DNA of 64,000 nt from Candidatus Neomarinimicrobiota bacterium (lineage in GTDB: Bacteria > Fidelibacterota > UBA2242 > B5-G15). The notes under the pieces are model-generated. The model had not been told where the DNA came from, did not search any database, and was given only the letters and a program-made list of their open reading frames with translations. The position numbers and the translations under genes are program-made. Shown here in pieces: positions 1-64,000 of the stretch; position 1 is the stretch's first letter; each line of letters starts with the position of its first letter. The stretch covers positions 124,001-188,000 of the forward strand of contig JACDNV010000001.1 in NCBI GenBank assembly GCA_017656425.1. The letters are read 5' to 3'.

Positions 1-728
1 GAATACACCTCAACCAGTGCTTCGGTCCATACTCCTCCAAAGGGAGATGGTTCATTATCCCTTGAATCCCAGACAATACCCAGTTTCAAGAAACTGTTAA
101 ATCCCCCCTCAATATCGTATAATTTAATAATTCCACTTTCTACATCTCCCTGAAGCTTAGTTCTGATACCATCATTCTTACAATAATTATTTCTAACATT
201 AAAAAAACCATAACCAAGCAGTAAAAAGATCTTCCTGTCCATCTTTTGGTAAACTAATTTTTGCAAATTCGTAATACTCCTTACCTGCTCCGTCCGAAAT
301 CTATAATAATGCTTCCCATGAAGTGTATCGAGCGGATTCCCATCATCATCCGTCCTTATAAACTCTTTATTATATTCAGTATCATTTCCAATTCCGTAAT
401 AGGGATAATAGTTTTCCTTTAAATATTTCACCAAAAAATTTATTCGGAAACCTTTTCCGAGTATAAATGGGCTATCAAAAAATATTGAGTGATCCTGTTT
501 CCCACCAGTTGTGAAAAATATAATTGGCTTAATTTGATAGTAATAAGGCTTATAACCACCTTCTTTGTAATTGAAAAAATTCATTACCACTCCATAGCCA
601 AATCCATCATCAGCATTATAATTTATTGCAGGTACTCCACCAAATCCCCAGCCAGTTTTGACTTTTCCTGCATTACAAATGTTAATAATAAATAATACCA
701 CAATAAAATATCTTACTAATTTCACCAT
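1..728 (-). CDS. BamA/TamA-like outer-membrane surface antigen (3' end cut by window edge)
   Basis: An open frame runs on the minus strand from ATG at 726-728 to the window edge without a stop, giving 242 codons. The first 20 or so residues form a signal peptide (hydrophobic VVLFIINIC, likely cleavage after NA). The mature part begins TGWGFGGVPAINYN and has alternating aromatic and glycine-rich strands, then SRDNEPSPFGGVWTE near the edge. Both motifs resemble the C-terminal surface-antigen (D15/BamA) barrel of small FCB-group Omp85-like proteins that lack POTRA domains. GCTGGAGAGAGG directly upstream contains a purine-rich ribosome-binding site. The FadL-like gene lies upstream in the same direction with an 88-base gap. 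The role is presumably an outer-membrane barrel of unknown cargo; the family is inferred from motifs only. Confidence 0.65.
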   Translation of the reverse strand, partial: MVKLVRYFIVVLFIINICNAGKVKTGWGFGGVPAINYNADDGFGYGVVMNFFNYKEGGYKPYYYQIKPIIFFTTGGKQDHSIFFDSPFILGKGFRINFLVKYLKENYYPYYGIGNDTEYNKEFIRTDDDGNPLDTLHGKHYYRFRTEQVRSITNLQKLVYQKMDRKIFLLLGYGFFNVRNNYCKNDGIRTKLQGDVESGIIKLYDIEGGFNSFLKLGIVWDSRDNEPSPFGGVWTEALVEVY

Positions 729-816
729 CCTCTCTCCAGCGATTAACTTAGAACTTTAGAGTAAACATAAAGCTCACAGTGAATACATGCCTTTACAATT
801 TTTTAAAAAAATGCCA

Positions 817-2253
817 TTAAAATGAAAAACCGAGACCAACTGCAAATACAGAAGCAGTTTTATCATATTTTTCAACAACAGGGATACTTTGTGTGTCAAG
901 AAGATGTGTAAAATTCTTTTCTGATTGACTATAAAACGTTGTAGAAAATCCAGCAGAAAGGAAAACGCCTTGCGCCAGTATAAACTTCCCACCAACCCCA
1001 ATTGTTTGTGAATCAAGTCCATAGGTCATATCGCTCTGGTAATTTTCCATCGCCCCTGTTCTTGATAACAGATATCCAGCACTTATAGATAATTTGTCAA
1101 GAAAATCATATTCAGCACCCACTCCAACTTCATATTCATTATTTACATATTCCTCTTTTCCATCCCAATCAATATCACTATTAATGAAATAATTTATATC
1201 ACTCATTACTTTTAACTTTGGTGAAAACTTTGCAAATGCACCAAAAGCAACCATTGATGGAATATCTGAACCAATTTCGGCACCATCAGGGAACTTAGTA
1301 ATGGGATCTCCGTCTTGAGTATATCCCACCAATACATCCTTTTTTGTTTCGTTCTTTACTTTCATCGATCCTTTCATCTCATATCTGAAGCTAACCATTA
1401 GATTATCATTTAATTTAACATTTAAACCAATAACAGGTATAACACTTGATCCTTTCTGCGTTACATCAGCTTCCTGATCAGCCATAAGAATTGCTTTTGC
1501 CGCCATCTGAGCTGCTACCGTTGCAAAATAAGCAGCACTATCTAGCATTCCTATATTACTATAATACTGGGCTGCCTGGGCAGCACTTCCACTTAAATTA
1601 TTGAAAAAATCCTGAGCTGGTGCTGGATTAACATTTTCACCCTGAGTCACTGTGACATTCTTCAAATACCCCTCATATTTATTAACAGCACTTACATATC
1701 TACCACCGATACTTATAGCCAGCATATCATTGATCTTATATGCTATATTTGAAGTAATCCCATAATATACAGAGGAACCTTTAAAATATAAGTCTATACC
1801 GTAATCTGTCACACCATACTGTCCTAACCCAGGTTTCAAATCTGAGTATGGTAATTCAAAAGACGGTAAACCTTTTTCAAACTCTGCACTCCCACCACCT
1901 CCTATAGGTCCAAATCCAAGTGAAAAAGCTAATTTCCCTCTATTTATAACAGAATAAATGTTTGGGAATACCAATGCTTTAACCTGCCCCTCGTATTTAC
2001 CATTATGCAGATAAGGATAATTGTTATTAATTATTTTAGTTTGAAGAATCGATTGATTACTTACATATAAGTGCATTCCCTCCTCCATAAATGCTGTCCC
2101 CGCAGGATTGAAATAAACAGCATCAGCATCGATGGATGCATTCCTGTTCATCATACGAATAAATTCCGCACTCTGATTGGTATTTGTTACAAGTCCACCA
2201 CCAAAAAGATATGATACAGTACAAAATAATAATAAAAATGGCTTTACTTTCAT
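817..2253 (-). CDS. FadL/OmpP1-family outer-membrane transport protein
   Basis: This 478-residue protein has a signal peptide (MKVKPFLLLFCTVSYLFGGG) and the family's N-terminal hallmark, in which a region reading NTNQSAEFIRMMNRNAS is followed by DADAVYFNPAGTAFM, matching the conserved NPA(G/A) segment of OmpP1/FadL (Toluene_X) barrels. The rest is beta-barrel-like and ends in FAVGLGFSF, with the terminal aromatic residue typical of outer-membrane barrels. An Ala/Gln-rich stretch at about residues 210-255 is a likely extracellular loop. FadL proteins pass hydrophobic compounds across the outer membrane; the substrate here cannot be told. It sits downstream of the NamZ-like gene in the same orientation and may be independent of it. 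Confidence 0.85.
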   Translation of the reverse strand: MKVKPFLLLFCTVSYLFGGGLVTNTNQSAEFIRMMNRNASIDADAVYFNPAGTAFMEEGMHLYVSNQSILQTKIINNNYPYLHNGKYEGQVKALVFPNIYSVINRGKLAFSLGFGPIGGGGSAEFEKGLPSFELPYSDLKPGLGQYGVTDYGIDLYFKGSSVYYGITSNIAYKINDMLAISIGGRYVSAVNKYEGYLKNVTVTQGENVNPAPAQDFFNNLSGSAAQAAQYYSNIGMLDSAAYFATVAAQMAAKAILMADQEADVTQKGSSVIPVIGLNVKLNDNLMVSFRYEMKGSMKVKNETKKDVLVGYTQDGDPITKFPDGAEIGSDIPSMVAFGAFAKFSPKLKVMSDINYFINSDIDWDGKEEYVNNEYEVGVGAEYDFLDKLSISAGYLLSRTGAMENYQSDMTYGLDSQTIGVGGKFILAQGVFLSAGFSTTFYSQSEKNFTHLLDTQSIPVVEKYDKTASVFAVGLGFSF

Positions 2254-2345
2254 TCCGATCCCCTTTCTAATTTTATTTTTAATCTATTATCTATCCCCTC
2301 TTTTCACGTAAAAATATAATTACACAAACCTTTAATAACAATATC

Positions 2346-3542
2346 TTAATATATAGTGAATTTATTCTTCATTGACAGAAACCTATTAAGCTCATTTTCT
2401 TTGTGTTTAAGATAAATATCGATATCAATACCCGTTTCGATAGCTACCCTTAACTCATTATCAAAAGGGATATTTAAATCTTTCCAATCATAAAAAATTA
2501 CATGATGAGGATATAAATTCCCAATAAGAGATAAAATAGTAGCATAGATCTTCACTGGATTAAACCGCCTTCTATCTTTAATCCTCAAACTCAAGCCCAC
2601 ACCTTCGATATCATTTTCAAACATAATACAACCATTCTGTCCGAGTCTATCAAACCTCTGTATCAACTCAGCTCTATTAATCCAAGGTGCACCGAATAGA
2701 TTGAAATGGTAAATTCCCAAAGTATCGGTCTCAACATTTGATGACCTTAATATTTTGCTACCAATATAAAACATGCAAACCTCTATCGATGGTAAACCCA
2801 TATAATCCAGATACCATCTCAATCCGGTATGATCATACCACATTTCTCTCTCGTAGTTATTCATCTTCACCACTGTTAAATCAACAGGCGACTTTAGATA
2901 CTCTTCATTAATCATTATAGCCAGTTCACCTGTTGTCATTCCATATATATAAGGTATCGTAAGGTCAAGAGAGCTAAATTTTATAAAAGGCATATCAACT
3001 TTACTGCAGGAAAAAATGTTAGGAAAATCAACTATATATACCTTTTTCTTCAATACGGAAGAGAAATTCAAAATCTTTGAAAGCAATTGTACATCCTCTG
3101 AGTATGCAACATCTACAGTCGGTAAAAACAAAAAAACCTTCTGATCATTTATTATAATCCTTGAAAAAACACTATCATAAAAAACATAATCAAGTTTATC
3201 TATCACAGTTTTCAACACCTTAAAAAACTTTATACCGTCATGCCGATACTTTCTCCCGCTGATAATAATAACTTTTCCATTCACTTTATTTAATATAGAG
3301 GCAATATTTATTATTTTATCAAAATTATAATAGAGGGCTTTCAAATTTGTTATAAAACAAATACCTTTTTCACTTAGCAAAGAATCCTTCATTTCAATAA
3401 CAATATCCAAACCAGTTTGAAGAGTTGATAAATCTTCGTTCTGACTTTCAACTATTTTTGTATATTTTAAATCCGCCGCAAGAATTATTCGACACGATAG
3501 TACAACGATCAAGAAAACTTCATACAGTGTCTTAACTTTCAT
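2346..3542 (-). CDS. Divergent NamZ-like exo-beta-N-acetylmuramidase (DUF1343)
   Basis: The product matches the layout of the DUF1343/NamZ family, which removes MurNAc from the non-reducing end of peptidoglycan fragments. Recognisable parts are EKGICFITN (family pattern GLITN), YIVDFPN (family DxPNP), YIYGMTTGELAIMINEEYL (family HGMTxGELA), a WYDHTGLRW segment, FGAPWIN and a C-terminal block with FNPVKIYATIL. ATG at 3540-3542 is chosen over an upstream in-frame TTG (3564-3566) because it gives a clean signal peptide (MKVKTLYEVFLIVVLSCRI) behind AGGA. Several positions that are near-invariant in the family differ, such as PNIF in place of PNP. Activity is therefore uncertain. Its place beside a SpoIID protein, AmpG-like permease and kinase supports peptidoglycan salvage. 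Confidence 0.65.
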   Translation of the reverse strand: MKVKTLYEVFLIVVLSCRIILAADLKYTKIVESQNEDLSTLQTGLDIVIEMKDSLLSEKGICFITNLKALYYNFDKIINIASILNKVNGKVIIISGRKYRHDGIKFFKVLKTVIDKLDYVFYDSVFSRIIINDQKVFLFLPTVDVAYSEDVQLLSKILNFSSVLKKKVYIVDFPNIFSCSKVDMPFIKFSSLDLTIPYIYGMTTGELAIMINEEYLKSPVDLTVVKMNNYEREMWYDHTGLRWYLDYMGLPSIEVCMFYIGSKILRSSNVETDTLGIYHFNLFGAPWINRAELIQRFDRLGQNGCIMFENDIEGVGLSLRIKDRRRFNPVKIYATILSLIGNLYPHHVIFYDWKDLNIPFDNELRVAIETGIDIDIYLKHKENELNRFLSMKNKFTIY

Positions 3543-3598
3543 TTCCTGCACACTCACTAAAAGCAATCTTCTGGTAATATAGATTAAATTTTCAGAAT

Positions 3599-5250
3599 TT
3601 ACACCTTCCTTTTACCAAAATCTGCAGGTATTTTAATAAGTCCGACTGTTACAAAGCTTACAATAGTGCTTATTGATATATAAATAAAAAAGTCCCGTTA
3701 GCCCAATAATTCCTGAATCCTACCACTTACCATACTCGGTATCATCATTCCGAGTGCCATAAAGCCTGTAGCTATTGCATAATGGGCGGTTTTATACTCA
3801 CCATCTGACAAATAAATCATGCAAAGCAGATATCCAGTAAAACCAAAACCATAACCCAATTGCTTAATAATAATGCAAATACCAATTGCCTCAAGGTTTT
3901 CCGGTTGAAAATATGACAGATAGATATAAACAAAATCAGGGAGGTTGATCGCTATAGCCATCCCCCAGATAAGTTTCTTTAAACCATAGATAGAAGATAA
4001 TATACCACCAATAATACCTCCTAACATTAAAGCAATAACACCAACCGTTCCATAAATAAACCCAACCTCGGATACGGTCAAACCCAATCTGCCCAACATA
4101 ATTGAATCAATAAGAAATGGTGGAACAATCTTCACCAGTTGTGATTCAGCAAACCTATAAAGTAGCAAAAAAAGTATGCCAGCAGCTATACCCTTTTTCT
4201 TGAAGAAGGATAGGAAAACATCTATATATAATTTGAAAGCTTCATTTGCTTTTACATTTCTTTTATCATAGGGTTTGGGCAACATAACCCAGTGATAAAA
4301 TGCAAACAGAATAAATAGCAATCCTAAAACAACAAAAGAAACCGACCAGCTATACGGTACATTCACAGCAATTGCCCTGAAAGTAGCAATAGCGGGATCT
4401 TTTAAATTGGGAGCAGTGGTAATCCTTACAACCTGTGCTTCGTTCCAGTTTGTTGAATCAAAAGTGAGAAACCCTTCCGTAACAAGATGGATATCCTTTT
4501 CACCCACTTCTAAACCAAAATTTATTACCTTTTTATCGCTGGGTTTTTCTGATAGCAGAATCTCAATATCAAGTGTATCTCTTTTATTCAATGAATCGGA
4601 TATTACAATAAAACCCCGATCAGCCTCTATTATAACAGATGGTATTCCTTTTCTTCTACGGTTACCTACTACCACTACTTCCTTTAAATTTTTATAAGAT
4701 GCTTCATTTATAGCCTTAATATCTATAGATACAGGCTCCAATCCAGTTCGGCCTTGAATAAAACCTGTCAGCATTACGACAAGTCCCTGACCTGCAATTA
4801 TAGCTATTCTGTAAATGTACTTCTAATACCAACAAAAAACGCCTGATCACGGTTATCAAGTCCAAGCATATAAAAACCATCACTTGCAATATCATTTGTA
4901 GCTGAAGAAAAAGCAAGAATCCACATGGAGAAAATTGTTAAGGGAAACCAGTATGGAAGATGTAAAAATATAGCAATAAAAAAGGCAAACCCAATAGCAA
5001 TTTGCATCAAAATTACCCAGCTCCGCTTTGTAAGAAATATATCAATAAAAGGGCTCCAAAATGGCTTAACTACCCATGGTAAATATAATGCACTTGTCCA
5101 GAAAGCTATCAGTGTATTTGATATACCCAAGTTTTTAAACATTATTACACTTACCACCATTGCTATAACATACAGTAAACCCTCTGCAAAATACAGGCTG
5201 GGGACCCACATCCAGCCTGATAATTCCGCTTTTCTAATTATTTTATCCAA
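3599..5250 (-). pseudogene. AmpG-like MFS permease, broken by a frameshift and a nonsense codon
   Basis: Intact AmpG-type permeases import anhydromuropeptides or MurNAc sugars. The N-terminal 147 residues (from ATG 5250) show MFS helices and the segment NDIASDGFYM. The frame then stops at 4804, just after GIRSTF. Adding one T to the TTT run at 4813-4815 (AAA on the plus strand) restores YRIAIIAGQGLVVMLTG, the expected AmpG continuation, and joins the frame that runs to 3698. That frame includes a periplasmic insertion of about 130 residues and further helices. At 3698-3700 an in-frame TAA interrupts LG-RDFFIYISISTIV; reading continues in the same frame to TAA at 3599 with a plausible last helix. 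Two independent lesions favour real decay, though read-level errors are possible. The neighbours are the SpoIID gene (15-base gap) and the NamZ-like gene. Confidence 0.85.
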
Positions 5251-5265
5251 ATATAGATCTCGCCT

Positions 5266-6615
5266 TTAGTAAACCTTTACTATTTCTGTATTAGTGTAAT
5301 AATGATATAATATATCCTCAACAGTAAAGCCTTTCAAAGACATCCCAAGGGCTCCGATCTGGCACATGCCAACCCCGTGCCCCCATCCTGCTCCTTTAAT
5401 TGTAAATTCACGTGGAATATCTGAACCATTCGGCTTTTTCTCAACATAAAAGGCTGAACTATATAGAAATTTTTTACTTAAACTATTTCTTATTTTTGAT
5501 TCTCCATCTAATACTACAGAATCTTTCTCACCCTTAAAATTCATATAATCTATCTGCAATTTAGTAATTCTACCCGATGCTCCTCTATTCAAAGCAATCA
5601 TATCAAGTATAAACTTACTATTGATTCCGAGCTTGGATTTAACCACCTCGTTCAACTGCTGTTGAGAATAATTTACTAACCAGCGAAAATATCTACTCTC
5701 TACATCTACACCACCAAGATATTTCGCCAATTCTTTCTCAGGTATATAATACGAGCTACAATAGGTCTGCGGTTTATCATTCAACCATAACAAAAATTTA
5801 TCTTCACTATCTATGGGATATCCTGGATGAGAATAACCTGGAGGCCCATCTATTTTAGATTTCGAATACGGAATTGGATCTCCATCCCATATATTATGGT
5901 ACGTCTCGATGATACCACCACAACTCTTAGAATATCTCGCATCTACAATTTTATCGTCATAAAATAATATTTTTCCATATGTACATGAAGCAGAATCAAT
6001 CGATTCTTTTGTTAAAAATGTTGTGCCCTGATACCTCTGACAGCAGTCATCATTACATACGTCAACTCCGAGTTCTTTATGTTTCACTCCAGTATTTGCC
6101 AGAAACCATGATCGTGCAGCGATCGTAAGTGCCTCAAGAAACGACTTTGGGCATTTTGCTCCCATCTCAGAAGTTGCCACACACATTATATATTTTTCCA
6201 GACTAAGTTCATTTATAACAAGCAGGTGTCCGTTATGTACACAAAATGCAACATCACCAGGTACATACATGTCCATTAACTTCCGCCAATGGAATCTCCT
6301 CCCTATTATCACATTTTTCACTTTTATCCCATAACGGGGACCAAAAAGAGCTGGATTATTATCATCTTTTATTACCCATTTTGAAGATCTCAGTGTTTCT
6401 TTATTAGGTAAAACGACCACAATTTCATTATCATCAAGGTGAAATTCATACCTTTCATTTAATAACAGATCTACTGAAACACCGCAACCATCAACCAATA
6501 CATATCTACCGTTCTCGGGAGTATTGATAACTATTTTTTTAAAATTATCATCTGGTAAAACAATAGCTACTTTTATGATTGGTTCCTTTTGAGGAATAGT
6601 CCCTGGTTCCATCAT
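5266..6615 (-). CDS. SpoIID/LytB-domain protein
   Basis: This 449-residue protein carries the SpoIID/LytB signature GAGWGHGVGMCQIGALGMS near the C terminus, and an earlier SEMGAKCPKSFLEALTIAARSW segment that matches the domain's EYLxGVVxxEMxxxxPxEALKAQAVAARTY pattern. SpoIID proteins are lytic transglycosylases acting on glycan strands lacking stem peptides. No signal peptide is visible, so the enzyme may be cytoplasmic and process imported fragments; this is odd for the family but fits its context. Its start overlaps the stop of the upstream kinase by 4 bases, and the permease gene follows after 15 bases, so the three are probably co-translated. A cysteine-rich DVCNDDCCQRY stretch lies mid-protein. 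Confidence 0.85.
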   Translation of the reverse strand: MMEPGTIPQKEPIIKVAIVLPDDNFKKIVINTPENGRYVLVDGCGVSVDLLLNERYEFHLDDNEIVVVLPNKETLRSSKWVIKDDNNPALFGPRYGIKVKNVIIGRRFHWRKLMDMYVPGDVAFCVHNGHLLVINELSLEKYIMCVATSEMGAKCPKSFLEALTIAARSWFLANTGVKHKELGVDVCNDDCCQRYQGTTFLTKESIDSASCTYGKILFYDDKIVDARYSKSCGGIIETYHNIWDGDPIPYSKSKIDGPPGYSHPGYPIDSEDKFLLWLNDKPQTYCSSYYIPEKELAKYLGGVDVESRYFRWLVNYSQQQLNEVVKSKLGINSKFILDMIALNRGASGRITKLQIDYMNFKGEKDSVVLDGESKIRNSLSKKFLYSSAFYVEKKPNGSDIPREFTIKGAGWGHGVGMCQIGALGMSLKGFTVEDILYHYYTNTEIVKVY

Positions 6616-7814
6616 TCCTTCCCCCCTCTATAACTAAAATAAGCATAAACACCCGCACCAATTGAAGGCGCTTCTATGAGTCTAGAAAAAACAAAAAACT
6701 CATCTCTGTCAATCTTCGTAAAATAATAATCTTTAGTATCATTCTCTATAAATAAACTCTTACTTATAAAATTTTTCAAATTACTTATAAAATTAGCCCA
6801 GATAAGCTCATCATCATAAGACTCTTTCAAAAATTCACCAATTTGCTGACCAAAAATAACAGAACCCAGTTTTGTACCGATGAACTTATGCTCTTTTATA
6901 GGCCATTTTCTATAAATATTTCGGATCTTGAATATTCCCTTGTATCCGACATCCAGAGTTACTATTATTTCATATACCAGCTTTGCCAGGTAATAACAAA
7001 AGCCATCAATAACCTCCTGCGTAGATATATTTCCTCCTATTGCTATATCTCTTATTTTTTGAACATATATATCCTCTTTTTCAACGTCTTTTATACTTTC
7101 CCCTACTTTTTCTAAGAATCGTTTCATCACCCCTTTTGCTGATATATAATCTTCTATCGCTACGTTATCCTCTGATGCAAGCTCCCATGTCTTAACAAAC
7201 CAATCACTCACTTCATCTATTTCAATAATCCGTCCATTTATTTTTAGCAAATCGGCAATACCTGTACTTACACCACAGTAGTAAACATTCTGAAACTTTC
7301 TGAAGCTGCCACCTTTCCCGTACTGCTCACCCAACCCACAGAAATAGGCATCATTACCAATTTTCATCGGCTTCCAGATTAGATTTATTCCTTCCTTTTC
7401 AATCATTCCCTTGAATATATCACAAAAGGAAGATATCCTCGGTCCATTTGCCATTACAGCTATACCTCTATCATCAGCAGTTTTAATTCCAGGCATGCAG
7501 AAACCAATCAAGATATCTCTTTTCTTCAAACAATCCACTAATGATAATACTGCCTTTACACATGCAGAAATGTATACTCTACTTTGCATTTCTTCACTTT
7601 CACTAATTGAGTAGTTAGAATTTATAAACTGCCCCATCTGGGTATTTATATCAACTGGTTTAAAATTTTCATTATATCCACCAATTTCTTTATACCGATA
7701 TTTAACATTATACTCACCAGTATTAAAAAGACCATCTTCAAGAATTGTAATATTCCATGCGCTTACTTTACTGGCTCCTCCATCTATCCCGATCAACACA
7801 GGGTCCAAACTCAT
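6612..7814 (-). CDS. ASKHA-fold sugar kinase, ROK/BadF-like (possible MurNAc or GlcNAc kinase)
   Basis: The N terminus reads LIGIDGGASKVSAW, the phosphate-1 loop of BadF/BcrA-type N-acetylsugar kinases. A later GNDAYFCGLGE segment corresponds to the ROK/hexokinase NDAxxAALGE motif, and CGVSTGIADLLKING to the phosphate-2 region. EDYISAKGVMKRF resembles the ROK element that follows the usual zinc site, but no clear zinc-binding cysteine cluster is present. The 400-residue length is longer than typical ROK kinases. It lies between alr and the SpoIID gene. FCB bacteria often encode a MurNAc kinase beside AmpG, SpoIID and NamZ genes, so amino-sugar phosphorylation in muropeptide salvage is the best guess. 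No MurQ etherase is found in the window. Confidence 0.65.
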   Translation of the reverse strand: MSLDPVLIGIDGGASKVSAWNITILEDGLFNTGEYNVKYRYKEIGGYNENFKPVDINTQMGQFINSNYSISESEEMQSRVYISACVKAVLSLVDCLKKRDILIGFCMPGIKTADDRGIAVMANGPRISSFCDIFKGMIEKEGINLIWKPMKIGNDAYFCGLGEQYGKGGSFRKFQNVYYCGVSTGIADLLKINGRIIEIDEVSDWFVKTWELASEDNVAIEDYISAKGVMKRFLEKVGESIKDVEKEDIYVQKIRDIAIGGNISTQEVIDGFCYYLAKLVYEIIVTLDVGYKGIFKIRNIYRKWPIKEHKFIGTKLGSVIFGQQIGEFLKESYDDELIWANFISNLKNFISKSLFIENDTKDYYFTKIDRDEFFVFSRLIEAPSIGAGVYAYFSYRGGKE

Positions 7815-7862
7815 TTTTTTGTAATCACAGAAAATATGACACTATTATAAGAGTATGATTTC

Positions 7863-8975
7863 TTAATATTTATAAATTCTTGCCACCCTCTTCGAAACAG
7901 AACAAGTAAGTTCATAGGGTACCATTCCTATCAGTTCAGCAAGATTTGTCACATTAATCTCTCTAAAGCTATCATTCCCCCACAAGACTGCTTTATCTCC
8001 AGGTTGAATATTGTCATTGCCAATATCAACCATCAATTGATCCATCGTTACAGCACCAACAACTGGATACAACTTCCCTTTTATAAGCACTCTACCCTTA
8101 TTTGTAAAAGCTCTGCTGTATCCATCGGCATATCCAACAGGTAAAACTGCAATATTTGTATCCTTATTGGCCTTATATTTTCTACCATAACTTATATAAG
8201 AGCCTTTTGATACAAACCTCACAATACTTACATGGGTGATAAATTTCATAACAGGTTTCAACTTTATTGATTCTGTAGTCTCAAGACTCGGGTAATTGCC
8301 ATATAATGTAATACCTGGCCGCACCATATTAAAATACGAACTCGGCAGATCCAGTATAGCACCACTATTCGCCATGTGTATATATTTAAAATTGTATCCT
8401 TTTGCTATCAATCTACTTAATACTTCTTTAAATCTTTTTAACTGAAGATTTGCAAAAGTTTTATCCTTTTCATCGGAAGTAGAGAAATGAGAATAAATGC
8501 CCTCGAGTATCAGATTATCTATCGTTTTCAACTTTTCTACCACTTCATCAATACATTCAGGCTTGATACCAACTCTGTTCATTCCAGTATCAACTTTTAC
8601 ATGGGCAACACATTTAGTTTTTTCCCTTTCAACAGCCTTTGCTACCTTATCTACATCACTATGATCTACAATGCTTATCCGTATTCCTTTATTTATCGCA
8701 TATTCCATCTCATCATACTGTAAAGCTCCAAAAAGTATAATATTTGCTTTTATTCCAGCTTTTACAAGTTCTTCGACCTCAGTAATTCTTGCAACCGCTA
8801 AAAATTTCACACCATTTTCAGTAAGTGTCCTCGAAACCTCTATCAATCCATGCCCGTATGCATCAGCTTTTACAATAGCCATTATTTCTGCAGGGTAAAC
8901 CTTTTCTCTCACCTTTTCCAAGTTATAAACCAGGTTACGGAGATTTATTTCTACATAAGTATAAGGCTTAATCAT
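7863..8975 (-). CDS. alr: Alanine racemase
   Basis: This 370-residue PLP enzyme interconverts L- and D-alanine for peptidoglycan. The PLP-binding lysine is K36 in AIVKADAYGHG. The second catalytic base, a tyrosine, is in SYGRKYKA, and GYADGYSRAFTNKGRVLI and GAVTMDQLMVDIG are the family's C-terminal signatures. The length is normal and there is no signal peptide. The first codons overlap by 8 bases the end of the decayed reading frame upstream (8968-9431), which suggests that alr was translationally coupled to it. The kinase gene begins 48 bases downstream. A D-alanine supplier at the head of a peptidoglycan-salvage cassette makes functional sense, and the enzyme is presumably essential. Confidence 0.97.
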   Translation of the reverse strand: MIKPYTYVEINLRNLVYNLEKVREKVYPAEIMAIVKADAYGHGLIEVSRTLTENGVKFLAVARITEVEELVKAGIKANIILFGALQYDEMEYAINKGIRISIVDHSDVDKVAKAVEREKTKCVAHVKVDTGMNRVGIKPECIDEVVEKLKTIDNLILEGIYSHFSTSDEKDKTFANLQLKRFKEVLSRLIAKGYNFKYIHMANSGAILDLPSSYFNMVRPGITLYGNYPSLETTESIKLKPVMKFITHVSIVRFVSKGSYISYGRKYKANKDTNIAVLPVGYADGYSRAFTNKGRVLIKGKLYPVVGAVTMDQLMVDIGNDNIQPGDKAVLWGNDSFREINVTNLAELIGMVPYELTCSVSKRVARIYKY

Positions 8976-9431
8976 TATATTTTTTAAATGAGTAATTAAA
9001 AAAATTTTCTAAAGAGAGATGCACTTCTGTAATACATCCCAAAATCCAACTATTGATACTGTCCAAATCCAAATTCGTAACCATATAAAACGGTTCACCA
9101 TAGTAATACGCCATTGTTAGCCCACCATAAGTTCCAACACCCATCTTTATATGATCATCCTACAGACAGATAATATAATCCACATCCTTGATATTAACAT
9201 ATATATCATGATTAATAATCTTTCCAATAAAAAATTAAATTTTTCTGGATCATCTTTTTTAAACGACAAAAACTAGTATAAATTTCCTCCTGAAGGAATT
9301 TGTTTTCTTCATTCATAGGATTACAGACAAAGTGTCCAAATCTATTTAAAATAAAAGATTCAAAAATGTTAGGCCATTCCTTTCCTACTATATATAGCAT
9401 ATTCAATTACTTCTATTAATTCCTTTTTCAT
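8968..9431 (-). pseudogene. Decayed gene after ABC permease; nucleoside 2-deoxyribosyltransferase-like remnant (tentative)
   Basis: The frame opens with ATG at 9429-9431, overlapping the permease stop as ATGA, but ends after 20 codons (MKKELIEVIEYAIYSRKGMA). Three frame changes and one nonsense codon must be bridged to read on. The segments are KEWPNIFESFILNRFGHFVC and NPMNEENKFLQEEIYTSF in a second frame, KKDDPEKFNFLLER in a third, then KIINHDIYVNIKDVDYIICL, a TAG, and DDHIKMGVGTYGGLTMAYYY with GEPFYMVTN to TAA at 8968-8970. Spliced, this gives about 155 coherent residues. The DVDYIIC and GGLTMAYYYGEPFYMV segments faintly recall the NDT fold (asp-rich strand, then A..YGKPV). Four lesions make this the most degraded gene in the window. 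Confidence 0.6.
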
Positions 9432-10216
9432 CTTAACAATTTCTTTTTGAACCAAAAATATCCAATAAATATCAGTATTATATCAATCGCGACTGTATAC
9501 CACAAAAGACAAAAATTGATCTCATTAAACAAAAATAAAGACCTGAATAGATTATGTAAATTTAAAAAGGGTATGTATAAAACTGGACATACACCTAAAA
9601 ACCCCATTCCACCTCTTATTTCTGCGTCAGTACCCAACAAACCAGGTAAAACAAAAATAACCAGATATGCTATAATAACCGGGATCAAACTTCCTGCTCT
9701 TTTCTGAAAAATAAGAGAGAAAAATAATCCAACAATATACTGTGTAGTACAAATTAGAAAAATAAGTAAGGCAATTAGAACAAAGTCGTTAAAGGTTAGA
9801 TATATTTTAAATAATATAAGCAACAAGAAGGAAAAAATTGCAACATTGACAAAGCTATGGGTAATATGAACAAAGCACTTTATAAGATACAGTTCAAATA
9901 ATCTATACTCATTTGTTAGTTCAGAAAAAATTATCCCGTATTTATTTAAATATCTCATCCAGTAGTATATACCAATTAACATCGGGAATAAGACAACGGT
10001 GGTAGAAACAACTACAAAAATAGTATTTATTTGGGAATACCCTGTTCTTAGACCTGAGTACTTCATAATATTACTATATAGAAAGTATATCAATACGGGA
10101 CCCACAATTGAGAAAAATAAAGACATGATAGCCTGCCGTTTTAATTCCCTTAACTCAACAACAAGCAAACGCCTTAAATTGCCCAATGAATCCCTCCACA
10201 TGTTAGATAATATCAT
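9428..10216 (-). CDS. ABC-2 type transporter permease
   Basis: The 262-residue product has a cytoplasmic N terminus (LRRLLVVELRELKRQ) and six hydrophobic segments at roughly residues 28-50, 62-85, 108-135, 140-170, 180-200 and 232-255, the layout of ABC-2 exporter permeases. A positively charged WFKKKLLR ends the protein. It overlaps the upstream ATPase gene by 14 bases, so the two surely form one transporter. The substrate is unknown. A third, now broken, gene starts within its stop codon. The annotated start (ATG 10216) is consistent with the overlap. Confidence 0.8.
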   Translation of the reverse strand: MILSNMWRDSLGNLRRLLVVELRELKRQAIMSLFFSIVGPVLIYFLYSNIMKYSGLRTGYSQINTIFVVVSTTVVLFPMLIGIYYWMRYLNKYGIIFSELTNEYRLFELYLIKCFVHITHSFVNVAIFSFLLLILFKIYLTFNDFVLIALLIFLICTTQYIVGLFFSLIFQKRAGSLIPVIIAYLVIFVLPGLLGTDAEIRGGMGFLGVCPVLYIPFLNLHNLFRSLFLFNEINFCLLWYTVAIDIILIFIGYFWFKKKLLR

Positions 10217-11123
10217 CCTTCCCGATATTTCTCAAAAGTATTTCGAAATCAATTATATCCGAATCGAGGAGTACCATGTTTTCAATTCCAACCCTTTCAA
10301 CAAATTTCTTAAAAAATGCTGGTGATTGAAATTTTACAATCCAGTAACCATTTCTCTCTTCCTTTTCCATTATACCTGATTCAACCTCATCAAAGGAAAG
10401 ACTTTCGTCAGCTACCTTCTTTAATCTAAACTCACATCGATAAGGCAACTCATCTATAGACTCAAACTTTTCCCAATTCCCATCAAAGACAACCCTACCA
10501 TTACTCAATATAATCCATCTATCAAAAATAGATAAAAAATCAGAAAGGTTATTAGTAGATATAACAATCGTTGCACCCTTATTCTTTAATCTAACAAATT
10601 CTCTCAAAACGCTATTCAAAGACACAATATCAAGGTTATTTGTTGGCTCATCGAGAAGAAGAATTTCAGGGTCTCCTAACAAGACCTGGATAAGATCAAT
10701 TTTCCTCCTGATCCCAACCGAACAGTTCATAATACACTCATTAAGATAATCGCCAATCTCCAATTCATTAATAAAGTATATTATTCTTTCCTCTGATTCA
10801 TCTTTATTAATTCCCAGTAAAGAAGCTCTCTTAAAAAGTACTTCCCTTACCATCATCCATGGATCATGCATGTCATACTGAGGTAAATATCCAATTCTGA
10901 CTTTCTGTTTTTTATTACTTATCTCTTTACCAAATATAAATATTTTACCGTTATCAATCACATTCATCCCCGACATCAATCTTAAAAGTGTTGATTTACC
11001 AGAACCATTTCGTCCCAGTATTCCAAAAATTGATCCCTTCTCAACTCCAAAGCTCACATTGCTGATTATGTATCTTTTTTTCAGCTTTTTACTAACATTT
11101 TTTAAAGTGATAGATGCTTCCAT
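10203..11123 (-). CDS. ABC transporter ATP-binding protein
   Basis: The 306-residue protein has a Walker A motif (GRNGSGKSTL), Q-loop (GYLPQYD), Walker B with D-loop (ILLLDEPTNNLD) and an H-loop position where the usual His is replaced by Asn in ISTNNLSD. The signature motif is also divergent (NCSVGIRRK instead of LSGGQ). The loss of the switch His suggests reduced or altered ATP hydrolysis. The C-terminal 80 residues after the ATPase core form an accessory domain of the kind seen in ABC-2 exporters. Its start touches the polA stop by one base, and it overlaps the permease by 14 bases. Confidence 0.85.
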   Translation of the reverse strand: MEASITLKNVSKKLKKRYIISNVSFGVEKGSIFGILGRNGSGKSTLLRLMSGMNVIDNGKIFIFGKEISNKKQKVRIGYLPQYDMHDPWMMVREVLFKRASLLGINKDESEERIIYFINELEIGDYLNECIMNCSVGIRRKIDLIQVLLGDPEILLLDEPTNNLDIVSLNSVLREFVRLKNKGATIVISTNNLSDFLSIFDRWIILSNGRVVFDGNWEKFESIDELPYRCEFRLKKVADESLSFDEVESGIMEKEERNGYWIVKFQSPAFFKKFVERVGIENMVLLDSDIIDFEILLRNIGKDDII

Positions 11124-13816
11124 TAGTGTGCCTCATACCATGAATTTCCAACACCTATATCAACCTTTATTGGTACTTTTAGTTCAATAGCGTTTTCCAT
11201 CTCAAATTTAACAATTTCTTTTACTTTTTCTAATTCATTATCGGGGACCTCAAAAAGTAATTCATCGTGAATCTGTAATATCATTTTTGCCCTTAGCCCT
11301 TCTTTCTTAAATCTATTGGAAATATTTATCATCGCTATTTTAATAATATCAGCAGCGGTGCCCTGGATCGGAGTATTGATGGCAACTCTTTTCGCAGCTT
11401 CTCTTATATGATAATTATCGCTTTTAATATCATGTACATATCTTATTCTTCCTGATAAAGTTTTTACATACAGATTTTTTTCAGCCTCTTCTAAAGTTTT
11501 AACAATGTACTTATTAATTCCAGGATAGGTTTTAAAATACTGATCTATAAGCTTCTTTGCCTCGTCCTGTGGTATATTTAATTCCTCGGACATACGAAAT
11601 GGCCCAGCACCATACATTATCCCGAAATTGACAATCTTTGCTACCCTCCTCATTTCAGGCAATACATTCTTTTCACCAATACCAAAAACAAGAGCTGCAG
11701 TTCTGGTATGAATATCCACTCCTTTTTCAAAAGAACTCATCAACTCTTTATCTTCCGAGAGATGTGCCATTATTCTCAATTCAATTTGAGAATAATCGGC
11801 TGATAACATCTTCCAACCATCATATTGAGGTCTAAAGGCTTTCCTAATCTCTTTGCCTAAATCTGTTTTGATAGGTATGTTCTGGAAATTGGGATCACTA
11901 CTGGACAATCTTCCAGTAGATGTCCCTGTTTGATTAAATGAAGAATGTATTCTTCCTGTCTCGTTATTAACATACTGTTTCAAAGCATCAAGATAGGTGG
12001 TTTTCAGCTTCACAAGCCCTCTATAATCGAGAATCAATTCCGGCAAAGGATGCTGTGATTTTAACTTCTCTAGTACCTTTACATCAGTAGAGTTCCCTCT
12101 TACCTTTGGTAGCCCAAGCCTATTAAATAAAATCTCCGATAGCTGCTTCGGGGAATTTATGTTGAATTCAATTCCTGCAATATCATATATCCGAAAAGCG
12201 AGGGAATCGATTTTCTTTGATATTTCATTTGACATTTCATTCAGAAAATCAATATCAACATACACACCATTTTTTTCCATTTCCACAAGCACATAAATCA
12301 TCGGCAACTCTATTCTTTCATATACATCCCATGTGTTATTTTCTTTCATTTGCTTTTTAAAAATTGGGGCAAGCTGTAATGAGATATCGGCATCTTCAAC
12401 AGAATAGAAAACCAACTTGTCAAGCTCAACTTTATCCATTGTAATCTGATTCTTCTTACCTCTACCAATCAACTCCTCAATAGGTTGCATTGTATAATGA
12501 AGATACTGTTGACTTAAATTATCAATTTTATAACTGTGTGCATCAGGCTGTAAAATCCAGGCAGCAATCATAGTATCTATATCTATTCTCTTGAGTTCAA
12601 TACCGGCTCTTTTCAATACTAACATGTCGTATTTGAGATTGTGACCACATTTTTTTATTCTTTCATCTTCTAAAACTGACTTCAATTCTTTGATTACAAC
12701 TAAAAGATCGTTGCCATTAAATAGGTTTTCTTTCTTACCTTTATATCTAATCGGTATATAATAACCCTTATTTGGTTCAATAGATATTGCAATCCCGACT
12801 ATTTCTGCTTCTAGTGGTTTTAATGAAGTAGTCTCCAAATCAACTGAAATCAGCTCAGCAGTTTTCATTCTCTCTGTAAGCTCTTTTAAATCTTCCAAAT
12901 TCATAACAGCTTTATAGTCTTTTTTCTCACGAATTTCCTCGCTTGGCTTTTTAAAACTCTTCAGGATAGAATAAAACTCCAGTTCCTCAAGTAACTTTAT
13001 AAATTTTCCCTCATTTATCTGCTTATGCTTCAGATCCTTCACGTCTATTTCCAGAGGGATATCGATTTTTATTTTTGTCAACTGTTTGGATTTAAATGCA
13101 TCATCCCTACCTGAGATTAATAAATTTTTTAGTTTTTCATTATCAATTTTTTCAATATTTTTATAAAGTTCTTCAATATTCCCAAACTCATTTATTAATG
13201 AAGATGCCTTGACAGGTCCAATTCCCTTTACCCCTGGTATATTATCAATTGTATCTCCTGCCAGAGCAAGCAGATCAGGGATTTTCTCCGGAAGTACATT
13301 CCATTTCTTTTTAACACCTTCAACATCTATTATTTCTGTCTCCTTTTGACCAACTCCAGGTTTATACATCAATATATTTTCATCAATAAACTGCATCAGA
13401 TCTTTGTCACCTGTAACCATATATACGGTAATCCCCTGGGATGCTGCTTTTTTTGCAATTGTACCGATGACATCATCTGCTTCATACCCCGGCTTTATTA
13501 TTACGGGAATCTCAAGTGCTTCTACAAGTTCAAACATTTTTGGTAGTTGGGCTACCAATTCATCCGGCATAGCCTCTCTTGTAGCTTTATATTCTTCAAA
13601 AAGCTCGTGCCTGAATGTTTTCTCTGGAGCATCAAACACAATCCCTATATAATCGGGCTTTTCTTCATAAATAATTTTCAATAGGGAATTCAAAAATGCA
13701 TATGTAGCCCCAGTTGGCATTCCTTTAGATGTAGTCAATCTATTCTTCATCATCGCAAAATGACATCTATAAGCGAGTGCCGAACCGTCTACAATAAATA
13801 ATCTCTCTTTATTCAC
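11123..13816 (-). CDS. polA: DNA polymerase I
   Basis: This full-length 897-residue polymerase has three domains. The 5'-3' exonuclease (residues 1-290) includes KPGYEADDVIGT and GDTIDNIPGVKGIGPVKA. The proofreading 3'-5' exonuclease is apparently active, with the DxE pair in SVDLETTSL, then KCGHNLKYDM and YSVEDADISL. The polymerase domain has motif A (LSADYSQIELRIMAH), motif B (RRVAKIVNFGIMYGAG) and motif C (QIHDELLFEV). The start is GTG at 13814-13816 behind TTGAGGT. It acts in Okazaki-fragment processing and repair. An ABC transporter gene follows with a one-base overlap; the two are functionally unrelated. Confidence 0.97.
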   Translation of the reverse strand: MNKERLFIVDGSALAYRCHFAMMKNRLTTSKGMPTGATYAFLNSLLKIIYEEKPDYIGIVFDAPEKTFRHELFEEYKATREAMPDELVAQLPKMFELVEALEIPVIIKPGYEADDVIGTIAKKAASQGITVYMVTGDKDLMQFIDENILMYKPGVGQKETEIIDVEGVKKKWNVLPEKIPDLLALAGDTIDNIPGVKGIGPVKASSLINEFGNIEELYKNIEKIDNEKLKNLLISGRDDAFKSKQLTKIKIDIPLEIDVKDLKHKQINEGKFIKLLEELEFYSILKSFKKPSEEIREKKDYKAVMNLEDLKELTERMKTAELISVDLETTSLKPLEAEIVGIAISIEPNKGYYIPIRYKGKKENLFNGNDLLVVIKELKSVLEDERIKKCGHNLKYDMLVLKRAGIELKRIDIDTMIAAWILQPDAHSYKIDNLSQQYLHYTMQPIEELIGRGKKNQITMDKVELDKLVFYSVEDADISLQLAPIFKKQMKENNTWDVYERIELPMIYVLVEMEKNGVYVDIDFLNEMSNEISKKIDSLAFRIYDIAGIEFNINSPKQLSEILFNRLGLPKVRGNSTDVKVLEKLKSQHPLPELILDYRGLVKLKTTYLDALKQYVNNETGRIHSSFNQTGTSTGRLSSSDPNFQNIPIKTDLGKEIRKAFRPQYDGWKMLSADYSQIELRIMAHLSEDKELMSSFEKGVDIHTRTAALVFGIGEKNVLPEMRRVAKIVNFGIMYGAGPFRMSEELNIPQDEAKKLIDQYFKTYPGINKYIVKTLEEAEKNLYVKTLSGRIRYVHDIKSDNYHIREAAKRVAINTPIQGTAADIIKIAMINISNRFKKEGLRAKMILQIHDELLFEVPDNELEKVKEIVKFEMENAIELKVPIKVDIGVGNSWYEAH

Positions 13817-13947
13817 ACCTCAACCCACATACTATATTCTACTACCAATTGCAGAAGAGCCTGGGAGTTGAACCCAACTTCCCATTATATATCTGGTGAT
13901 ATCGGTATTGAAAATAATGATAACCATCGGGGATACATTCATTCCAG

Positions 13948-14694
13948 TCAATAGTCAACAATAATGTAATCAACGCCTGTAGCCCTCTTTAATTGCCTTC
14001 CAAATTCCTTAGCCTCTCCCTTCGTATTAAAACTCCCAAATTTCACCACGTAATATCTTCTCCCTTTTACTTCCTTCTTCTGAATTAAGGGATGATAACC
14101 TTTCGCAGCCAATCTATCTCTCAGCGAAAAGGCATTATTAATGTTCGCAAAAGCACCAACCTGGATATAATAAAAACCCTTTCCTGTATCATTCTCCAGC
14201 TTTACATTGTTATTTGTGGTTTCACTTTCATTCACAGCCCTCCATTCCTCCAGGCTATAGATTGAAACGATTTTATAATCATCAAATCCAATGTCAAATT
14301 CAGGATATTTTCTGGAAAAATAGACAAGATAATAATCCACGGAATCCTTTAAATCCAGAGAGTTATAACATCCAAGCAAAAAAAATATACATATTTCCAG
14401 AAGCGGTGAGTTAGGACATTCATTAACCATTTGCCATGTATAATTAAGGGCTTTTTTATAAATACCCTTTGAGTAGTAATATTCGATAATCTTCATAAGA
14501 GCTTCATCATAATACTCGGTATCTTTACATCCTTGGAGAATTTCTTTATAAATTTCAATAGCCCTATCACCATCGATCTCATTCTTGGCTATAATGTATT
14601 TCTTTCTGCATTCAAGTCGATTATATTCCTGAGGCAGGATATTTGCCGTAGAAATAAAAATTGTAAATGCAAACAGAAATACAACTTTATGCAT
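13948..14694 (-). CDS. SPOR-domain protein with TPR-like repeats
   Basis: This 248-residue protein has a signal peptide (MHKVVFLFAFTIFISTANILPQ), helical repeats at about residues 25-130 that look like TPRs (IYKEILQGCKDTEYYDEALM, ALNYTWQMVNECPNSPL), and a C-terminal SPOR domain (about 170-248; YYIQVGAFANINNAFSLRDR ... YYVVKFGSFNTKGEAKEF). SPOR domains bind denuded glycan strands at division septa. Its start overlaps the stop of lapB by 8 bases. A role in envelope assembly or division is inferred from the domain. The 131 bases after it up to polA hold no convincing gene. Confidence 0.85.
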   Translation of the reverse strand: MHKVVFLFAFTIFISTANILPQEYNRLECRKKYIIAKNEIDGDRAIEIYKEILQGCKDTEYYDEALMKIIEYYYSKGIYKKALNYTWQMVNECPNSPLLEICIFFLLGCYNSLDLKDSVDYYLVYFSRKYPEFDIGFDDYKIVSIYSLEEWRAVNESETTNNNVKLENDTGKGFYYIQVGAFANINNAFSLRDRLAAKGYHPLIQKKEVKGRRYYVVKFGSFNTKGEAKEFGRQLKRATGVDYIIVDY

Positions 14695-15835
14695 TAATGT
14701 ATGTATCTATTTGGTTACATACAGGACAAATCCAATAAACATCTTCGGACTCATTACCACATTTAGAACATCTTAATCTAAAAACTTTGCTTAGTTTTTC
14801 AATTATAATATCCAGAGCCTTTTGTGCATTTCTTACATCATTCTTAGCAAGTAACAGCTTCGCTTTCATCAGATCTACCAAAATATTATTTACCTCGGAT
14901 TTATTTAGATTATCTATAATATCAATAGCTTCATCCAGTTTACCTTTCTTCTCATAAAAGAGAGCCAAGTTAGTCACAATTCTTATATCGTTCGGTAATT
15001 TATCATGCAATTTCTCATATAAATCACCAACCCTATCAAAATTACCTAACTCAAATAGCAATTTTTCCAGTTTATTAAAAACCACAAACGATTTTTCGGG
15101 CGCTATATCGAAATACTTTTCCCACCAGATAATAGCATCCTGAACTCTTCCCTCATTATAATAGGATTCTGCTATGTAATAATAAGGAGCCTCGCACCTT
15201 TCGTCATATTTTATAGCTTTTTTGAAAACCAAACGTGCTTCATGGTATTCTTTTTTATTAAAATGTTCGATCCCTTCAGCAGTTTTATAAATCGATGCAC
15301 GCCTTTTTATTTTCTCCCTGTCTTTCCCCGGAAACATTTTCAATAGTTCGATCGCTTTGTTCCATGCCCCAGAAGCGGGATATAGATTCCATAGCTTATC
15401 AATTGCCCACTTATTCTTATTGTCTATTTCTAAAATCTTCTCACACCATTCAATCGCTTTTGCATTATTACCCAGTGAGACAAAATCCTCAACGAGATTT
15501 CTTATTATTTCAATTTTCTGTTCTTTACTCATTTCTTCTCTATAAAGAAGATTCATATGTACCTTTACAGCACCTTTTGGATCACCTGTAACCCTGTAAG
15601 CCAACCCCAACTTTATATATGCATCAATATTATCAGTATCTCTTTCCACCACAAAACGAAGTTTCTTAATCGCTTCCTTATAATTCTCATTTATGATATC
15701 ATTGAGTCCCTCAGCATAATATTTATCAACCTTATTAACCTTTACCTTCCTTCTTCTACTAACTAACATAGACAACATAAGAGCTAATATAGCTATTAAT
15801 ATTATTAAAACTATTTCAAGAAAGGACATGACCAA
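14687..15835 (-). CDS. lapB: LapB-like TPR protein with C-terminal zinc knuckle
   Basis: An N-terminal membrane anchor (FLEIVLIILIAILALMLSML) is followed by about eight TPR repeats (residues 40-340) and a rubredoxin-like C terminus, CSKCGNESEDVYWICPVC, with paired cysteines for metal binding. This is the architecture of LapB/YciM, which in E. coli controls lipopolysaccharide synthesis by steering FtsH to LpxC. The lapA-like gene lies 5 bases upstream, as in the E. coli lapAB operon. The pairing makes the assignment strong, although the LpxC-control role in this lineage is an inference. The product is 382 residues, close to the usual length. Confidence 0.88.
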   Translation of the reverse strand: MVMSFLEIVLIILIAILALMLSMLVSRRRKVKVNKVDKYYAEGLNDIINENYKEAIKKLRFVVERDTDNIDAYIKLGLAYRVTGDPKGAVKVHMNLLYREEMSKEQKIEIIRNLVEDFVSLGNNAKAIEWCEKILEIDNKNKWAIDKLWNLYPASGAWNKAIELLKMFPGKDREKIKRRASIYKTAEGIEHFNKKEYHEARLVFKKAIKYDERCEAPYYYIAESYYNEGRVQDAIIWWEKYFDIAPEKSFVVFNKLEKLLFELGNFDRVGDLYEKLHDKLPNDIRIVTNLALFYEKKGKLDEAIDIIDNLNKSEVNNILVDLMKAKLLLAKNDVRNAQKALDIIIEKLSKVFRLRCSKCGNESEDVYWICPVCNQIDTYINA

Positions 15836-15840
15836 CCATT

Positions 15841-16164
15841 TTATTCTTCATTGATACCATCAGTTTCTACAACCTGATTAATTTCCTTATTCCGATATCT
15901 ATCCAGTTCAACCTTTAATTTTTTATTTTCGGCTGTTAAAGTTTTAATTCGTGCTTTTAAAGCAATAATACTCAAAGTAGAAAAGGCTAATCCAAGCATT
16001 ATTCCAATTATAAAAGTAATTAAAAGCACTATAATCATTTCGCTTTTTAAAGGATGGGACTTACTAAAAAACACAATGCTAATAGGTTGACCCAGATTCT
16101 GAATCACGAAAATCAATATTAAAAAAATAACTATGATATAAATAATTAATTTTAAAATTTTCAT
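15841..16164 (-). CDS. lapA: LapA-like inner-membrane protein (DUF1049)
   Basis: The start at ATG 16162-16164 is preferred over an ATG at 16206 because AAAGGGAT lies 5-6 bases ahead of it and the upstream one would overlap the end of miaB. The 107-residue product has two membrane helices (LIIYIIVIFLILIFVIQN and IIVLLITFIIGIMLGLAF) with the family's FVIQN.....F motif between, and a C-terminal coiled coil (KARIKTLTAENKKLKVELDR). This matches LapA, formerly DUF1049, which partners LapB. Confidence 0.88.
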   Translation of the reverse strand: MKILKLIIYIIVIFLILIFVIQNLGQPISIVFFSKSHPLKSEMIIVLLITFIIGIMLGLAFSTLSIIALKARIKTLTAENKKLKVELDRYRNKEINQVVETDGINEE

Positions 16165-16177
16165 ATTTATCCCTTTA

Positions 16178-17482
16178 TTAAAGTGCACTCCCAAATAATG
16201 ATACACCAGCTGTATCGAATATTTTAACTTTTATAAAGTCACCTATTTTACAATCATAAGCGTCTTTAATAACAACGATTTTATTCGAATCTGTTCTGCC
16301 CCTTAACTCTCCCTTCCCCTTTTTACCTGTACTCTCAATTAAAACAGTTTCTATTTTACCTATATATTCCTTATTCCTTAATAGAGTATGTTCCTTCTGT
16401 AACTCTATAATCTCATTTAATCTTCTCGATTTTATACTGTCAGGTACATCATCCGCCATTTTTGATGCCTTTGTCCCAGGTCTTGGAGAATACTTAAACA
16501 TAAAGGCGCTATCAAACCTTACTCTTTCCATTACATCAATTGTGTCGAGAAAATCTTCTTCGGTTTCTGTTGGAAAACCTACAATAATATCCGTTGTAAT
16601 CGCTATCTCGGGAATATAAGATTTTACTTTATCTACCAAATCAAGAAACTCTTCCTTTGAATAATCTCTATTCATTAACTTCAATATTCTTGTCGAACCT
16701 GACTGGATCGGCAAATGTATATGTTTACAGATATTCTTTTTAATTCTCATCACTTCTAAAAGTTCATCATCAACATCCCGGGGATGTGGAGAGGTAAATC
16801 TGATTCTTTCAACCCCCGCAATATCTGAAATCATATCCAGCAATTCGGGAAATCTTATTCTATCATAACTATAAGAGTTGACATTTTGCCCAAGTAAAAT
16901 TACCTCTCTATAACCTGACTCAACAGATTTTTTAATCTCATTAATTATATTTTCAGGATTCCTGCTTCTTTCTCTTCCTCTTACAAAAGGAACAATACAG
17001 AAGGAGCAAAATTTATCACAGCCCCGCATTATTGAAACATAAGCACTTACTGCAGTCTGTCTGAAAGGAAGGATATCATCATATGTTTCTTCTTTACTTA
17101 ACGATGTTTTGATTACAGGCTCACCATTTATATTTTTTAATAATTTCCCCAGATTCCTATAAGAATCAGGACCTACAATTATATCAATACCTTTATATTT
17201 ATTGAGTAAATTTCCTTTATCCCTCTGTGCCACACAGCCAACAATTCCAATTCTCAATCCTTTTCTTCTGTTTTTCAAGTAAATGAGCTGACTAGCCCTT
17301 GAAATAGCTCTATTATCAGCACCTTCCCTAACAGAACATGAATTTATAAGAATGACATCAGCATTCTCAGGTGAATCAGTTTTATCAAAACCATCCTTAT
17401 GTAGAATACTATAAAGCAATTCCGTATCATATTCATTCATCTGACAACCATATGTTTCAATATAAACTTTTCTCTTATCCAT
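16178..17482 (-). CDS. miaB: tRNA-2-methylthio-N6-dimethylallyladenosine synthase
   Basis: MiaB adds a methylthio group to position 37 adenosine of certain tRNAs. Counting from ATG 17482, three cysteines of the auxiliary Fe-S cluster (C13 in ETYGCQMNEYD, C49, C83) and the radical-SAM triplet C155-x3-C159-x2-C162 (RGCDKFCSFC) are all present, followed by PFVRGRERSR, which is typical of MiaB rather than other methylthiotransferases. The C terminus (GKGELRGRTDSNKIVV...) is a TRAM domain. A TTG at 17491 is in frame, but ATG at 17482 begins with the expected MDKRKVYIETYG. The lapA start codon lies just past the stop. Confidence 0.95.
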   Translation of the reverse strand: MDKRKVYIETYGCQMNEYDTELLYSILHKDGFDKTDSPENADVILINSCSVREGADNRAISRASQLIYLKNRRKGLRIGIVGCVAQRDKGNLLNKYKGIDIIVGPDSYRNLGKLLKNINGEPVIKTSLSKEETYDDILPFRQTAVSAYVSIMRGCDKFCSFCIVPFVRGRERSRNPENIINEIKKSVESGYREVILLGQNVNSYSYDRIRFPELLDMISDIAGVERIRFTSPHPRDVDDELLEVMRIKKNICKHIHLPIQSGSTRILKLMNRDYSKEEFLDLVDKVKSYIPEIAITTDIIVGFPTETEEDFLDTIDVMERVRFDSAFMFKYSPRPGTKASKMADDVPDSIKSRRLNEIIELQKEHTLLRNKEYIGKIETVLIESTGKKGKGELRGRTDSNKIVVIKDAYDCKIGDFIKVKIFDTAGVSLFGSAL

Positions 17483-17536
17483 AATCACCAAAATCTACTT
17501 TAAATTATATGGATAATCAAGAAGATAAAAATTGTA

Positions 17537-18451
17537 TTAATATATAGCTGCAAAAAAGTAATTTAATGGATCTTTAGCAACCCCAAATTGTCTTATCTCA
17601 TAATGCAGGTGTGGAGCTGTACTTCTCCCAGTACAGCCAACTTCTCCTATGATCTGCCCTCTTTTTATCACATCTCCCTCTTTCACCAGAATTTTTGAAA
17701 GATGAGCATAAATTGTGGAATAACCAAAACCGTGATCTATTTTTATAACTTTCCCATAGGTTCTGCTGTATCTAGTAACTGTTACAACGCCATCAGCGGT
17801 TGCATGTACTTTCGTACCTGTAGGCGCGGATATATCAACACCATAATGGAATTCTCTCTTTCCAGTAAATGGATCTTTCCTGTATCCAAATCCGTCACTT
17901 ATATATCCCTTTCTCAAAGGTCTAAGAGTAGGCGTAGAACGAATCTGAATTGATCTCATCTGGATTGCTTTATAGATCTCTTCATAGCTTGCCTTTTCCA
18001 GATTCAAAAGCCTACCTATTCTATCAATATCATGGACTATTCCTGATATCCTTAAAGTATCAGGGAATAAAATATCTAGCTCTTTTATTTTATAATGTCT
18101 TCTACCACCAATACCCAGTTTTCGAATATCTATATCCACCTGTGGTATATCTGCATAGGTTCTTAGAGCTCTATCTTTCTCAATCAAATCTTGAAGGCCT
18201 GCTTCAATCGAATCTATCTTACCCTTTAAAGTATAAAAGGTTTCTAAGAACTTTTGATTGTTCTTTTTTATATTTTCAATACGGGAGTAATAAACAAATT
18301 CAGATAAAAAGTAAACACCCATTACAAATAAAGATATTAATACAAAGATGATAATAGTAAAAATCAAATATAATTTTTTCGAAGATAGAGTGAAAGACTT
18401 TACACCACTTGATCTATTCCAAACCAGTACTAGCCTATAATTTTTATCCAA
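17537..18451 (-). CDS. M23 family metallopeptidase (murein endopeptidase-like)
   Basis: The 304-residue protein has a short cytoplasmic N terminus, one membrane helix (residues 29-52), a coiled-coil stalk (about 55-100) and a C-terminal LytM/M23 domain. Zinc-binding residues are seen in FHYGVDISAP (HxxxD) and APHLHYEIR (HxH). GVDISAPTGTKVHATADGVV and KIDHGFGYSTIYAHLSKI are classic M23 segments. With all ligands present it is likely an active endopeptidase or an M23 cell-division factor acting in the periplasm. The gene stands between rpoD and miaB, with gaps of 77 and 54 bases. Confidence 0.92.
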   Translation of the reverse strand: MDKNYRLVLVWNRSSGVKSFTLSSKKLYLIFTIIIFVLISLFVMGVYFLSEFVYYSRIENIKKNNQKFLETFYTLKGKIDSIEAGLQDLIEKDRALRTYADIPQVDIDIRKLGIGGRRHYKIKELDILFPDTLRISGIVHDIDRIGRLLNLEKASYEEIYKAIQMRSIQIRSTPTLRPLRKGYISDGFGYRKDPFTGKREFHYGVDISAPTGTKVHATADGVVTVTRYSRTYGKVIKIDHGFGYSTIYAHLSKILVKEGDVIKRGQIIGEVGCTGRSTAPHLHYEIRQFGVAKDPLNYFFAAIY

Positions 18452-18528
18452 ATCTACCTCTTATTCCTACCCCCATTTTCATACATTTATAATTAAAAAT
18501 AAATAATATAATTGTCAATATTTTTCTC

Positions 18529-19395
18529 TTAACCAAGATAGCCCTTTAATATTAAAGCTCTTGATGAATGTCTCAGTTTTCTGATTGCCCTCTCCTTTAT
18601 CTGCCTTACTCTTTCTCTTGTAAGATTCAATCTTTCACCAATTTCTTCTAACGTCAAGGGTGTTTCCCGATCAATTCCAAAATATAGCTTTATAATTGCT
18701 GCCTCCCTTGGTTCAAGTGATTCCAAAGCCTTCTTTACCTCCTGTTTGAACGAAATCTCCATCAATGAGTGATCTGGTTCTACCCCATCCTGGGAAGGGA
18801 TAAAATCTCCAATAGTAGTTTCTTTATTAGGGCCAACCGGTGTTTCCATGCTTACTGTACCTTCACTAAATTGTCTAGCAGCATCTATATCAATATTCTC
18901 TTCTTTCACTATATTCTCAATCTCCTCATGAGTGGGTTCTCTTTCAAACTCCTGCTCAAACTCCGATGTAATCTGGGAAACTCTATTGATGTTACCTATA
19001 ACATTTAGGGGTAATCTAACAGTTCTTGATTGTTCTGATATAGCCTGAAGTATGGTTTGCCTGATCCACCATACTGCATAAGATATAAATTTAAACCCAC
19101 GCGTCTCATCAAATTTCCTTGCCGCTTTTATTAAACCTATATTACCCTCATTGATCAAATCCTCTAAAGTTAGTCCTTGATTCTGATATTTCTTAGCAAC
19201 AGTTACCACAAACCTCAAATTAGCCTTTAAAAGCCTGTTTAATGCATCATTATCCCCTTCTTTGACTCGTCTTGCAAGTTCTATTTCCTCCTCAGGAGAT
19301 AGGAGCTCTTCTTTACCTATTTCATCAAAATAGCGCTTTAATACTTGACTTTTTATCTCTTTTGACTTTTTTAGTCTTGCATCACTTACAAACAT
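18529..19395 (-). CDS. rpoD: Primary sigma factor RpoD/SigA, short form
   Basis: The 288-residue protein contains region 1.2 (LKRYFDEIGKEELLSPEEE), region 2 (NLRFVVTVAKKYQNQGLTLEDLINEGNIGLIKAARKFD and the -10 recognition helix GFKFISYAVWWIRQTILQAI), region 3 and region 4 (LEEIGERLNLTRERVRQIKERAIRKLR). It lacks region 1.1 and the non-conserved region, as do primary sigma factors of Bacteroidota and related FCB phyla. The promoter of groES in this window has a TTGACA -35 element, consistent with a fairly canonical recognition. No strong Shine-Dalgarno sequence is seen. Confidence 0.93.
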   Translation of the reverse strand: MFVSDARLKKSKEIKSQVLKRYFDEIGKEELLSPEEEIELARRVKEGDNDALNRLLKANLRFVVTVAKKYQNQGLTLEDLINEGNIGLIKAARKFDETRGFKFISYAVWWIRQTILQAISEQSRTVRLPLNVIGNINRVSQITSEFEQEFEREPTHEEIENIVKEENIDIDAARQFSEGTVSMETPVGPNKETTIGDFIPSQDGVEPDHSLMEISFKQEVKKALESLEPREAAIIKLYFGIDRETPLTLEEIGERLNLTRERVRQIKERAIRKLRHSSRALILKGYLG

Positions 19396-19415
19396 ATATA
19401 ATCTCTACTTACCCC

Positions 19416-19775
19416 TTATTCAACAGGCTTATCTATGTCTTTAGTATTATCGTCTTCAATCTTTATTTTATTATATTCTACTTCCTTTTCCTCAAGTTTT
19501 CTACGAAGCTCATCGATTTCTTTCACTATTTTTTCAGTATTTTTATCAACCTTAATCGACTTTTTATTTTCACTTCCCTTTATACTATCATATACTATAT
19601 GTCCAAGCTCTGCCTCTTTTCTCTCAATATCTTTCTTAATTTGAAAAATTTCGAGCTTAACTTTTCCAAGCTTTGTCACCTCTTCAGCTTTATCGGCTGC
19701 TTCCTTCGTAATTTCGCCAGCTTTTTTTAGAACTTTATCCATTGTGCTTTTTAAACTTTTCCACATACTAGACAT
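19416..19775 (-). CDS. Hypothetical coiled-coil protein
   Basis: The start ATG 19773-19775 (MSSMWKSLKSTMDKVL) is chosen because AAGGAGGAAAGCT lies directly before it; an upstream in-frame ATG at 19802 has no such site. The 119-residue product is highly charged and helical: KAGEITKEAADKAEEVTKLG is followed by two heptad-rich stretches (IFQIKKDIERKEAELG and VKEIDELRRKLEEKEVEYNK). No signal peptide or membrane helix is present. I do not recognise a family. It lies between groEL and rpoD, downstream of the groEL terminator, and probably shares a transcript with rpoD. Confidence 0.75.
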   Translation of the reverse strand: MSSMWKSLKSTMDKVLKKAGEITKEAADKAEEVTKLGKVKLEIFQIKKDIERKEAELGHIVYDSIKGSENKKSIKVDKNTEKIVKEIDELRRKLEEKEVEYNKIKIEDDNTKDIDKPVE

Positions 19776-19842
19776 AGCTTTCCTCCTTATTTCCCACCGC
19801 AAATTATTTCATTAATAATTGATAAGCAAGTAATATTAAAAT

Positions 19843-19868
19843 AAAAAACCCCCCTTGATAGGGGGGCT
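19843..19868 (-). terminator. Rho-independent terminator of groESL
   Basis: On the minus strand six C, a six-base loop (TATCAA) and six G form a perfect stem (plus-strand 19849-19866), directly followed by TTTTTTATTTT. It begins 17 bases after the groEL stop codon. This is the clearest intrinsic terminator in the window. Confidence 0.93.
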
Positions 19869-19883
19869 TGATTTTAAGTAGTT

Positions 19884-21515
19884 TTAATACATATCGCCCA
19901 TACCACCACCAGGAGGCATATGTGATCCTTGTTTTTCCTCTTCTTGCTTTTCGTAAACCACACATTCAGTTGTAAGAAGTAATCCAGCGATGGAAGCGGC
20001 ATTTTCAATAGCTGTTCTTGTAACCTTAGTTGGATCAATTATACCAGCTTTATACATATTTGTGAATTCTTCTTTATAAGCATCAAATCCGAAATCATCA
20101 TTTCCTTCTTTTACCTTTTGCACGACTATTGAGGGCTCATGTCCTGCATTTGCTGCAATCTGTCTTAATGGTTCCTCTAGAGCTTTTCTAACGATACTTA
20201 CTCCAATGGCTTTATCACCATCTATCTTAAGATCATCCAATTTTTTCTGCGCTCTAATTAACGCTACTCCACCACCAGGAACTATACCTTCCTCAACAGC
20301 TGCTTTTGTAGCATGTAGTGCGTCCTCCACACGCGCCTTCTTCTCCTTCATTTCAACTTCAGTAGCAGCACCTACCTTAATAACGGCAACACCACCTGAC
20401 AGCTTGGCAAGCCTTTCCTGTAGTTTCTCTCTATCATAATCAGAAGTTGTGGTTTCAATTTGAGCTTTAATCTGTTTAATCCTAGCTTTTATATCCTCAG
20501 TTTTACCACCACCTTCCACGATAGTTGTATTATCTTTATCTATCGTTATTTTCTTAGCAGTACCAAGCATATTAATAGTTGCATTCTCAAGTTTGAAACC
20601 AGCTTCTTCTGAGATTACCCTACCACCTGTCAATATTGCTATATCTTCAAGCATTGCTTTCCTTCTATCTCCAAATCCTGGTGCCTTTACAGCAGCAACC
20701 TTTAATGTACCACGTAGTTTATTAACTATCAATGTAGCAAGAGCTTCACCTTCCACGTCTTCAGCAATAATCAGTAGGCTTTTACCTGATTGGGCAACTT
20801 TTTCAAGAATCGGAAGTAGATCTTTCATGGTACTGATCTTCTTGTCATGTATTAATATGTATGGATCTTCAAGAACGGCTTCCATAGTATCAGCATTTGT
20901 CACAAAATAAGGGGAAATATATCCACGATCAAACTGCATTCCCTCTACGACTTCAAGAGTAGTCTCTATAGATTTACCTTCCTCAACTGTTATCACACCA
21001 TCTTTTCCAACCTTTTCCATAGCGTCAGCAATAATATTACCAATAAACTGATCATTGTTAGCTGAAATAGCACCTACCTGTGCAATCTGCTCCCTATTAG
21101 TAACCTCCTTACTGATCTCCTTCAGACCTTCTACAACCTTCTCAACAGCGGCATCAATACCCCTTTTAATGTCCATTGGATCAGCACCAGCTGTGACATT
21201 TTTAATACCTTCAGATATTATAGCCTGTGCAAGAACGGTAGCTGTAGTTGTTCCGTCACCTGCTACATCAGAAGTCTTAGAGGCTACCTCTTTTACCATC
21301 TGAGTACCAATATTTTGACCCTTTTCTTCAAGTTCAATTTCCTTTGCAACAGTAACACCATCTTTTGTGATAGTTGGTGAACCAAACTTTTTCTCAATTA
21401 CTACATTACGTCCTCTCGGACCCAAGGTAACCTTTACAGCATCGGCTAATTTATCAACACCAGCCTTTAAAGCTGATCTTGCTTCTGCATCATATATTAA
21501 TAATTTCCCTGCCAT
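19884..21515 (-). CDS. groEL: Chaperonin GroEL (HSP60)
   Basis: The 543-residue chaperonin shows the ATP-binding segments [16 protein letters not shown] and [12 protein letters not shown] (catalytic Asp in VAGDGTTT), the signature [15 protein letters not shown], and the flexible C-terminal tail ending [24 protein letters not shown] precedes the ATG. It lies 19 bases behind groES and forms the usual bicistronic operon, ended by the hairpin at 19843-19868. Confidence 0.99.
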
Positions 21516-21534
21516 GGTTTCCTCCCTTTTCTTT

Positions 21535-21822
21535 TTAAGATATTATTGCCAGAATATCAGTTTCTCTCATTATAAGATGTTCTTCACCATCGATTAAAAT
21601 TTCCGTACCAGAATATTTACCATATAATACAGTATCACCAACCTTAATTTCCATCGGTATTTTAGTTCCGTTTTCTGTTATCTTACCAGGTCCTACTGCA
21701 ATAACTTTCCCCTCCTGGGGTCTTTCTTTTGCGGTGTCTGGTAGAATAATTCCACCCGAAGTCTTTTCCTCGGGCTCCGATGGTTTTATTACTACCCTGT
21801 CTGATAACGGTTTGATTTTCAT
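21535..21822 (-). CDS. groES: Co-chaperonin GroES (HSP10)
   Basis: A 95-residue co-chaperonin with [30 protein letters not shown] at the N terminus, a mobile loop (residues 17-32) and the C-terminal [26 protein letters not shown] strong GGAGGAGGT lies ahead of the ATG. It is first in the groESL operon, just after the CIRCE operator. Confidence 0.99.
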
Positions 21823-21849
21823 ATCTTACCTCCTCCTCTTTTATCAAAT

Positions 21850-21876
21850 TTAGCACTCCCACTGTCTAAGTGCTAA
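21850..21876 (-). promoter_or_regulatory. CIRCE operator (HrcA binding site) of groESL
   Basis: TTAGCACTC, a nine-base spacer and AAGTGCTAA form the CIRCE inverted repeat (consensus TTAGCACTC-N9-GAGTGCTAA) with a single mismatch in the second arm. It lies 27 bases ahead of the groES start and abuts the -10 element, so heat-shock repressor HrcA is predicted to control this operon. hrcA itself is not in the window. Confidence 0.95.
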
Positions 21877-21904
21877 ATTTATACTAAAGAGATATCTTTG
21901 TCAA
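21876..21904 (-). promoter_or_regulatory. groESL promoter
   Basis: On the minus strand TTGACA (21899-21904) is followed after 17 bases by TAAATT (21876-21881), or after 15 bases by TATAAA (21878-21883). The perfect -35 and the adjoining CIRCE element support a sigma-70-type promoter whose start is covered by the repressor site. Confidence 0.75.
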
Positions 21905-22142
21905 GTTTTTTATCAGAGTGATAATTAAATATTGTATAACGATTGCCAATTGATTATAGATTTGACATAATTCTCCTTTATATAATGAGTATAGCGATTA
22001 TTAAAAAGTTACAAATGTAAAACGATAAATAAAATATTAGAAAATTTTGGGAAAATCCAATTAGCTATAATAAAAAATGACTATGCGCATTATAACCTAA
22101 AATATTAAACCTACGATTTCCAATTTTAATAGCAGACTAACA
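21905..22142. other. Intergenic stretch between carB and the groESL promoter
   Basis: The space between carB and groES is 320 bases including the promoter and CIRCE. The remaining AT-rich part shows no open frame of note, no hairpin with a T run and no repeat that I could find. Confidence 0.6.
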
Positions 22143-25100
22143 TCAAAACTTATATTCATCCCAAGCTTTTATAAGTAAATTATCATCTCTCTTCCTACTA
22201 ATTGATTCTATAAATCTTGTAGCTATTTGCCTATTCGTTATTAACATAACATTATAATCTACAGCAGATCTTCTAATCAAGTAATCGTTGGTAAGCTCTT
22301 CCTTCTGATAATTCTTCGGTATATTTATTACAAGGTCTATTTTCCCATTTACTATATATTCTATTGCATTAGGTGACCTTTTCTCAAGTGGCCAAAACAG
22401 GACTTCAACAGGTATTCCATTCTGTTTCAAAAATCTAGCAGTCCCTTTCGTAGCATAAATCTTAACTCCCATATCAAGCAGCTTCCTTATAACCTCCAGC
22501 ATTTCAACTTTTGACTCTATAGGACCTGTTGATAGCAGCACACTCTTGATAGAATTTTTATACCCTACGGAATACATCGATTTCAATAACGCCTCTTCGA
22601 AATCCTCCCCGAGACATCCCACCTCTCCCGTTGATGACATTTCAACCCCCAATACAGGATCGGCACCGGTTAGCCTATTAAATGAAAACTGAGGAGCTTT
22701 TACACCAACATAGTTTATTTCTAATGGAGATTTATGGTAGCCCTCTACAGGCACATGCATTATCACCTTCGTTGCAACTTCAGCAAAATTTTTCTTGGTC
22801 ACTTTTGATACAAAGGGAAAACTTCTCGATGCCCTTAGATTACATTCTATCACCTTTACTTCATTGTTCTTGGCAATAAACTGTATGTTAAAAGGTCCAT
22901 TTATATTCAATGCTTCGGCAATCTTCTTAGAAATTAGCCTGACTCTTTTTATCGTCTCTAAATATATTCTTTGCGGAGGAAATACAAGGGTGGCATCCCC
23001 TGAATGAACTCCTGCATTCTCTACGTGCTCGGATATCGCATAAATTACAATCCTTCCATGTTGAGCAACGCCATCTATCTCAATCTCCTTTGCATTCTCG
23101 TAAAACTTACTTATTACAGTTGGATACTCGGGTGAGATTTTAACAGCCCTTGATAGGTAATGAACCATTTCATCATCATTAGAAGCAACCGCCATAGCTG
23201 AACCACTTAATACATATGAAGGTCTTATCAGTACAGGATACCCATACTCGTGTGCGAACTTTTTAGCTTCATCAATAGAGGTTAATTCCTTCCATATCGG
23301 TTGATCAACTCCAAGACTATCAAGAAGATCAGAAAATTTCTTCCTATTCTCAGCCTTATCAATATTTTCAGGAGCAGTCCCAAATACTCTAACTCCCATC
23401 TTATGTATTTTCATTGCAATATTGTTTGGTACCTGTCCACCAAATGATATAATTACACCCAGAGGATTCATTTTCTTGTAAACATCATACACGACTTCAT
23501 GGTTTATCTCGTCAAAAATCAGAAAATCAGACTCGTCATAATCGGTACTTACTGTCTCTGGATTATAGTTAAGCATAATTGTTCGATAACCAAGATTTCT
23601 TAATGTTCTCACTGCACTTACACAGCACCAATCAAATTCCACTGAACTCCCAATATGGTATGCTCCGGAACCTAGCACTATAACTGCATTATTAACGTGG
23701 CTCGAAATGTCATCACATATTGAATTATATGTTAGATATAAATAATTGGTTTTCGCAGGGAATTCACCAGCTAATGTATCAATTTGTCTTATTAACGGGA
23801 CTATCCCTGATTTATATCTTTTTTCCCTAATCTCTTCCTCAGATAGCCCGGTACAGTATGATATTTGCTTATCGGAAAATCCATGTTTCTTTGCCACTTT
23901 TATCTGCTGGTCAGTAACATTACTCCCCGCTTTTTTTAGATCCTGTTCAATATTCACAATATTTTTTATTTTTTCTATAAACCATTTATCAATCTTCGTG
24001 AGTCTGCTTATTTTTTCTGTTGAAAATCCTCTCTTTATCGCTTCTGCAACCGCAAAAATACGCTCTTCAGTTGGCTCAGCTAAAACTTTCTCAATATTAT
24101 CAAATTCCATGTTATCGTTGCATACCAAACCGTTAGCACCTGTCTGCAACATCCTTAAGCCCTTTTGAATAGCCTCCTCAAATTTTCTCCCAATTGCCAT
24201 TACCTCACCGACAGACTTCATCTGGCTACCTATTTTCCTGGACACCATTCTGAATTTTTTCAAATCCCATCTTGGAATCTTGACCACTATATAATCCAGC
24301 GATGGTTCAAAAAAGGCAGAAGTTACCTTTGTTATGTTGTTTGGAAGCTCTCTGAGCCTATATCCCAGCGCCAGCTTTGCGGCTATGAATGCGATTGGAT
24401 ACCCAGTGGCTTTTGATGCGAGTGCCGAGCTTCTGGAAAGCCTTGCATTAACCTCTATTACCCTGTAATCCTCAGAATCAGGACTGTAGGCAAACTGAAT
24501 GTTACATTCACCAATAATACCAAGATGTCTGATGACCTTTATACTTATTTCCCGCAATAGATGATAATCTCTATTAGTCAATGTCTGACTTGGAGCTACA
24601 ACTATACTCTCCCCTGTATGTATCCCCATTGGATCTACATTTTCCATATTACATATCGTGATACAATCTCCAGCATAATCACACATTACTTCATATTCGA
24701 CTTCTTTCCATCCTTCCAAATATTCCTCAATCAAAACCTGTGTGGTGTATTTTAGAGCTTTGGTTACCTGTTCTTGCAACTCCTCTACGCTTCTACAAAT
24801 ACCTGACCCCAGTCCACCGAGAGCATACGCCACTCTCATCATAACGGGAAAACCAATATCCTTTGCAACTCTGATTGAATCTTCAACAGTTTCAACAGCC
24901 ACACTCTTTGGAAATTTTACACCTATCTCTGAAAGTTTTCTTTTAAATCTATCTCTATCCTCCGTATCAATAATAGTCTCGATTGGAGACCCCAACACTT
25001 TTACATTATATTTTTCAAGGACACCACGTTTATAAAGTTCAACCCCTGTATTTAAAGCGGTCTGCCCTCCAAATGAAAGCAAAATTCCATCAGGTCTTGT

Positions 25101-25334
25101 CTCTTCAATAACTTTTTCAACAAAATCAGCATTAACAGGAAGAAAATAAATCTTATCCGCCAGTCCTTCTGATGTTTGAATAGTAGCTATATTAGGATTT
25201 ATTAGAATTGTGAAAATCCTCTCTTCTTTGAGTGCTTTAATCGCTTGACTACCACTGTAATCAAATTCTCCTGCTTCACCTATTTTTAATGCTGAGCTTC
25301 CTAAAACAATTACTCTTTTAATTTTTTCTTTCAT
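22143..25334 (-). CDS. carB: Carbamoyl-phosphate synthase large subunit
   Basis: The 1063-residue synthetase makes carbamoyl phosphate from glutamine-derived ammonia, bicarbonate and two ATP, for pyrimidines and arginine. It has two homologous ATP-grasp halves: residues 1-400 (GSSALKIGEAGEFDYSGSQA, ARLSRSSALASKATGYPIA) and 560-930 (GSGAYHIGSSVEFDWCCVSA, NLRASRSFPFVSKVTKKNFA), joined by an oligomerisation domain. The C terminus (about 940-1063; LLSTGPIESKVEMLEVIRKL, YATKGTARFL) is the MGS-like allosteric domain. It overlaps carA by 4 bases (ATGA), so translation is coupled. Confidence 0.97.
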   Translation of the reverse strand: MKEKIKRVIVLGSSALKIGEAGEFDYSGSQAIKALKEERIFTILINPNIATIQTSEGLADKIYFLPVNADFVEKVIEETRPDGILLSFGGQTALNTGVELYKRGVLEKYNVKVLGSPIETIIDTEDRDRFKRKLSEIGVKFPKSVAVETVEDSIRVAKDIGFPVMMRVAYALGGLGSGICRSVEELQEQVTKALKYTTQVLIEEYLEGWKEVEYEVMCDYAGDCITICNMENVDPMGIHTGESIVVAPSQTLTNRDYHLLREISIKVIRHLGIIGECNIQFAYSPDSEDYRVIEVNARLSRSSALASKATGYPIAFIAAKLALGYRLRELPNNITKVTSAFFEPSLDYIVVKIPRWDLKKFRMVSRKIGSQMKSVGEVMAIGRKFEEAIQKGLRMLQTGANGLVCNDNMEFDNIEKVLAEPTEERIFAVAEAIKRGFSTEKISRLTKIDKWFIEKIKNIVNIEQDLKKAGSNVTDQQIKVAKKHGFSDKQISYCTGLSEEEIREKRYKSGIVPLIRQIDTLAGEFPAKTNYLYLTYNSICDDISSHVNNAVIVLGSGAYHIGSSVEFDWCCVSAVRTLRNLGYRTIMLNYNPETVSTDYDESDFLIFDEINHEVVYDVYKKMNPLGVIISFGGQVPNNIAMKIHKMGVRVFGTAPENIDKAENRKKFSDLLDSLGVDQPIWKELTSIDEAKKFAHEYGYPVLIRPSYVLSGSAMAVASNDDEMVHYLSRAVKISPEYPTVISKFYENAKEIEIDGVAQHGRIVIYAISEHVENAGVHSGDATLVFPPQRIYLETIKRVRLISKKIAEALNINGPFNIQFIAKNNEVKVIECNLRASRSFPFVSKVTKKNFAEVATKVIMHVPVEGYHKSPLEINYVGVKAPQFSFNRLTGADPVLGVEMSSTGEVGCLGEDFEEALLKSMYSVGYKNSIKSVLLSTGPIESKVEMLEVIRKLLDMGVKIYATKGTARFLKQNGIPVEVLFWPLEKRSPNAIEYIVNGKIDLVINIPKNYQKEELTNDYLIRRSAVDYNVMLITNRQIATRFIESISRKRDDNLLIKAWDEYKF

Positions 25335-26431
25335 TGCAATACCGCTAAAAATTTATCAAACAAATATGATGTATCGATAGGTCCGGGAGAAGCTTCCGGG
25401 TGAAACTGCACACTAAAAAATTTACCTGACTCATGCATCATCCCCTCACTGGTCTTATCGTTTAAGTTACTGAACCATGGTATCCAATCGGAGGGTAATG
25501 TAGAATCCTTAACTGCAAAACCATGGTTTTGAGACGTTATATAGCATTTGTCCTCTTTTAAGTCTACAACTGGTTGGTTCTGTCCTCTATGACCATATTT
25601 CATTTTGTATGTATCTGCACCTACTGATAAAGCAAGTATCTGATGCCCTAAACAAATACCCATTATAGGTCTACTATCATTCAAAATTCCTTTGACATTT
25701 TCTATCACATCCCCACACATTTTCGGGTCTCCCGGTCCATTAGAAATAACTATACCGTCAAAATCGAAATTTTTAATATCCGCATTCCAGGGTAACCTTA
25801 AAACCTCAACCCCTCTTTTCAACAATTCCCTCAATATCCCATTCTTACATCCAAGGTCTAGTACAGCTATTCGTTTTTTACCCTTTCCCATTATCTTAAC
25901 TTCATTGCAGCTAACTTCTTTTACAAGATTGTATTTGTTGGGGTCAAAAAATTCCACATCCTCATCAATCAATAATCTACCAAGCATTGTGCCTCGTTCT
26001 CTCAAAATAGTAGTAAGGATTCTCGTATCTACATTGCATATTCCAGGTATTTTATGACTCTTTAACCAGTTACCAAGACTTTCTTTTGCAGTATAATGGG
26101 AATAATAATCCGAATAGTCATCAATCACAAGCGCTCTTACCTGAATATTTGAGGATTCAAAATATTTAAATTGAATATCCTGGTCAACAAAATCCGGTAC
26201 TCCATAATTTCCGATTATTGGATTGGTCAAGACCAGTATCTGTCCATAATAAGATGGATCAGTCAAAGATTCTGGATAACCAACCATACCGGTACAAAAA
26301 ACTACCTCTCCAGAAGTGGATTTTTCATAACCGAAGCTATTTCCCTCAAATACAGAACCGTCCTCTAAAACCAATTTTGCTTTTAGCCTATACTTATCCT
26401 CTCTATTTTTTTTGTGCTTATAGACCATCAT
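25331..26431 (-). CDS. carA: Carbamoyl-phosphate synthase small subunit (glutaminase)
   Basis: The 366-residue subunit has the CarA N-terminal domain (LVLEDGSVFEGNSFGYEKST, FCTGMVGYPESLTDPSYYGQ) and a class I glutamine amidotransferase domain with nucleophile Cys in MGICLGHQIL and the His-Glu dyad in QFHPEASPGP. It feeds ammonia to CarB. AGAAGGTTA precedes the ATG. The 77 bases between trxA and carA include a GC-richer block on the minus strand (TTGCCTGCCTTGAG and GATTGGGGCG) of unknown meaning. Confidence 0.97.
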   Translation of the reverse strand: MMVYKHKKNREDKYRLKAKLVLEDGSVFEGNSFGYEKSTSGEVVFCTGMVGYPESLTDPSYYGQILVLTNPIIGNYGVPDFVDQDIQFKYFESSNIQVRALVIDDYSDYYSHYTAKESLGNWLKSHKIPGICNVDTRILTTILRERGTMLGRLLIDEDVEFFDPNKYNLVKEVSCNEVKIMGKGKKRIAVLDLGCKNGILRELLKRGVEVLRLPWNADIKNFDFDGIVISNGPGDPKMCGDVIENVKGILNDSRPIMGICLGHQILALSVGADTYKMKYGHRGQNQPVVDLKEDKCYITSQNHGFAVKDSTLPSDWIPWFSNLNDKTSEGMMHESGKFFSVQFHPEASPGPIDTSYLFDKFLAVLQ

Positions 26432-26508
26432 TAACCTTCTTTAAAGTCGATATAATTTATTCTTTTAATCGCCCCAATCCAAACTCAAGGCAGGCAACTT
26501 AAATAAAT

Positions 26509-26835
26509 TTAAATTAATTGGTCAATAACTTTCGAAATTTCAGATTTCGGTTGAAGACCAATCAATTGATTGGCTGGTTTACCATCTTTAAAAATTATTA
26601 AAGTGGGAATACTTCTTATTCCAAATTGCTGAGCTAACTCCGACTCCTCTTCCACATTTACTTTACCCACCTTGATCTTCCCTGCATATTCATTCGCAAG
26701 CTCCTCAATTATAGGTGCTAATCTTCGACATGGTGCACACCATTCAGCCCAAAAATCAACAAGAACGGGAACTGCAGAATTCTCAACCTCAGTTTTAAAA
26801 TTATCCTTGTTAATAACCAACACATCACCAGCCAT
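26509..26835 (-). CDS. trxA: Thioredoxin
   Basis: A 108-residue cytoplasmic thioredoxin with the active site WCAPCRRLAP (WCAPC rather than WCGPC), preceded by VPVLVDFWAEW, and the cis-proline segment GIRSIPTLIIFKDGK. The fold is complete and no signal peptide is visible, so it is a general disulfide reductase. It lies upstream of carA and downstream of the ABC-2 exporter pair on the same strand. Confidence 0.95.
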   Translation of the reverse strand: MAGDVLVINKDNFKTEVENSAVPVLVDFWAEWCAPCRRLAPIIEELANEYAGKIKVGKVNVEEESELAQQFGIRSIPTLIIFKDGKPANQLIGLQPKSEISKVIDQLI

Positions 26836-26878
26836 TTTATACTACCCCGGTGTTTAATTTATTTCCTTTCATATTGAA

Positions 26879-28126
26879 TCACTCGAATAGCCATCTGATA
26901 ATTTCCGAGAGGGTTGGTCTCTTACCATACATTAAAATAGCAGTTCTAAAAATTTTACCTGCTATTTTAATGGAAATCAGAACAAATATCAATAAAATTA
27001 TTAAAGTTAGCCAGAATTCCCACCTTTCAAAAGTTCCCACGGAAATCTTTAACATCATAACATAAGGTGTAAAAAATGGAATAAACTGGAAAATCCTCGT
27101 TAGCAGAGAATAAGGATTTGTAATTACATAAAAATAAAACATAATAGGCAAAACCATTATAACATAAATTATAGAAATTGATTGTTGAGCTTCATACTCC
27201 GAAGTGAATAAAGAGCCGAGTGCGGCAAAAACCGATGAGTATAATAGGTATCCAAGCAAAAAATATACAATTATCGGTAATGCGACCTCACTTATATTCA
27301 GGTTAAATCCTTTTGAATAAGAAATATAAAAACCTACTGCAATATATATGAATGTTTGTGTTAATCCCAAGAGTCCAAGTCCAAATATTTTACCTGTCAT
27401 TAATTCTCCAGGAGAAACGATAGACAGTATAACTTCTATCAATCTACTTGACCTCTCAATTATCACACTCCTCATTAACATTTGAGATGAATTTAATACA
27501 ACGGAAAAAAATAAAAAGAGTACTATAACAGGAATAAGATAAAATTCCACCGATGACAATTTTTTCTCACCACCTTTACTGACTTTTATAACATCAAGAT
27601 ATATCTTTCTATCAATTCCATGAATATTTTCTATATCAACACCTGCTCTTTTTAATATATATTTTAATGCAATATAATTTAAAGAATTCTCGAGTATTGC
27701 TATATCATTAATGTTTGTCTCACCCGTATAATATTTAACCTTATCCATTTCGAAAATATTAGCAGGGATTAATAGATAACCGGAAATAACCATTGAATCC
27801 AGTAGCTTTTTACAGGTACTTATTAAATCTCTTCGTTCACCCTCATTAAATATCATCACCTGAAATTTTGGTCTACCATCGCTAAGTTTATACCTATCCA
27901 TCAAATAACATGATAGTTCCATACCAATACCGCTATCAGATTGATCCGCTATAGCAATAACCTTTGATTCATCAGACTCAACTCCCATTATCAATGAAGG
28001 TAAATACATACCAAGTATTATTAGAGCAGGTATGATAAAAGTCGATATAACGAAAAACTTTGTTCTAATCCTTAATAAATATTCCCAGGATGCTATATTA
28101 TAAATATTTTTAAGATTCACTCCCAC
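26879..28126 (-). CDS. ABC-2 exporter permease, NatB-like
   Basis: The 415-residue protein follows the NatB/ABC-2 plan: one N-terminal helix (FFVISTFIIPALIILGMYLPSL), a large extracytoplasmic domain (residues 45-190) and five further helices between about 195 and 395. SRLIEVILSIVSPGELMTGKI in the middle is the typical ABC-2 permease element at the cytoplasmic face. It overlaps the ATPase gene upstream by 17 bases. NatAB-type systems export sodium or small molecules; the substrate here is not known. Confidence 0.88.
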   Translation of the reverse strand: MGVNLKNIYNIASWEYLLRIRTKFFVISTFIIPALIILGMYLPSLIMGVESDESKVIAIADQSDSGIGMELSCYLMDRYKLSDGRPKFQVMIFNEGERRDLISTCKKLLDSMVISGYLLIPANIFEMDKVKYYTGETNINDIAILENSLNYIALKYILKRAGVDIENIHGIDRKIYLDVIKVSKGGEKKLSSVEFYLIPVIVLFLFFSVVLNSSQMLMRSVIIERSSRLIEVILSIVSPGELMTGKIFGLGLLGLTQTFIYIAVGFYISYSKGFNLNISEVALPIIVYFLLGYLLYSSVFAALGSLFTSEYEAQQSISIIYVIMVLPIMFYFYVITNPYSLLTRIFQFIPFFTPYVMMLKISVGTFERWEFWLTLIILLIFVLISIKIAGKIFRTAILMYGKRPTLSEIIRWLFE

Positions 28127-29009
28127 TCACAGCCTTTATAAATATATCCTCAAGAGATGGCTCAAGTACCTGAAAATGTACTAATTCTCCAAGAGTCGCC
28201 AAATTATAAATTATATCCTTTATATTCATGGACTCATCATAATTCCCAGTAAGCCTGTTACCCTCAAGTTTAACATTTTTAAGAATTTTCAATCCTTTTG
28301 CCTTAACTTCATCTATGTCACTTTCAAAATCCACGACTATTTTATTTATCCTGTATTTTTTCTTTATATCAACCAGCTTACCTGTCAGTATCACATTGCC
28401 TTTATCTATTAAGCATATTTCATCGCATAGTTTTTCAACTTGATCCATTTGATGAGTTGATAAAACAACTGTTTTGTCATCCCTCTTAAACTCCTGAATA
28501 ATTTCCTTTAATAAAATTTGATTTACAGGATCGAGACCCATAAAGGGCTCATCAAGAATTAATATTTCAGGCTTGTGCATAACTGCTATTATAAATTGTA
28601 CTTTTTGCTGATTACCTTTAGATAGCTCTTCCACCTTTTTCGCTGAATAATCAATCAATCCAAATCTATCAAGCCAGTAATTCGTCATCTCGCAAGCTTC
28701 ACTCGAAGATAAACCACGAAGCTTTCCAAAAAACACCAAAATATCCTTTAATCTAACCTTTTGATATAATCCCCTTTCCTCGGGTAAATAGCCCAGATGT
28801 CTGTATATATTCTTATTTTTAGATATACCCAGTCGAATCTCACCAGTATCGGGTTTTATTATTCCAAGCATTATTCTGATTGTTGTAGTTTTTCCTGCAC
28901 CGTTAGGACCCAGCAGTCCAAAAATCCGACCACTATCTATATTTAGATTTATTCCATCTACCGCCCTGATTCTCCCAAAACACTTAGTAACATTCTTTAA
29001 TCTAATCAT
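28110..29009 (-). CDS. ABC transporter ATP-binding protein, NatA-like
   Basis: The 299-residue ATPase has Walker A (GPNGAGKTTTI), Q-loop (GYLPEERGLY), signature (LSKGNQQKVQ), Walker B with D-loop (ILILDEPFMGLDP) and the switch His (LSTHQMDQVE), all intact. The EERGLY after the Q-loop and the C-terminal 80-residue extension are typical of NatA-like exporters. It forms a transporter with the overlapping permease gene. Confidence 0.92.
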   Translation of the reverse strand: MIRLKNVTKCFGRIRAVDGINLNIDSGRIFGLLGPNGAGKTTTIRIMLGIIKPDTGEIRLGISKNKNIYRHLGYLPEERGLYQKVRLKDILVFFGKLRGLSSSEACEMTNYWLDRFGLIDYSAKKVEELSKGNQQKVQFIIAVMHKPEILILDEPFMGLDPVNQILLKEIIQEFKRDDKTVVLSTHQMDQVEKLCDEICLIDKGNVILTGKLVDIKKKYRINKIVVDFESDIDEVKAKGLKILKNVKLEGNRLTGNYDESMNIKDIIYNLATLGELVHFQVLEPSLEDIFIKAVSGSES

Positions 29010-29027
29010 CTAAACTCTAACGGAAAT

Positions 29028-30101
29028 TCATCTTTTGGCAACATCTATTAAAATCTTACCTATATCCGCTATTTCATGTAAGCCACAGAATTTTTCTTCC
29101 CAAGGACCTTTGGCAAATATTGCAACAAATGAAGCGGTATGTTGGTTTGTAGTAAAAATAGGCTTTATCCCAATTTCATCGCTATCTTCTTTTAAAACTA
29201 AACCGCCAGTCTCATGATCACCAACTACTACTATCAACAAATCATTCCTTTTCCTTTGATAATCCAGAGCCCAGTTGATCGCATCAGTAAAGTCCTTCAT
29301 CTCAACCTTAAATCCATACTCATCTTTTTCATGTCCTCGCCAATCAATCTGTCCCCCCTCAACCATAAGAAAAAAACCCTTTGGATTATTGTCAAGCACT
29401 TCAACAGCTATCCTTGTCATTTCTTTCAATGTTAGTGTCCTGAGTTCTGCTCTCTTAAGCCCTTCATAAGCAAATAATCCAAGAAGCTTACTTATTGTGT
29501 CAGTAAAGGTCTTTTCAAGCTGGACATAACTTGAAACGAAGAAATAACCCCTATTTATCATTATGCTTATTAAATTGGTATCAAGTACTATATTCTTCTC
29601 AAAAAATCTCAATCCACCACCCATTAAGACATCAACATTTGATGAGCATATCTGAGCTGCTATTTCATATTCCATACCTCTATTTAATACATGAGAAACA
29701 AATGCAGCAGGAGTTGCATGAGTGATACTAGTGGTAGTAACTATTCCTGTCGCTTTTGCATGTTCATTTGCAACTTCTAAAACCGTTTTTAATCTTTCAC
29801 CATTATCATCTACACTAATCATACCTTTTTCAACCTTATGTCCCGTAGCAAGTGCTGTAGCAGAAGCTGCCGATTCACCAACTTTAGACTTACCTGCAGG
29901 ATCAGTTGCAACAAGACCTGCAACGGGGAATTTTCTGAAGGGACTATTCTCATTTGCATAGTAATCCCAGGTTAGGTGTGGCACACCCATACCATCACCG
30001 ATAAATAGTATAACCGACACTGAGTCTCGAGCAGAACAACCAGCAAAACTTAACGATAATATTATGAGAACTGGTAGTATCAGGTGATAAATTTTACGAA
30101 T
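29028..30101 (-). CDS. Alkaline phosphatase, lipoprotein, apparently using an ATT start
   Basis: The core matches the alkaline phosphatase superfamily: metal-binding FIGDGMG, nucleophile Ser in ESAASATALATGHK, MVEGGQIDWRGHEKD, VVGDHETGGL and NQHTASFVAIFAKG. A GTG at 30018-30020 would start directly at the first strand and leave no signal peptide. The frame is open upstream, however, and encodes [19 protein letters not shown] followed by AGC, a lipoprotein signal with lipobox FAGC. The only sensible start there is ATT at 30099-30101, preceded by AGGGAAGAGAAA; a CTG at 30083-30085 is the alternative. Either gives an exported protein of about 350 residues that overlaps the end of tyrS. No ATG, GTG or TTG lies between ATT and that GTG. 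Confidence 0.85.
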   Translation of the reverse strand: MRKIYHLILPVLIILSLSFAGCSARDSVSVILFIGDGMGVPHLTWDYYANENSPFRKFPVAGLVATDPAGKSKVGESAASATALATGHKVEKGMISVDDNGERLKTVLEVANEHAKATGIVTTTSITHATPAAFVSHVLNRGMEYEIAAQICSSNVDVLMGGGLRFFEKNIVLDTNLISIMINRGYFFVSSYVQLEKTFTDTISKLLGLFAYEGLKRAELRTLTLKEMTRIAVEVLDNNPKGFFLMVEGGQIDWRGHEKDEYGFKVEMKDFTDAINWALDYQRKRNDLLIVVVGDHETGGLVLKEDSDEIGIKPIFTTNQHTASFVAIFAKGPWEEKFCGLHEIADIGKILIDVAKR

Positions 30102-31291
30102 TTTCTCTTCCCTACTTTTACAATATATTCTTTATTCTTTTCAAGTGTAAAATTTATGTCACTAATTTTTTCTTTATTTACTTCAATAGCCCCTTGTCTT
30201 ATAAGCCTCCTACATTCACTTTTAGAGGGAAGAATACCATATTCTGCTAAAAGATTTACAAGCAACTTATTATTACTTTCTACTTTTACCTCCGGTATAT
30301 CGTCGGGAATTTCCCTTCTGCTAAATACCTTTTCAAAATTCTTCTGTGCAGCCAGGGCAGCCTCTTCTCCATAGTACATTGCTACAATAGCCCTAGCTAA
30401 CTCTTTTTTTACATCCATAGGATTAACAGTTTTGTCATTAAGCCTCCTCTCCACATCCTTCAGTCTCTCAATATCATAATCTGTTACTAGAGTAAAGTAT
30501 TTTAATATTAAATTATCTGGTATGGACATAACTTTCCCGAACATTTCATCTGATTCTTCATCTATACCAATGTAGTTTCCTAAGGATTTGCTCATCCTTT
30601 GCTTACCATCAATACCCTCAAGTACTGGTAAAGTAATAACAACCTGTGGTTCCTGACCATATTCTTTTTGAATTTGTCTTGCTGCAACAAGATTGAAAAG
30701 TTGCTCAGTGGCTCCAAGTTCCACATCTGCCTGTATAGCAACGGAATCATACCCCTGCATCAAAGGATAAAAAAATTCATGAAGGCTTATCGGTTTACCC
30801 TCTTTATATCTATTTGCAAAGTCGTCTCTCTCGAGCAATCTTGCCACAGTAAACCTTGCAGCAAGGTCCATAACATCACTAAAAGTCATTTTTGAAAACC
30901 ATTCACCATTATATCTAACCTCCGTTTTATTCTTGTCAAGAATTTTAAAAAATTGCTTTTCATAAGTCTTGGCATTTTCGACTACCTGCTCATATGTCAA
31001 CCTGGGTCGTGTATCGCTTCTACCTGATGGATCTCCTACCATTCCAGTATAATCACCGATTATCAAAACTACCTTATGACCAAGATCCTGAAATTGCCTT
31101 AATTTTCTTAATCCAACTGTATGACCAAGGTGAATATCTGGAGCCGTAGGATCGAAGCCCTGTTTCACTCTCAATGGCTTCCCTGTTTCCTCACACCGCT
31201 TAAGCTTCTGAACAAGCTCTTCTTCACTTATAAGATTTTCTACTCCACTTTTTATCACCTTAAGTTGTTTTTCTATTGGTGGAAAATTCAA
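30080..31291 (-). CDS. tyrS: Tyrosyl-tRNA synthetase
   Basis: The 403-residue class I synthetase has the HIGH-like HLGHTVGL, the KMSKS-like RMSKSLGN, and a C-terminal S4 RNA-binding domain ([20 protein letters not shown]). The start is TTG at 31289-31291, within the smpB stop region and behind GGAGGGG with an 8-base gap; no ATG fits. The 3' end overlaps the signal-peptide coding region of the phosphatase gene. Confidence 0.96.
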
Positions 31292-31746
31292 AACTTACCC
31301 CTCCTTATCCTTTCCAATTCCCTTTTAGCATCCCTTTCTGCAATATCGGCACGTTTATCATGCATCTTTTTACCACGTGCCAATCCAAGTTCAACCTTTA
31401 CTTTTCCCCTTTCATTAAAGTACATCTTTAAAGGAATTATTGTTACACCCTTGCTTTGGACATATCTTTTTAATCTGCGAATTTCCTGTTTCTTTAATAG
31501 TAATTTTCTTTGCCTTTCAGGATTGTGGTTGATATATCCACCGTATTTATATGGAGATATATGACTATTTATCAGAAACACTTCCCCATTTTTTATAATT
31601 GCAAAACTATCTTTCAAATTGACTCTACCTTCGCGTAGAGATTTTACTTCAGTGCCCTGCAACTGTATCCCCGCCTCTATCCTATCAAGAATAAAATATT
31701 CATGTAATGCTTTCCTATTCGATGTTATAATTTTATAATGAGACAT
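31288..31746 (-). CDS. smpB: SsrA-binding protein SmpB
   Basis: A 152-residue trans-translation factor. Conserved segments are [59 protein letters not shown] and the C-terminal tail [20 protein letters not shown]. It binds tmRNA and places it on stalled ribosomes. The ssrA gene itself was not found in the window. The stop overlaps the TTG start of tyrS by 4 bases. Confidence 0.97.
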
Positions 31747-31787
31747 AGTTCAATAAACCACTCGAAATTAGCAAATTTTAGAAAATA

Positions 31788-34202
31788 TTATAAAACAATT
31801 CCAGCTGAAAAATAGAAATAGAAGGCTCTATGCCCTTTATGATATATATTTTTTTCGCCATTAGATAAAACCAAATCAATAGGTCCAAGCGGTGTGAAAA
31901 TCAATAATCCTGCTCCAAAACCCAATAAATTATTACCACCATTGACTGCCTGTTTTTTATAATCAAATCTATAATATGGTGCATAACTAATACTGACATA
32001 AGGTCTAAAAATTTTAGTTATATTGTATCCATAATCAAACCTGAAAAAAACAACGTCACTAAGAGTTAATTGGTCATAATCTGCTCCAATAAAATCTTTT
32101 CTGCCACCGAATCTAAAAAATCTGCAAATAGGTAATTTATCTCCAAATCCTGCAAAAATCATAGCTCGGAAGGTATTACTACCAACGGTATTATAATAGT
32201 CTACACTTGATAAAATATACCGGTATTCATAGTTGACAGGGTTATTTTTGAAGGCATCTGACATCTCAAGTTTCATTTTCATACCGATCATCGGGTGAAA
32301 ACTATCATTAAGATTATCGAATTCTATCCTTAATGTTAAATTGTTCAGGCTTTTTTTTGTATAGGGGAAAAGTAAAGAATCAATAGAACCTATGTCGAGT
32401 TTAAAAATCTGATATTCGGATCCAAAATCAAAAGTTATATTTAGCATATTTTTTAAAAGCAGCCCAAAACCAAAATCTATACCTTTGCTTTTATCAATAA
32501 AACTTGCCTTTTTAATGCCTTCATTGTCATAAATAAAATAAGGTTTATTCAAAGACCATGTATTAAAATACGGATAAAATGGCATATCCATACTTCTTGA
32601 TGGACAACTAATATTTAAGCGAAATTGTGTATAGCCCATAGCTATCAATTCTCCATCAAGACGCACTCCTGGAAATAAAAAACTCAAGTTTTCATAGCCT
32701 ATCAGTCCAATCAGATTATACCGATTGTCTAAATGTATCCCGGTTCTGACCTTGTTAAGGTATTTTTCTTTAATATTAACTCTTAAAACAACTTTATTCT
32801 CATGCTGAGGAATTATTTCATAGGTAATGTTTTCAAAATAGCCAAAACTGTAGAGACGTTCTATCTTTTCAGACAATCTATCAACATCCAGCAATTCACC
32901 AATATTTATTCCCATAATTCTTTTTATAAAGTTCTCTGAGAAACTCTTACATCCTGTTATCTCAATATGTGAAATTTCAGGAGGGGAAATATCTTCTATA
33001 ACCAGCTCCAGATGAACTCTCCCATCCGCCAATTGTCTTATCTTATATTTTACACTCTTCACTTCCTTCAATGCCTTTAGTCTGGCAATAATGGATTCAA
33101 GATCAGCAATATCAATAGTATCCCCTGGACTTATATTCATAATATCCTTTAATCTTTCAAAGGAAATGCTCATTCTCCCGATGATCGAAATATTTGCAAT
33201 GACCATTTTATCGTCGGGTATATTTAAACCTGATTCATCATGTATTCTTTTATAATCGCTATTTTTTAGCTTAATCAATTTATCAAGATTTTTATATGCG
33301 GCTATTTTACCTATCTTTATTATATCTTTTATCCTTCCAATTTCAAAATCAAAGGGCGTATATCCTTTCAAAGGAACCTCAATCAATATATCTGCATATT
33401 TCAAATTCCTCGACATACTATTATTTCTGGCTATTGTATATGATTGAGCTAAAACGTCAATAGTATTTTTTATGTCATCTATCTCTTTCATGGGCATAAA
33501 TACAAACACACCAATAACAATATCAGCACCCATTTCCTTTGCAACATCTGCCGGGAAATTATTAACCAGACCACCATCAATGAGAAGAGAATCACCCCAG
33601 ACAACCGGACTGAATATGGTGGGCACTGCCATAGTTGCCCTTATCGCTTTCGCTAAAGAACCGCTTTTATGTACTACCTCTTTCCCGGTTATCAAATCGA
33701 CAGAAATACATCTAAATGGTATCGGAAGTTTATCAAAATCCCCAACATATTCATAAGGAAATGTAAGGCGTGCTAAAGTCATATATATGTTTTGCCCAGC
33801 AATCAAGCCGCCCTTCGTTACGGGTCTGAAATTTTCTATTCCAAACTCCAGATGATATCTCCCTTCGTTCCTTTTTAAAAAATATGGCAGTCTATTACGA
33901 GGTATCTTATCTTCAAAGATTTTTAGCCAATCAATGGATAAAGCAAGGTTCTCTATTTCCCTCCCAGTATAGCCAATAGCATATAGCCCGCCAACTATGC
34001 CACCCATACTTGTTCCTGTAACATAGTCTGCTTTGATACCAAGAGAATCAAGAACTTCTATAACTCCAATATGAGCAAACCCTAATGCTCCTCCACCAGA
34101 AAGAGCTAAACCAAGCTTTTTACAATCTTCTGATAATATTGAGACTGGTCTTATTATTAGGAATAATATTACTATAAATACTCTTACTACTTTTTTTCCC
34201 AT
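31788..34202 (-). CDS. Patatin-like phospholipase with POTRA and outer-membrane barrel (PlpD/type Vd-like)
   Basis: The 804-residue protein has a signal peptide (residues 1-24), then a patatin domain with oxyanion loop SGGGALGFAH, nucleophile S65 in GTSMG and catalytic D209 in LLIDGG, so the Ser-Asp dyad is intact. A POTRA-like domain (about 410-480; EITGCKSFSENFIKRIMGIN) and a C-terminal surface-antigen barrel ending in FYFSAGIVL follow. This is the arrangement of PlpD-type (type Vd) secreted phospholipases, although in many FCB bacteria the patatin part may stay in the periplasm. The gene stands alone between smpB and the divergent GH3 gene. Confidence 0.9.
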   Translation of the reverse strand: MGKKVVRVFIVILFLIIRPVSILSEDCKKLGLALSGGGALGFAHIGVIEVLDSLGIKADYVTGTSMGGIVGGLYAIGYTGREIENLALSIDWLKIFEDKIPRNRLPYFLKRNEGRYHLEFGIENFRPVTKGGLIAGQNIYMTLARLTFPYEYVGDFDKLPIPFRCISVDLITGKEVVHKSGSLAKAIRATMAVPTIFSPVVWGDSLLIDGGLVNNFPADVAKEMGADIVIGVFVFMPMKEIDDIKNTIDVLAQSYTIARNNSMSRNLKYADILIEVPLKGYTPFDFEIGRIKDIIKIGKIAAYKNLDKLIKLKNSDYKRIHDESGLNIPDDKMVIANISIIGRMSISFERLKDIMNISPGDTIDIADLESIIARLKALKEVKSVKYKIRQLADGRVHLELVIEDISPPEISHIEITGCKSFSENFIKRIMGINIGELLDVDRLSEKIERLYSFGYFENITYEIIPQHENKVVLRVNIKEKYLNKVRTGIHLDNRYNLIGLIGYENLSFLFPGVRLDGELIAMGYTQFRLNISCPSRSMDMPFYPYFNTWSLNKPYFIYDNEGIKKASFIDKSKGIDFGFGLLLKNMLNITFDFGSEYQIFKLDIGSIDSLLFPYTKKSLNNLTLRIEFDNLNDSFHPMIGMKMKLEMSDAFKNNPVNYEYRYILSSVDYYNTVGSNTFRAMIFAGFGDKLPICRFFRFGGRKDFIGADYDQLTLSDVVFFRFDYGYNITKIFRPYVSISYAPYYRFDYKKQAVNGGNNLLGFGAGLLIFTPLGPIDLVLSNGEKNIYHKGHRAFYFYFSAGIVL

Positions 34203-34469
34203 TTGTCCTTAATTAATCTAAAGAAATTTTTAACACTCTTTATAGTAAAAACCAACATTATTTCATCTAAAAGCATACTTTTTAATTGAAATGAACATGG
34301 AACTTACAATATATACCTGTTTAAAAACAAGGCGAAACATTTAAAAAAAGATGAGAATATTTTATTATAAACACAGAATTTTTTAATAAATAAAAATACT
34401 ACCACTTGCTTTTATCATATGCCTTTTCGTAGTTTTTGCAGATTTTAAATCAAGCTTCTGGAGGATTAA

Positions 34470-36683
34470 ATGGAAATTAAAAAATTAGTTTTTATCAGAA
34501 TACTAATAGCTGTAATTTCTCTCGAAATTCCTCTTTTATTCTGCAATAATACTGAAAGAGGTGAGAACAAATTCATTGACTCCCTCATTTCCGTTATGAC
34601 CCTCGATGAAAAAATTGGTCAGCTGGTCCAGATTGATTATGGAACGATCAGTCATGAAAGGGCTGTCGAACTTGTTAGAGAAGGTAAGGTTGGGTCTCTA
34701 TTTAATCTTGGAATTCTTGATAACTGCCTTAAATTACAAAGGACTGCCGTCGAAGAATCTAGGCTGGGAATACCACTTATAATCGGACAGGATGTTATAC
34801 ATGGATTCAGAACCATTTTCCCAATTCCACTTGCTGAATCTTGTGCATGGGACCCAAAGATATCAGAAAGAAATGCTCGTATTGCTGCTATTGAAGCCTC
34901 TGCCTGTGGAGTTCACTGGACATTTGCACCAATGGTCGATATTGCGCGCGATGCTCGTTGGGGTAGAATAGCTGAAGGATCTGGAGAAGATCCTTATCTC
35001 GGTTCTATTCTTGCTTCTGCGAAAGTCAGAGGTTTCCAGAGTAACAATTTGAGTAAGAACAATACAATCGTTGCATGTCCAAAACACTACGTAGCTTACG
35101 GGGCTGCCGAGGGTGGAAGAGACTATAATACTGTTGAAATATCGCTTATCACTTTACACGAAATATACCTACCACCATTCCTCTCTGCAATTAGAGAAGG
35201 TGCATTAACAATAATGTCAGCATTCAACGAGATAAATGGAGTCCCAGCATCCGCCAATCCCTATACCTTAAAGAGTATATTGCGAGATAATTGGAAATTT
35301 GACGGATTCGTTGTAAGTGATTATAATGCTGTCAATGAACTTATTGCCCACGGATTTGCTAAAAATATGAAAAAAGCCGCCATGAAGGCATTTTTAGCTG
35401 GAGTTGATATGGAAATGATGGGTTATACTTATTTTAACCATATGAAGGAGTTAGTCGAGGAGGGTACAATTCAGGAGGAACAAATTGATAAATCAGTTAG
35501 AAGAATTTTAAAAGTAAAATACAGACTTGGTCTCTTTAATGATCCCTATTATGGCAACAAAGAAAGGGAACAGAAGGAAATTCTTAAAAAAGAGTTCGTA
35601 AAACAGGCACGACAATCTGCAAGAGAGTCAATTGTATTACTAAAAAATGAGGGTGTATTACCTATAAGTGATAAAGATTTACCATTAGCTGTAATTGGTC
35701 CATTAGCCGATAGCAAAGAAGATCTGCTAGGATCATGGTCATGCTACGGTAGACCAGAAGATGTTATATCAATATTAGAAGCTCTTAGAGAAAAATACAG
35801 TGATAGAAATATATTATATCATAAAGGTTGTGAAATAATAGGTGGTAATAAAAAAGGTTTTCAAAAAGCAATTAAAATAGCAAAGAAGGCAAAAACCATT
35901 CTACTTGTGTTGGGAGAAGCAAGCTGGATGAGCGGTGAGGCTGGTAGTAGAGCTTATATTGGACTCCCAGGTTATCAGCTTGAACTAGCAAAAGAAATAA
36001 GAAGAAACACCAATAAGCCTATAATTGCTATCCTTGTGAATGGCAGACCTCTAGCAATAAAATGGCTTGCTGACAATGTAGATGCAATTGTTGAAAGCTG
36101 GCAATTAGGTATCCAGCATGGACCTACAGTTGTGGACATTTTATCGGGAGATTATAATCCTTCAGGAAAACTAACCGTAACTTTTCCACAAGCTACAGGA
36201 CAGGAACCCATCTACTATAACCATAAGAACACAGGAAGACCCCCTGTAGGTGAAAGAAGGAGATATGTTTCCTGGTACGTGGATTTACCCTATGGTGTAT
36301 TATATCCGTTCGGCTATGGATTGAGCTATTCCAAATTCGACTACCATGATCTTGAAATCTATCCAAGAAGTCTTTCGATAAATGACACATTACATATAAA
36401 ATTTAAAATTACAAACAAAAGTAATATAGCAGGCAAAGAAATTACCCAACTCTATATTAGAGATATCTCGGCCAGCATTACAAGACCCGTTAAAGAATTA
36501 AAAAGGTTTAAAAAGATAATGATTAGTCCAAAAGAAACAGTAAAAATAGAATTTAAACTACCGATTAGAGAATGTGGATTTTATAATGAAAATCTTGAAT
36601 ATGTTATTGAACCGGGATTATTTAAATTGTGGGTAGGACCAAATTCAGCTGAAGGACTAGAAGGAGAGTTCATCGTCAAATGA
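34470..36683 (+). CDS. bglX: Glycoside hydrolase family 3, beta-glucosidase type (BglX-like)
   Basis: The only confident plus-strand gene. It encodes 737 residues with an N-terminal export signal (IRILIAVISLEIPLLFCNN, possibly a loose lipobox ending at C25). The GH3 core is complete: WTFAPMVDIARDARWGRIAE, ACPKHYVAYGAAEGGRDYN, and nucleophile D284 in GFVVSDYNAV. The (alpha/beta)6 domain and a C-terminal Fn3-like domain (about 630-737; ITQLYIRDISASITRPVKEL) follow, as in BglX. GGAGG at 34460-34464 lies 5 bases before ATG. The product would hydrolyse beta-linked glucosides or similar sugars in the periplasm. It converges on the antiporter gene with only 4 bases between stops and no visible terminator. 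Confidence 0.93.
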   Translation: MEIKKLVFIRILIAVISLEIPLLFCNNTERGENKFIDSLISVMTLDEKIGQLVQIDYGTISHERAVELVREGKVGSLFNLGILDNCLKLQRTAVEESRLGIPLIIGQDVIHGFRTIFPIPLAESCAWDPKISERNARIAAIEASACGVHWTFAPMVDIARDARWGRIAEGSGEDPYLGSILASAKVRGFQSNNLSKNNTIVACPKHYVAYGAAEGGRDYNTVEISLITLHEIYLPPFLSAIREGALTIMSAFNEINGVPASANPYTLKSILRDNWKFDGFVVSDYNAVNELIAHGFAKNMKKAAMKAFLAGVDMEMMGYTYFNHMKELVEEGTIQEEQIDKSVRRILKVKYRLGLFNDPYYGNKEREQKEILKKEFVKQARQSARESIVLLKNEGVLPISDKDLPLAVIGPLADSKEDLLGSWSCYGRPEDVISILEALREKYSDRNILYHKGCEIIGGNKKGFQKAIKIAKKAKTILLVLGEASWMSGEAGSRAYIGLPGYQLELAKEIRRNTNKPIIAILVNGRPLAIKWLADNVDAIVESWQLGIQHGPTVVDILSGDYNPSGKLTVTFPQATGQEPIYYNHKNTGRPPVGERRRYVSWYVDLPYGVLYPFGYGLSYSKFDYHDLEIYPRSLSINDTLHIKFKITNKSNIAGKEITQLYIRDISASITRPVKELKRFKKIMISPKETVKIEFKLPIRECGFYNENLEYVIEPGLFKLWVGPNSAEGLEGEFIVK

Positions 36684-36687
36684 TACA

Positions 36688-38343
36688 TTAATAAGCCGAT
36701 AACTGAAGCAGTTTCTCACGAACGCTATTTCTGATTGTTTTTCTATCTATAATCCCTTTAAAAATTGAATCCTGTGAGGATACTACGGGCAGTTGCTCTA
36801 TTTGGAGCTGATCCATAATTTTAATGGCATCAGTAAGTTGTTGGTTTTCTTTTACAAACTCTTTTGCAGGTTCCATAATATCAGTGGCGACAAGCATATC
36901 CCAGAGACTGCTATCTGTTAACACGTCTTTAATCTCATTAACTGTAATTATCCCCAGTAATCTGTTGCTTTTATCAAGCACCGGAAGAATTCCGTGTTTA
37001 CTTTCCCCCAGGAGTGAAATAACATCTGTTACAGTAGTATCCTCAAATACCGGCACAATATCGGTGGATACCACCTCCTTAACAGTTAGTTCATTGATTA
37101 TATCATCTTCTGTTATCTTTCTATTCACCTCACCAGCAAGTGTAACTGCAAGCTTTACCATTGGTGGACCAATTATCTGAACAATAAAAGTAGTAGCTGT
37201 AACACCAAATATAATAACATCTCCCAATGACAATCCAGACCCAACTTTTACATTTGCCAAGTGTGCAGTTGCCATTATTGATAAACCGATAGCCACACCA
37301 CCCTGAGCAAAAAGAGCCATACCAGCATACTTTTGAACAACCTTTTGAGCTCTCGATAATCTACCACCTATTATCACTCCAGCCATTTTCCCTATTGATC
37401 TTAAAAGAACATATAGAACTACAATAGTCCATAGCCATAAGGGCATTTTCGCAATAGTTAACCTTGCACCTACAAGAACAAAAAATAGAATATAAATTGG
37501 GATTGAAAATGCATTTATTCGATTTATCAGCTCTTTGCTCCTTTTTGGACTCAAATTCACAAGGGTAATACCCATTGACATAGCAGCCAGAATAACATCC
37601 ATATCATATCTTACACATACTCCGAGCAACAACAATAATACACCTATCGCAATAGCAGTATTCATTTCATGATTTGATGACCTTTTTACAACACGATCAA
37701 CAATAATCCCACTCAATAAACCTAACCCCACAGAGCCAAACAATTCCAAGAGCATTTTTATAATATTTTCAGATAACTCCGAACCTCCGCCTGACAGAAC
37801 CTGTGCAACACCAGTCCCTATTCCATATAGGGTCATTGCAAGAGCATCATCCAAAGCAACTATTGCGATAATAGTTGTAGTTAATATCCCTGCCGCTCTA
37901 TACTCCCACAATACGTTAACCGTAGATGCCGGATCCGTTGCTGACGCTATGGCGCCAAAAACAATACCCGACGCAAGGGAAATTTGAAAATTATTGGTAA
38001 CCTTGTACAAAACTACAGTACAGGCAATCCCAACAAGAATAAAGGCTAACATACCTTCAGCTACAAGAATAGATGAAATCTGCTTCCCATATTTTCTAAA
38101 TGTGGAAAATTTTATCTCTGAGCCAACAAGAAAGCCTATAACTCCAAGGGCAAAAAAGTTGAACTGATTCAACTTCAGAACATCTTCAGTCGTAACAATC
38201 CTGAAACCACTTTCACCGATTATCAGACCCATAACAATATATCCCAGAACCTGCGGAATCTTTAACTTTTTAGCAACTGTTGCACTTAAAATACCACCAA
38301 TTACTCCTATACCGAAAAGCACCAGAATACCAGGAGTCACCAT
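36688..38343 (-). CDS. CPA2-type cation/proton antiporter with C-terminal CBS pair
   Basis: The 551-residue protein has 12 or 13 membrane helices, including the family's ATDPAST and VALDDALAM (double Asp) elements. A cytoplasmic tail (about 420-551) contains two CBS motifs (PVFEDTTVTDVISLLGESKH with GILPVLDKSNRLLGIITVNE, and the LPVVSSQDSIFKGIIDRKTI unit). CBS pairs usually sense adenylates. Its start overlaps the stop of the EIIA gene by one base, so the two are co-translated and plausibly functionally linked. The ion exchanged (Na+ or K+ for H+) cannot be told. Confidence 0.88.
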   Translation of the reverse strand: MVTPGILVLFGIGVIGGILSATVAKKLKIPQVLGYIVMGLIIGESGFRIVTTEDVLKLNQFNFFALGVIGFLVGSEIKFSTFRKYGKQISSILVAEGMLAFILVGIACTVVLYKVTNNFQISLASGIVFGAIASATDPASTVNVLWEYRAAGILTTTIIAIVALDDALAMTLYGIGTGVAQVLSGGGSELSENIIKMLLELFGSVGLGLLSGIIVDRVVKRSSNHEMNTAIAIGVLLLLLGVCVRYDMDVILAAMSMGITLVNLSPKRSKELINRINAFSIPIYILFFVLVGARLTIAKMPLWLWTIVVLYVLLRSIGKMAGVIIGGRLSRAQKVVQKYAGMALFAQGGVAIGLSIMATAHLANVKVGSGLSLGDVIIFGVTATTFIVQIIGPPMVKLAVTLAGEVNRKITEDDIINELTVKEVVSTDIVPVFEDTTVTDVISLLGESKHGILPVLDKSNRLLGIITVNEIKDVLTDSSLWDMLVATDIMEPAKEFVKENQQLTDAIKIMDQLQIEQLPVVSSQDSIFKGIIDRKTIRNSVREKLLQLSAY

Positions 38344-38999
38344 TATAGCTCCATTTCCTTTTTTACCAACAGGTTATAAATTTCCAGTGGGTTATCTTTA
38401 TTGATAATTTCATTACGCAGATTCTGATCACGTAAAATTTTTGATACCCTTGATAGTGCCTTTAAATACTGCACATGCTGTCCCACTCCAGCTACTAATA
38501 ATACAACAATGTGGACAGGTTTACCATCAAGGGACTCATAATCGTTGATTCCTTCTTTATTCACACCCATTGCCATTACAACATCATCAACACCTTCAAT
38601 ACGTATATGGGGAACGGCAATTCCAAAACCAATTCCAGTACTCATTATTTGCTCTCTTCTGGTAACAGCTTCTTTTAACTTCTCTTTATCCGGCATGCCC
38701 TCAATCTTGGAAACCTTCTCAATAATCGCATCCAGAGCTTTTTCTTTATTTATATTTTTAAGTATAAGTACCCTATCAGGTGATAATATCCTTGCAATAG
38801 ATATATATTCACTTGATGTAGCAAAACCAGAGCCAAGTTTTCGATTAACCCATTTTTCTATATCCTCCCTTTTAAAACGCCAGGTTGTCCCTATCTTACC
38901 TCCAGGTAACTCACCTCTGTTCACCCAATTAATAACCGTCCTTTCTGATACCTTCAAATATTTAGCAACCTCTTCAAGGGTCATTATTTCATCCATCAT
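38343..38999 (-). CDS. PTS EIIA (fructose/nitrogen type) with N-terminal DNA-binding helix-turn-helix
   Basis: Residues 5-60 form an excisionase/MerR-like winged helix-turn-helix (MTLEEVAKYLKVSERTVINW, GGKIGTTWRFKREDIEKWV). Residues 70-215 form an EIIA-2 domain with the phosphorylatable His in GIGFGIAVPHIR. No EIIB or EIIC sugar permease lies nearby, so this is likely a regulatory EIIA (as EIIA-Ntr). Its stop overlaps the antiporter start by one base. Coupling suggests that its phosphorylation state controls the antiporter, transcription or both; that is inference. Confidence 0.88.
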   Translation of the reverse strand: MMDEIMTLEEVAKYLKVSERTVINWVNRGELPGGKIGTTWRFKREDIEKWVNRKLGSGFATSSEYISIARILSPDRVLILKNINKEKALDAIIEKVSKIEGMPDKEKLKEAVTRREQIMSTGIGFGIAVPHIRIEGVDDVVMAMGVNKEGINDYESLDGKPVHIVVLLVAGVGQHVQYLKALSRVSKILRDQNLRNEIINKDNPLEIYNLLVKKEMEL

Positions 39000-39097
39000 T
39001 TTCCCTCTTTATTCAATATACGTACAAATATAAATAAAATTACATTATATTACAATATTTGCGTAATTTTCTAATATTATACATGGATTTGAAATTT

Positions 39098-40387
39098 TTA
39101 GTAAGATTTGTCGAAGAAAAACTCAAACGGTAGTTGTCGGAAATATTTTAGCTTATTTGTAAAACCTGTGCGTTCTATACTCTTTACCTCAAACAGAGCT
39201 ATAAAATAATCGGGAACCTTATCATTTATTAACTTTATTTCATTTATAAAATCTTCCCTTAGATTAGCGTAGCTCAACATTCTAGTTCTTTCCAATCGAC
39301 CGGGATATCCAAAACCTGCAATAAACATAAATACCTCACCGGCCAGTCCTGGCATTTTTACCAGTAACGAATAATCGATGTTAAATTTATTTTTTTGTTC
39401 ATATGATGCCTGAAGCCTCGTATAAACCTGGAGAGTATCTCCACCATCATTCAATATAATTAACCTCTCTTCAGGATGATATTGAAATCTTATAGGTATT
39501 CTAAAAAACAATTTTTTAAGTTTTCTTAGATTCCTTAGTTCTCCAATATATATCATATTGTGTTTTTTTAAATCATCAAGTTTAATCTCGGAGGAGAGCT
39601 TTAAATCGACAGCATCGGTGAACTGATATAGAATAGGTAATAAATCCATAAGGTTATATATTGCCCCAAAGGGAACACCTGTTATCTCTGATTCCCACAA
39701 TTTTTCAGTGGGATACATTCTCAAAAACTCACTTAATTCTTCTTCAGAATTTATAGTCCAGTCCCTTACTTGCCTGTATCTATTCAATCTTTCATTGTAT
39801 TCATCCATCATAAAATCATCACCAATTACTATAATAATTGGTAGTTTATTCTCAAAAAAGCCTACCCAAATCGGATCATTCTTACTAACCACATGACGTT
39901 CCGGATATATTGATTTTTTACCCACTCCATAAAAAACCTTGAGGACCAGCGCAGAGTTTAATATAACCAGTAACAATATCAACACAACTCTGACATCTTT
40001 AAGTGGTTTAATAATTGAGGAAAGTTTTGATAAATAAATGTGTGGTTTATAGTAATATATTACTTCATATCTCCCCCTTGGTACTGATACACATATTTTA
40101 TCTCCCTTCCCTTCAGTCTCATAATACTTAGAAAGCTTCTTTCTTAAATTGTAAATGTGGTATCTTACTGTGGCGTCTTTATCAGAATTAAAGGAGGTGT
40201 CTTTACCGAATACATCAATTGCAATTGTCGTTTCCTTGGGGATTATATTTTTTAATGAGCATTCAACTAGATATTTTAAAAGCTCCTTATATTTTTTTGA
40301 TTCCTTAAATATTTCACTATTTAATATTTTGTTTAAAGCCTCAAGCTTCTCCTTTTTGGTAATCTTATCATTACTATTACCCATCAA
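39098..40387 (-). CDS. Membrane-anchored winged-helix regulator (ToxR-like topology)
   Basis: The first 100 residues match the winged-helix domain known from Acidobacteria and others: KYKELLKYLVECSL..., KETTIAIDVFGKDTSFNSDK, VRYHIYNLRKKLSKYYE, and SVPRGRYEV, which resembles an OmpR-type DNA-binding domain. A membrane helix follows (about 122-143; VRVVLILLLVILNSALVLKVF), then a domain of about 280 residues outside the membrane with no family that I recognise. This is a one-component sensor-regulator layout. It begins 51 bases after the GH2 stop on the same strand, at the end of the galactan gene run, and may be its sensor. Confidence 0.75.
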   Translation of the reverse strand: MMGNSNDKITKKEKLEALNKILNSEIFKESKKYKELLKYLVECSLKNIIPKETTIAIDVFGKDTSFNSDKDATVRYHIYNLRKKLSKYYETEGKGDKICVSVPRGRYEVIYYYKPHIYLSKLSSIIKPLKDVRVVLILLLVILNSALVLKVFYGVGKKSIYPERHVVSKNDPIWVGFFENKLPIIIVIGDDFMMDEYNERLNRYRQVRDWTINSEEELSEFLRMYPTEKLWESEITGVPFGAIYNLMDLLPILYQFTDAVDLKLSSEIKLDDLKKHNMIYIGELRNLRKLKKLFFRIPIRFQYHPEERLIILNDGGDTLQVYTRLQASYEQKNKFNIDYSLLVKMPGLAGEVFMFIAGFGYPGRLERTRMLSYANLREDFINEIKLINDKVPDYFIALFEVKSIERTGFTNKLKYFRQLPFEFFFDKSY

Positions 40388-40438
40388 AAGCTATTTTATA
40401 AAAAGATTAAATTAAATTCAAATTTTATTTAAGCGGTA

Positions 40439-42835
40439 TTATTTAACAACATTAAAATTTTTATCTAAAATAATTTCTCTTTTTATCTTACCGCTCTCAG
40501 CTCTAAGTATTAGATTCCCTTCAATTGTTGAAACTTCTAACAGGATCGTAGCAATACCAGCCTCGGCGTTTATTGGGTTCTTACCAATTAATTTTCCGGG
40601 GCCGATAACTTCAAACCTCACGGGTTTCGAATAATCAGGTAATACCATTCCATTTTTATCCTTTACTTCTGCATGGATAAAGAGTATATCTTTATTTCTA
40701 CCATCTGGTTTCCTTCCAGAAAAGTCAACTACAATATCAATAAAATGTGGATAACTGGGAGTTACTACTAAATGCTTTGCAACTTCAAAGCCGTCGATAT
40801 ATCCAATTGCTTCCAACTTCCCATGTACAAATCTTTCCAGTTCAAATATATATGGTGGATATTTAAGGTTTTCAGAAAACCCCTCCTCAAAGTGGAATTT
40901 TTTAATTTCCTTATTATTAAGTTTCAACCTTACACTATCACAGTTAGAAAAAACTTTAATAAACCTTTTTGAATTTTTATTCCAGAACGATGCAATAAAT
41001 ACGAAAGGCCTATAAAATTCAAGTTCATTAATATTAGGTTTCCTTTGGCTCCTATAGAAATTATAAACAAACTTTGGCAACCTAAAAATATCCATAACAC
41101 CTGACGACTCAATATCGTCAGAATATCCCCGATTATAATCGAACATTACCCAATTTGAACAACCAATAACATTCCAACCTCTAATATCATTAAATGCTTC
41201 CTGAAAATTCAATGCCTGTTGTAACAATCTTCTTTCTCCATCAGCCCTAAATTGTCGTGATGTCCTCTCCTCAGGTTTTAGATTCTTAAATTCGGGCTGC
41301 TTAAAGCCAGCATTCTGGGCATAATACTCCCAGTCACCATATTCAGCAATAAACATTGGTCTGGATGTTTTGTAATACTTCCAGTAAAAGGGTTTCCTTG
41401 CATGCTGACGTGCAGGTATAAATACGTCATAAACAGTATCCTGCCATCCAGCTGTATAACACTGACCCCCTGGATACTCCTCATGAGCTATCTGATGAGC
41501 CTTTTTCATAAATTCCACACTCATCTGCGACTCATTCAATGATGCCTCCCAGATGATTACACTCGGATGATTTCTGTCTTTTCTTATCATTTTTCTAATA
41601 TTATTTAAGCTTCTCTTTTGAAATACCTCATTTCCAAAAAATTGCCAACCCGGGATTGCATCCATTACAAGAATTCCCAATTCGTCGCAGGCATCGAGAA
41701 ATGCATCAGCCTGAGGATAATGAGACAAACGAACAAAATCAAAACCTGCCATTTTTATTTTATAGGCGTCTCTATAATGACAATTATCAGGAAGAGCATT
41801 ACCAATGTATGGATATTCTTGATGTCTATTGGTACCATTAATAAACATTTTTATTCCATTAATGAAAAATCCTTCTTTTAATATCTTTATATTTCTTATA
41901 CCAATCCTCGTTATTATCATATCTATTTTCACTCCGTCTTTCCATAATTCCGACTCCAAGTTATAAAGATGTGGATGATAGGGATGCCATAGTTTTGGGT
42001 TTTTAACTAACAGTGACTGAATAATATGCTCGCTTTCCCCGGGATTTAGGTCCACAGATTCCTCTTTGGTTAAAATAATTTTATCATCCTCATTATCAAT
42101 TAATTTCGTTACTAATTTTATTCTTTCTTTCTGTATACTTTCATTTCTTATATGTGTCTTAACCCATACCCTGGCTGAATCTTTACTTACGAAGGGATAC
42201 CGAACAAATATCCCCCCACCTGCAGGAATATCCTCAAAAATAGGATCCGTGATATGGATCTTATTCAATATATGCATTTTAACATTTCTGTATAAACCTC
42301 CGTAATAACAAAAATCCAGATATTTTAAAGGCTTGCCAGGTGGGATTTCAGGATTATCTCTGTTATCGAGCCTCACCGCTATAACATTTTCTTTGTCGAA
42401 ATAAATATCATCAGTTATATCGATTATGAATGGCAAATAACCACCGTAATTAGTAACTTTGTGCGCACCATTTACCCAGACATCAGCTACCTGCATTGCT
42501 CCCTCGAATTCTATAAAAATCTTATTGTTGTAATACTTTTTATCTATATTAAATTTTTTTCTATACCAGCATATCCCTTGCCATTGATTGTTAACAACAA
42601 GCGGTTCTATCTTCGGTGAATGTGGTAGCTCAACTGTCTCCCATTTACCATCGTCGAAATCAATACGATAAAAATTACTATCAATGGTATTTGTATCACA
42701 TCTAAAAAATTTCCACCCTTTATTAAAATTTACATCTCTTTTATAGTAACCATCAATAAAGTTTTTATTACAATTCATCAGTAATATCAGTTTTACCAAA
42801 AGTAAAATTGCTTTTGCTGATTTACAGACTTTCAT
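40439..42835 (-). CDS. Glycoside hydrolase family 2, beta-galactosidase-like lipoprotein
   Basis: The 798-residue product starts with a lipoprotein signal (LLLVKLILLMNC, Cys near residue 22). The GH2 layout is complete: N-terminal jelly-roll (GWKFFRCDTN, WQGICWYRKKF, GAMQVADVWVNG), Ig-like domain, and a barrel with MINGTNRHQEYPYIG at the entry. The acid/base Glu is in IIWEASLNESQM and the nucleophile Glu in FIAEYGDWEYY. C-terminal Ig-like domains follow (GKLIGKNPINAEAGIATILL). Given the galactanase next door and the Leloir genes, beta-galactosidase is the likely activity on imported galacto-oligosaccharides; other GH2 activities are possible. Confidence 0.87.
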   Translation of the reverse strand: MKVCKSAKAILLLVKLILLMNCNKNFIDGYYKRDVNFNKGWKFFRCDTNTIDSNFYRIDFDDGKWETVELPHSPKIEPLVVNNQWQGICWYRKKFNIDKKYYNNKIFIEFEGAMQVADVWVNGAHKVTNYGGYLPFIIDITDDIYFDKENVIAVRLDNRDNPEIPPGKPLKYLDFCYYGGLYRNVKMHILNKIHITDPIFEDIPAGGGIFVRYPFVSKDSARVWVKTHIRNESIQKERIKLVTKLIDNEDDKIILTKEESVDLNPGESEHIIQSLLVKNPKLWHPYHPHLYNLESELWKDGVKIDMIITRIGIRNIKILKEGFFINGIKMFINGTNRHQEYPYIGNALPDNCHYRDAYKIKMAGFDFVRLSHYPQADAFLDACDELGILVMDAIPGWQFFGNEVFQKRSLNNIRKMIRKDRNHPSVIIWEASLNESQMSVEFMKKAHQIAHEEYPGGQCYTAGWQDTVYDVFIPARQHARKPFYWKYYKTSRPMFIAEYGDWEYYAQNAGFKQPEFKNLKPEERTSRQFRADGERRLLQQALNFQEAFNDIRGWNVIGCSNWVMFDYNRGYSDDIESSGVMDIFRLPKFVYNFYRSQRKPNINELEFYRPFVFIASFWNKNSKRFIKVFSNCDSVRLKLNNKEIKKFHFEEGFSENLKYPPYIFELERFVHGKLEAIGYIDGFEVAKHLVVTPSYPHFIDIVVDFSGRKPDGRNKDILFIHAEVKDKNGMVLPDYSKPVRFEVIGPGKLIGKNPINAEAGIATILLEVSTIEGNLILRAESGKIKREIILDKNFNVVK

Positions 42836-42873
42836 CTAGTCCTCGCTCAGATTTTTTGTTTGATTTTAAAATA

Positions 42874-45111
42874 TTATTTCAAAAACAGGATTTTTTTTGC
42901 TTCTATAATATTATTTGAAATAAAAGCAATCAAATACACTCCACTACTAACCAATTTGCCATTTTCATTTTTACCATCCCAGCTGATAACATACTCACCA
43001 CCGTTGTATTTACCTGTGACCAATTCCTTAACTATACAACCACTTAAATCAAATATATTTATAGTTACACTCGAATTTTCAGAAATATTATACTTTACAT
43101 ATACCCTGTTATTGAAGGGATTTGGATAAATATTCCTTATAGCGCATAGTTCTGCTTTCTCAACTTCAGACTTTACTCTATTATATCCGGGTTCATCAAA
43201 ATAGACCCAATGAAGGGTTGTATCATCTACTTGAGTTAGTAATGAACTAGTTATATCCAAACGACGTTTGTGAACATTTTGTTCTGCATAACCGTAATCT
43301 ATGTTTTCTATATAGAAGGAATAATTTAAACTGTCACCCGCTCTTAATCCTGATTTAGGAATATATAGAGTCCCAGACCAGAATGAACCATTATATACGC
43401 TATTCTCCTCTCGGTGTAAAAAAAAACTGGTTTTATTCCAGCTTAGCTGTCCGGATGTTATTGTAGAATCTCCCCTCAAACCAACCGGACCGTTCACCTC
43501 AGGATCAAAAATTCCACTTTTCATTAATTTTGCCAGATTAACCCGAAAAAAAATTGCCAAATAATTATCTTTTACCTCATAAGGCTTCCAGTACTGGGGT
43601 AATGCCTCACCGGTAGAATTATAGAATTGAATTGGTAAAATGGTATCATTTTCTCCTGCTATAAATATTCTTGTATTACCTTTTCCCTGAAAAGGCAGTA
43701 TCGGTCCTTCCCAACCCAATCTCAAATACGTAGGGTGATTCCTATCATAACCAGTCCAGAATTTATAAAGAAGTGTATCACCTGGCCTCATTTCAAATAC
43801 CACCTGCCAGTAATCACCCCCAATATTCTCCATAATAAGATCAGACTCAGAATCCCATGATAGTTTTCTTCCGTCAGGTAAAATATCCAGTAAACTGTTT
43901 TTTAATTCCCCTCTAACCTGGACAAAGTGATAAGGTCTGAGCGTATCATAATGAGTTGAAGTATTTAAACGCAACTTTACATTTATCTTAATAGTATCCT
44001 CAGGAATTTCTGAAAAAATATCAAGTGACTCTAATGCATTTCCTTTAAAATCAAAAAGAGCATTGTTTTCCCAGGCTGAACCAATGTTTGGTGTAGTAAT
44101 CCATGTTGGTGCCCAATAGATTACCCCAATTCCTTTTTTATTCTTGATATCCTTCACAATTGTAATCAGGTCCTTTAGAAACTTTGCCTGACCTTCAACT
44201 GTAGCAGGATAGCCACTATGCAATTGATTACTTGTGGAAACTATATTTCCAACTTTATCAGCATTATCTAAAGTCCATGGATAAGCAGTCTCTACGACAA
44301 TAATTTCTTTTTTATAGCGAACAGCCAGATCGTTTAGATTATATCTCAGGTCATTGAGGGTTCCATGCCACCATGGATAAAAAGATAATCCAATGAAATC
44401 AAAATCAACACCATATTTCATTAGATTATCGAAAAACCAGCGTGCACCTTTGTTATCACCGCCGCGATCAATATGGATCATTATTTTAATACTATCACTG
44501 CCCGGGCAGGCTTCTTTCACACCCCTAATTGCCTCCTCCAATAGAGCCGTAAATTTTTGCCATCGCTCAGGAGTATCATATGATCCTCCTACCCTACCAT
44601 CGGGCCATAAAAACCCCGGAGTGATCTCATTACCCACCTGGACAATGTCAGGCATTACTTTATTATTATAAAGACATGAAATTACATCACTGGTATAACG
44701 GTAAACACTATCTTTCAATTCCTCGAAAGACAAATTTTCCCAAGCTTTGGGCTTGTATTGTTTACCTGGATCAGCCCAGGTATCAGAATAATGAAAATCA
44801 AGAAGAAAATACATATTACGGCTTTTTATCCTCTTTGCCATGTAAATAACTTTCTCCAATGTATTGTAATTTTCACTGGGAGTATGCCATAATTTTAACC
44901 TTATTGTATTCATTCCATGATCTTTTAAAATATCAAGAGGGTCCTTAACCTTGCCACTATCTCTATAAGCCCCACCGTTATCCTCTACTTGTGGAATAAA
45001 AGAAACATCACCACCCTGAAAAAAAACTTCTCCACCGATCGCAAATGAAAAAAGCAAAATAGATATTAGAAAAACAGCGATATCACTTTTTAACAAAAAT
45101 ATACTTTTCAT
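42874..45111 (-). CDS. GH53 endo-beta-1,4-galactanase with glycan-binding-like module and sorting tail
   Basis: ATG 45111 is chosen over the longer frame from 45180 because AGGGGAATAAT precedes it and it yields a signal peptide (residues 1-27). Of 745 residues, about 28-370 form a GH53 domain, with WHTPSENYNTLEKVIYMAKR and LDFHYSDTWADPGKQ, acid/base E162 (VQVGNE) and nucleophile E274 (VVETAYPWT). GH53 enzymes are specific for beta-1,4-galactan or arabinogalactan I. Residues 376-645 are a module shared with the next protein upstream (MENIGGDYW, KFWTG, GWEGP, HWVYF). A C-terminal T9SS-like tail (IYPNPFNNRVYVKYN ... SSGVYL) ends the protein, so surface display or secretion is predicted. Confidence 0.92.
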   Translation of the reverse strand: MKSIFLLKSDIAVFLISILLFSFAIGGEVFFQGGDVSFIPQVEDNGGAYRDSGKVKDPLDILKDHGMNTIRLKLWHTPSENYNTLEKVIYMAKRIKSRNMYFLLDFHYSDTWADPGKQYKPKAWENLSFEELKDSVYRYTSDVISCLYNNKVMPDIVQVGNEITPGFLWPDGRVGGSYDTPERWQKFTALLEEAIRGVKEACPGSDSIKIMIHIDRGGDNKGARWFFDNLMKYGVDFDFIGLSFYPWWHGTLNDLRYNLNDLAVRYKKEIIVVETAYPWTLDNADKVGNIVSTSNQLHSGYPATVEGQAKFLKDLITIVKDIKNKKGIGVIYWAPTWITTPNIGSAWENNALFDFKGNALESLDIFSEIPEDTIKINVKLRLNTSTHYDTLRPYHFVQVRGELKNSLLDILPDGRKLSWDSESDLIMENIGGDYWQVVFEMRPGDTLLYKFWTGYDRNHPTYLRLGWEGPILPFQGKGNTRIFIAGENDTILPIQFYNSTGEALPQYWKPYEVKDNYLAIFFRVNLAKLMKSGIFDPEVNGPVGLRGDSTITSGQLSWNKTSFFLHREENSVYNGSFWSGTLYIPKSGLRAGDSLNYSFYIENIDYGYAEQNVHKRRLDITSSLLTQVDDTTLHWVYFDEPGYNRVKSEVEKAELCAIRNIYPNPFNNRVYVKYNISENSSVTINIFDLSGCIVKELVTGKYNGGEYVISWDGKNENGKLVSSGVYLIAFISNNIIEAKKILFLK

Positions 45112-45182
45112 ATTATTCCCCTGAAAAATATAGGCAGGGAGGTGACATCCAAAACAGTTCCTCCCATGCCAGCCAATCATAT

Positions 45183-47231
45183 TTACCTTATAAGGGTCAC
45201 CTTTTTAACAATACTCTTACCCGTCGTAGAAATTTTTACAAAATATATACCCGAGGGTAACAGCACACCTGAATCATTTCTACCATTCCATCTGAGAGCG
45301 TAGCTACCCGGAGAGAATCTATTATCAATTAATTTACGCACAACTCTACCCGTTATATCATAAACAATTATGTTAACTCTATCTTCTTTTCTCAATTCAA
45401 AAGCTATATTTGCAGAGGGATTGAATGGATTTGGGTAAATTGAATTCAAAGTGAAAGCTTCAGCAACAGCATTATCGTCAGAATCGATTGAAAATGGAGT
45501 CCAGAGATCAGGAGCTTCTTCTACAGGTAGATCACTATCCTTCCATTGTATAACGGGGAAGGAATAAGTATCTGGCCAGACAACTGTATCTTCAGCAACA
45601 GCTACTGGTCTAATATATTGGCAATAAGCTCTACCAAGAGTGAATCCTCCTCCATTTTCTATAACTCCACTCTCGCTTGAATATTGTATATGAAAACTCA
45701 CTTCAAATGTAGTAGGTGGTTCAAGATGCATAGTTCCCGAATATATTAGATCACCATCTGTATCGTTGAGCTGTATTCTTGAACCGTATATAGATAAACC
45801 CTGAGTTAACGGCATGAGACAACCTGTAAATGTTACCCATACGGTATCTGTCCCAGGTCTAAACAGGGGATTGGCAGGATTTGTTTCTTCACTGGTTGCC
45901 GGTGTCATGTCTACATTGAAGGTTATATCAATAGGTTCCTTAATTACACCTTCAGGCGGTAAACCGTTAAAGAAATTATATTCAAAGTCATAATCACCTG
46001 GGACGCTTTGATCTACGTCAGAGGTATAAGTATAATACCTGTTGCCTGTCCCTGTAACAGCGGGTTCTTCCCAATATTGAAGTAAATCTAATCCAGGAAT
46101 ATAATTTTCACTTTCAGGATCGATTCTTGATGAATCCCATAGAATGACATATTTATATTCAAGTTCTGCACCAGGTGCCTTTTTAAAATCAGACTGACCA
46201 ACAAAATATCTTAAAATTGGGTTATAAGTCATTCTTATAGCGTTGTCTATATTCCATCCACGTGCACCATCAATAACTATACTATCAATTGATCTATCAA
46301 AAAATCCAAGCATCTCCAGAGCTTTTATATTTAACTTCCAGGTAACAGTTGCCTCTACCAGATTTCCACCTGAGGGTGGAGTATCATTAAAATAGACCCA
46401 ATGTATCGTGGTGTCATTTAAACTGCTAAAAGTAAACCACCTATCGGATATACTTTCCCATATCTCACCACTACCAGATTTCAGGACGACAAATTTATAA
46501 CTCTGTGTTGTTGACCCAGGAGTAATGTCACTTACAGGTATGTAGGCAACTCCAGAATAGAACGATCCATTTAAAATGCTGCCTTCCTCACGGAATAGTT
46601 CAATATCCGTATCCCAATCTCCACCATTTGTGTCTATAGGAGCACCTCCCCGAACTACCACTCTGTCATTTTCAGGATCAAATTCTTCAGTTTCTATAAG
46701 TGCTGCTACATTGACTCTGAAATAAACAGCTACAGTATCTTCTTTTTCTATATATGGCCTCCAGAATTGATCCCGTGTTTGCTCGGTACCATTATAAAAC
46801 TGCACTTTTAAAACGGTATCTTGGTCTCCAGAGATAAAAATCCTGTTTCCACCACCATCAACCGGGTCAACGGGTGTTAGAGGACCTTCCCAACCATTCC
46901 AGAAAAACGTACCTGTTGAATTATCAAAACCTGTCCAGAATTTATACTTAAGAGTATCGTCGGGATTCATCTGGAAAGTAGCTATCCAATAATCCCCACC
47001 AATATTTTCCATTTGAATACCTTCACCAGGACTCCATGAAATTTGTGGATTCGTAGGTCCAGTACATTCTCCCAAAATCCATGCTACGTGATTTTCCGAC
47101 AAAGTGTCAAGGTTCGTTGAAGTATTTAAAATCATTGTTACATTAATGGTCTGGGCATCGAGCCCTGAAAAAATAAAGATCATAGTAATGCCCAGAACCA
47201 TCATCACCTTTAAGTTAAACTTTTCACTCAT
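45183..47231 (-). CDS. Surface glycan-binding-like protein (SusE/F analogue) with sorting tail
   Basis: ATG 47231 (MSEKFNLKVM) is preferred because GGAGGGCGTTAGA is immediately upstream; an in-frame ATG at 47246 overlaps that site. The protein has a signal peptide (ending LDAQ) and several beta-rich modules. Residues 28-295 repeat the module found in the GH53 enzyme (LNTSTNLDTL, MENIGGDYW, KFWTGF, GWEGP, TTIHWVYF). Two further segments (VTWKLNIKALEMLGFFDRSI and DITFNVDMTPATSEETNPAN) resemble starch-binding-like folds common in T9SS proteins. The C terminus is IYPNPFNPSANIAFEL ... LLPSGIYFVKIS. There are no catalytic motifs, so it is inferred to hold glycan at the cell surface. Confidence 0.75.
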   Translation of the reverse strand: MSEKFNLKVMMVLGITMIFIFSGLDAQTINVTMILNTSTNLDTLSENHVAWILGECTGPTNPQISWSPGEGIQMENIGGDYWIATFQMNPDDTLKYKFWTGFDNSTGTFFWNGWEGPLTPVDPVDGGGNRIFISGDQDTVLKVQFYNGTEQTRDQFWRPYIEKEDTVAVYFRVNVAALIETEEFDPENDRVVVRGGAPIDTNGGDWDTDIELFREEGSILNGSFYSGVAYIPVSDITPGSTTQSYKFVVLKSGSGEIWESISDRWFTFSSLNDTTIHWVYFNDTPPSGGNLVEATVTWKLNIKALEMLGFFDRSIDSIVIDGARGWNIDNAIRMTYNPILRYFVGQSDFKKAPGAELEYKYVILWDSSRIDPESENYIPGLDLLQYWEEPAVTGTGNRYYTYTSDVDQSVPGDYDFEYNFFNGLPPEGVIKEPIDITFNVDMTPATSEETNPANPLFRPGTDTVWVTFTGCLMPLTQGLSIYGSRIQLNDTDGDLIYSGTMHLEPPTTFEVSFHIQYSSESGVIENGGGFTLGRAYCQYIRPVAVAEDTVVWPDTYSFPVIQWKDSDLPVEEAPDLWTPFSIDSDDNAVAEAFTLNSIYPNPFNPSANIAFELRKEDRVNIIVYDITGRVVRKLIDNRFSPGSYALRWNGRNDSGVLLPSGIYFVKISTTGKSIVKKVTLIR

Positions 47232-47249
47232 TCTAACGCCCTCCATTTA

Positions 47250-48278
47250 CTACTTAATTAAAAATTCTATGGATAATCCCTCGACATCTGGTAAATGTTT
47301 CATATATTGGAATGAATATCCAATCTTTATCCCATATCGACTCAATCCAGTTAAATCTATATTTATTCCTACTGCCCTGCCCTTTTCACTATTCTCCAAA
47401 AATAATTCATTATTACCTGCACTCAAGTTTATGATACCATTGAACAAGTAAAATCCTATACCTACATTTAGATATTGGGAATTAAAATTTGGATTAACCC
47501 CTTCAATGGCAACCTGAAATCTGTTTGAACCAAATAAAATCTTTTGCCATGAAATACCTATCTTCATCGTCGTTGGTAAGTCAAAATAATCCGTCTTTAA
47601 CTCTGCCACGATATTATCATTGTTACCCTCAATTGTCGGTGCTACATCAACAAATGTATTGAGGTCTTCCCCTGTGATTCTCATTGCTGTACCAATATTT
47701 GTAATACTTACACCGAGTATTATCCCATCAAATGGTGTCTCAAACAACGTGCCTAAATCAATTGCTATATTTGAGGCAGAACAATTATATATCCTTTCAC
47801 TAATATATTTGATATTCGCACCAATGGAAAATCTATCAGTCAGTCTCATCGCATAAGCGAATCCAGCTGAAGAAAAGGTAGCAGAATAGGTTTCACCAGT
47901 TCCCCATTGGTTATTATAAGTTGTAATCTCGATATCTCCGGATCTCAACACTGTTCCATTCAAACCTATAACTCCATAACGTCCAAGAGGTACAATCGCA
48001 CTTGCATAACTAAAATCAAGAATAGATAACCATGGGGAATGGTAGAAATAAAGAGACTTACTACTAAAATTGGCTATACTTCCTGGATTCCAGTATATTG
48101 CTGAGCCATCGTCAGCAACAGAAACAAATGCTCCTCCCATCGATATAGCCCGTGTACCCACTGGTATATTTAAGAATGCAGCAGATACTGTTCCTATCTT
48201 TTTTACCTCTACCGAAAATATACTCTGTACACAAAGCGCTGTGATAATAAATAATGTTAGGATTCTACCTTTTATCAT
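47250..48278 (-). CDS. PorV/PorQ-family outer-membrane protein (UPF0164-like)
   Basis: The 342-residue barrel has a signal peptide (residues 1-22) and the family hallmark GTRAISMGGAFVSVADDGSAIYWNPGSIANF. The remainder alternates in beta-strand fashion and ends EGLSIEFLIK. In Bacteroidota PorV shuttles T9SS cargo from the translocon to the attachment complex; related proteins occur throughout FCB phyla, often next to cargo genes. Here it lies between two genes with sorting-like tails, which fits a dedicated partner for their surface delivery. That specific role is inferred. Confidence 0.85.
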   Translation of the reverse strand: MIKGRILTLFIITALCVQSIFSVEVKKIGTVSAAFLNIPVGTRAISMGGAFVSVADDGSAIYWNPGSIANFSSKSLYFYHSPWLSILDFSYASAIVPLGRYGVIGLNGTVLRSGDIEITTYNNQWGTGETYSATFSSAGFAYAMRLTDRFSIGANIKYISERIYNCSASNIAIDLGTLFETPFDGIILGVSITNIGTAMRITGEDLNTFVDVAPTIEGNNDNIVAELKTDYFDLPTTMKIGISWQKILFGSNRFQVAIEGVNPNFNSQYLNVGIGFYLFNGIINLSAGNNELFLENSEKGRAVGINIDLTGLSRYGIKIGYSFQYMKHLPDVEGLSIEFLIK

Positions 48279-48290
48279 TTCATACCCATC

Positions 48291-51200
48291 TTATTTTATT
48301 ATAGCAAACTTCCCAACTTTTTGACCTATTCCTGGAGCATCAATATGATAAATATATAACCCATATGATACATCAAGATTCTCCATACTGGTCAGATCCC
48401 AGATTTCCGTTCCATTATCAACTGTGGAATTGTGTTTTATTACATCTACCAATGTACCATCTACGCTATAAATCCTGATTGTACAAACGGGAGGTAACTT
48501 AATAAAATGTATTTCACGTGGTCCTCTCCCACTTCTGTAGGTATTCTTTGGTTCCCATGGCACTGTCGCAACATAAGGATTCGGCACTACTCTAATACTA
48601 TCGAGCGTTCTTTTAGCTAACTCTTTGGATAATGATGGCCCCTTAACACTGAATCTATAAACATCATATGATAAAAACGGTTTTTTCAGATAGATATTCA
48701 AAGTATCGCCAGGCCGTGGATTTCTCTTATTAGCTTTCGGCACAAGGAAAAATTGCCAGGTATAAACTAGATCGCCCGATATACTCTTTTCTAAGAATAA
48801 TATTATATCGGTCTCATCAGGATCGCGTGGGTTTACAGACAATCTACCATCCGATCCATCTAGTTCTGCAAAGGCAAATTCAATATCCTCACCTGTTGTT
48901 ATGTTTATAATTTTAAAATTAACATCAACGGCTGGTAGAGGTATTCCAACTATGGTTGTATCCTTCGAAGTTGAAATACCAGGCTCACCAATGATTATTC
49001 GGTAATCATATGGCATTTTTACTCCCTTAATTCCCGGGAAATTTACAGGGGCAAAATCATAGCCATATATATCATCGCTACTCCATCCTGACTTTTCCAG
49101 ATCTATTTCAATATTAGATTCATTTATAAAGGATAATTTTAATCCATCAAAAATCGGAATATCAGAATCGTTACCATACAAAACCCAATCATCAATTCTT
49201 TTTTCACCCTCAGATATATCTGTTACAGAGAAACTTTTAGTAATTGTCCTTGTCCCTTTCTTCTCAACAATTGTAGTATCGGTAAATGTTAACTCATATA
49301 TATGCCCTTCTCTTAATGCTGAATTATCTACAATGTCAATATTAATTATTCCCGTTGCACTTCCTCTTACATGTTCAAAATAATCAATTTCTGGCGGTAT
49401 ATATCCAGCTGCCTTTGACGTAGGCGTAACCACTGCCACATTTATACCGGTTCTAATATTGCCCTGTAAATCGATATCTACGCTAACAGGTGTCTCTGTG
49501 GGAGTTATATTTAGGGGTGCATACCCAAAGTCATAAGCTGTTACAGCGTAAAAATACCTCTGTCCATTCACAACACCGGAATCAACGTATGAATGCCTAA
49601 GTCCGGTATCATCCCCCAGATAAAAATGTATACCATTAAATCCAACCGGATCAAATCCTGTTATACCATCTTTTAAATCAAATTGTGCTATAGGTTTTAA
49701 AAGTTTTGGAGTACCAAATCCATCAGTTATCTTTCTTGCATCAAGAAATGAGGGATCAGTTGCTCTATATATTCTATAGCCTTCAAAATCCCTCCCGGGA
49801 CCACCAATGGACTCAATGTAATTATCTATTGAATACTCGGCTGCATCATCCCAGTAAAGCATTACTTTTCCATCACCTGGAACAGCTTTCAGAGTTACCT
49901 GTATTGGTGCTTTTGCAAATTGATAATCAGCATCATAAGCTTTCTTAGCATTCACAAGTTTATCTATAACAGCATTAATATCTTCATCCTTCGTCTGTCC
50001 ACCACCCGCAATTGCAATAGCAATGGCTATTCTTTGTCTCTGGCCTGGATCCATCGGGAAAAATCCTGAAGATATAAAGGTGTCATATTCACCTGTTGGT
50101 CTTGGTAAATCAAAATGACCCGGTACCATAAAATAATCCCATAAATATCTATCCGGTGTTGTATTCAGAGAAATATCGCCCACTGGAATCTGAACAGCAG
50201 ATGTCAGACCAATAAGGTCCGTTTCAGAAACATCGGTTTTATCTATATTGGGCTCCCCTGGCAATTCTGTACCAGCACCAGAGGACGCTATCCCATCTCC
50301 TTCCCCAGGATCTCCAGTTCCCTTTACACCATCCAGTCCAACATCATCGTTAGAGACATCCCAATCCCTGTCATTATCGAAACCATCATCTCTAGATTCA
50401 TCTATCATTGGAGCTACAGTTTCATAAGTGGCAGGGGTATTTTTCCCGGCAACCACAAAACCTCTTTTAATAGTATCACCCACATTGAAGTAAAGATAGT
50501 TTATGTATCTAACAGGACTTTCTGTACCCGATATCTCGTCATACCTCCACCTGTGAAGTGAATATCTTTCATCAATCAATCCATCAAGATCATCGTCAAG
50601 ACCGTTTGCAACTGTGTCTTCTTCAAGTGTTATCCCTTCTGCTGGTAAGTAATATACTTTTCCAAGGCTTTTTACAGTGCCACCACCTTCAGGGTAAGTT
50701 GTTATTATACGAGAAAAATCAGTTGAATCTATCAGAACAATTTTATCACCAGGTTTTAGACTCCGGGGGAGAAAATCGTTATCAGCGAAATGAGGTGAAA
50801 CAACTTCTGGGTCACCATTAATCATTGAAAGTAATTCCGGATGTTGATCCGAGTCACCATCATTATCTATTCCATCAACCTCATTACCAGGTGTCTCTAA
50901 AAACCTTATTCCCGCTACACCGACAGGATCACCACCAAATGCATCCATTCCTACCCGATCGGCATCGGTCAAAAATGCTATATCTGACTGGATGTCTACA
51001 AACGGTTGATCATCAGTCCCATCTCCGCCAACATAATCAGCCAGAAATATTAAAAAAGAAGTTTTAGGGATCCTCTTGGTACCATCATTCTTTATATCAT
51101 GGATAAAAAATACCACATCATTTATTAATACCTGAGTCCATGCTAAAGCACGTACATCAACCAGTATACCGAGACCCCTTCTTGTCAGGTCAGTTGTATC

Positions 51201-51781
51201 GGGATAATATTGATATCTATCATAACGGTCATCAGAGCAACGGTAAAACAATTCTTGATCAGCATTAAAAACATTTTTCCCAAAGTAGCCATTCCATGAT
51301 CCAATCCAGCCTGGATCAACTTTATCATCCCATTTATCCCTCCATCCTCCAATGGAAGCAGGTGGCCAGGTCTCAGGGTCATCACTTTTTGCTACTCTTA
51401 GCGGATCCAAATTCGGGTTTAAAAAACCTGGTACAGGTTCAAATGTCCAAGTCCTACCATCAGGGCTCGTCCTCCAGGCAAAAACGTCAACAATGTTTAT
51501 AGTATCGTTGTTTGCATCAACGACTTCACCTCCAACCCATATTCCAACAATCGAGATATAAATTCTTCCGGTATTCTTTGGCCATTCGTAATTTACTGAT
51601 TCCGGTACTTCACGTGTGCACCACTATATCCTGAATTAAATACTGAAGCTCTAATATTATTTCCATCTATGTTCGAATACGCTCTCAGGTTAGGATCTCC
51701 TCTTTGATCCGATGGGATATGTTGTCTAATCTGGGAAAAAATTATCACTGGCAAAAGCAAGAATATTATTATCTTTTTCAT
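48291..51781 (-). CDS. Large surface protein with Asp-rich calcium-type repeats and sorting-like tail (frameshifted near start)
   Basis: A signal peptide (MKKIIIFLLLPVIIFSQ) at 51781 leads into RGDPNLRAYSNIDGNNIRAS, then the frame stops at 51593. The downstream frame opens before that stop and reads VPESVNYEWPKNTGRIYISI, continuing without interruption to 48291, so a one-base change around 51609-51617 splits one gene. If unrepaired, the first internal start (ATG 51410) would lack an export signal. The body has EF-hand or thrombospondin-3-like stretches (EVDGIDNDGDSDQH, ANGLDDDLDGLIDE, DDGFDNDRDWDVSNDDVGLD), an Fn3-like segment near residue 670 and a tail beginning RVVPNPYVATVPW. Its neighbours are the TonB receptor and PorV, where it may take the place of SusD. 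Confidence 0.75.
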
Positions 51782-51809
51782 CTATTTCCCCATCACAAAC
51801 TTTATTACT

Positions 51810-54590
51810 TTAATAATAGAATTTAACTCCAAATTGAACCCTCCTTGGTTCTGAATAAAAATCAGGTCTTATAAACCAAGTAGGATCAGACTCAATAGCT
51901 TGATTTTGATAAACCGTATAATTTGGTTTTCCAGAATCAGCCCATACCTGAAGAGGATTTTTAGCATCAAATAGGTTGAATACCTGTAAAAATACTTCAA
52001 TATTGAAAATTTTTAAGTCGATCATTCTGTATGCATGTAGATCAAAAATTATCCTGAATGGTTTCCGTCTGATATTTGTTGAAAGACCTGGTATAACATT
52101 CTGCCCTGTGAGCGTGCCAGAGACTATTTCTGGCGTATACGGCTGTCCAGAGAAAAAGTTAGAAGATATACTTACACCATAATCTCTGGCTCCATAAAAA
52201 ATATTCCAATTCAAGGAATGTCTTTGATCCCAATCCAGATATGCAAGTTGTTTCTTTGGTTCAGCTCCCTGTGTAATCGCTAGATATTCATCTTCCGGAC
52301 TGGAATTTGTTCCTTTCGCTATTTGAAAAGTATAGTTAACGTTAAAACCGAAATTACCTATAACTTTATGGTTCAAATTTACGGAGAGCCCTTTCACAAA
52401 GGCAAAATCCTTATTAATTCGTTTAGAGTAGGATACGCCAGCTGAATAGGTTGGTATGGGAGGACTGGTCGAAACCCAATCACGAATGTCTCTATAATAA
52501 CCGGTAATATCCAGTACAAGATTTCTATAAATTTCCTGCCTGAGTCCTATTTCGTACATCGTCGTTTTCTGCGGATTAAGATCAGGGTTTCCAAAAGGTC
52601 CCGCTATACCCTGCCCCTCACTTAGTTTCATCTCATCGTTATAATATAGCTGGAAGAAATCAGGGATCTGTTCAAAAATACCATATGAAAAATGTATAAC
52701 CCCTTTATCCGTAATAGGATAAGCGATACCAAAACGTGGGCTTAAGAGTCTCTTTGGTTTAACCTTCCTATACCAGAATTTTTCTCGTTCCCCTATTGTG
52801 TATTTATTATCTTCAACCTGTTCAGAAAGATCTATAACATCATCACCATTCAAATCTTTGTATATATGTTCCAGCCTGAGCGGATTGTATATATTTGGAT
52901 CCTTTGGATCCACAGGAATTCTTCCATTGGAATTAAAGTACTCATACCTTAATCCAATATTAATAACCATAAATTCATATTCTATCTTGTCCTGTATATA
53001 AGCCGCTATCCTATCTGGACTCCTGTCCAGAATTATTCTATTCGGATTTGACTTTTCCGGTATCTCAGGAATAAATGGTTCAATTTGAACTCCATTTTCA
53101 TCAGTCGCAGGGATAAGTGTATACTCATCAAGATTTATAAAATCTTTCTGAAATTCAAATCCAAATTTCAATTGATGTCTGGTAGTTATCTGGCTTGTAA
53201 TATCGCATTTGATTATGTACGATTCCGTTTTTCTTGTTGATCTGAATAAATCTGTTCCAGCTTTAAAAAACTCATAAGCTCCTGCTGTTAACGAATCGGG
53301 ATGAACGTATAGAGAATCATAAGGATCATCATACAGCATGGATTTATTTTCATCGACTTTATATGAAAAAATTAAGTCCATAAAAGACTTTGAAGAAAAA
53401 AGGTATGTCAGTTTGGAAATTGTTGTAAATCCAAATCCTTTTGTTCCTCTTAGTCCTTTTGGATTTAATCTGTATTGATGATTATACCATCTGCTTTTAT
53501 ACTTATTTCCAATAAAATCAACCTTATAAACTACTGATTTCCCAATTTTCCATTCTATTGCCCCATGACCACTAAATCTATCCTGTGGATTCATGGCAAC
53601 AGGGCTGCTATCACCCTTCGCATGTATACCAAGAGAATCATCTATTACCACCCTTCCCTGAGGTAAATAGGCATATACACCATAAAGCCATCCCTCATTA
53701 TGGAGATTTCTTAAATTGAGATAGAAAGTCATTTTATTCCTAATAATAGGTCCGCTCAGGCTTAGCTGGACATTATTTATAGAAAAGGGATTAATTTTGC
53801 TTATATTATAAAATATCTCATCTTTATTACTTACATAATCTCCGGCATAAATTTCAACCTTTCCCTCATATTCATTACTACCACCTTTTGTAACAATATT
53901 CACTATTCCACCCATGGCATTTCCGTATTCGGCATTAAATGCTCCACTTATTACCTGTAATTCTTTCACAGATTCATTTTCCACTATAACAGTCTGTCCT
54001 CTATTATAATCATCAGTAACATTTACACCATTAACAAAATAAGCTACCTCTGACGATCGTCCACCACGTATATGTATGTTTCCACCAGCATCCCTAACAA
54101 TCCCCGGCTGTAAATCAAGTATTCTTCCGATATCGTTTGCAGGTATCCTAGATATATCATCAGATTGAATTCGAACTTCAGATGAGGTCAGATCTTTTCT
54201 TACCATAGGCTGCATACCAATCACATAAACCTTTTCACCCTCAACAATGCCCGGTTCTAGATTAAAGTTAACTTCAGTCGTCAAATCCGTATATACTCTC
54301 ACATTTTGCATGACAGCTCTTTTGTATCCGATGAAAGAGACTGAAACATTATATATTCCTGGAGGTACTCTTAAAATGATGTATCTACCCTCGTTATCTG
54401 TTGCGGCACCCAGATCTGTGCCATCGACTATTACATTTGCACCTGGCAGAGGTTTACCTGTCTCAGCGTCTCTGACAAAACCAGAAATTTTACCCCAGGT
54501 TTGTGCATTTAAACTTCCAATAAATGATGATATCAAAAATATTACTATAAAAATTTTGATAAAACTGGAAGCCTTATCGTTAAAACACAT
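51810..54590 (-). CDS. TonB-dependent receptor (SusC-like, with carboxypeptidase-like N-domain)
   Basis: This 926-residue receptor has a signal peptide ending LNAQ, then a CarboxypepD-regulatory-like domain (residues 33-115; ISGFVRDAETGKPLPGANVIV, GRYIILRVPPGIYNVSVSFI), a plug (about 125-240; DIGRILDLQPGIVRDAGGNI, IRGGRSSEVAYFVNG, YGNAMGGIVNIVTKGGS) and a 22-strand-type barrel ending VQFGVKFYY. The final Tyr is typical. It should import oligosaccharides using TonB-ExbBD energy. No SusD homologue is adjacent. It is 10 bases from the stop of the parvulin gene and 28 bases ahead of the large surface protein. Confidence 0.93.
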   Translation of the reverse strand: MCFNDKASSFIKIFIVIFLISSFIGSLNAQTWGKISGFVRDAETGKPLPGANVIVDGTDLGAATDNEGRYIILRVPPGIYNVSVSFIGYKRAVMQNVRVYTDLTTEVNFNLEPGIVEGEKVYVIGMQPMVRKDLTSSEVRIQSDDISRIPANDIGRILDLQPGIVRDAGGNIHIRGGRSSEVAYFVNGVNVTDDYNRGQTVIVENESVKELQVISGAFNAEYGNAMGGIVNIVTKGGSNEYEGKVEIYAGDYVSNKDEIFYNISKINPFSINNVQLSLSGPIIRNKMTFYLNLRNLHNEGWLYGVYAYLPQGRVVIDDSLGIHAKGDSSPVAMNPQDRFSGHGAIEWKIGKSVVYKVDFIGNKYKSRWYNHQYRLNPKGLRGTKGFGFTTISKLTYLFSSKSFMDLIFSYKVDENKSMLYDDPYDSLYVHPDSLTAGAYEFFKAGTDLFRSTRKTESYIIKCDITSQITTRHQLKFGFEFQKDFINLDEYTLIPATDENGVQIEPFIPEIPEKSNPNRIILDRSPDRIAAYIQDKIEYEFMVINIGLRYEYFNSNGRIPVDPKDPNIYNPLRLEHIYKDLNGDDVIDLSEQVEDNKYTIGEREKFWYRKVKPKRLLSPRFGIAYPITDKGVIHFSYGIFEQIPDFFQLYYNDEMKLSEGQGIAGPFGNPDLNPQKTTMYEIGLRQEIYRNLVLDITGYYRDIRDWVSTSPPIPTYSAGVSYSKRINKDFAFVKGLSVNLNHKVIGNFGFNVNYTFQIAKGTNSSPEDEYLAITQGAEPKKQLAYLDWDQRHSLNWNIFYGARDYGVSISSNFFSGQPYTPEIVSGTLTGQNVIPGLSTNIRRKPFRIIFDLHAYRMIDLKIFNIEVFLQVFNLFDAKNPLQVWADSGKPNYTVYQNQAIESDPTWFIRPDFYSEPRRVQFGVKFYY

Positions 54591-54600
54591 TTTCCACCAC

Positions 54601-56307
54601 TTAGTTAATATTTATCTTTTTTAATCTCTCCCAATTGATTATCAGTTCTATGTCAGATTTTAGCAATGTTAAGTAATTTCTAATTACCCTTTCCTTCCAG
54701 AAGGGCATCATGGTTTTATAAACCAAGTCTCTAACATCTTTAAAATTTGCTTCTTTTACAGGAATTTTATCATTACACCTGAAAAAGTAATATTTTCCCT
54801 GTATTGAAAAAGGTCCAACCCATTCTCCTTTATTTAAAGAAAATAAAGTATCAGCAAACTTTCCAAGATCATTATATCTAAAAATACCAATATAACCTCC
54901 ATTGACACCACTAACTCTATCCTCGGAATACTTTTTTGCTAATTCTTCAAAATCTCCCCCAGATTCAAGCATATTTTTAACTATATTTGCAGAAACCCTA
55001 TCTACTAAAGTTATTTTAGAAAGAGATATAGCAGGTGGTTTTATAAAAAGTTCCTTATTTCTTTTATAAAAAACCTTTAACGTATCTTCGGGTATTGGAT
55101 TAGATACAAGTAAATGATCCTTCATCCTTTCTAATAGATAGTTTTCAACCCGCTCTTTCACCATATTACGATATATCTTTGTATTATCAATTTTCAATCT
55201 AATAGCTTCCTTTATTAAAAACTCACGTATAATTAATCCGTTAATAAACTCCATGAGATTCTCTTTTGTCTTAATCCATCTTTTCTGTTTATCCCCGATA
55301 CTACCCACCCTTTCAAAAAACCACCTGATATCGCGTTTTCCAAGTTTACTCCAAAGTAGTGTTAGCCGCTTTTCTTCATGAGAGAGTTTATTTTCCCAGG
55401 CAATAAGAGGGTATTCTGATGTAAGGGGCTTTCTATTTTCAAAATTACCATTGAGTGCCACACTTCTTATAAGATTATATAAAAAATCCAGTGCTCTGGT
55501 GTTGTATTTGATGTTTAGAACCAGAAGTAATGAATCAGAGTAAATCCTTAGCATCATCCTTTTTTTTCTAAATAACAGATAATTATAAATCTTGTTTCGA
55601 CTCTTATTATACATATTCTCAGTTAAAAGTGGATTTGTAATTCTATCCTCAACTTTTATGATACTGTAACCGATAGCGGTTTTAACAGGTCCTGTTACCT
55701 TTCCAATTTCAGAGTTAAATGCAGCATCTTCGAACCACGGATCCATCTCACCTATGGAAAAATAACCTAAATCGCCACCATTAGATTTTAAAACAGGATC
55801 ATTAAAAGTCTGTCGGGCAATTTCTTCAAAGCTTGATTTGCCGCTTATTATTAACTCATACAATGAATCTGCTTCTTTCAAGGAAGGGGTAAATATATGA
55901 CGTGCTCTAATTCTCGTATTTATTCTCACAAAAAAATCTTTCAATTCTTCTTCAGAAATCTTTATTCCCGGAAAGATATATTTTTTCATATACAGGTCCA
56001 CCAGTGTTTGTTCTTCAATCTTCTTAATCTCAATCTTACTTAATGAGTCTGAATTCAACCCGATCCTTTTAGATTCTTCTATAAGTATTAATTCATCTAT
56101 CATTCTGTTCAACAAAGACCTACGTAATTCAAAATTATCAGATACTGAAAGATTAAATAAAATGTCTTTGTATCTTTTCACAAACTGGTCTATAGTGATA
56201 AAATTCTTATCTATTTTTTCTATCTTTGCTAAATACTCTTTTTTACTACCACAAGTTGAGACTAAAATGGTTATTAGAACAAATATGATAATTGATAAAA
56301 TTCTCAT
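54601..56307 (-). CDS. SurA/PrsA-like lipoprotein with two parvulin domains
   Basis: The frame also allows GTG 56316, but ATG 56307 gives a clean lipoprotein signal (MRILSIIIFVLITILVST then C). The first parvulin domain lies at about 135-235 (RARHIFTPSLKEADSLYELI, GGDLGYFSIGEMDPWFEDAA), the second at about 420-510 (SKITLVDRVSANIVKN, NGGYIGIFRYNDLGKF). SurA-type proteins escort outer-membrane proteins through the periplasm and isomerise prolyl bonds. It precedes the TonB receptor gene by 10 bases in the same unit, suggesting a chaperone for that receptor or for other cargo of the locus. The function is inferred by family. Confidence 0.85.
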   Translation of the reverse strand: MRILSIIIFVLITILVSTCGSKKEYLAKIEKIDKNFITIDQFVKRYKDILFNLSVSDNFELRRSLLNRMIDELILIEESKRIGLNSDSLSKIEIKKIEEQTLVDLYMKKYIFPGIKISEEELKDFFVRINTRIRARHIFTPSLKEADSLYELIISGKSSFEEIARQTFNDPVLKSNGGDLGYFSIGEMDPWFEDAAFNSEIGKVTGPVKTAIGYSIIKVEDRITNPLLTENMYNKSRNKIYNYLLFRKKRMMLRIYSDSLLLVLNIKYNTRALDFLYNLIRSVALNGNFENRKPLTSEYPLIAWENKLSHEEKRLTLLWSKLGKRDIRWFFERVGSIGDKQKRWIKTKENLMEFINGLIIREFLIKEAIRLKIDNTKIYRNMVKERVENYLLERMKDHLLVSNPIPEDTLKVFYKRNKELFIKPPAISLSKITLVDRVSANIVKNMLESGGDFEELAKKYSEDRVSGVNGGYIGIFRYNDLGKFADTLFSLNKGEWVGPFSIQGKYYFFRCNDKIPVKEANFKDVRDLVYKTMMPFWKERVIRNYLTLLKSDIELIINWERLKKININ

Positions 56308-56357
56308 TTTTCCCACGATTATTTCTTATAAATAAAATTAATAAAAATCTAACCATT

Positions 56358-56419
56358 TACCGTTATGCTACCGTTTGCACACATTTTATAATACACACTA
56401 TTCGATTAATAAATTCGAT
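56358..56419 (-). promoter_or_regulatory. Two pairs of direct repeats upstream of the galactan gene run
   Basis: In the 277-base gap before the parvulin gene, AACGGTA occurs twice on the minus strand (56358-56364 and 56369-56375), with an 11-base period, and ATCGAAT occurs twice (56400-56406 and 56413-56419), with a 13-base period. A TATTAT/TATAAAAT stretch lies between them (about 56386-56394). Helically phased direct repeats are the usual target of OmpR-like winged-helix regulators. The position suits control of the operon that starts at 56307, but the reading is tentative. The rest of the gap shows nothing that I could name. Confidence 0.35.
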
Positions 56420-56593
56420 GTCCACTTTTATTCAACACCATCAAACAAAAATACTAAATAATCGTTTTAGAATAACTTATTAAAATAATAAATACATAAA
56501 AAATTGAAATGACTGAAAACTTATCAAAATATTATATCTTAGTCTTTTGATATACATCTGCAACTATTCACAAATAATACTATCAACTCTATC

Positions 56594-58843
56594 TTATAAA
56601 AATATCAATACTTCGGAAGAACCACTTACAGTTATTGCTACTTTTACTGTCTTACTATTTTTATCGTAGCTGAATTCGACTTCATTATTGTTCACGAGAA
56701 CTTTATCTGGTTTTTTCCATACTCTCACAATTAATGACAGACTAACAGATAAATTTGGTAGCGAAATTTGAATTTTATCTATATAACTTTCCATCGATAA
56801 CTTTTTTTGGTTATCGTTATCAAAATAATCAACATATACAAAAGAACTTTTACCTTTTTTAGAAGGAACAGCAACTATTTCCAGATATTTACCCTCTTTT
56901 GACCATCTAATTGAATTCCCGAGGTAAATATTCCCTCTTGGAAAAATTGAATTCTCTCTAATGAAAACAGGAATCTCGTTAAGTGGAACGATAAAGCTGT
57001 ATCTGGTATTCCCATCATATTCTTTACTTAAATCATAGCTATACCATTTACCTTCCGGTAAATAAACTTTTCTGTATCCATCCTTATTTAAAACAGGGGC
57101 GACCAGAAATACGTTTCCGAACATATATTCATCCCAGATATTTGTGCAAGTAGAGTCATCAGAGAAAACATAATTTAACGGTTTCATCATTACACCATTA
57201 TCATAAGAAGTATTCACCTGTGAATAAATATATGGAATTAACTCCAATCTCATATTACACAGAGATCTGAATATATCCTGCAATCTCTTTGAATATTTCC
57301 ATGGCGGTCTATCCTCGCCTCTACCTCCAGCACCATCGATCTTTATTTCAAAAAGTCCACTCCAAGCTCCAAACTGTAACCACCTTACATATAATTCTTC
57401 AGGAATTCTACCCTCACCAAGATAACCCCCAACATCGCTACCCCAAACAGGAAACCCCATATAACTGCATCTTACAGCGTTTGCAAGATTGGAAGCCAGT
57501 CCATCCCAGTTACTTCTGACATCACCTCCCCAGACAGCGCTCAAATATGGCTGTACACGATGAAAAGCAGCTCTGGCAAAAATAAAATGATCTTTACCCA
57601 GATATTCCTGTGCAATCTCATGCTGGACTTTTGAATATAAATACAAATATTTATTTCTTCTTTCCTGCTCATGTGTTCTATCAAACCATGGTTCACTCAC
57701 AGGGAAATACTGCTCGCCTCTATCCATTTTATGTCCAGATACACCATATTTGTACTGATTATCATATAACCTCCTCTTATATTCAGTCACAGCAGCTGGA
57801 TTTGATAAGTCGAAATAACCAAAGAAATTCGGGAATAGTCCAGGGAATGAGGTATCACCAAATGTTGTAGTCGCCACCCATGTCATTAATCTTATGTTAT
57901 ATTTATTCCTTAGCTTAGCTATCCAATTCCCCGGATCGGCAAATTTATCATTAAAATCCATCTTCGACCACCCATTAGCACCATTACTGTATGGTCTATC
58001 CACCCACCATGCAGTTATAGGAATTTTCATATCAGTAAACTTATCAACATCTCTAAGTATTTCATTTGCCCCACCTTTATTTTCATCCCTCCATACAACT
58101 GGTCCACAAGCCCAAATCGGCACATACTTTGGTTTGCCAATGATATTATAATAAGAATTATGTATTTTATATCCTTCTGGACCATAGAAGACATACCAAT
58201 CAAGTTTACCAGTCTCATGGAATATCTTTGTCTCTCCCTCGATTCCCATGAAATATTTACCTTTTGCAAAGCTATCAAAAAATGAACCATAACCCTTACT
58301 GCTCATAAAAAATGCTGACCAGACTGAAGCATAATTTTCATAATATTTATTTCTGTTGCCACCTGCTTCGATATCAACAACTGTTCCTCGCAAATCAGCA
58401 AATTTCCTATTATCAGGATACAGAATCTCTATCAAACCATAGTAATGTTCACCAAAATCCACTAATTTGATTGTTATTGTAGTTGCCCAATCTGGATTTG
58501 AATAAAAATGTAAACCTCCTTTAATCCTATTTGTCAGTATTGTAGCGACAGGTGGTTCATCATTGCTTTCCATTAACCTGAAGTCGGAGTAAATGGGATA
58601 AGTACATTGGATCTGAAATGTACTATCTGATAAACTGTCTAGTGTAACTTCAACTGGATCAGCGAAATTAAAACTAAAAGATTTGATCACTATAAGCAAT
58701 CCACTTTTAGTATAGATTTTCAAATTTTTTTCTATCAGACTTACATGGAATTCATCATCACTCCAGGTATTATTTGCCATTAATGGTGTTAATACAATAA
58801 GAAAAATTAATAAGAGAAAATTACTTAAATGGAATTTTTTCAT
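56594..58843 (-). CDS. Glycoside hydrolase family 31 (alpha-glycosidase)
   Basis: ATG 58843 (MKKFHLSNFLLL) is chosen over an in-frame TTG at 58858, since GGGGCGATGCG precedes it and it yields a signal peptide ending LMA. The 749-residue product has a beta-sandwich N domain (about 30-240), then the barrel with IPITAWWVDRPY, nucleophile Asp in GHKMDRGEQYF and acid/base Asp in PVWGSDVGGYLGE, and C-terminal beta domains. GH31 covers alpha-glucosidase, alpha-xylosidase, alpha-galactosidase and sulfoquinovosidase, and I cannot choose among them. It is the last gene after galK and probably acts in the periplasm on a side-chain sugar. Confidence 0.9.
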   Translation of the reverse strand: MKKFHLSNFLLLIFLIVLTPLMANNTWSDDEFHVSLIEKNLKIYTKSGLLIVIKSFSFNFADPVEVTLDSLSDSTFQIQCTYPIYSDFRLMESNDEPPVATILTNRIKGGLHFYSNPDWATTITIKLVDFGEHYYGLIEILYPDNRKFADLRGTVVDIEAGGNRNKYYENYASVWSAFFMSSKGYGSFFDSFAKGKYFMGIEGETKIFHETGKLDWYVFYGPEGYKIHNSYYNIIGKPKYVPIWACGPVVWRDENKGGANEILRDVDKFTDMKIPITAWWVDRPYSNGANGWSKMDFNDKFADPGNWIAKLRNKYNIRLMTWVATTTFGDTSFPGLFPNFFGYFDLSNPAAVTEYKRRLYDNQYKYGVSGHKMDRGEQYFPVSEPWFDRTHEQERRNKYLYLYSKVQHEIAQEYLGKDHFIFARAAFHRVQPYLSAVWGGDVRSNWDGLASNLANAVRCSYMGFPVWGSDVGGYLGEGRIPEELYVRWLQFGAWSGLFEIKIDGAGGRGEDRPPWKYSKRLQDIFRSLCNMRLELIPYIYSQVNTSYDNGVMMKPLNYVFSDDSTCTNIWDEYMFGNVFLVAPVLNKDGYRKVYLPEGKWYSYDLSKEYDGNTRYSFIVPLNEIPVFIRENSIFPRGNIYLGNSIRWSKEGKYLEIVAVPSKKGKSSFVYVDYFDNDNQKKLSMESYIDKIQISLPNLSVSLSLIVRVWKKPDKVLVNNNEVEFSYDKNSKTVKVAITVSGSSEVLIFL

Positions 58844-58879
58844 TACGCATCGCCCCAACTTTGTCCTTTATTTATAGGC

Positions 58880-60145
58880 TTATCGATTGAGAATGGCTAC
58901 CCCGTCTTTTCTTATCTCAATGGGTATTACACTATAATTCCCAAAACATTTACCTATGAAATTTTTATACTCTTTAACAGCTTCAATAGGTATATACACC
59001 TGAATTGTACCGGCAAATCCACCGCCATGTATTCTGCAAGCCCCTACCCCAATTCTATTTAAAAAAGCCTCTGTCAAGCACAGAGCAATTGAAATTGGTT
59101 GCTCCTCCGGTTTATAGTCAAGATAACAGTTCTGTAAATATTTGAATGAAGAATTACCAGACTGATTAATCAATTCTAAATATTCGTCAAATCTATCGTT
59201 TTCAAGAGCTTCTACCATCCTGTCAACTCTATCATTTTCCTGTAGATAATGTAAACTCCTTAAGATCGCCCTGTCACCTGTTACTTTTCTGATCCCATTT
59301 ATATTTTCAATTATATCGTCAATCCTTACATCTCTCATACTTGTTTTATTAAAATAATTTGCAACATTCGTCATTTCTGATGGAATTAATGCGTATTCCT
59401 TACTCAAATCAGCATGTGTCCCACCGGTATCGATAAGTAATAGTTCATATCCCTTATTTTTAAAATTATAATTTATACTTTTTACAATCGGTTTTTCTAT
59501 TTCTTTAAAGTCAATATTTATTATACCACCTATAGCAATTGTTAGCTGATCCATTAGTCCACACGGTTTCCCAAAATAATTATTCTCAGCATATTTTCCT
59601 ATTATAGCAATTGTTGATTTATCAACTTTTCCATAATTGTATAGAATGTTTAAAATTTCTCCAATTAAAACCTCAAATGCGGCAGAAGTGCTTAGTCCAG
59701 TCCCTGATGGAATATTTGATGAGATATACGCTTTAAAACCTCTTGTATTATATCCATAATCCAAAAATCTTTTTACTATTCCCCTTATCAACGCAGTTGA
59801 AGTCTCTTTTTCACTTTCATTAAATTGTGTTTGATCAATCCTAACAATAAAAGGTTCATCATACATCTCTGAATAGACTATAATCTCATTATCATCCGTC
59901 TTTTTTACAAAAGCAATAATATCAAGATTTATGGTTCCAGCAATCACTTTCCCATTATTATGATCAGTATGATTACCTCCAAGCTCTGTTCTCCCTGGAG
60001 AGGAAAATACATAGTCAGGATTTAAATCAAAGGTATCTTTAAACTTACGATATAAAAGTTCATATCTCTTTATTGAATCATTTTGATTTTCATATAGATT
60101 CTCAAACTTAATTTTATCTACAAGATCAAATATATTACCCTTCAT
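58880..60145 (-). CDS. galK: Galactokinase
   Basis: The 421-residue GHMP kinase phosphorylates galactose at C1. The galactokinase signature is SPGRTELGGNHTDHN, a variant of GRxNLIGEHTDYN in which the usual Asn-Leu-Ile-Gly-Glu becomes Glu-Leu-Gly-Gly-Asn. The ATP loop is SNIPSGTGLSTSAAFE and motif 3 is ACRIHGGGFAGTIQ. The changes leave the His-Thr-Asp triad. It is in an operon with galM (one base apart) and lies upstream of the GH31 gene. Second step of the Leloir route in this window. Confidence 0.93.
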   Translation of the reverse strand: MKGNIFDLVDKIKFENLYENQNDSIKRYELLYRKFKDTFDLNPDYVFSSPGRTELGGNHTDHNNGKVIAGTINLDIIAFVKKTDDNEIIVYSEMYDEPFIVRIDQTQFNESEKETSTALIRGIVKRFLDYGYNTRGFKAYISSNIPSGTGLSTSAAFEVLIGEILNILYNYGKVDKSTIAIIGKYAENNYFGKPCGLMDQLTIAIGGIINIDFKEIEKPIVKSINYNFKNKGYELLLIDTGGTHADLSKEYALIPSEMTNVANYFNKTSMRDVRIDDIIENINGIRKVTGDRAILRSLHYLQENDRVDRMVEALENDRFDEYLELINQSGNSSFKYLQNCYLDYKPEEQPISIALCLTEAFLNRIGVGACRIHGGGFAGTIQVYIPIEAVKEYKNFIGKCFGNYSVIPIEIRKDGVAILNR

Positions 60146-60146
60146 A

Positions 60147-61121
60147 TCAATACCATCTTCTAATTTTTATACCACAGGTAAGCTCCAATTTATCCCTTGG
60201 ACTTAAAATTTGAAGTCCCATATCATTATTAAATGCATCTATATTACAGGTCATTGGTTCAACGGCAATCGATTGACGATCTAAAGAAGTAAATATCTGT
60301 ATATAATTATATCTTCCCTTACCAGCATCCTGCCATATCTCAAGAGATATATTATTTTTCTTATCAATTAATCTGGTCTCCGCCTTTTCCAGACCACTAT
60401 TCATAATTTCAAATGTAGAATCCATCCTTAGATTCCCAATTGGATTTGGGTCAGCAAACAAATCAAAATTCTTTCTTCTTCCAGTAGGAATTTTCATCTC
60501 GTCAAGTTCATGTATAATAACAGGGGGTAAACTTAGATATAAATCATCAATTTTTGAAGGAAGTCTCAGGTAGGGATGCCACCCAACTCCAATAGGTATT
60601 TTTTCACACGATAAATTCTCAACACTTATTACACACTCAAAATTTCCATGACATAGTAATTTATATATTATATTTGCCTTGAAAGGAAAGGGATATCCCT
60701 CAAGATCACCATTATAATAACATTCAAAGCAGGCTTCTATTTCATCATCCCTATTTTCAATATAAGAAAGATCAAAGGGTTTATTATAAACAAAACCATG
60801 TATCGCATTATCTCTTGCCTTTTCATCAACTTGAAGTCGATACTCCCTCCCATTGTAATTATAAATGCCATTTCGTATTCGATTAGGAAAAGGAATTAAT
60901 ACAGCACTCCTAAAATTTCCCCCCTTTTTAATATCCTTTGTGGATTTAAAACTTTCAATAACTGATACTAACCTATCATCAATTTTTAAATTAAGATCCA
61001 TCAGGTTAGCACCATATTCAGGATAAACCAAAAAGTATTCGCCTGTAGAGCTATTCTCGACTTTTATACAATTTATGTCACTAACTTCCTTTCTGGTAAT
61101 TTTAACGTTACCCATTTTCAA
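60147..61121 (-). CDS. galM: Aldose 1-epimerase (galactose mutarotase)
   Basis: The 324-residue protein equilibrates beta- and alpha-galactose before GalK. Key elements are FPNRIRNGIYNYNGREYRL, NAIHGFVYNKPFD (the conserved HG), IGVGWHPYLRL (catalytic His-Pro) and a late AVEPMTCNIDAFN with the catalytic Glu. The start is TTG 61121, 6 bases behind AAGGA; an ATG two codons further is possible. There is no signal peptide, so it is cytoplasmic. Confidence 0.93.
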   Translation of the reverse strand: MKMGNVKITRKEVSDINCIKVENSSTGEYFLVYPEYGANLMDLNLKIDDRLVSVIESFKSTKDIKKGGNFRSAVLIPFPNRIRNGIYNYNGREYRLQVDEKARDNAIHGFVYNKPFDLSYIENRDDEIEACFECYYNGDLEGYPFPFKANIIYKLLCHGNFECVISVENLSCEKIPIGVGWHPYLRLPSKIDDLYLSLPPVIIHELDEMKIPTGRRKNFDLFADPNPIGNLRMDSTFEIMNSGLEKAETRLIDKKNNISLEIWQDAGKGRYNYIQIFTSLDRQSIAVEPMTCNIDAFNNDMGLQILSPRDKLELTCGIKIRRWY

Positions 61122-61142
61122 TATTTTTCCTTATTTATTATT

Positions 61143-62747
61143 TTACCAGAATATGATGTATAAAAGAATAACAATAGCAATTACACTAAAACCAAGTATT
61201 TTAACAGTCGGTGTGGTTCTGGTATCAAAATCTTTACGTTCAGGCAGCTTAATAGGTTCTGGCAATGGTTTCATAAGAGTCATTACAGTCATAACTAAAA
61301 TAATTAAAATAAATGTAATCGCCATTCTGTTCAAAAATGCGATAGGGTAAATCGTAATCCCAGCCTCTTCAAGGGAAGGTATTGTACCAAAGAAAATCAA
61401 AAGAAAACCGTAAATTATAGGATTTAAAATCAACGCTACCGTACCACACTGTCTGGGAGCTTTTTTTACAAGTAGTGCAAAAATAAAAGCTGCTAAAATT
61501 CCAGGCGAAATAAAACCCTGAAATTCCTGTATGTAAGTAAAGATTCCATGCAAACCAGGACTATCAAGAAGTGGTGCTATTAGACAACCAATTAATAAAA
61601 ATGCTGCAGTTGTAAATCTTCCAACCCATACAAGCATCATATGAGAGGAGTCCTTCTTTATATATCTTTTGAAAATATCCATTGTAAATATTGTAGATGC
61701 AGAATTCAGCATAGAAGCAAGGGAACTAATAACTGCACCACTTATGGCAGCAAAAATATAACCTCTTATGCCACCGGGTATCAGGTTCCTTATTATCAAT
61801 GGATATGCCGCATCAGTTGTAGAGCCGGGAGCTGTCAGTTGATCTTTAAATAACTGCCAAGCCATAATACCAGGAAATACTATTATAAATGGTGTTAATA
61901 GTTTGAGCGATGAGGCGAAAATGACGCCAAGCTGCCCCTCTCTCACACTTTTGGCAGCAAGTGTCCTTTGAGTAATAAATTGGTTGACACTCCAGTAATA
62001 AAAATTTGGAATCCACAAACCTATCACAAGAGCTGTCCACGGTAATACAGGATGATCAGATGGTAAAATCATATGCAATTTATCCGAGTTTGCCTCAAAA
62101 AAATTACCGAATCCACCCACAGTTTTTAGACCAAAAATTAACGTTATCAATCCACCAATTATAAGGCTTGATCCCAGAAACAAATCTGCCCACGCAACTG
62201 CTTTTAAACCACCCCAAAAAGTATATATTGCTGCCACAATACCAACGAGCCACACTGCTCTGGTTAGAGTTATTTCTATTCCCAGAAACTTACTTCCTGC
62301 AAACAATGTCTTTATTGTTAACGCTCCAGAATACAAGACTGAAGACACTAATACAAATACATAGATAATAACAGTGTAAGTTGCCATCAAATCTCTTGAG
62401 GTTTTTGAATAACGGTATTCAAGAAATTCAGGATAGGTATATATTCCTGTTCGTAAAAAAGTTGGCAAGAAAAAAATAGCAATTATAACCATTGTAATTG
62501 CCGCCATCCACTCATAGCTAGCAATTGCCAGTCCAGCCTCACCTGCACCCTGACCGGACATACCCACAAACTGCTCTGTAGATATATTAGCCGCAATCAT
62601 AGATAACCCGATCAGTGGCCATATTAATCCTCTACCTGCTAAAAAGTATTCTTCCTCTGTCTTTTCTTTCCTACTTTTATACATACTATAAGCAACAACA
62701 ACCAGGAAGAATAAAATGAAAATTAATGCATCAATAGCCGTAAACAT
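61143..62747 (-). CDS. Sodium:solute symporter (SGLT-type sugar transporter)
   Basis: The 534-residue protein has about 14 membrane helices and typical SSS segments: YFLAGRGLIWPLIGLSMIAANISTEQFVGMSGQGAGEAG, GGLKAVAWADLFLG and ISSLASMLNSASTIFTMDI, the last carrying the family's Na2-site Ser residues. It resembles bacterial vSGLT, which imports galactose with sodium. GAGGATATAT precedes the ATG. Flanked by lacI and galM, it is the likely galactose importer. Confidence 0.92.
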   Translation of the reverse strand: MFTAIDALIFILFFLVVVAYSMYKSRKEKTEEEYFLAGRGLIWPLIGLSMIAANISTEQFVGMSGQGAGEAGLAIASYEWMAAITMVIIAIFFLPTFLRTGIYTYPEFLEYRYSKTSRDLMATYTVIIYVFVLVSSVLYSGALTIKTLFAGSKFLGIEITLTRAVWLVGIVAAIYTFWGGLKAVAWADLFLGSSLIIGGLITLIFGLKTVGGFGNFFEANSDKLHMILPSDHPVLPWTALVIGLWIPNFYYWSVNQFITQRTLAAKSVREGQLGVIFASSLKLLTPFIIVFPGIMAWQLFKDQLTAPGSTTDAAYPLIIRNLIPGGIRGYIFAAISGAVISSLASMLNSASTIFTMDIFKRYIKKDSSHMMLVWVGRFTTAAFLLIGCLIAPLLDSPGLHGIFTYIQEFQGFISPGILAAFIFALLVKKAPRQCGTVALILNPIIYGFLLIFFGTIPSLEEAGITIYPIAFLNRMAITFILIILVMTVMTLMKPLPEPIKLPERKDFDTRTTPTVKILGFSVIAIVILLYIIFW

Positions 62748-62759
62748 ATATATCCTCGT

Positions 62760-63770
62760 TTAAGTTGTATCTCTGATTATTAGATGAGTCTTTAGTGTAA
62801 TCACTTTGGATTCAGCCCTATATGTCCCTTCATTAATCATTCTAATTAAAACTTCGGCAGCTGTTTTTCCCAGATTATAAGCGGGTTGATCTACAGTTGT
62901 CAAAGCAGGTTCGATCATTGCTGAAATAGGGTTATTGGAAAATCCAACAAAAGCTATATCACCAGGTATTCTATAACCCAATTTCTTCGCCTCCATGATG
63001 GCACCAATCGCTACAGGATCATTAACAGCAAATATCGCATCCAAATCAGGTACATTATTTATTAGAGTTATAAATCCACTTGCACCGTCGGTTTCATGCA
63101 TACCACCATAAACAACCATCTTATCATCTACACTAATATTATAAGCTCTCATTGCTTCTCTATAGCCTTCAGCTCTTTTCTTTGATATAGATAAGAATTT
63201 TGGTCCTGCCAAATGACATATTCTTTTATAACCTGATTTTATCAAATATTCTACCGCTTTATATGCGGCTTCAAAATCATCGACAGCTACTTTTGGAACA
63301 CTAACATCATCTATAACCCTATCAAAAAAGACAAAAGGAATTCCACTTTTAATAAGCATTTCGAAAGGCTTCCTATCCCTTGTTGTTTCAGAAATTGAAA
63401 TCAACAACCCTGCTACCCTGGTTTCAACAAGAACATTTATATTTATCTCTTCTCTTCTATAATCCTCATTAGATTTAGTCACAATAATTGCAAAACCCTC
63501 ACGATATGCAACTTCTTCAATACCACTAATCGCAGCAGAAAAAAAACGATGCTCTATCTCAGGCACTATAACCCCGATCAAATGGGTTCTTTTCATCTGT
63601 AGGCTTCTGGCAATTATATTCGGTTTATACTGTAGTTTATTTGCAAGTTCTTTTACCTTTCTTTTTGTCTCATCACTTATATAGGGATGATCTCTCAATG
63701 CTCGTGATACAGTCGATGGAGAAACCCCTAATTCTTTCGCTATATCCTTAATCGTTACTATCTTCTTCAT
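62760..63770 (-). CDS. LacI-family transcriptional regulator
   Basis: The 336-residue regulator has an N-terminal LacI HTH (TIKDIAKELGVSPSTVSRAL), hinge helix region (NIIARSLQMKRTHLIGVIVPE) and a periplasmic-binding-like effector domain (VDQPAYNLGKTAAEVLIRMI). It lies between galT and the symporter gene and is expected to respond to galactose or a galacto-oligosaccharide and to repress the operon. The 64 bases before it, up to the galT stop, are almost pure AT and show no clear palindrome. Confidence 0.92.
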   Translation of the reverse strand: MKKIVTIKDIAKELGVSPSTVSRALRDHPYISDETKRKVKELANKLQYKPNIIARSLQMKRTHLIGVIVPEIEHRFFSAAISGIEEVAYREGFAIIVTKSNEDYRREEININVLVETRVAGLLISISETTRDRKPFEMLIKSGIPFVFFDRVIDDVSVPKVAVDDFEAAYKAVEYLIKSGYKRICHLAGPKFLSISKKRAEGYREAMRAYNISVDDKMVVYGGMHETDGASGFITLINNVPDLDAIFAVNDPVAIGAIMEAKKLGYRIPGDIAFVGFSNNPISAMIEPALTTVDQPAYNLGKTAAEVLIRMINEGTYRAESKVITLKTHLIIRDTT

Positions 63771-63834
63771 TTCTTATTAACAAATTTCACATAAATATTA
63801 AATATATTAAATAAAACTATTAAATCAAAAATTA

Positions 63835-64000
<166 letters not shown>

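Follow-up and report, generated by a model that had tools for sequence, protein, structure and literature searches.

Two adjacent genes in the window, the 64,000-nucleotide stretch of DNA analysed here, encode a GH53 galactanase and a neighbouring protein that have a long segment in common. The original prediction was that this segment, carried by an enzyme and by a catalytically silent partner, is a carbohydrate-binding module of a galactan-specific family that may not have been described. What kind of module is it, which glycan would it bind, and how did a galactanase come to carry it?

The two proteins and their shared module

The genes and the domains of their products are as follows.

42874-45180, minus strand: GH53 protein gene, adjoining the neighbour gene
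44014..45018, minus strand: GH53 endo-beta-1,4-galactanase catalytic domain (aa 55-389; PF07745 E=2.7e-118; PDB 7osk E=3.5e-82)
43600..43992, minus strand: GH53 protein module domain 1, CBM20-type (aa ~397-527; BLASTP to the neighbour, profile match between domains 1 and 2; putative contacts W442, K473, W490)
43192..43572, minus strand: GH53 protein module domain 2, CBM20-type (aa ~537-663; W581 kept, K and second W replaced by S621 and A632)
42889..43131, minus strand: GH53 protein type IX secretion sorting tail (aa 684-764; PF18962 E=6.3e-7; TIGR04183 E=6.6e-9)
45183-47246, minus strand: gene of the neighbour (non-enzyme), adjoining the GH53 gene
46773..47150, minus strand: neighbour domain 1, CBM20-type (aa 33-158; W71, K102, W119; profile homology to domain 2)
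46377..46745, minus strand: neighbour domain 2, CBM20-type (aa 168-290; Pfam CBM_20 E=9.8e-9, above cut-off; W211, K251, W263)
45972..46355, minus strand: neighbour domain 3, CBM20-like (aa ~298-425; hhalign to domain 1 E=3e-13, to domain 2 E=1.3e-12)
45567..45935, minus strand: neighbour domain 4, divergent (aa ~438-560; weak similarity to domains 1-3, hhalign probability 51-90%; without the W-K-W triad)
45198..45440, minus strand: neighbour type IX secretion sorting tail (aa 603-683; PF18962 E=4.2e-10; TIGR04183 E=7.9e-12)

The GH53 catalytic domain is complete, covering profile positions 2-340 of the 340 in PF07745. Pfam found no catalytic domain in the neighbour, in agreement with its predicted status as a non-enzyme. 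Both proteins end in the C-terminal sorting domain (PF18962 and TIGR04183) that marks cargo of type IX secretion.

The shared module is real. BLASTP aligned GH53-protein residues 388-673 with neighbour residues 25-301 at 124/293 identities (42%, 202 bits, E=1e-59); a second match between the two proteins corresponded to the type IX sorting tail (E=2e-16). All of the anchors that had been named in advance were found, in identical order in both proteins: LNTST (405 in the GH53 protein, 40 in the neighbour), MENIGGDYW (450, 79), KFWTG (473, 102), GWEGP (489, 118), FRVN (545, 176) and HWVYF (657, 282). The ranges first given for the module (376-645 and 28-295) were off by 23 and 5 residues, respectively, because that count began at internal ATGs (M24 and M6). 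The boundaries are more likely 397-663 in the GH53 protein and 33-290 in the neighbour, and the module is one pair of domains of ~125 residues rather than a single domain of 270.

The source genome (2.8 Mb) has two copies of the module, both at this locus. A named Neomarinimicrobiota MAG encodes both proteins, the neighbour at 96% and the GH53 protein at 91% identity, and no relatives of the module were found in the viral contigs searched.

Kinship with CBM20

The module maps to a known family. Domain 2 of the neighbour matched Pfam CBM_20 with 35.4 bits (cut-off 23.3), and 56 of 69 module relatives matched CBM_20 at E<=0.1, the best at E=6e-13. When the profile of domain 2 was compared with the PDB, the 29 sequences matched were all CBM20 proteins, among them RNF213, STBD1, glucoamylase, cyclodextrin glucanotransferases (CGTases) and a CBM20-bearing alpha-amylase; we take it that a CBM20 domain is present in each of the 29. 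A PDB search with the single sequence of the neighbour matched the tail alone, and the kinship emerged from profiles.

The predicted structure points the same way. For the neighbour, AlphaFold gave a model of moderate quality (mean pLDDT 63.7, pTM 0.35), on which Foldseek recovered a CBM20 beta-sandwich, the top single-domain match being the CBM20 of STBD1 (8x8k; TM 0.77 on target, 3.0 A). RNF213 matched at 3.2 A, CGTases ranked too, and CBM20 domains were the sole close single-domain PDB matches. The top ranks for the full-length model, multi-domain Ig-like and other repeat proteins, were set aside at a TM of about 0.1.

Judged from sequence, the module consists of two CBM20-type beta-sandwich domains in tandem, for which a carbohydrate-binding role is well supported, as the original prediction had anticipated. 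That it forms an undescribed, galactan-specific family now appears highly improbable. Such a family would fit with the profile of domain 1, which alone had no significant match in the PDB, and with the GH53 protein of the window, in which the Pfam scan gave no match to CBM_20 or any other CBM. Domain 1 is, however, homologous to domain 2 (hhalign 98.7%, E=4e-16), which is itself CBM20-type; domain 1 of some relatives (L045) matches CBM_20 above the cut-off; and most module relatives adjoin GH13 amylases, with one branch tied to GH53.

The residues expected to touch the ligand are largely retained. Ligand contacts of the glucoamylase CBM20 include W543 and also W590, which belongs to the first site (PMC3398936). 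In the alignment of domain 2, the lysine and a tryptophan of the W-K-W triad fall on CBM20 positions of glucoamylase and STBD1, as does the first tryptophan in the case of STBD1. The lysine between W543 and W590 is presumably a contact position as well. For domain 1, 82 of 84 modules have the triad (8/8 GH53-linked neighbours, 9/10 GH53 copies and 65/66 others), including 17/18 of those in the galactan branch. Domain 2 retains it in 8/8 GH53-linked neighbours, 4/10 GH53 copies and 60/66 others. Domain 1 should carry the binding in the GH53 copy of the window, since S and A replace K and one W in its domain 2. None of the binding-site columns compared draws a clean line between the galactan branch and the amylase-linked modules nearest to it, so the sequence gives no account of a ligand switch. 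KFWTG and GWEGP were considered as galactan-specific motifs and rejected; both are largely present in amylase-linked relatives of the KSB1 phylum.

The locus, its cassette and the galactan branch

The neighbour and the GH53 gene lie in a run of genes with the same direction: LacI, sodium symporter, GalM, GalK, GH31, PPIase, TonB receptor, a protein of >1000 aa, a PorV-like protein, the neighbour, GH53 and GH2.

40439..42835, minus strand: GH2 beta-galactosidase-like enzyme (Pfam GH2 domains; GalA E=3.5e-94, below equivalog cut-off)
47250..48278, minus strand: PorV/PorQ-family outer-membrane protein, directly upstream of the neighbour (NF033709 E=1.9e-39)
48291..51410, minus strand: large cassette protein (1039 aa as read, 1172 aa in KSB1), without Pfam match
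51810..54590, minus strand: TonB-dependent receptor with carboxypeptidase-regulatory N-terminus (PF00593 E=4.9e-23; PF13620; TIGR04056 E=1.5e-21, below cut-off)
54601..56316, minus strand: parvulin-type peptidyl-prolyl isomerase, recurrent first cassette gene at the same position in relatives (PF13616 E=9.7e-31)
56594..58858, minus strand: GH31 glycosidase (PF01055 E=1.9e-45; no NCBIfam equivalog above cut-off)
58880..60145, minus strand: galactokinase (PF10509 E=3.1e-16; NF003472 E=2.1e-49, below equivalog cut-off)
60147..61121, minus strand: aldose 1-epimerase, galactose mutarotase (PF01263 E=2.7e-40)
61143..62747, minus strand: sodium:solute symporter (PF00474 E=3.5e-58)
62760..63770, minus strand: LacI-family regulator (PF00356, PF00532)

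The presence of GH53, GH2, GalM and GalK together is most simply explained by a locus for beta-1,4-galactan. The N-terminal ~60 residues of the large cassette protein lie upstream in a different frame, and its AlphaFold model (pLDDT 29) was not used for any structural claim.

Relatives of the module were found in 21/100 kin genomes, in 34/82 genomes from the phylum of a KSB1 MAG and in 49/296 from the phylum of a BMS3Abin03 MAG. Flanks were taken for 77 loci, 72 of which contain the module by the profile used. Among these 72, GH13 occurs without GH53 in 53, GH53 only in 8, both in 1 and neither in 10, some of the last being cut by contig ends; representative GH13 assignments were confirmed with Pfam. 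The gene order is conserved: TonB receptor, protein of >1000 aa, PorV-like protein and, as the fourth gene, the module protein. PorV lies directly upstream of 66 of the 73 module proteins without GH53, and a gene for a protein of >1000 aa precedes 64 of the 73, several exceptions sitting at contig ends. From the predominance of GH13 loci and the recurrence of these two genes, we conclude that the module protein belongs to a mostly amylase-linked cassette.

Only GH53 proteins were found to carry the pair within an enzyme; no fusion with GH13 was seen among the relatives. Two other lineages, KSB1 and BMS3Abin03, conserve the pairing of an enzyme with a silent partner, and the GH53 module copy and the neighbour occur together in nearly all GH53 loci. 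GH53 proteins without the module exist in the phylum of the KSB1 relatives, so the module is dispensable for GH53 function.

In a maximum-likelihood tree, a single clade (support 95/92), nested within the amylase-linked family, unites the 10 GH53 copies with 8 GH53-linked neighbours. The ninth GH53-linked neighbour (L120), from the locus with both GH53 and GH13, groups with the amylase-linked branch. One GH53 copy (L013) groups with the neighbours, which raised the idea that GH53 captured the module twice; a single origin was not rejected (AU p=0.33), and two captures are therefore not claimed.

A proposed retargeting of a starch cassette to galactan, and its relation to known systems

Because the cassette family mostly accompanies amylases, we read the galactan version as a cassette for starch capture that was redirected to beta-1,4-galactan, with the CBM20 pair copied into the galactanase; we would put the probability of this reading at roughly 0.6. 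The genomic context suggests galactan as the ligand of the module. The neighbour would be displayed on the cell surface beside the TonB receptor and act as a glycan-binding protein in the manner of SusE/SusF, and in the galactan branch it may hold beta-1,4-galactan by the aromatic W-K-W face of its domains. The copied pair in the GH53 enzyme would keep the galactanase on the chain during cutting; fragments would enter by the TonB receptor and be finished by GH2, GalM and GalK. We propose more tentatively, at a little under an even chance, the wider statement that CBM20-type domains turned beta-1,4-galactan binders within a SusD-free cassette that does the SusCDEF job in Neomarinimicrobiota, KSB1 and the BMS3Abin03 group, and that this cassette can be re-aimed by changing its enzymes and binding domains.

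With no residue to account for a ligand switch, the main rival is that the module, inherited with the cassette, has remained a binder of alpha-glucan (starch or glycogen), and that GH53 locates galactan through its own active site; the reason for keeping the module might then be adhesion, either to mixed substrates or to storage glucan, in detritus from plants or algae. CBM20 families are classed as binders of starch (PMC6243121), the galactan branch has the starch-contact triad unaltered and belongs to a family whose members are mostly amylase-linked, and it is at the one locus with both enzymes that a GH53-linked neighbour sides with the amylase-linked branch. Yet no GH13 was found among the scanned genes of the window's locus, all 18 other GH53-linked modules fall in one clade, as expected if specificity followed the enzyme, and the pair was copied into GH53 and never seen in GH13. 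A shift of ligand also has a precedent in another starch-type module, as in Arabidopsis starch synthase III the binding of the CBM53 modules to xylan and pectin, both cell-wall polysaccharides, is ~2x that to starch (PMC6243121). We consider retained alpha-glucan binding unlikely.

It is more doubtful still that the module binds no glycan and has a structural task, as a spacer or by docking GH53 and the neighbour to each other or to the TonB/PorV complex. PMC11216935 proposes DUF1735 proteins of Bacteroidota PULs as spacers, and the absence of the triad from domain 4 and from domain 2 of the window's GH53 protein, like the near-constant company of the GH53 copy and the neighbour, could be read in this way. 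The almost invariant W-K-W of domain 1, and the fit of the domain 2 triad to CBM20 positions of STBD1 and glucoamylase, argue instead for binding.

If the retargeted cassette does bind galactan, a textbook starch-binding fold would extend to a polymer of beta-linked galactose, and amylase-linked and GH53-linked relatives with the same triad would form a natural series for specificity shifts. The SusD-free cassette would suggest a possible route of glycan uptake in three poorly cultured groups and would help annotators to recognise loci missed by PUL finders that seek SusCD pairs. Neither a description of the cassette nor a galactan-binding CBM20 was found in the part of the literature covered.

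As in SusCD importers, the window has a TonB receptor with a CarboxypepD-type N-terminus beside glycan enzymes. The receptor scores far below the cut-off of the SusC model TIGR04056, however (76 vs 368 bits), and the place of SusD is occupied by the protein of >1000 aa and the PorV-like protein. There is neither a SusD nor a SusC/SusD gene pair at the locus, the single PF07980 match of the genome being on another contig. Like SusE/SusF of Bacteroides PULs, the neighbour is non-catalytic, multi-domain, encoded downstream of a TonB receptor and presumably active on the same glycan as the adjacent enzymes, a comparison of how the proteins work. It differs in having a type IX tail instead of a lipoprotein anchor, CBM20-type domains and a locus without SusD; given the tail and the SusD-free locus, we call it SusE/F-like in its working rather than SusE/F.

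CBM61 is an accessory domain attached to bacterial GH53 galactanases, and the module is likewise accessory to GH53. Its profile matched no galactan-binding module in the PDB, only CBM20 proteins. With the CBM20 of glucoamylase, CGTase and STBD1 it shares profile, predicted fold and the W...K...W...R motif of the first site, whereas it differs from a typical CBM20 in being tandem, about 25 residues longer, present in a non-enzyme and a GH53 enzyme, and linked to galactan genes instead of starch. By these sequence features the module is of CBM20 kind in an unusual setting, that of a galactan locus and a GH53 enzyme.

A conserved cassette with CBM20 pairs

Among the loci collected with their flanks from relatives of the module, a cassette of a TonB receptor, a protein of >1000 aa, a PorV-like protein and a multi-CBM20 protein is conserved in L012, L013, L039-L053 and L119-L177. 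The cassette lacks SusD and its >1000-aa protein has no Pfam match. GH13 amylases adjoin it in most of them, and a maltose-type ABC transporter is an additional neighbor in some Neomarinimicrobiota.

The counterpart of the >1000-aa gene in the relatives is a single open frame of ~1170-1300 aa, while in the window its reading frame is split (51600-51790 and 48291-51410), with the first ~60 residues in a different frame from the remainder. This split is either an assembly slip or a gene broken in the source genome.

Two CBM20 pairs lie within one protein in L130 (1125-4904) and L146 (a 1236-aa ORF), and L178 carries a pair in each of two adjacent proteins. Because the copies of each locus lie close together on the maximum-likelihood tree, these duplications appear recent.

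Neighboring proteins

In several KSB1-phylum loci the module protein is separated from the enzymes by a ~640-aa GDSL-lipase/TPR protein:

L120:9281-11215, GDSL-lipase/TPR protein
L127:5116-7050, GDSL-lipase/TPR protein

In the window, a further protein adjoins GH2:

39098-40387, 429-aa protein

It has no Pfam family and, judged by eye, looks like a membrane-anchored regulator with a winged-helix-like N-terminal part.

Type IX secretome

Across the whole of this Neomarinimicrobiota-like source genome ~80 stretches matched the type IX sorting tail, which gives it a large predicted type IX secretome.
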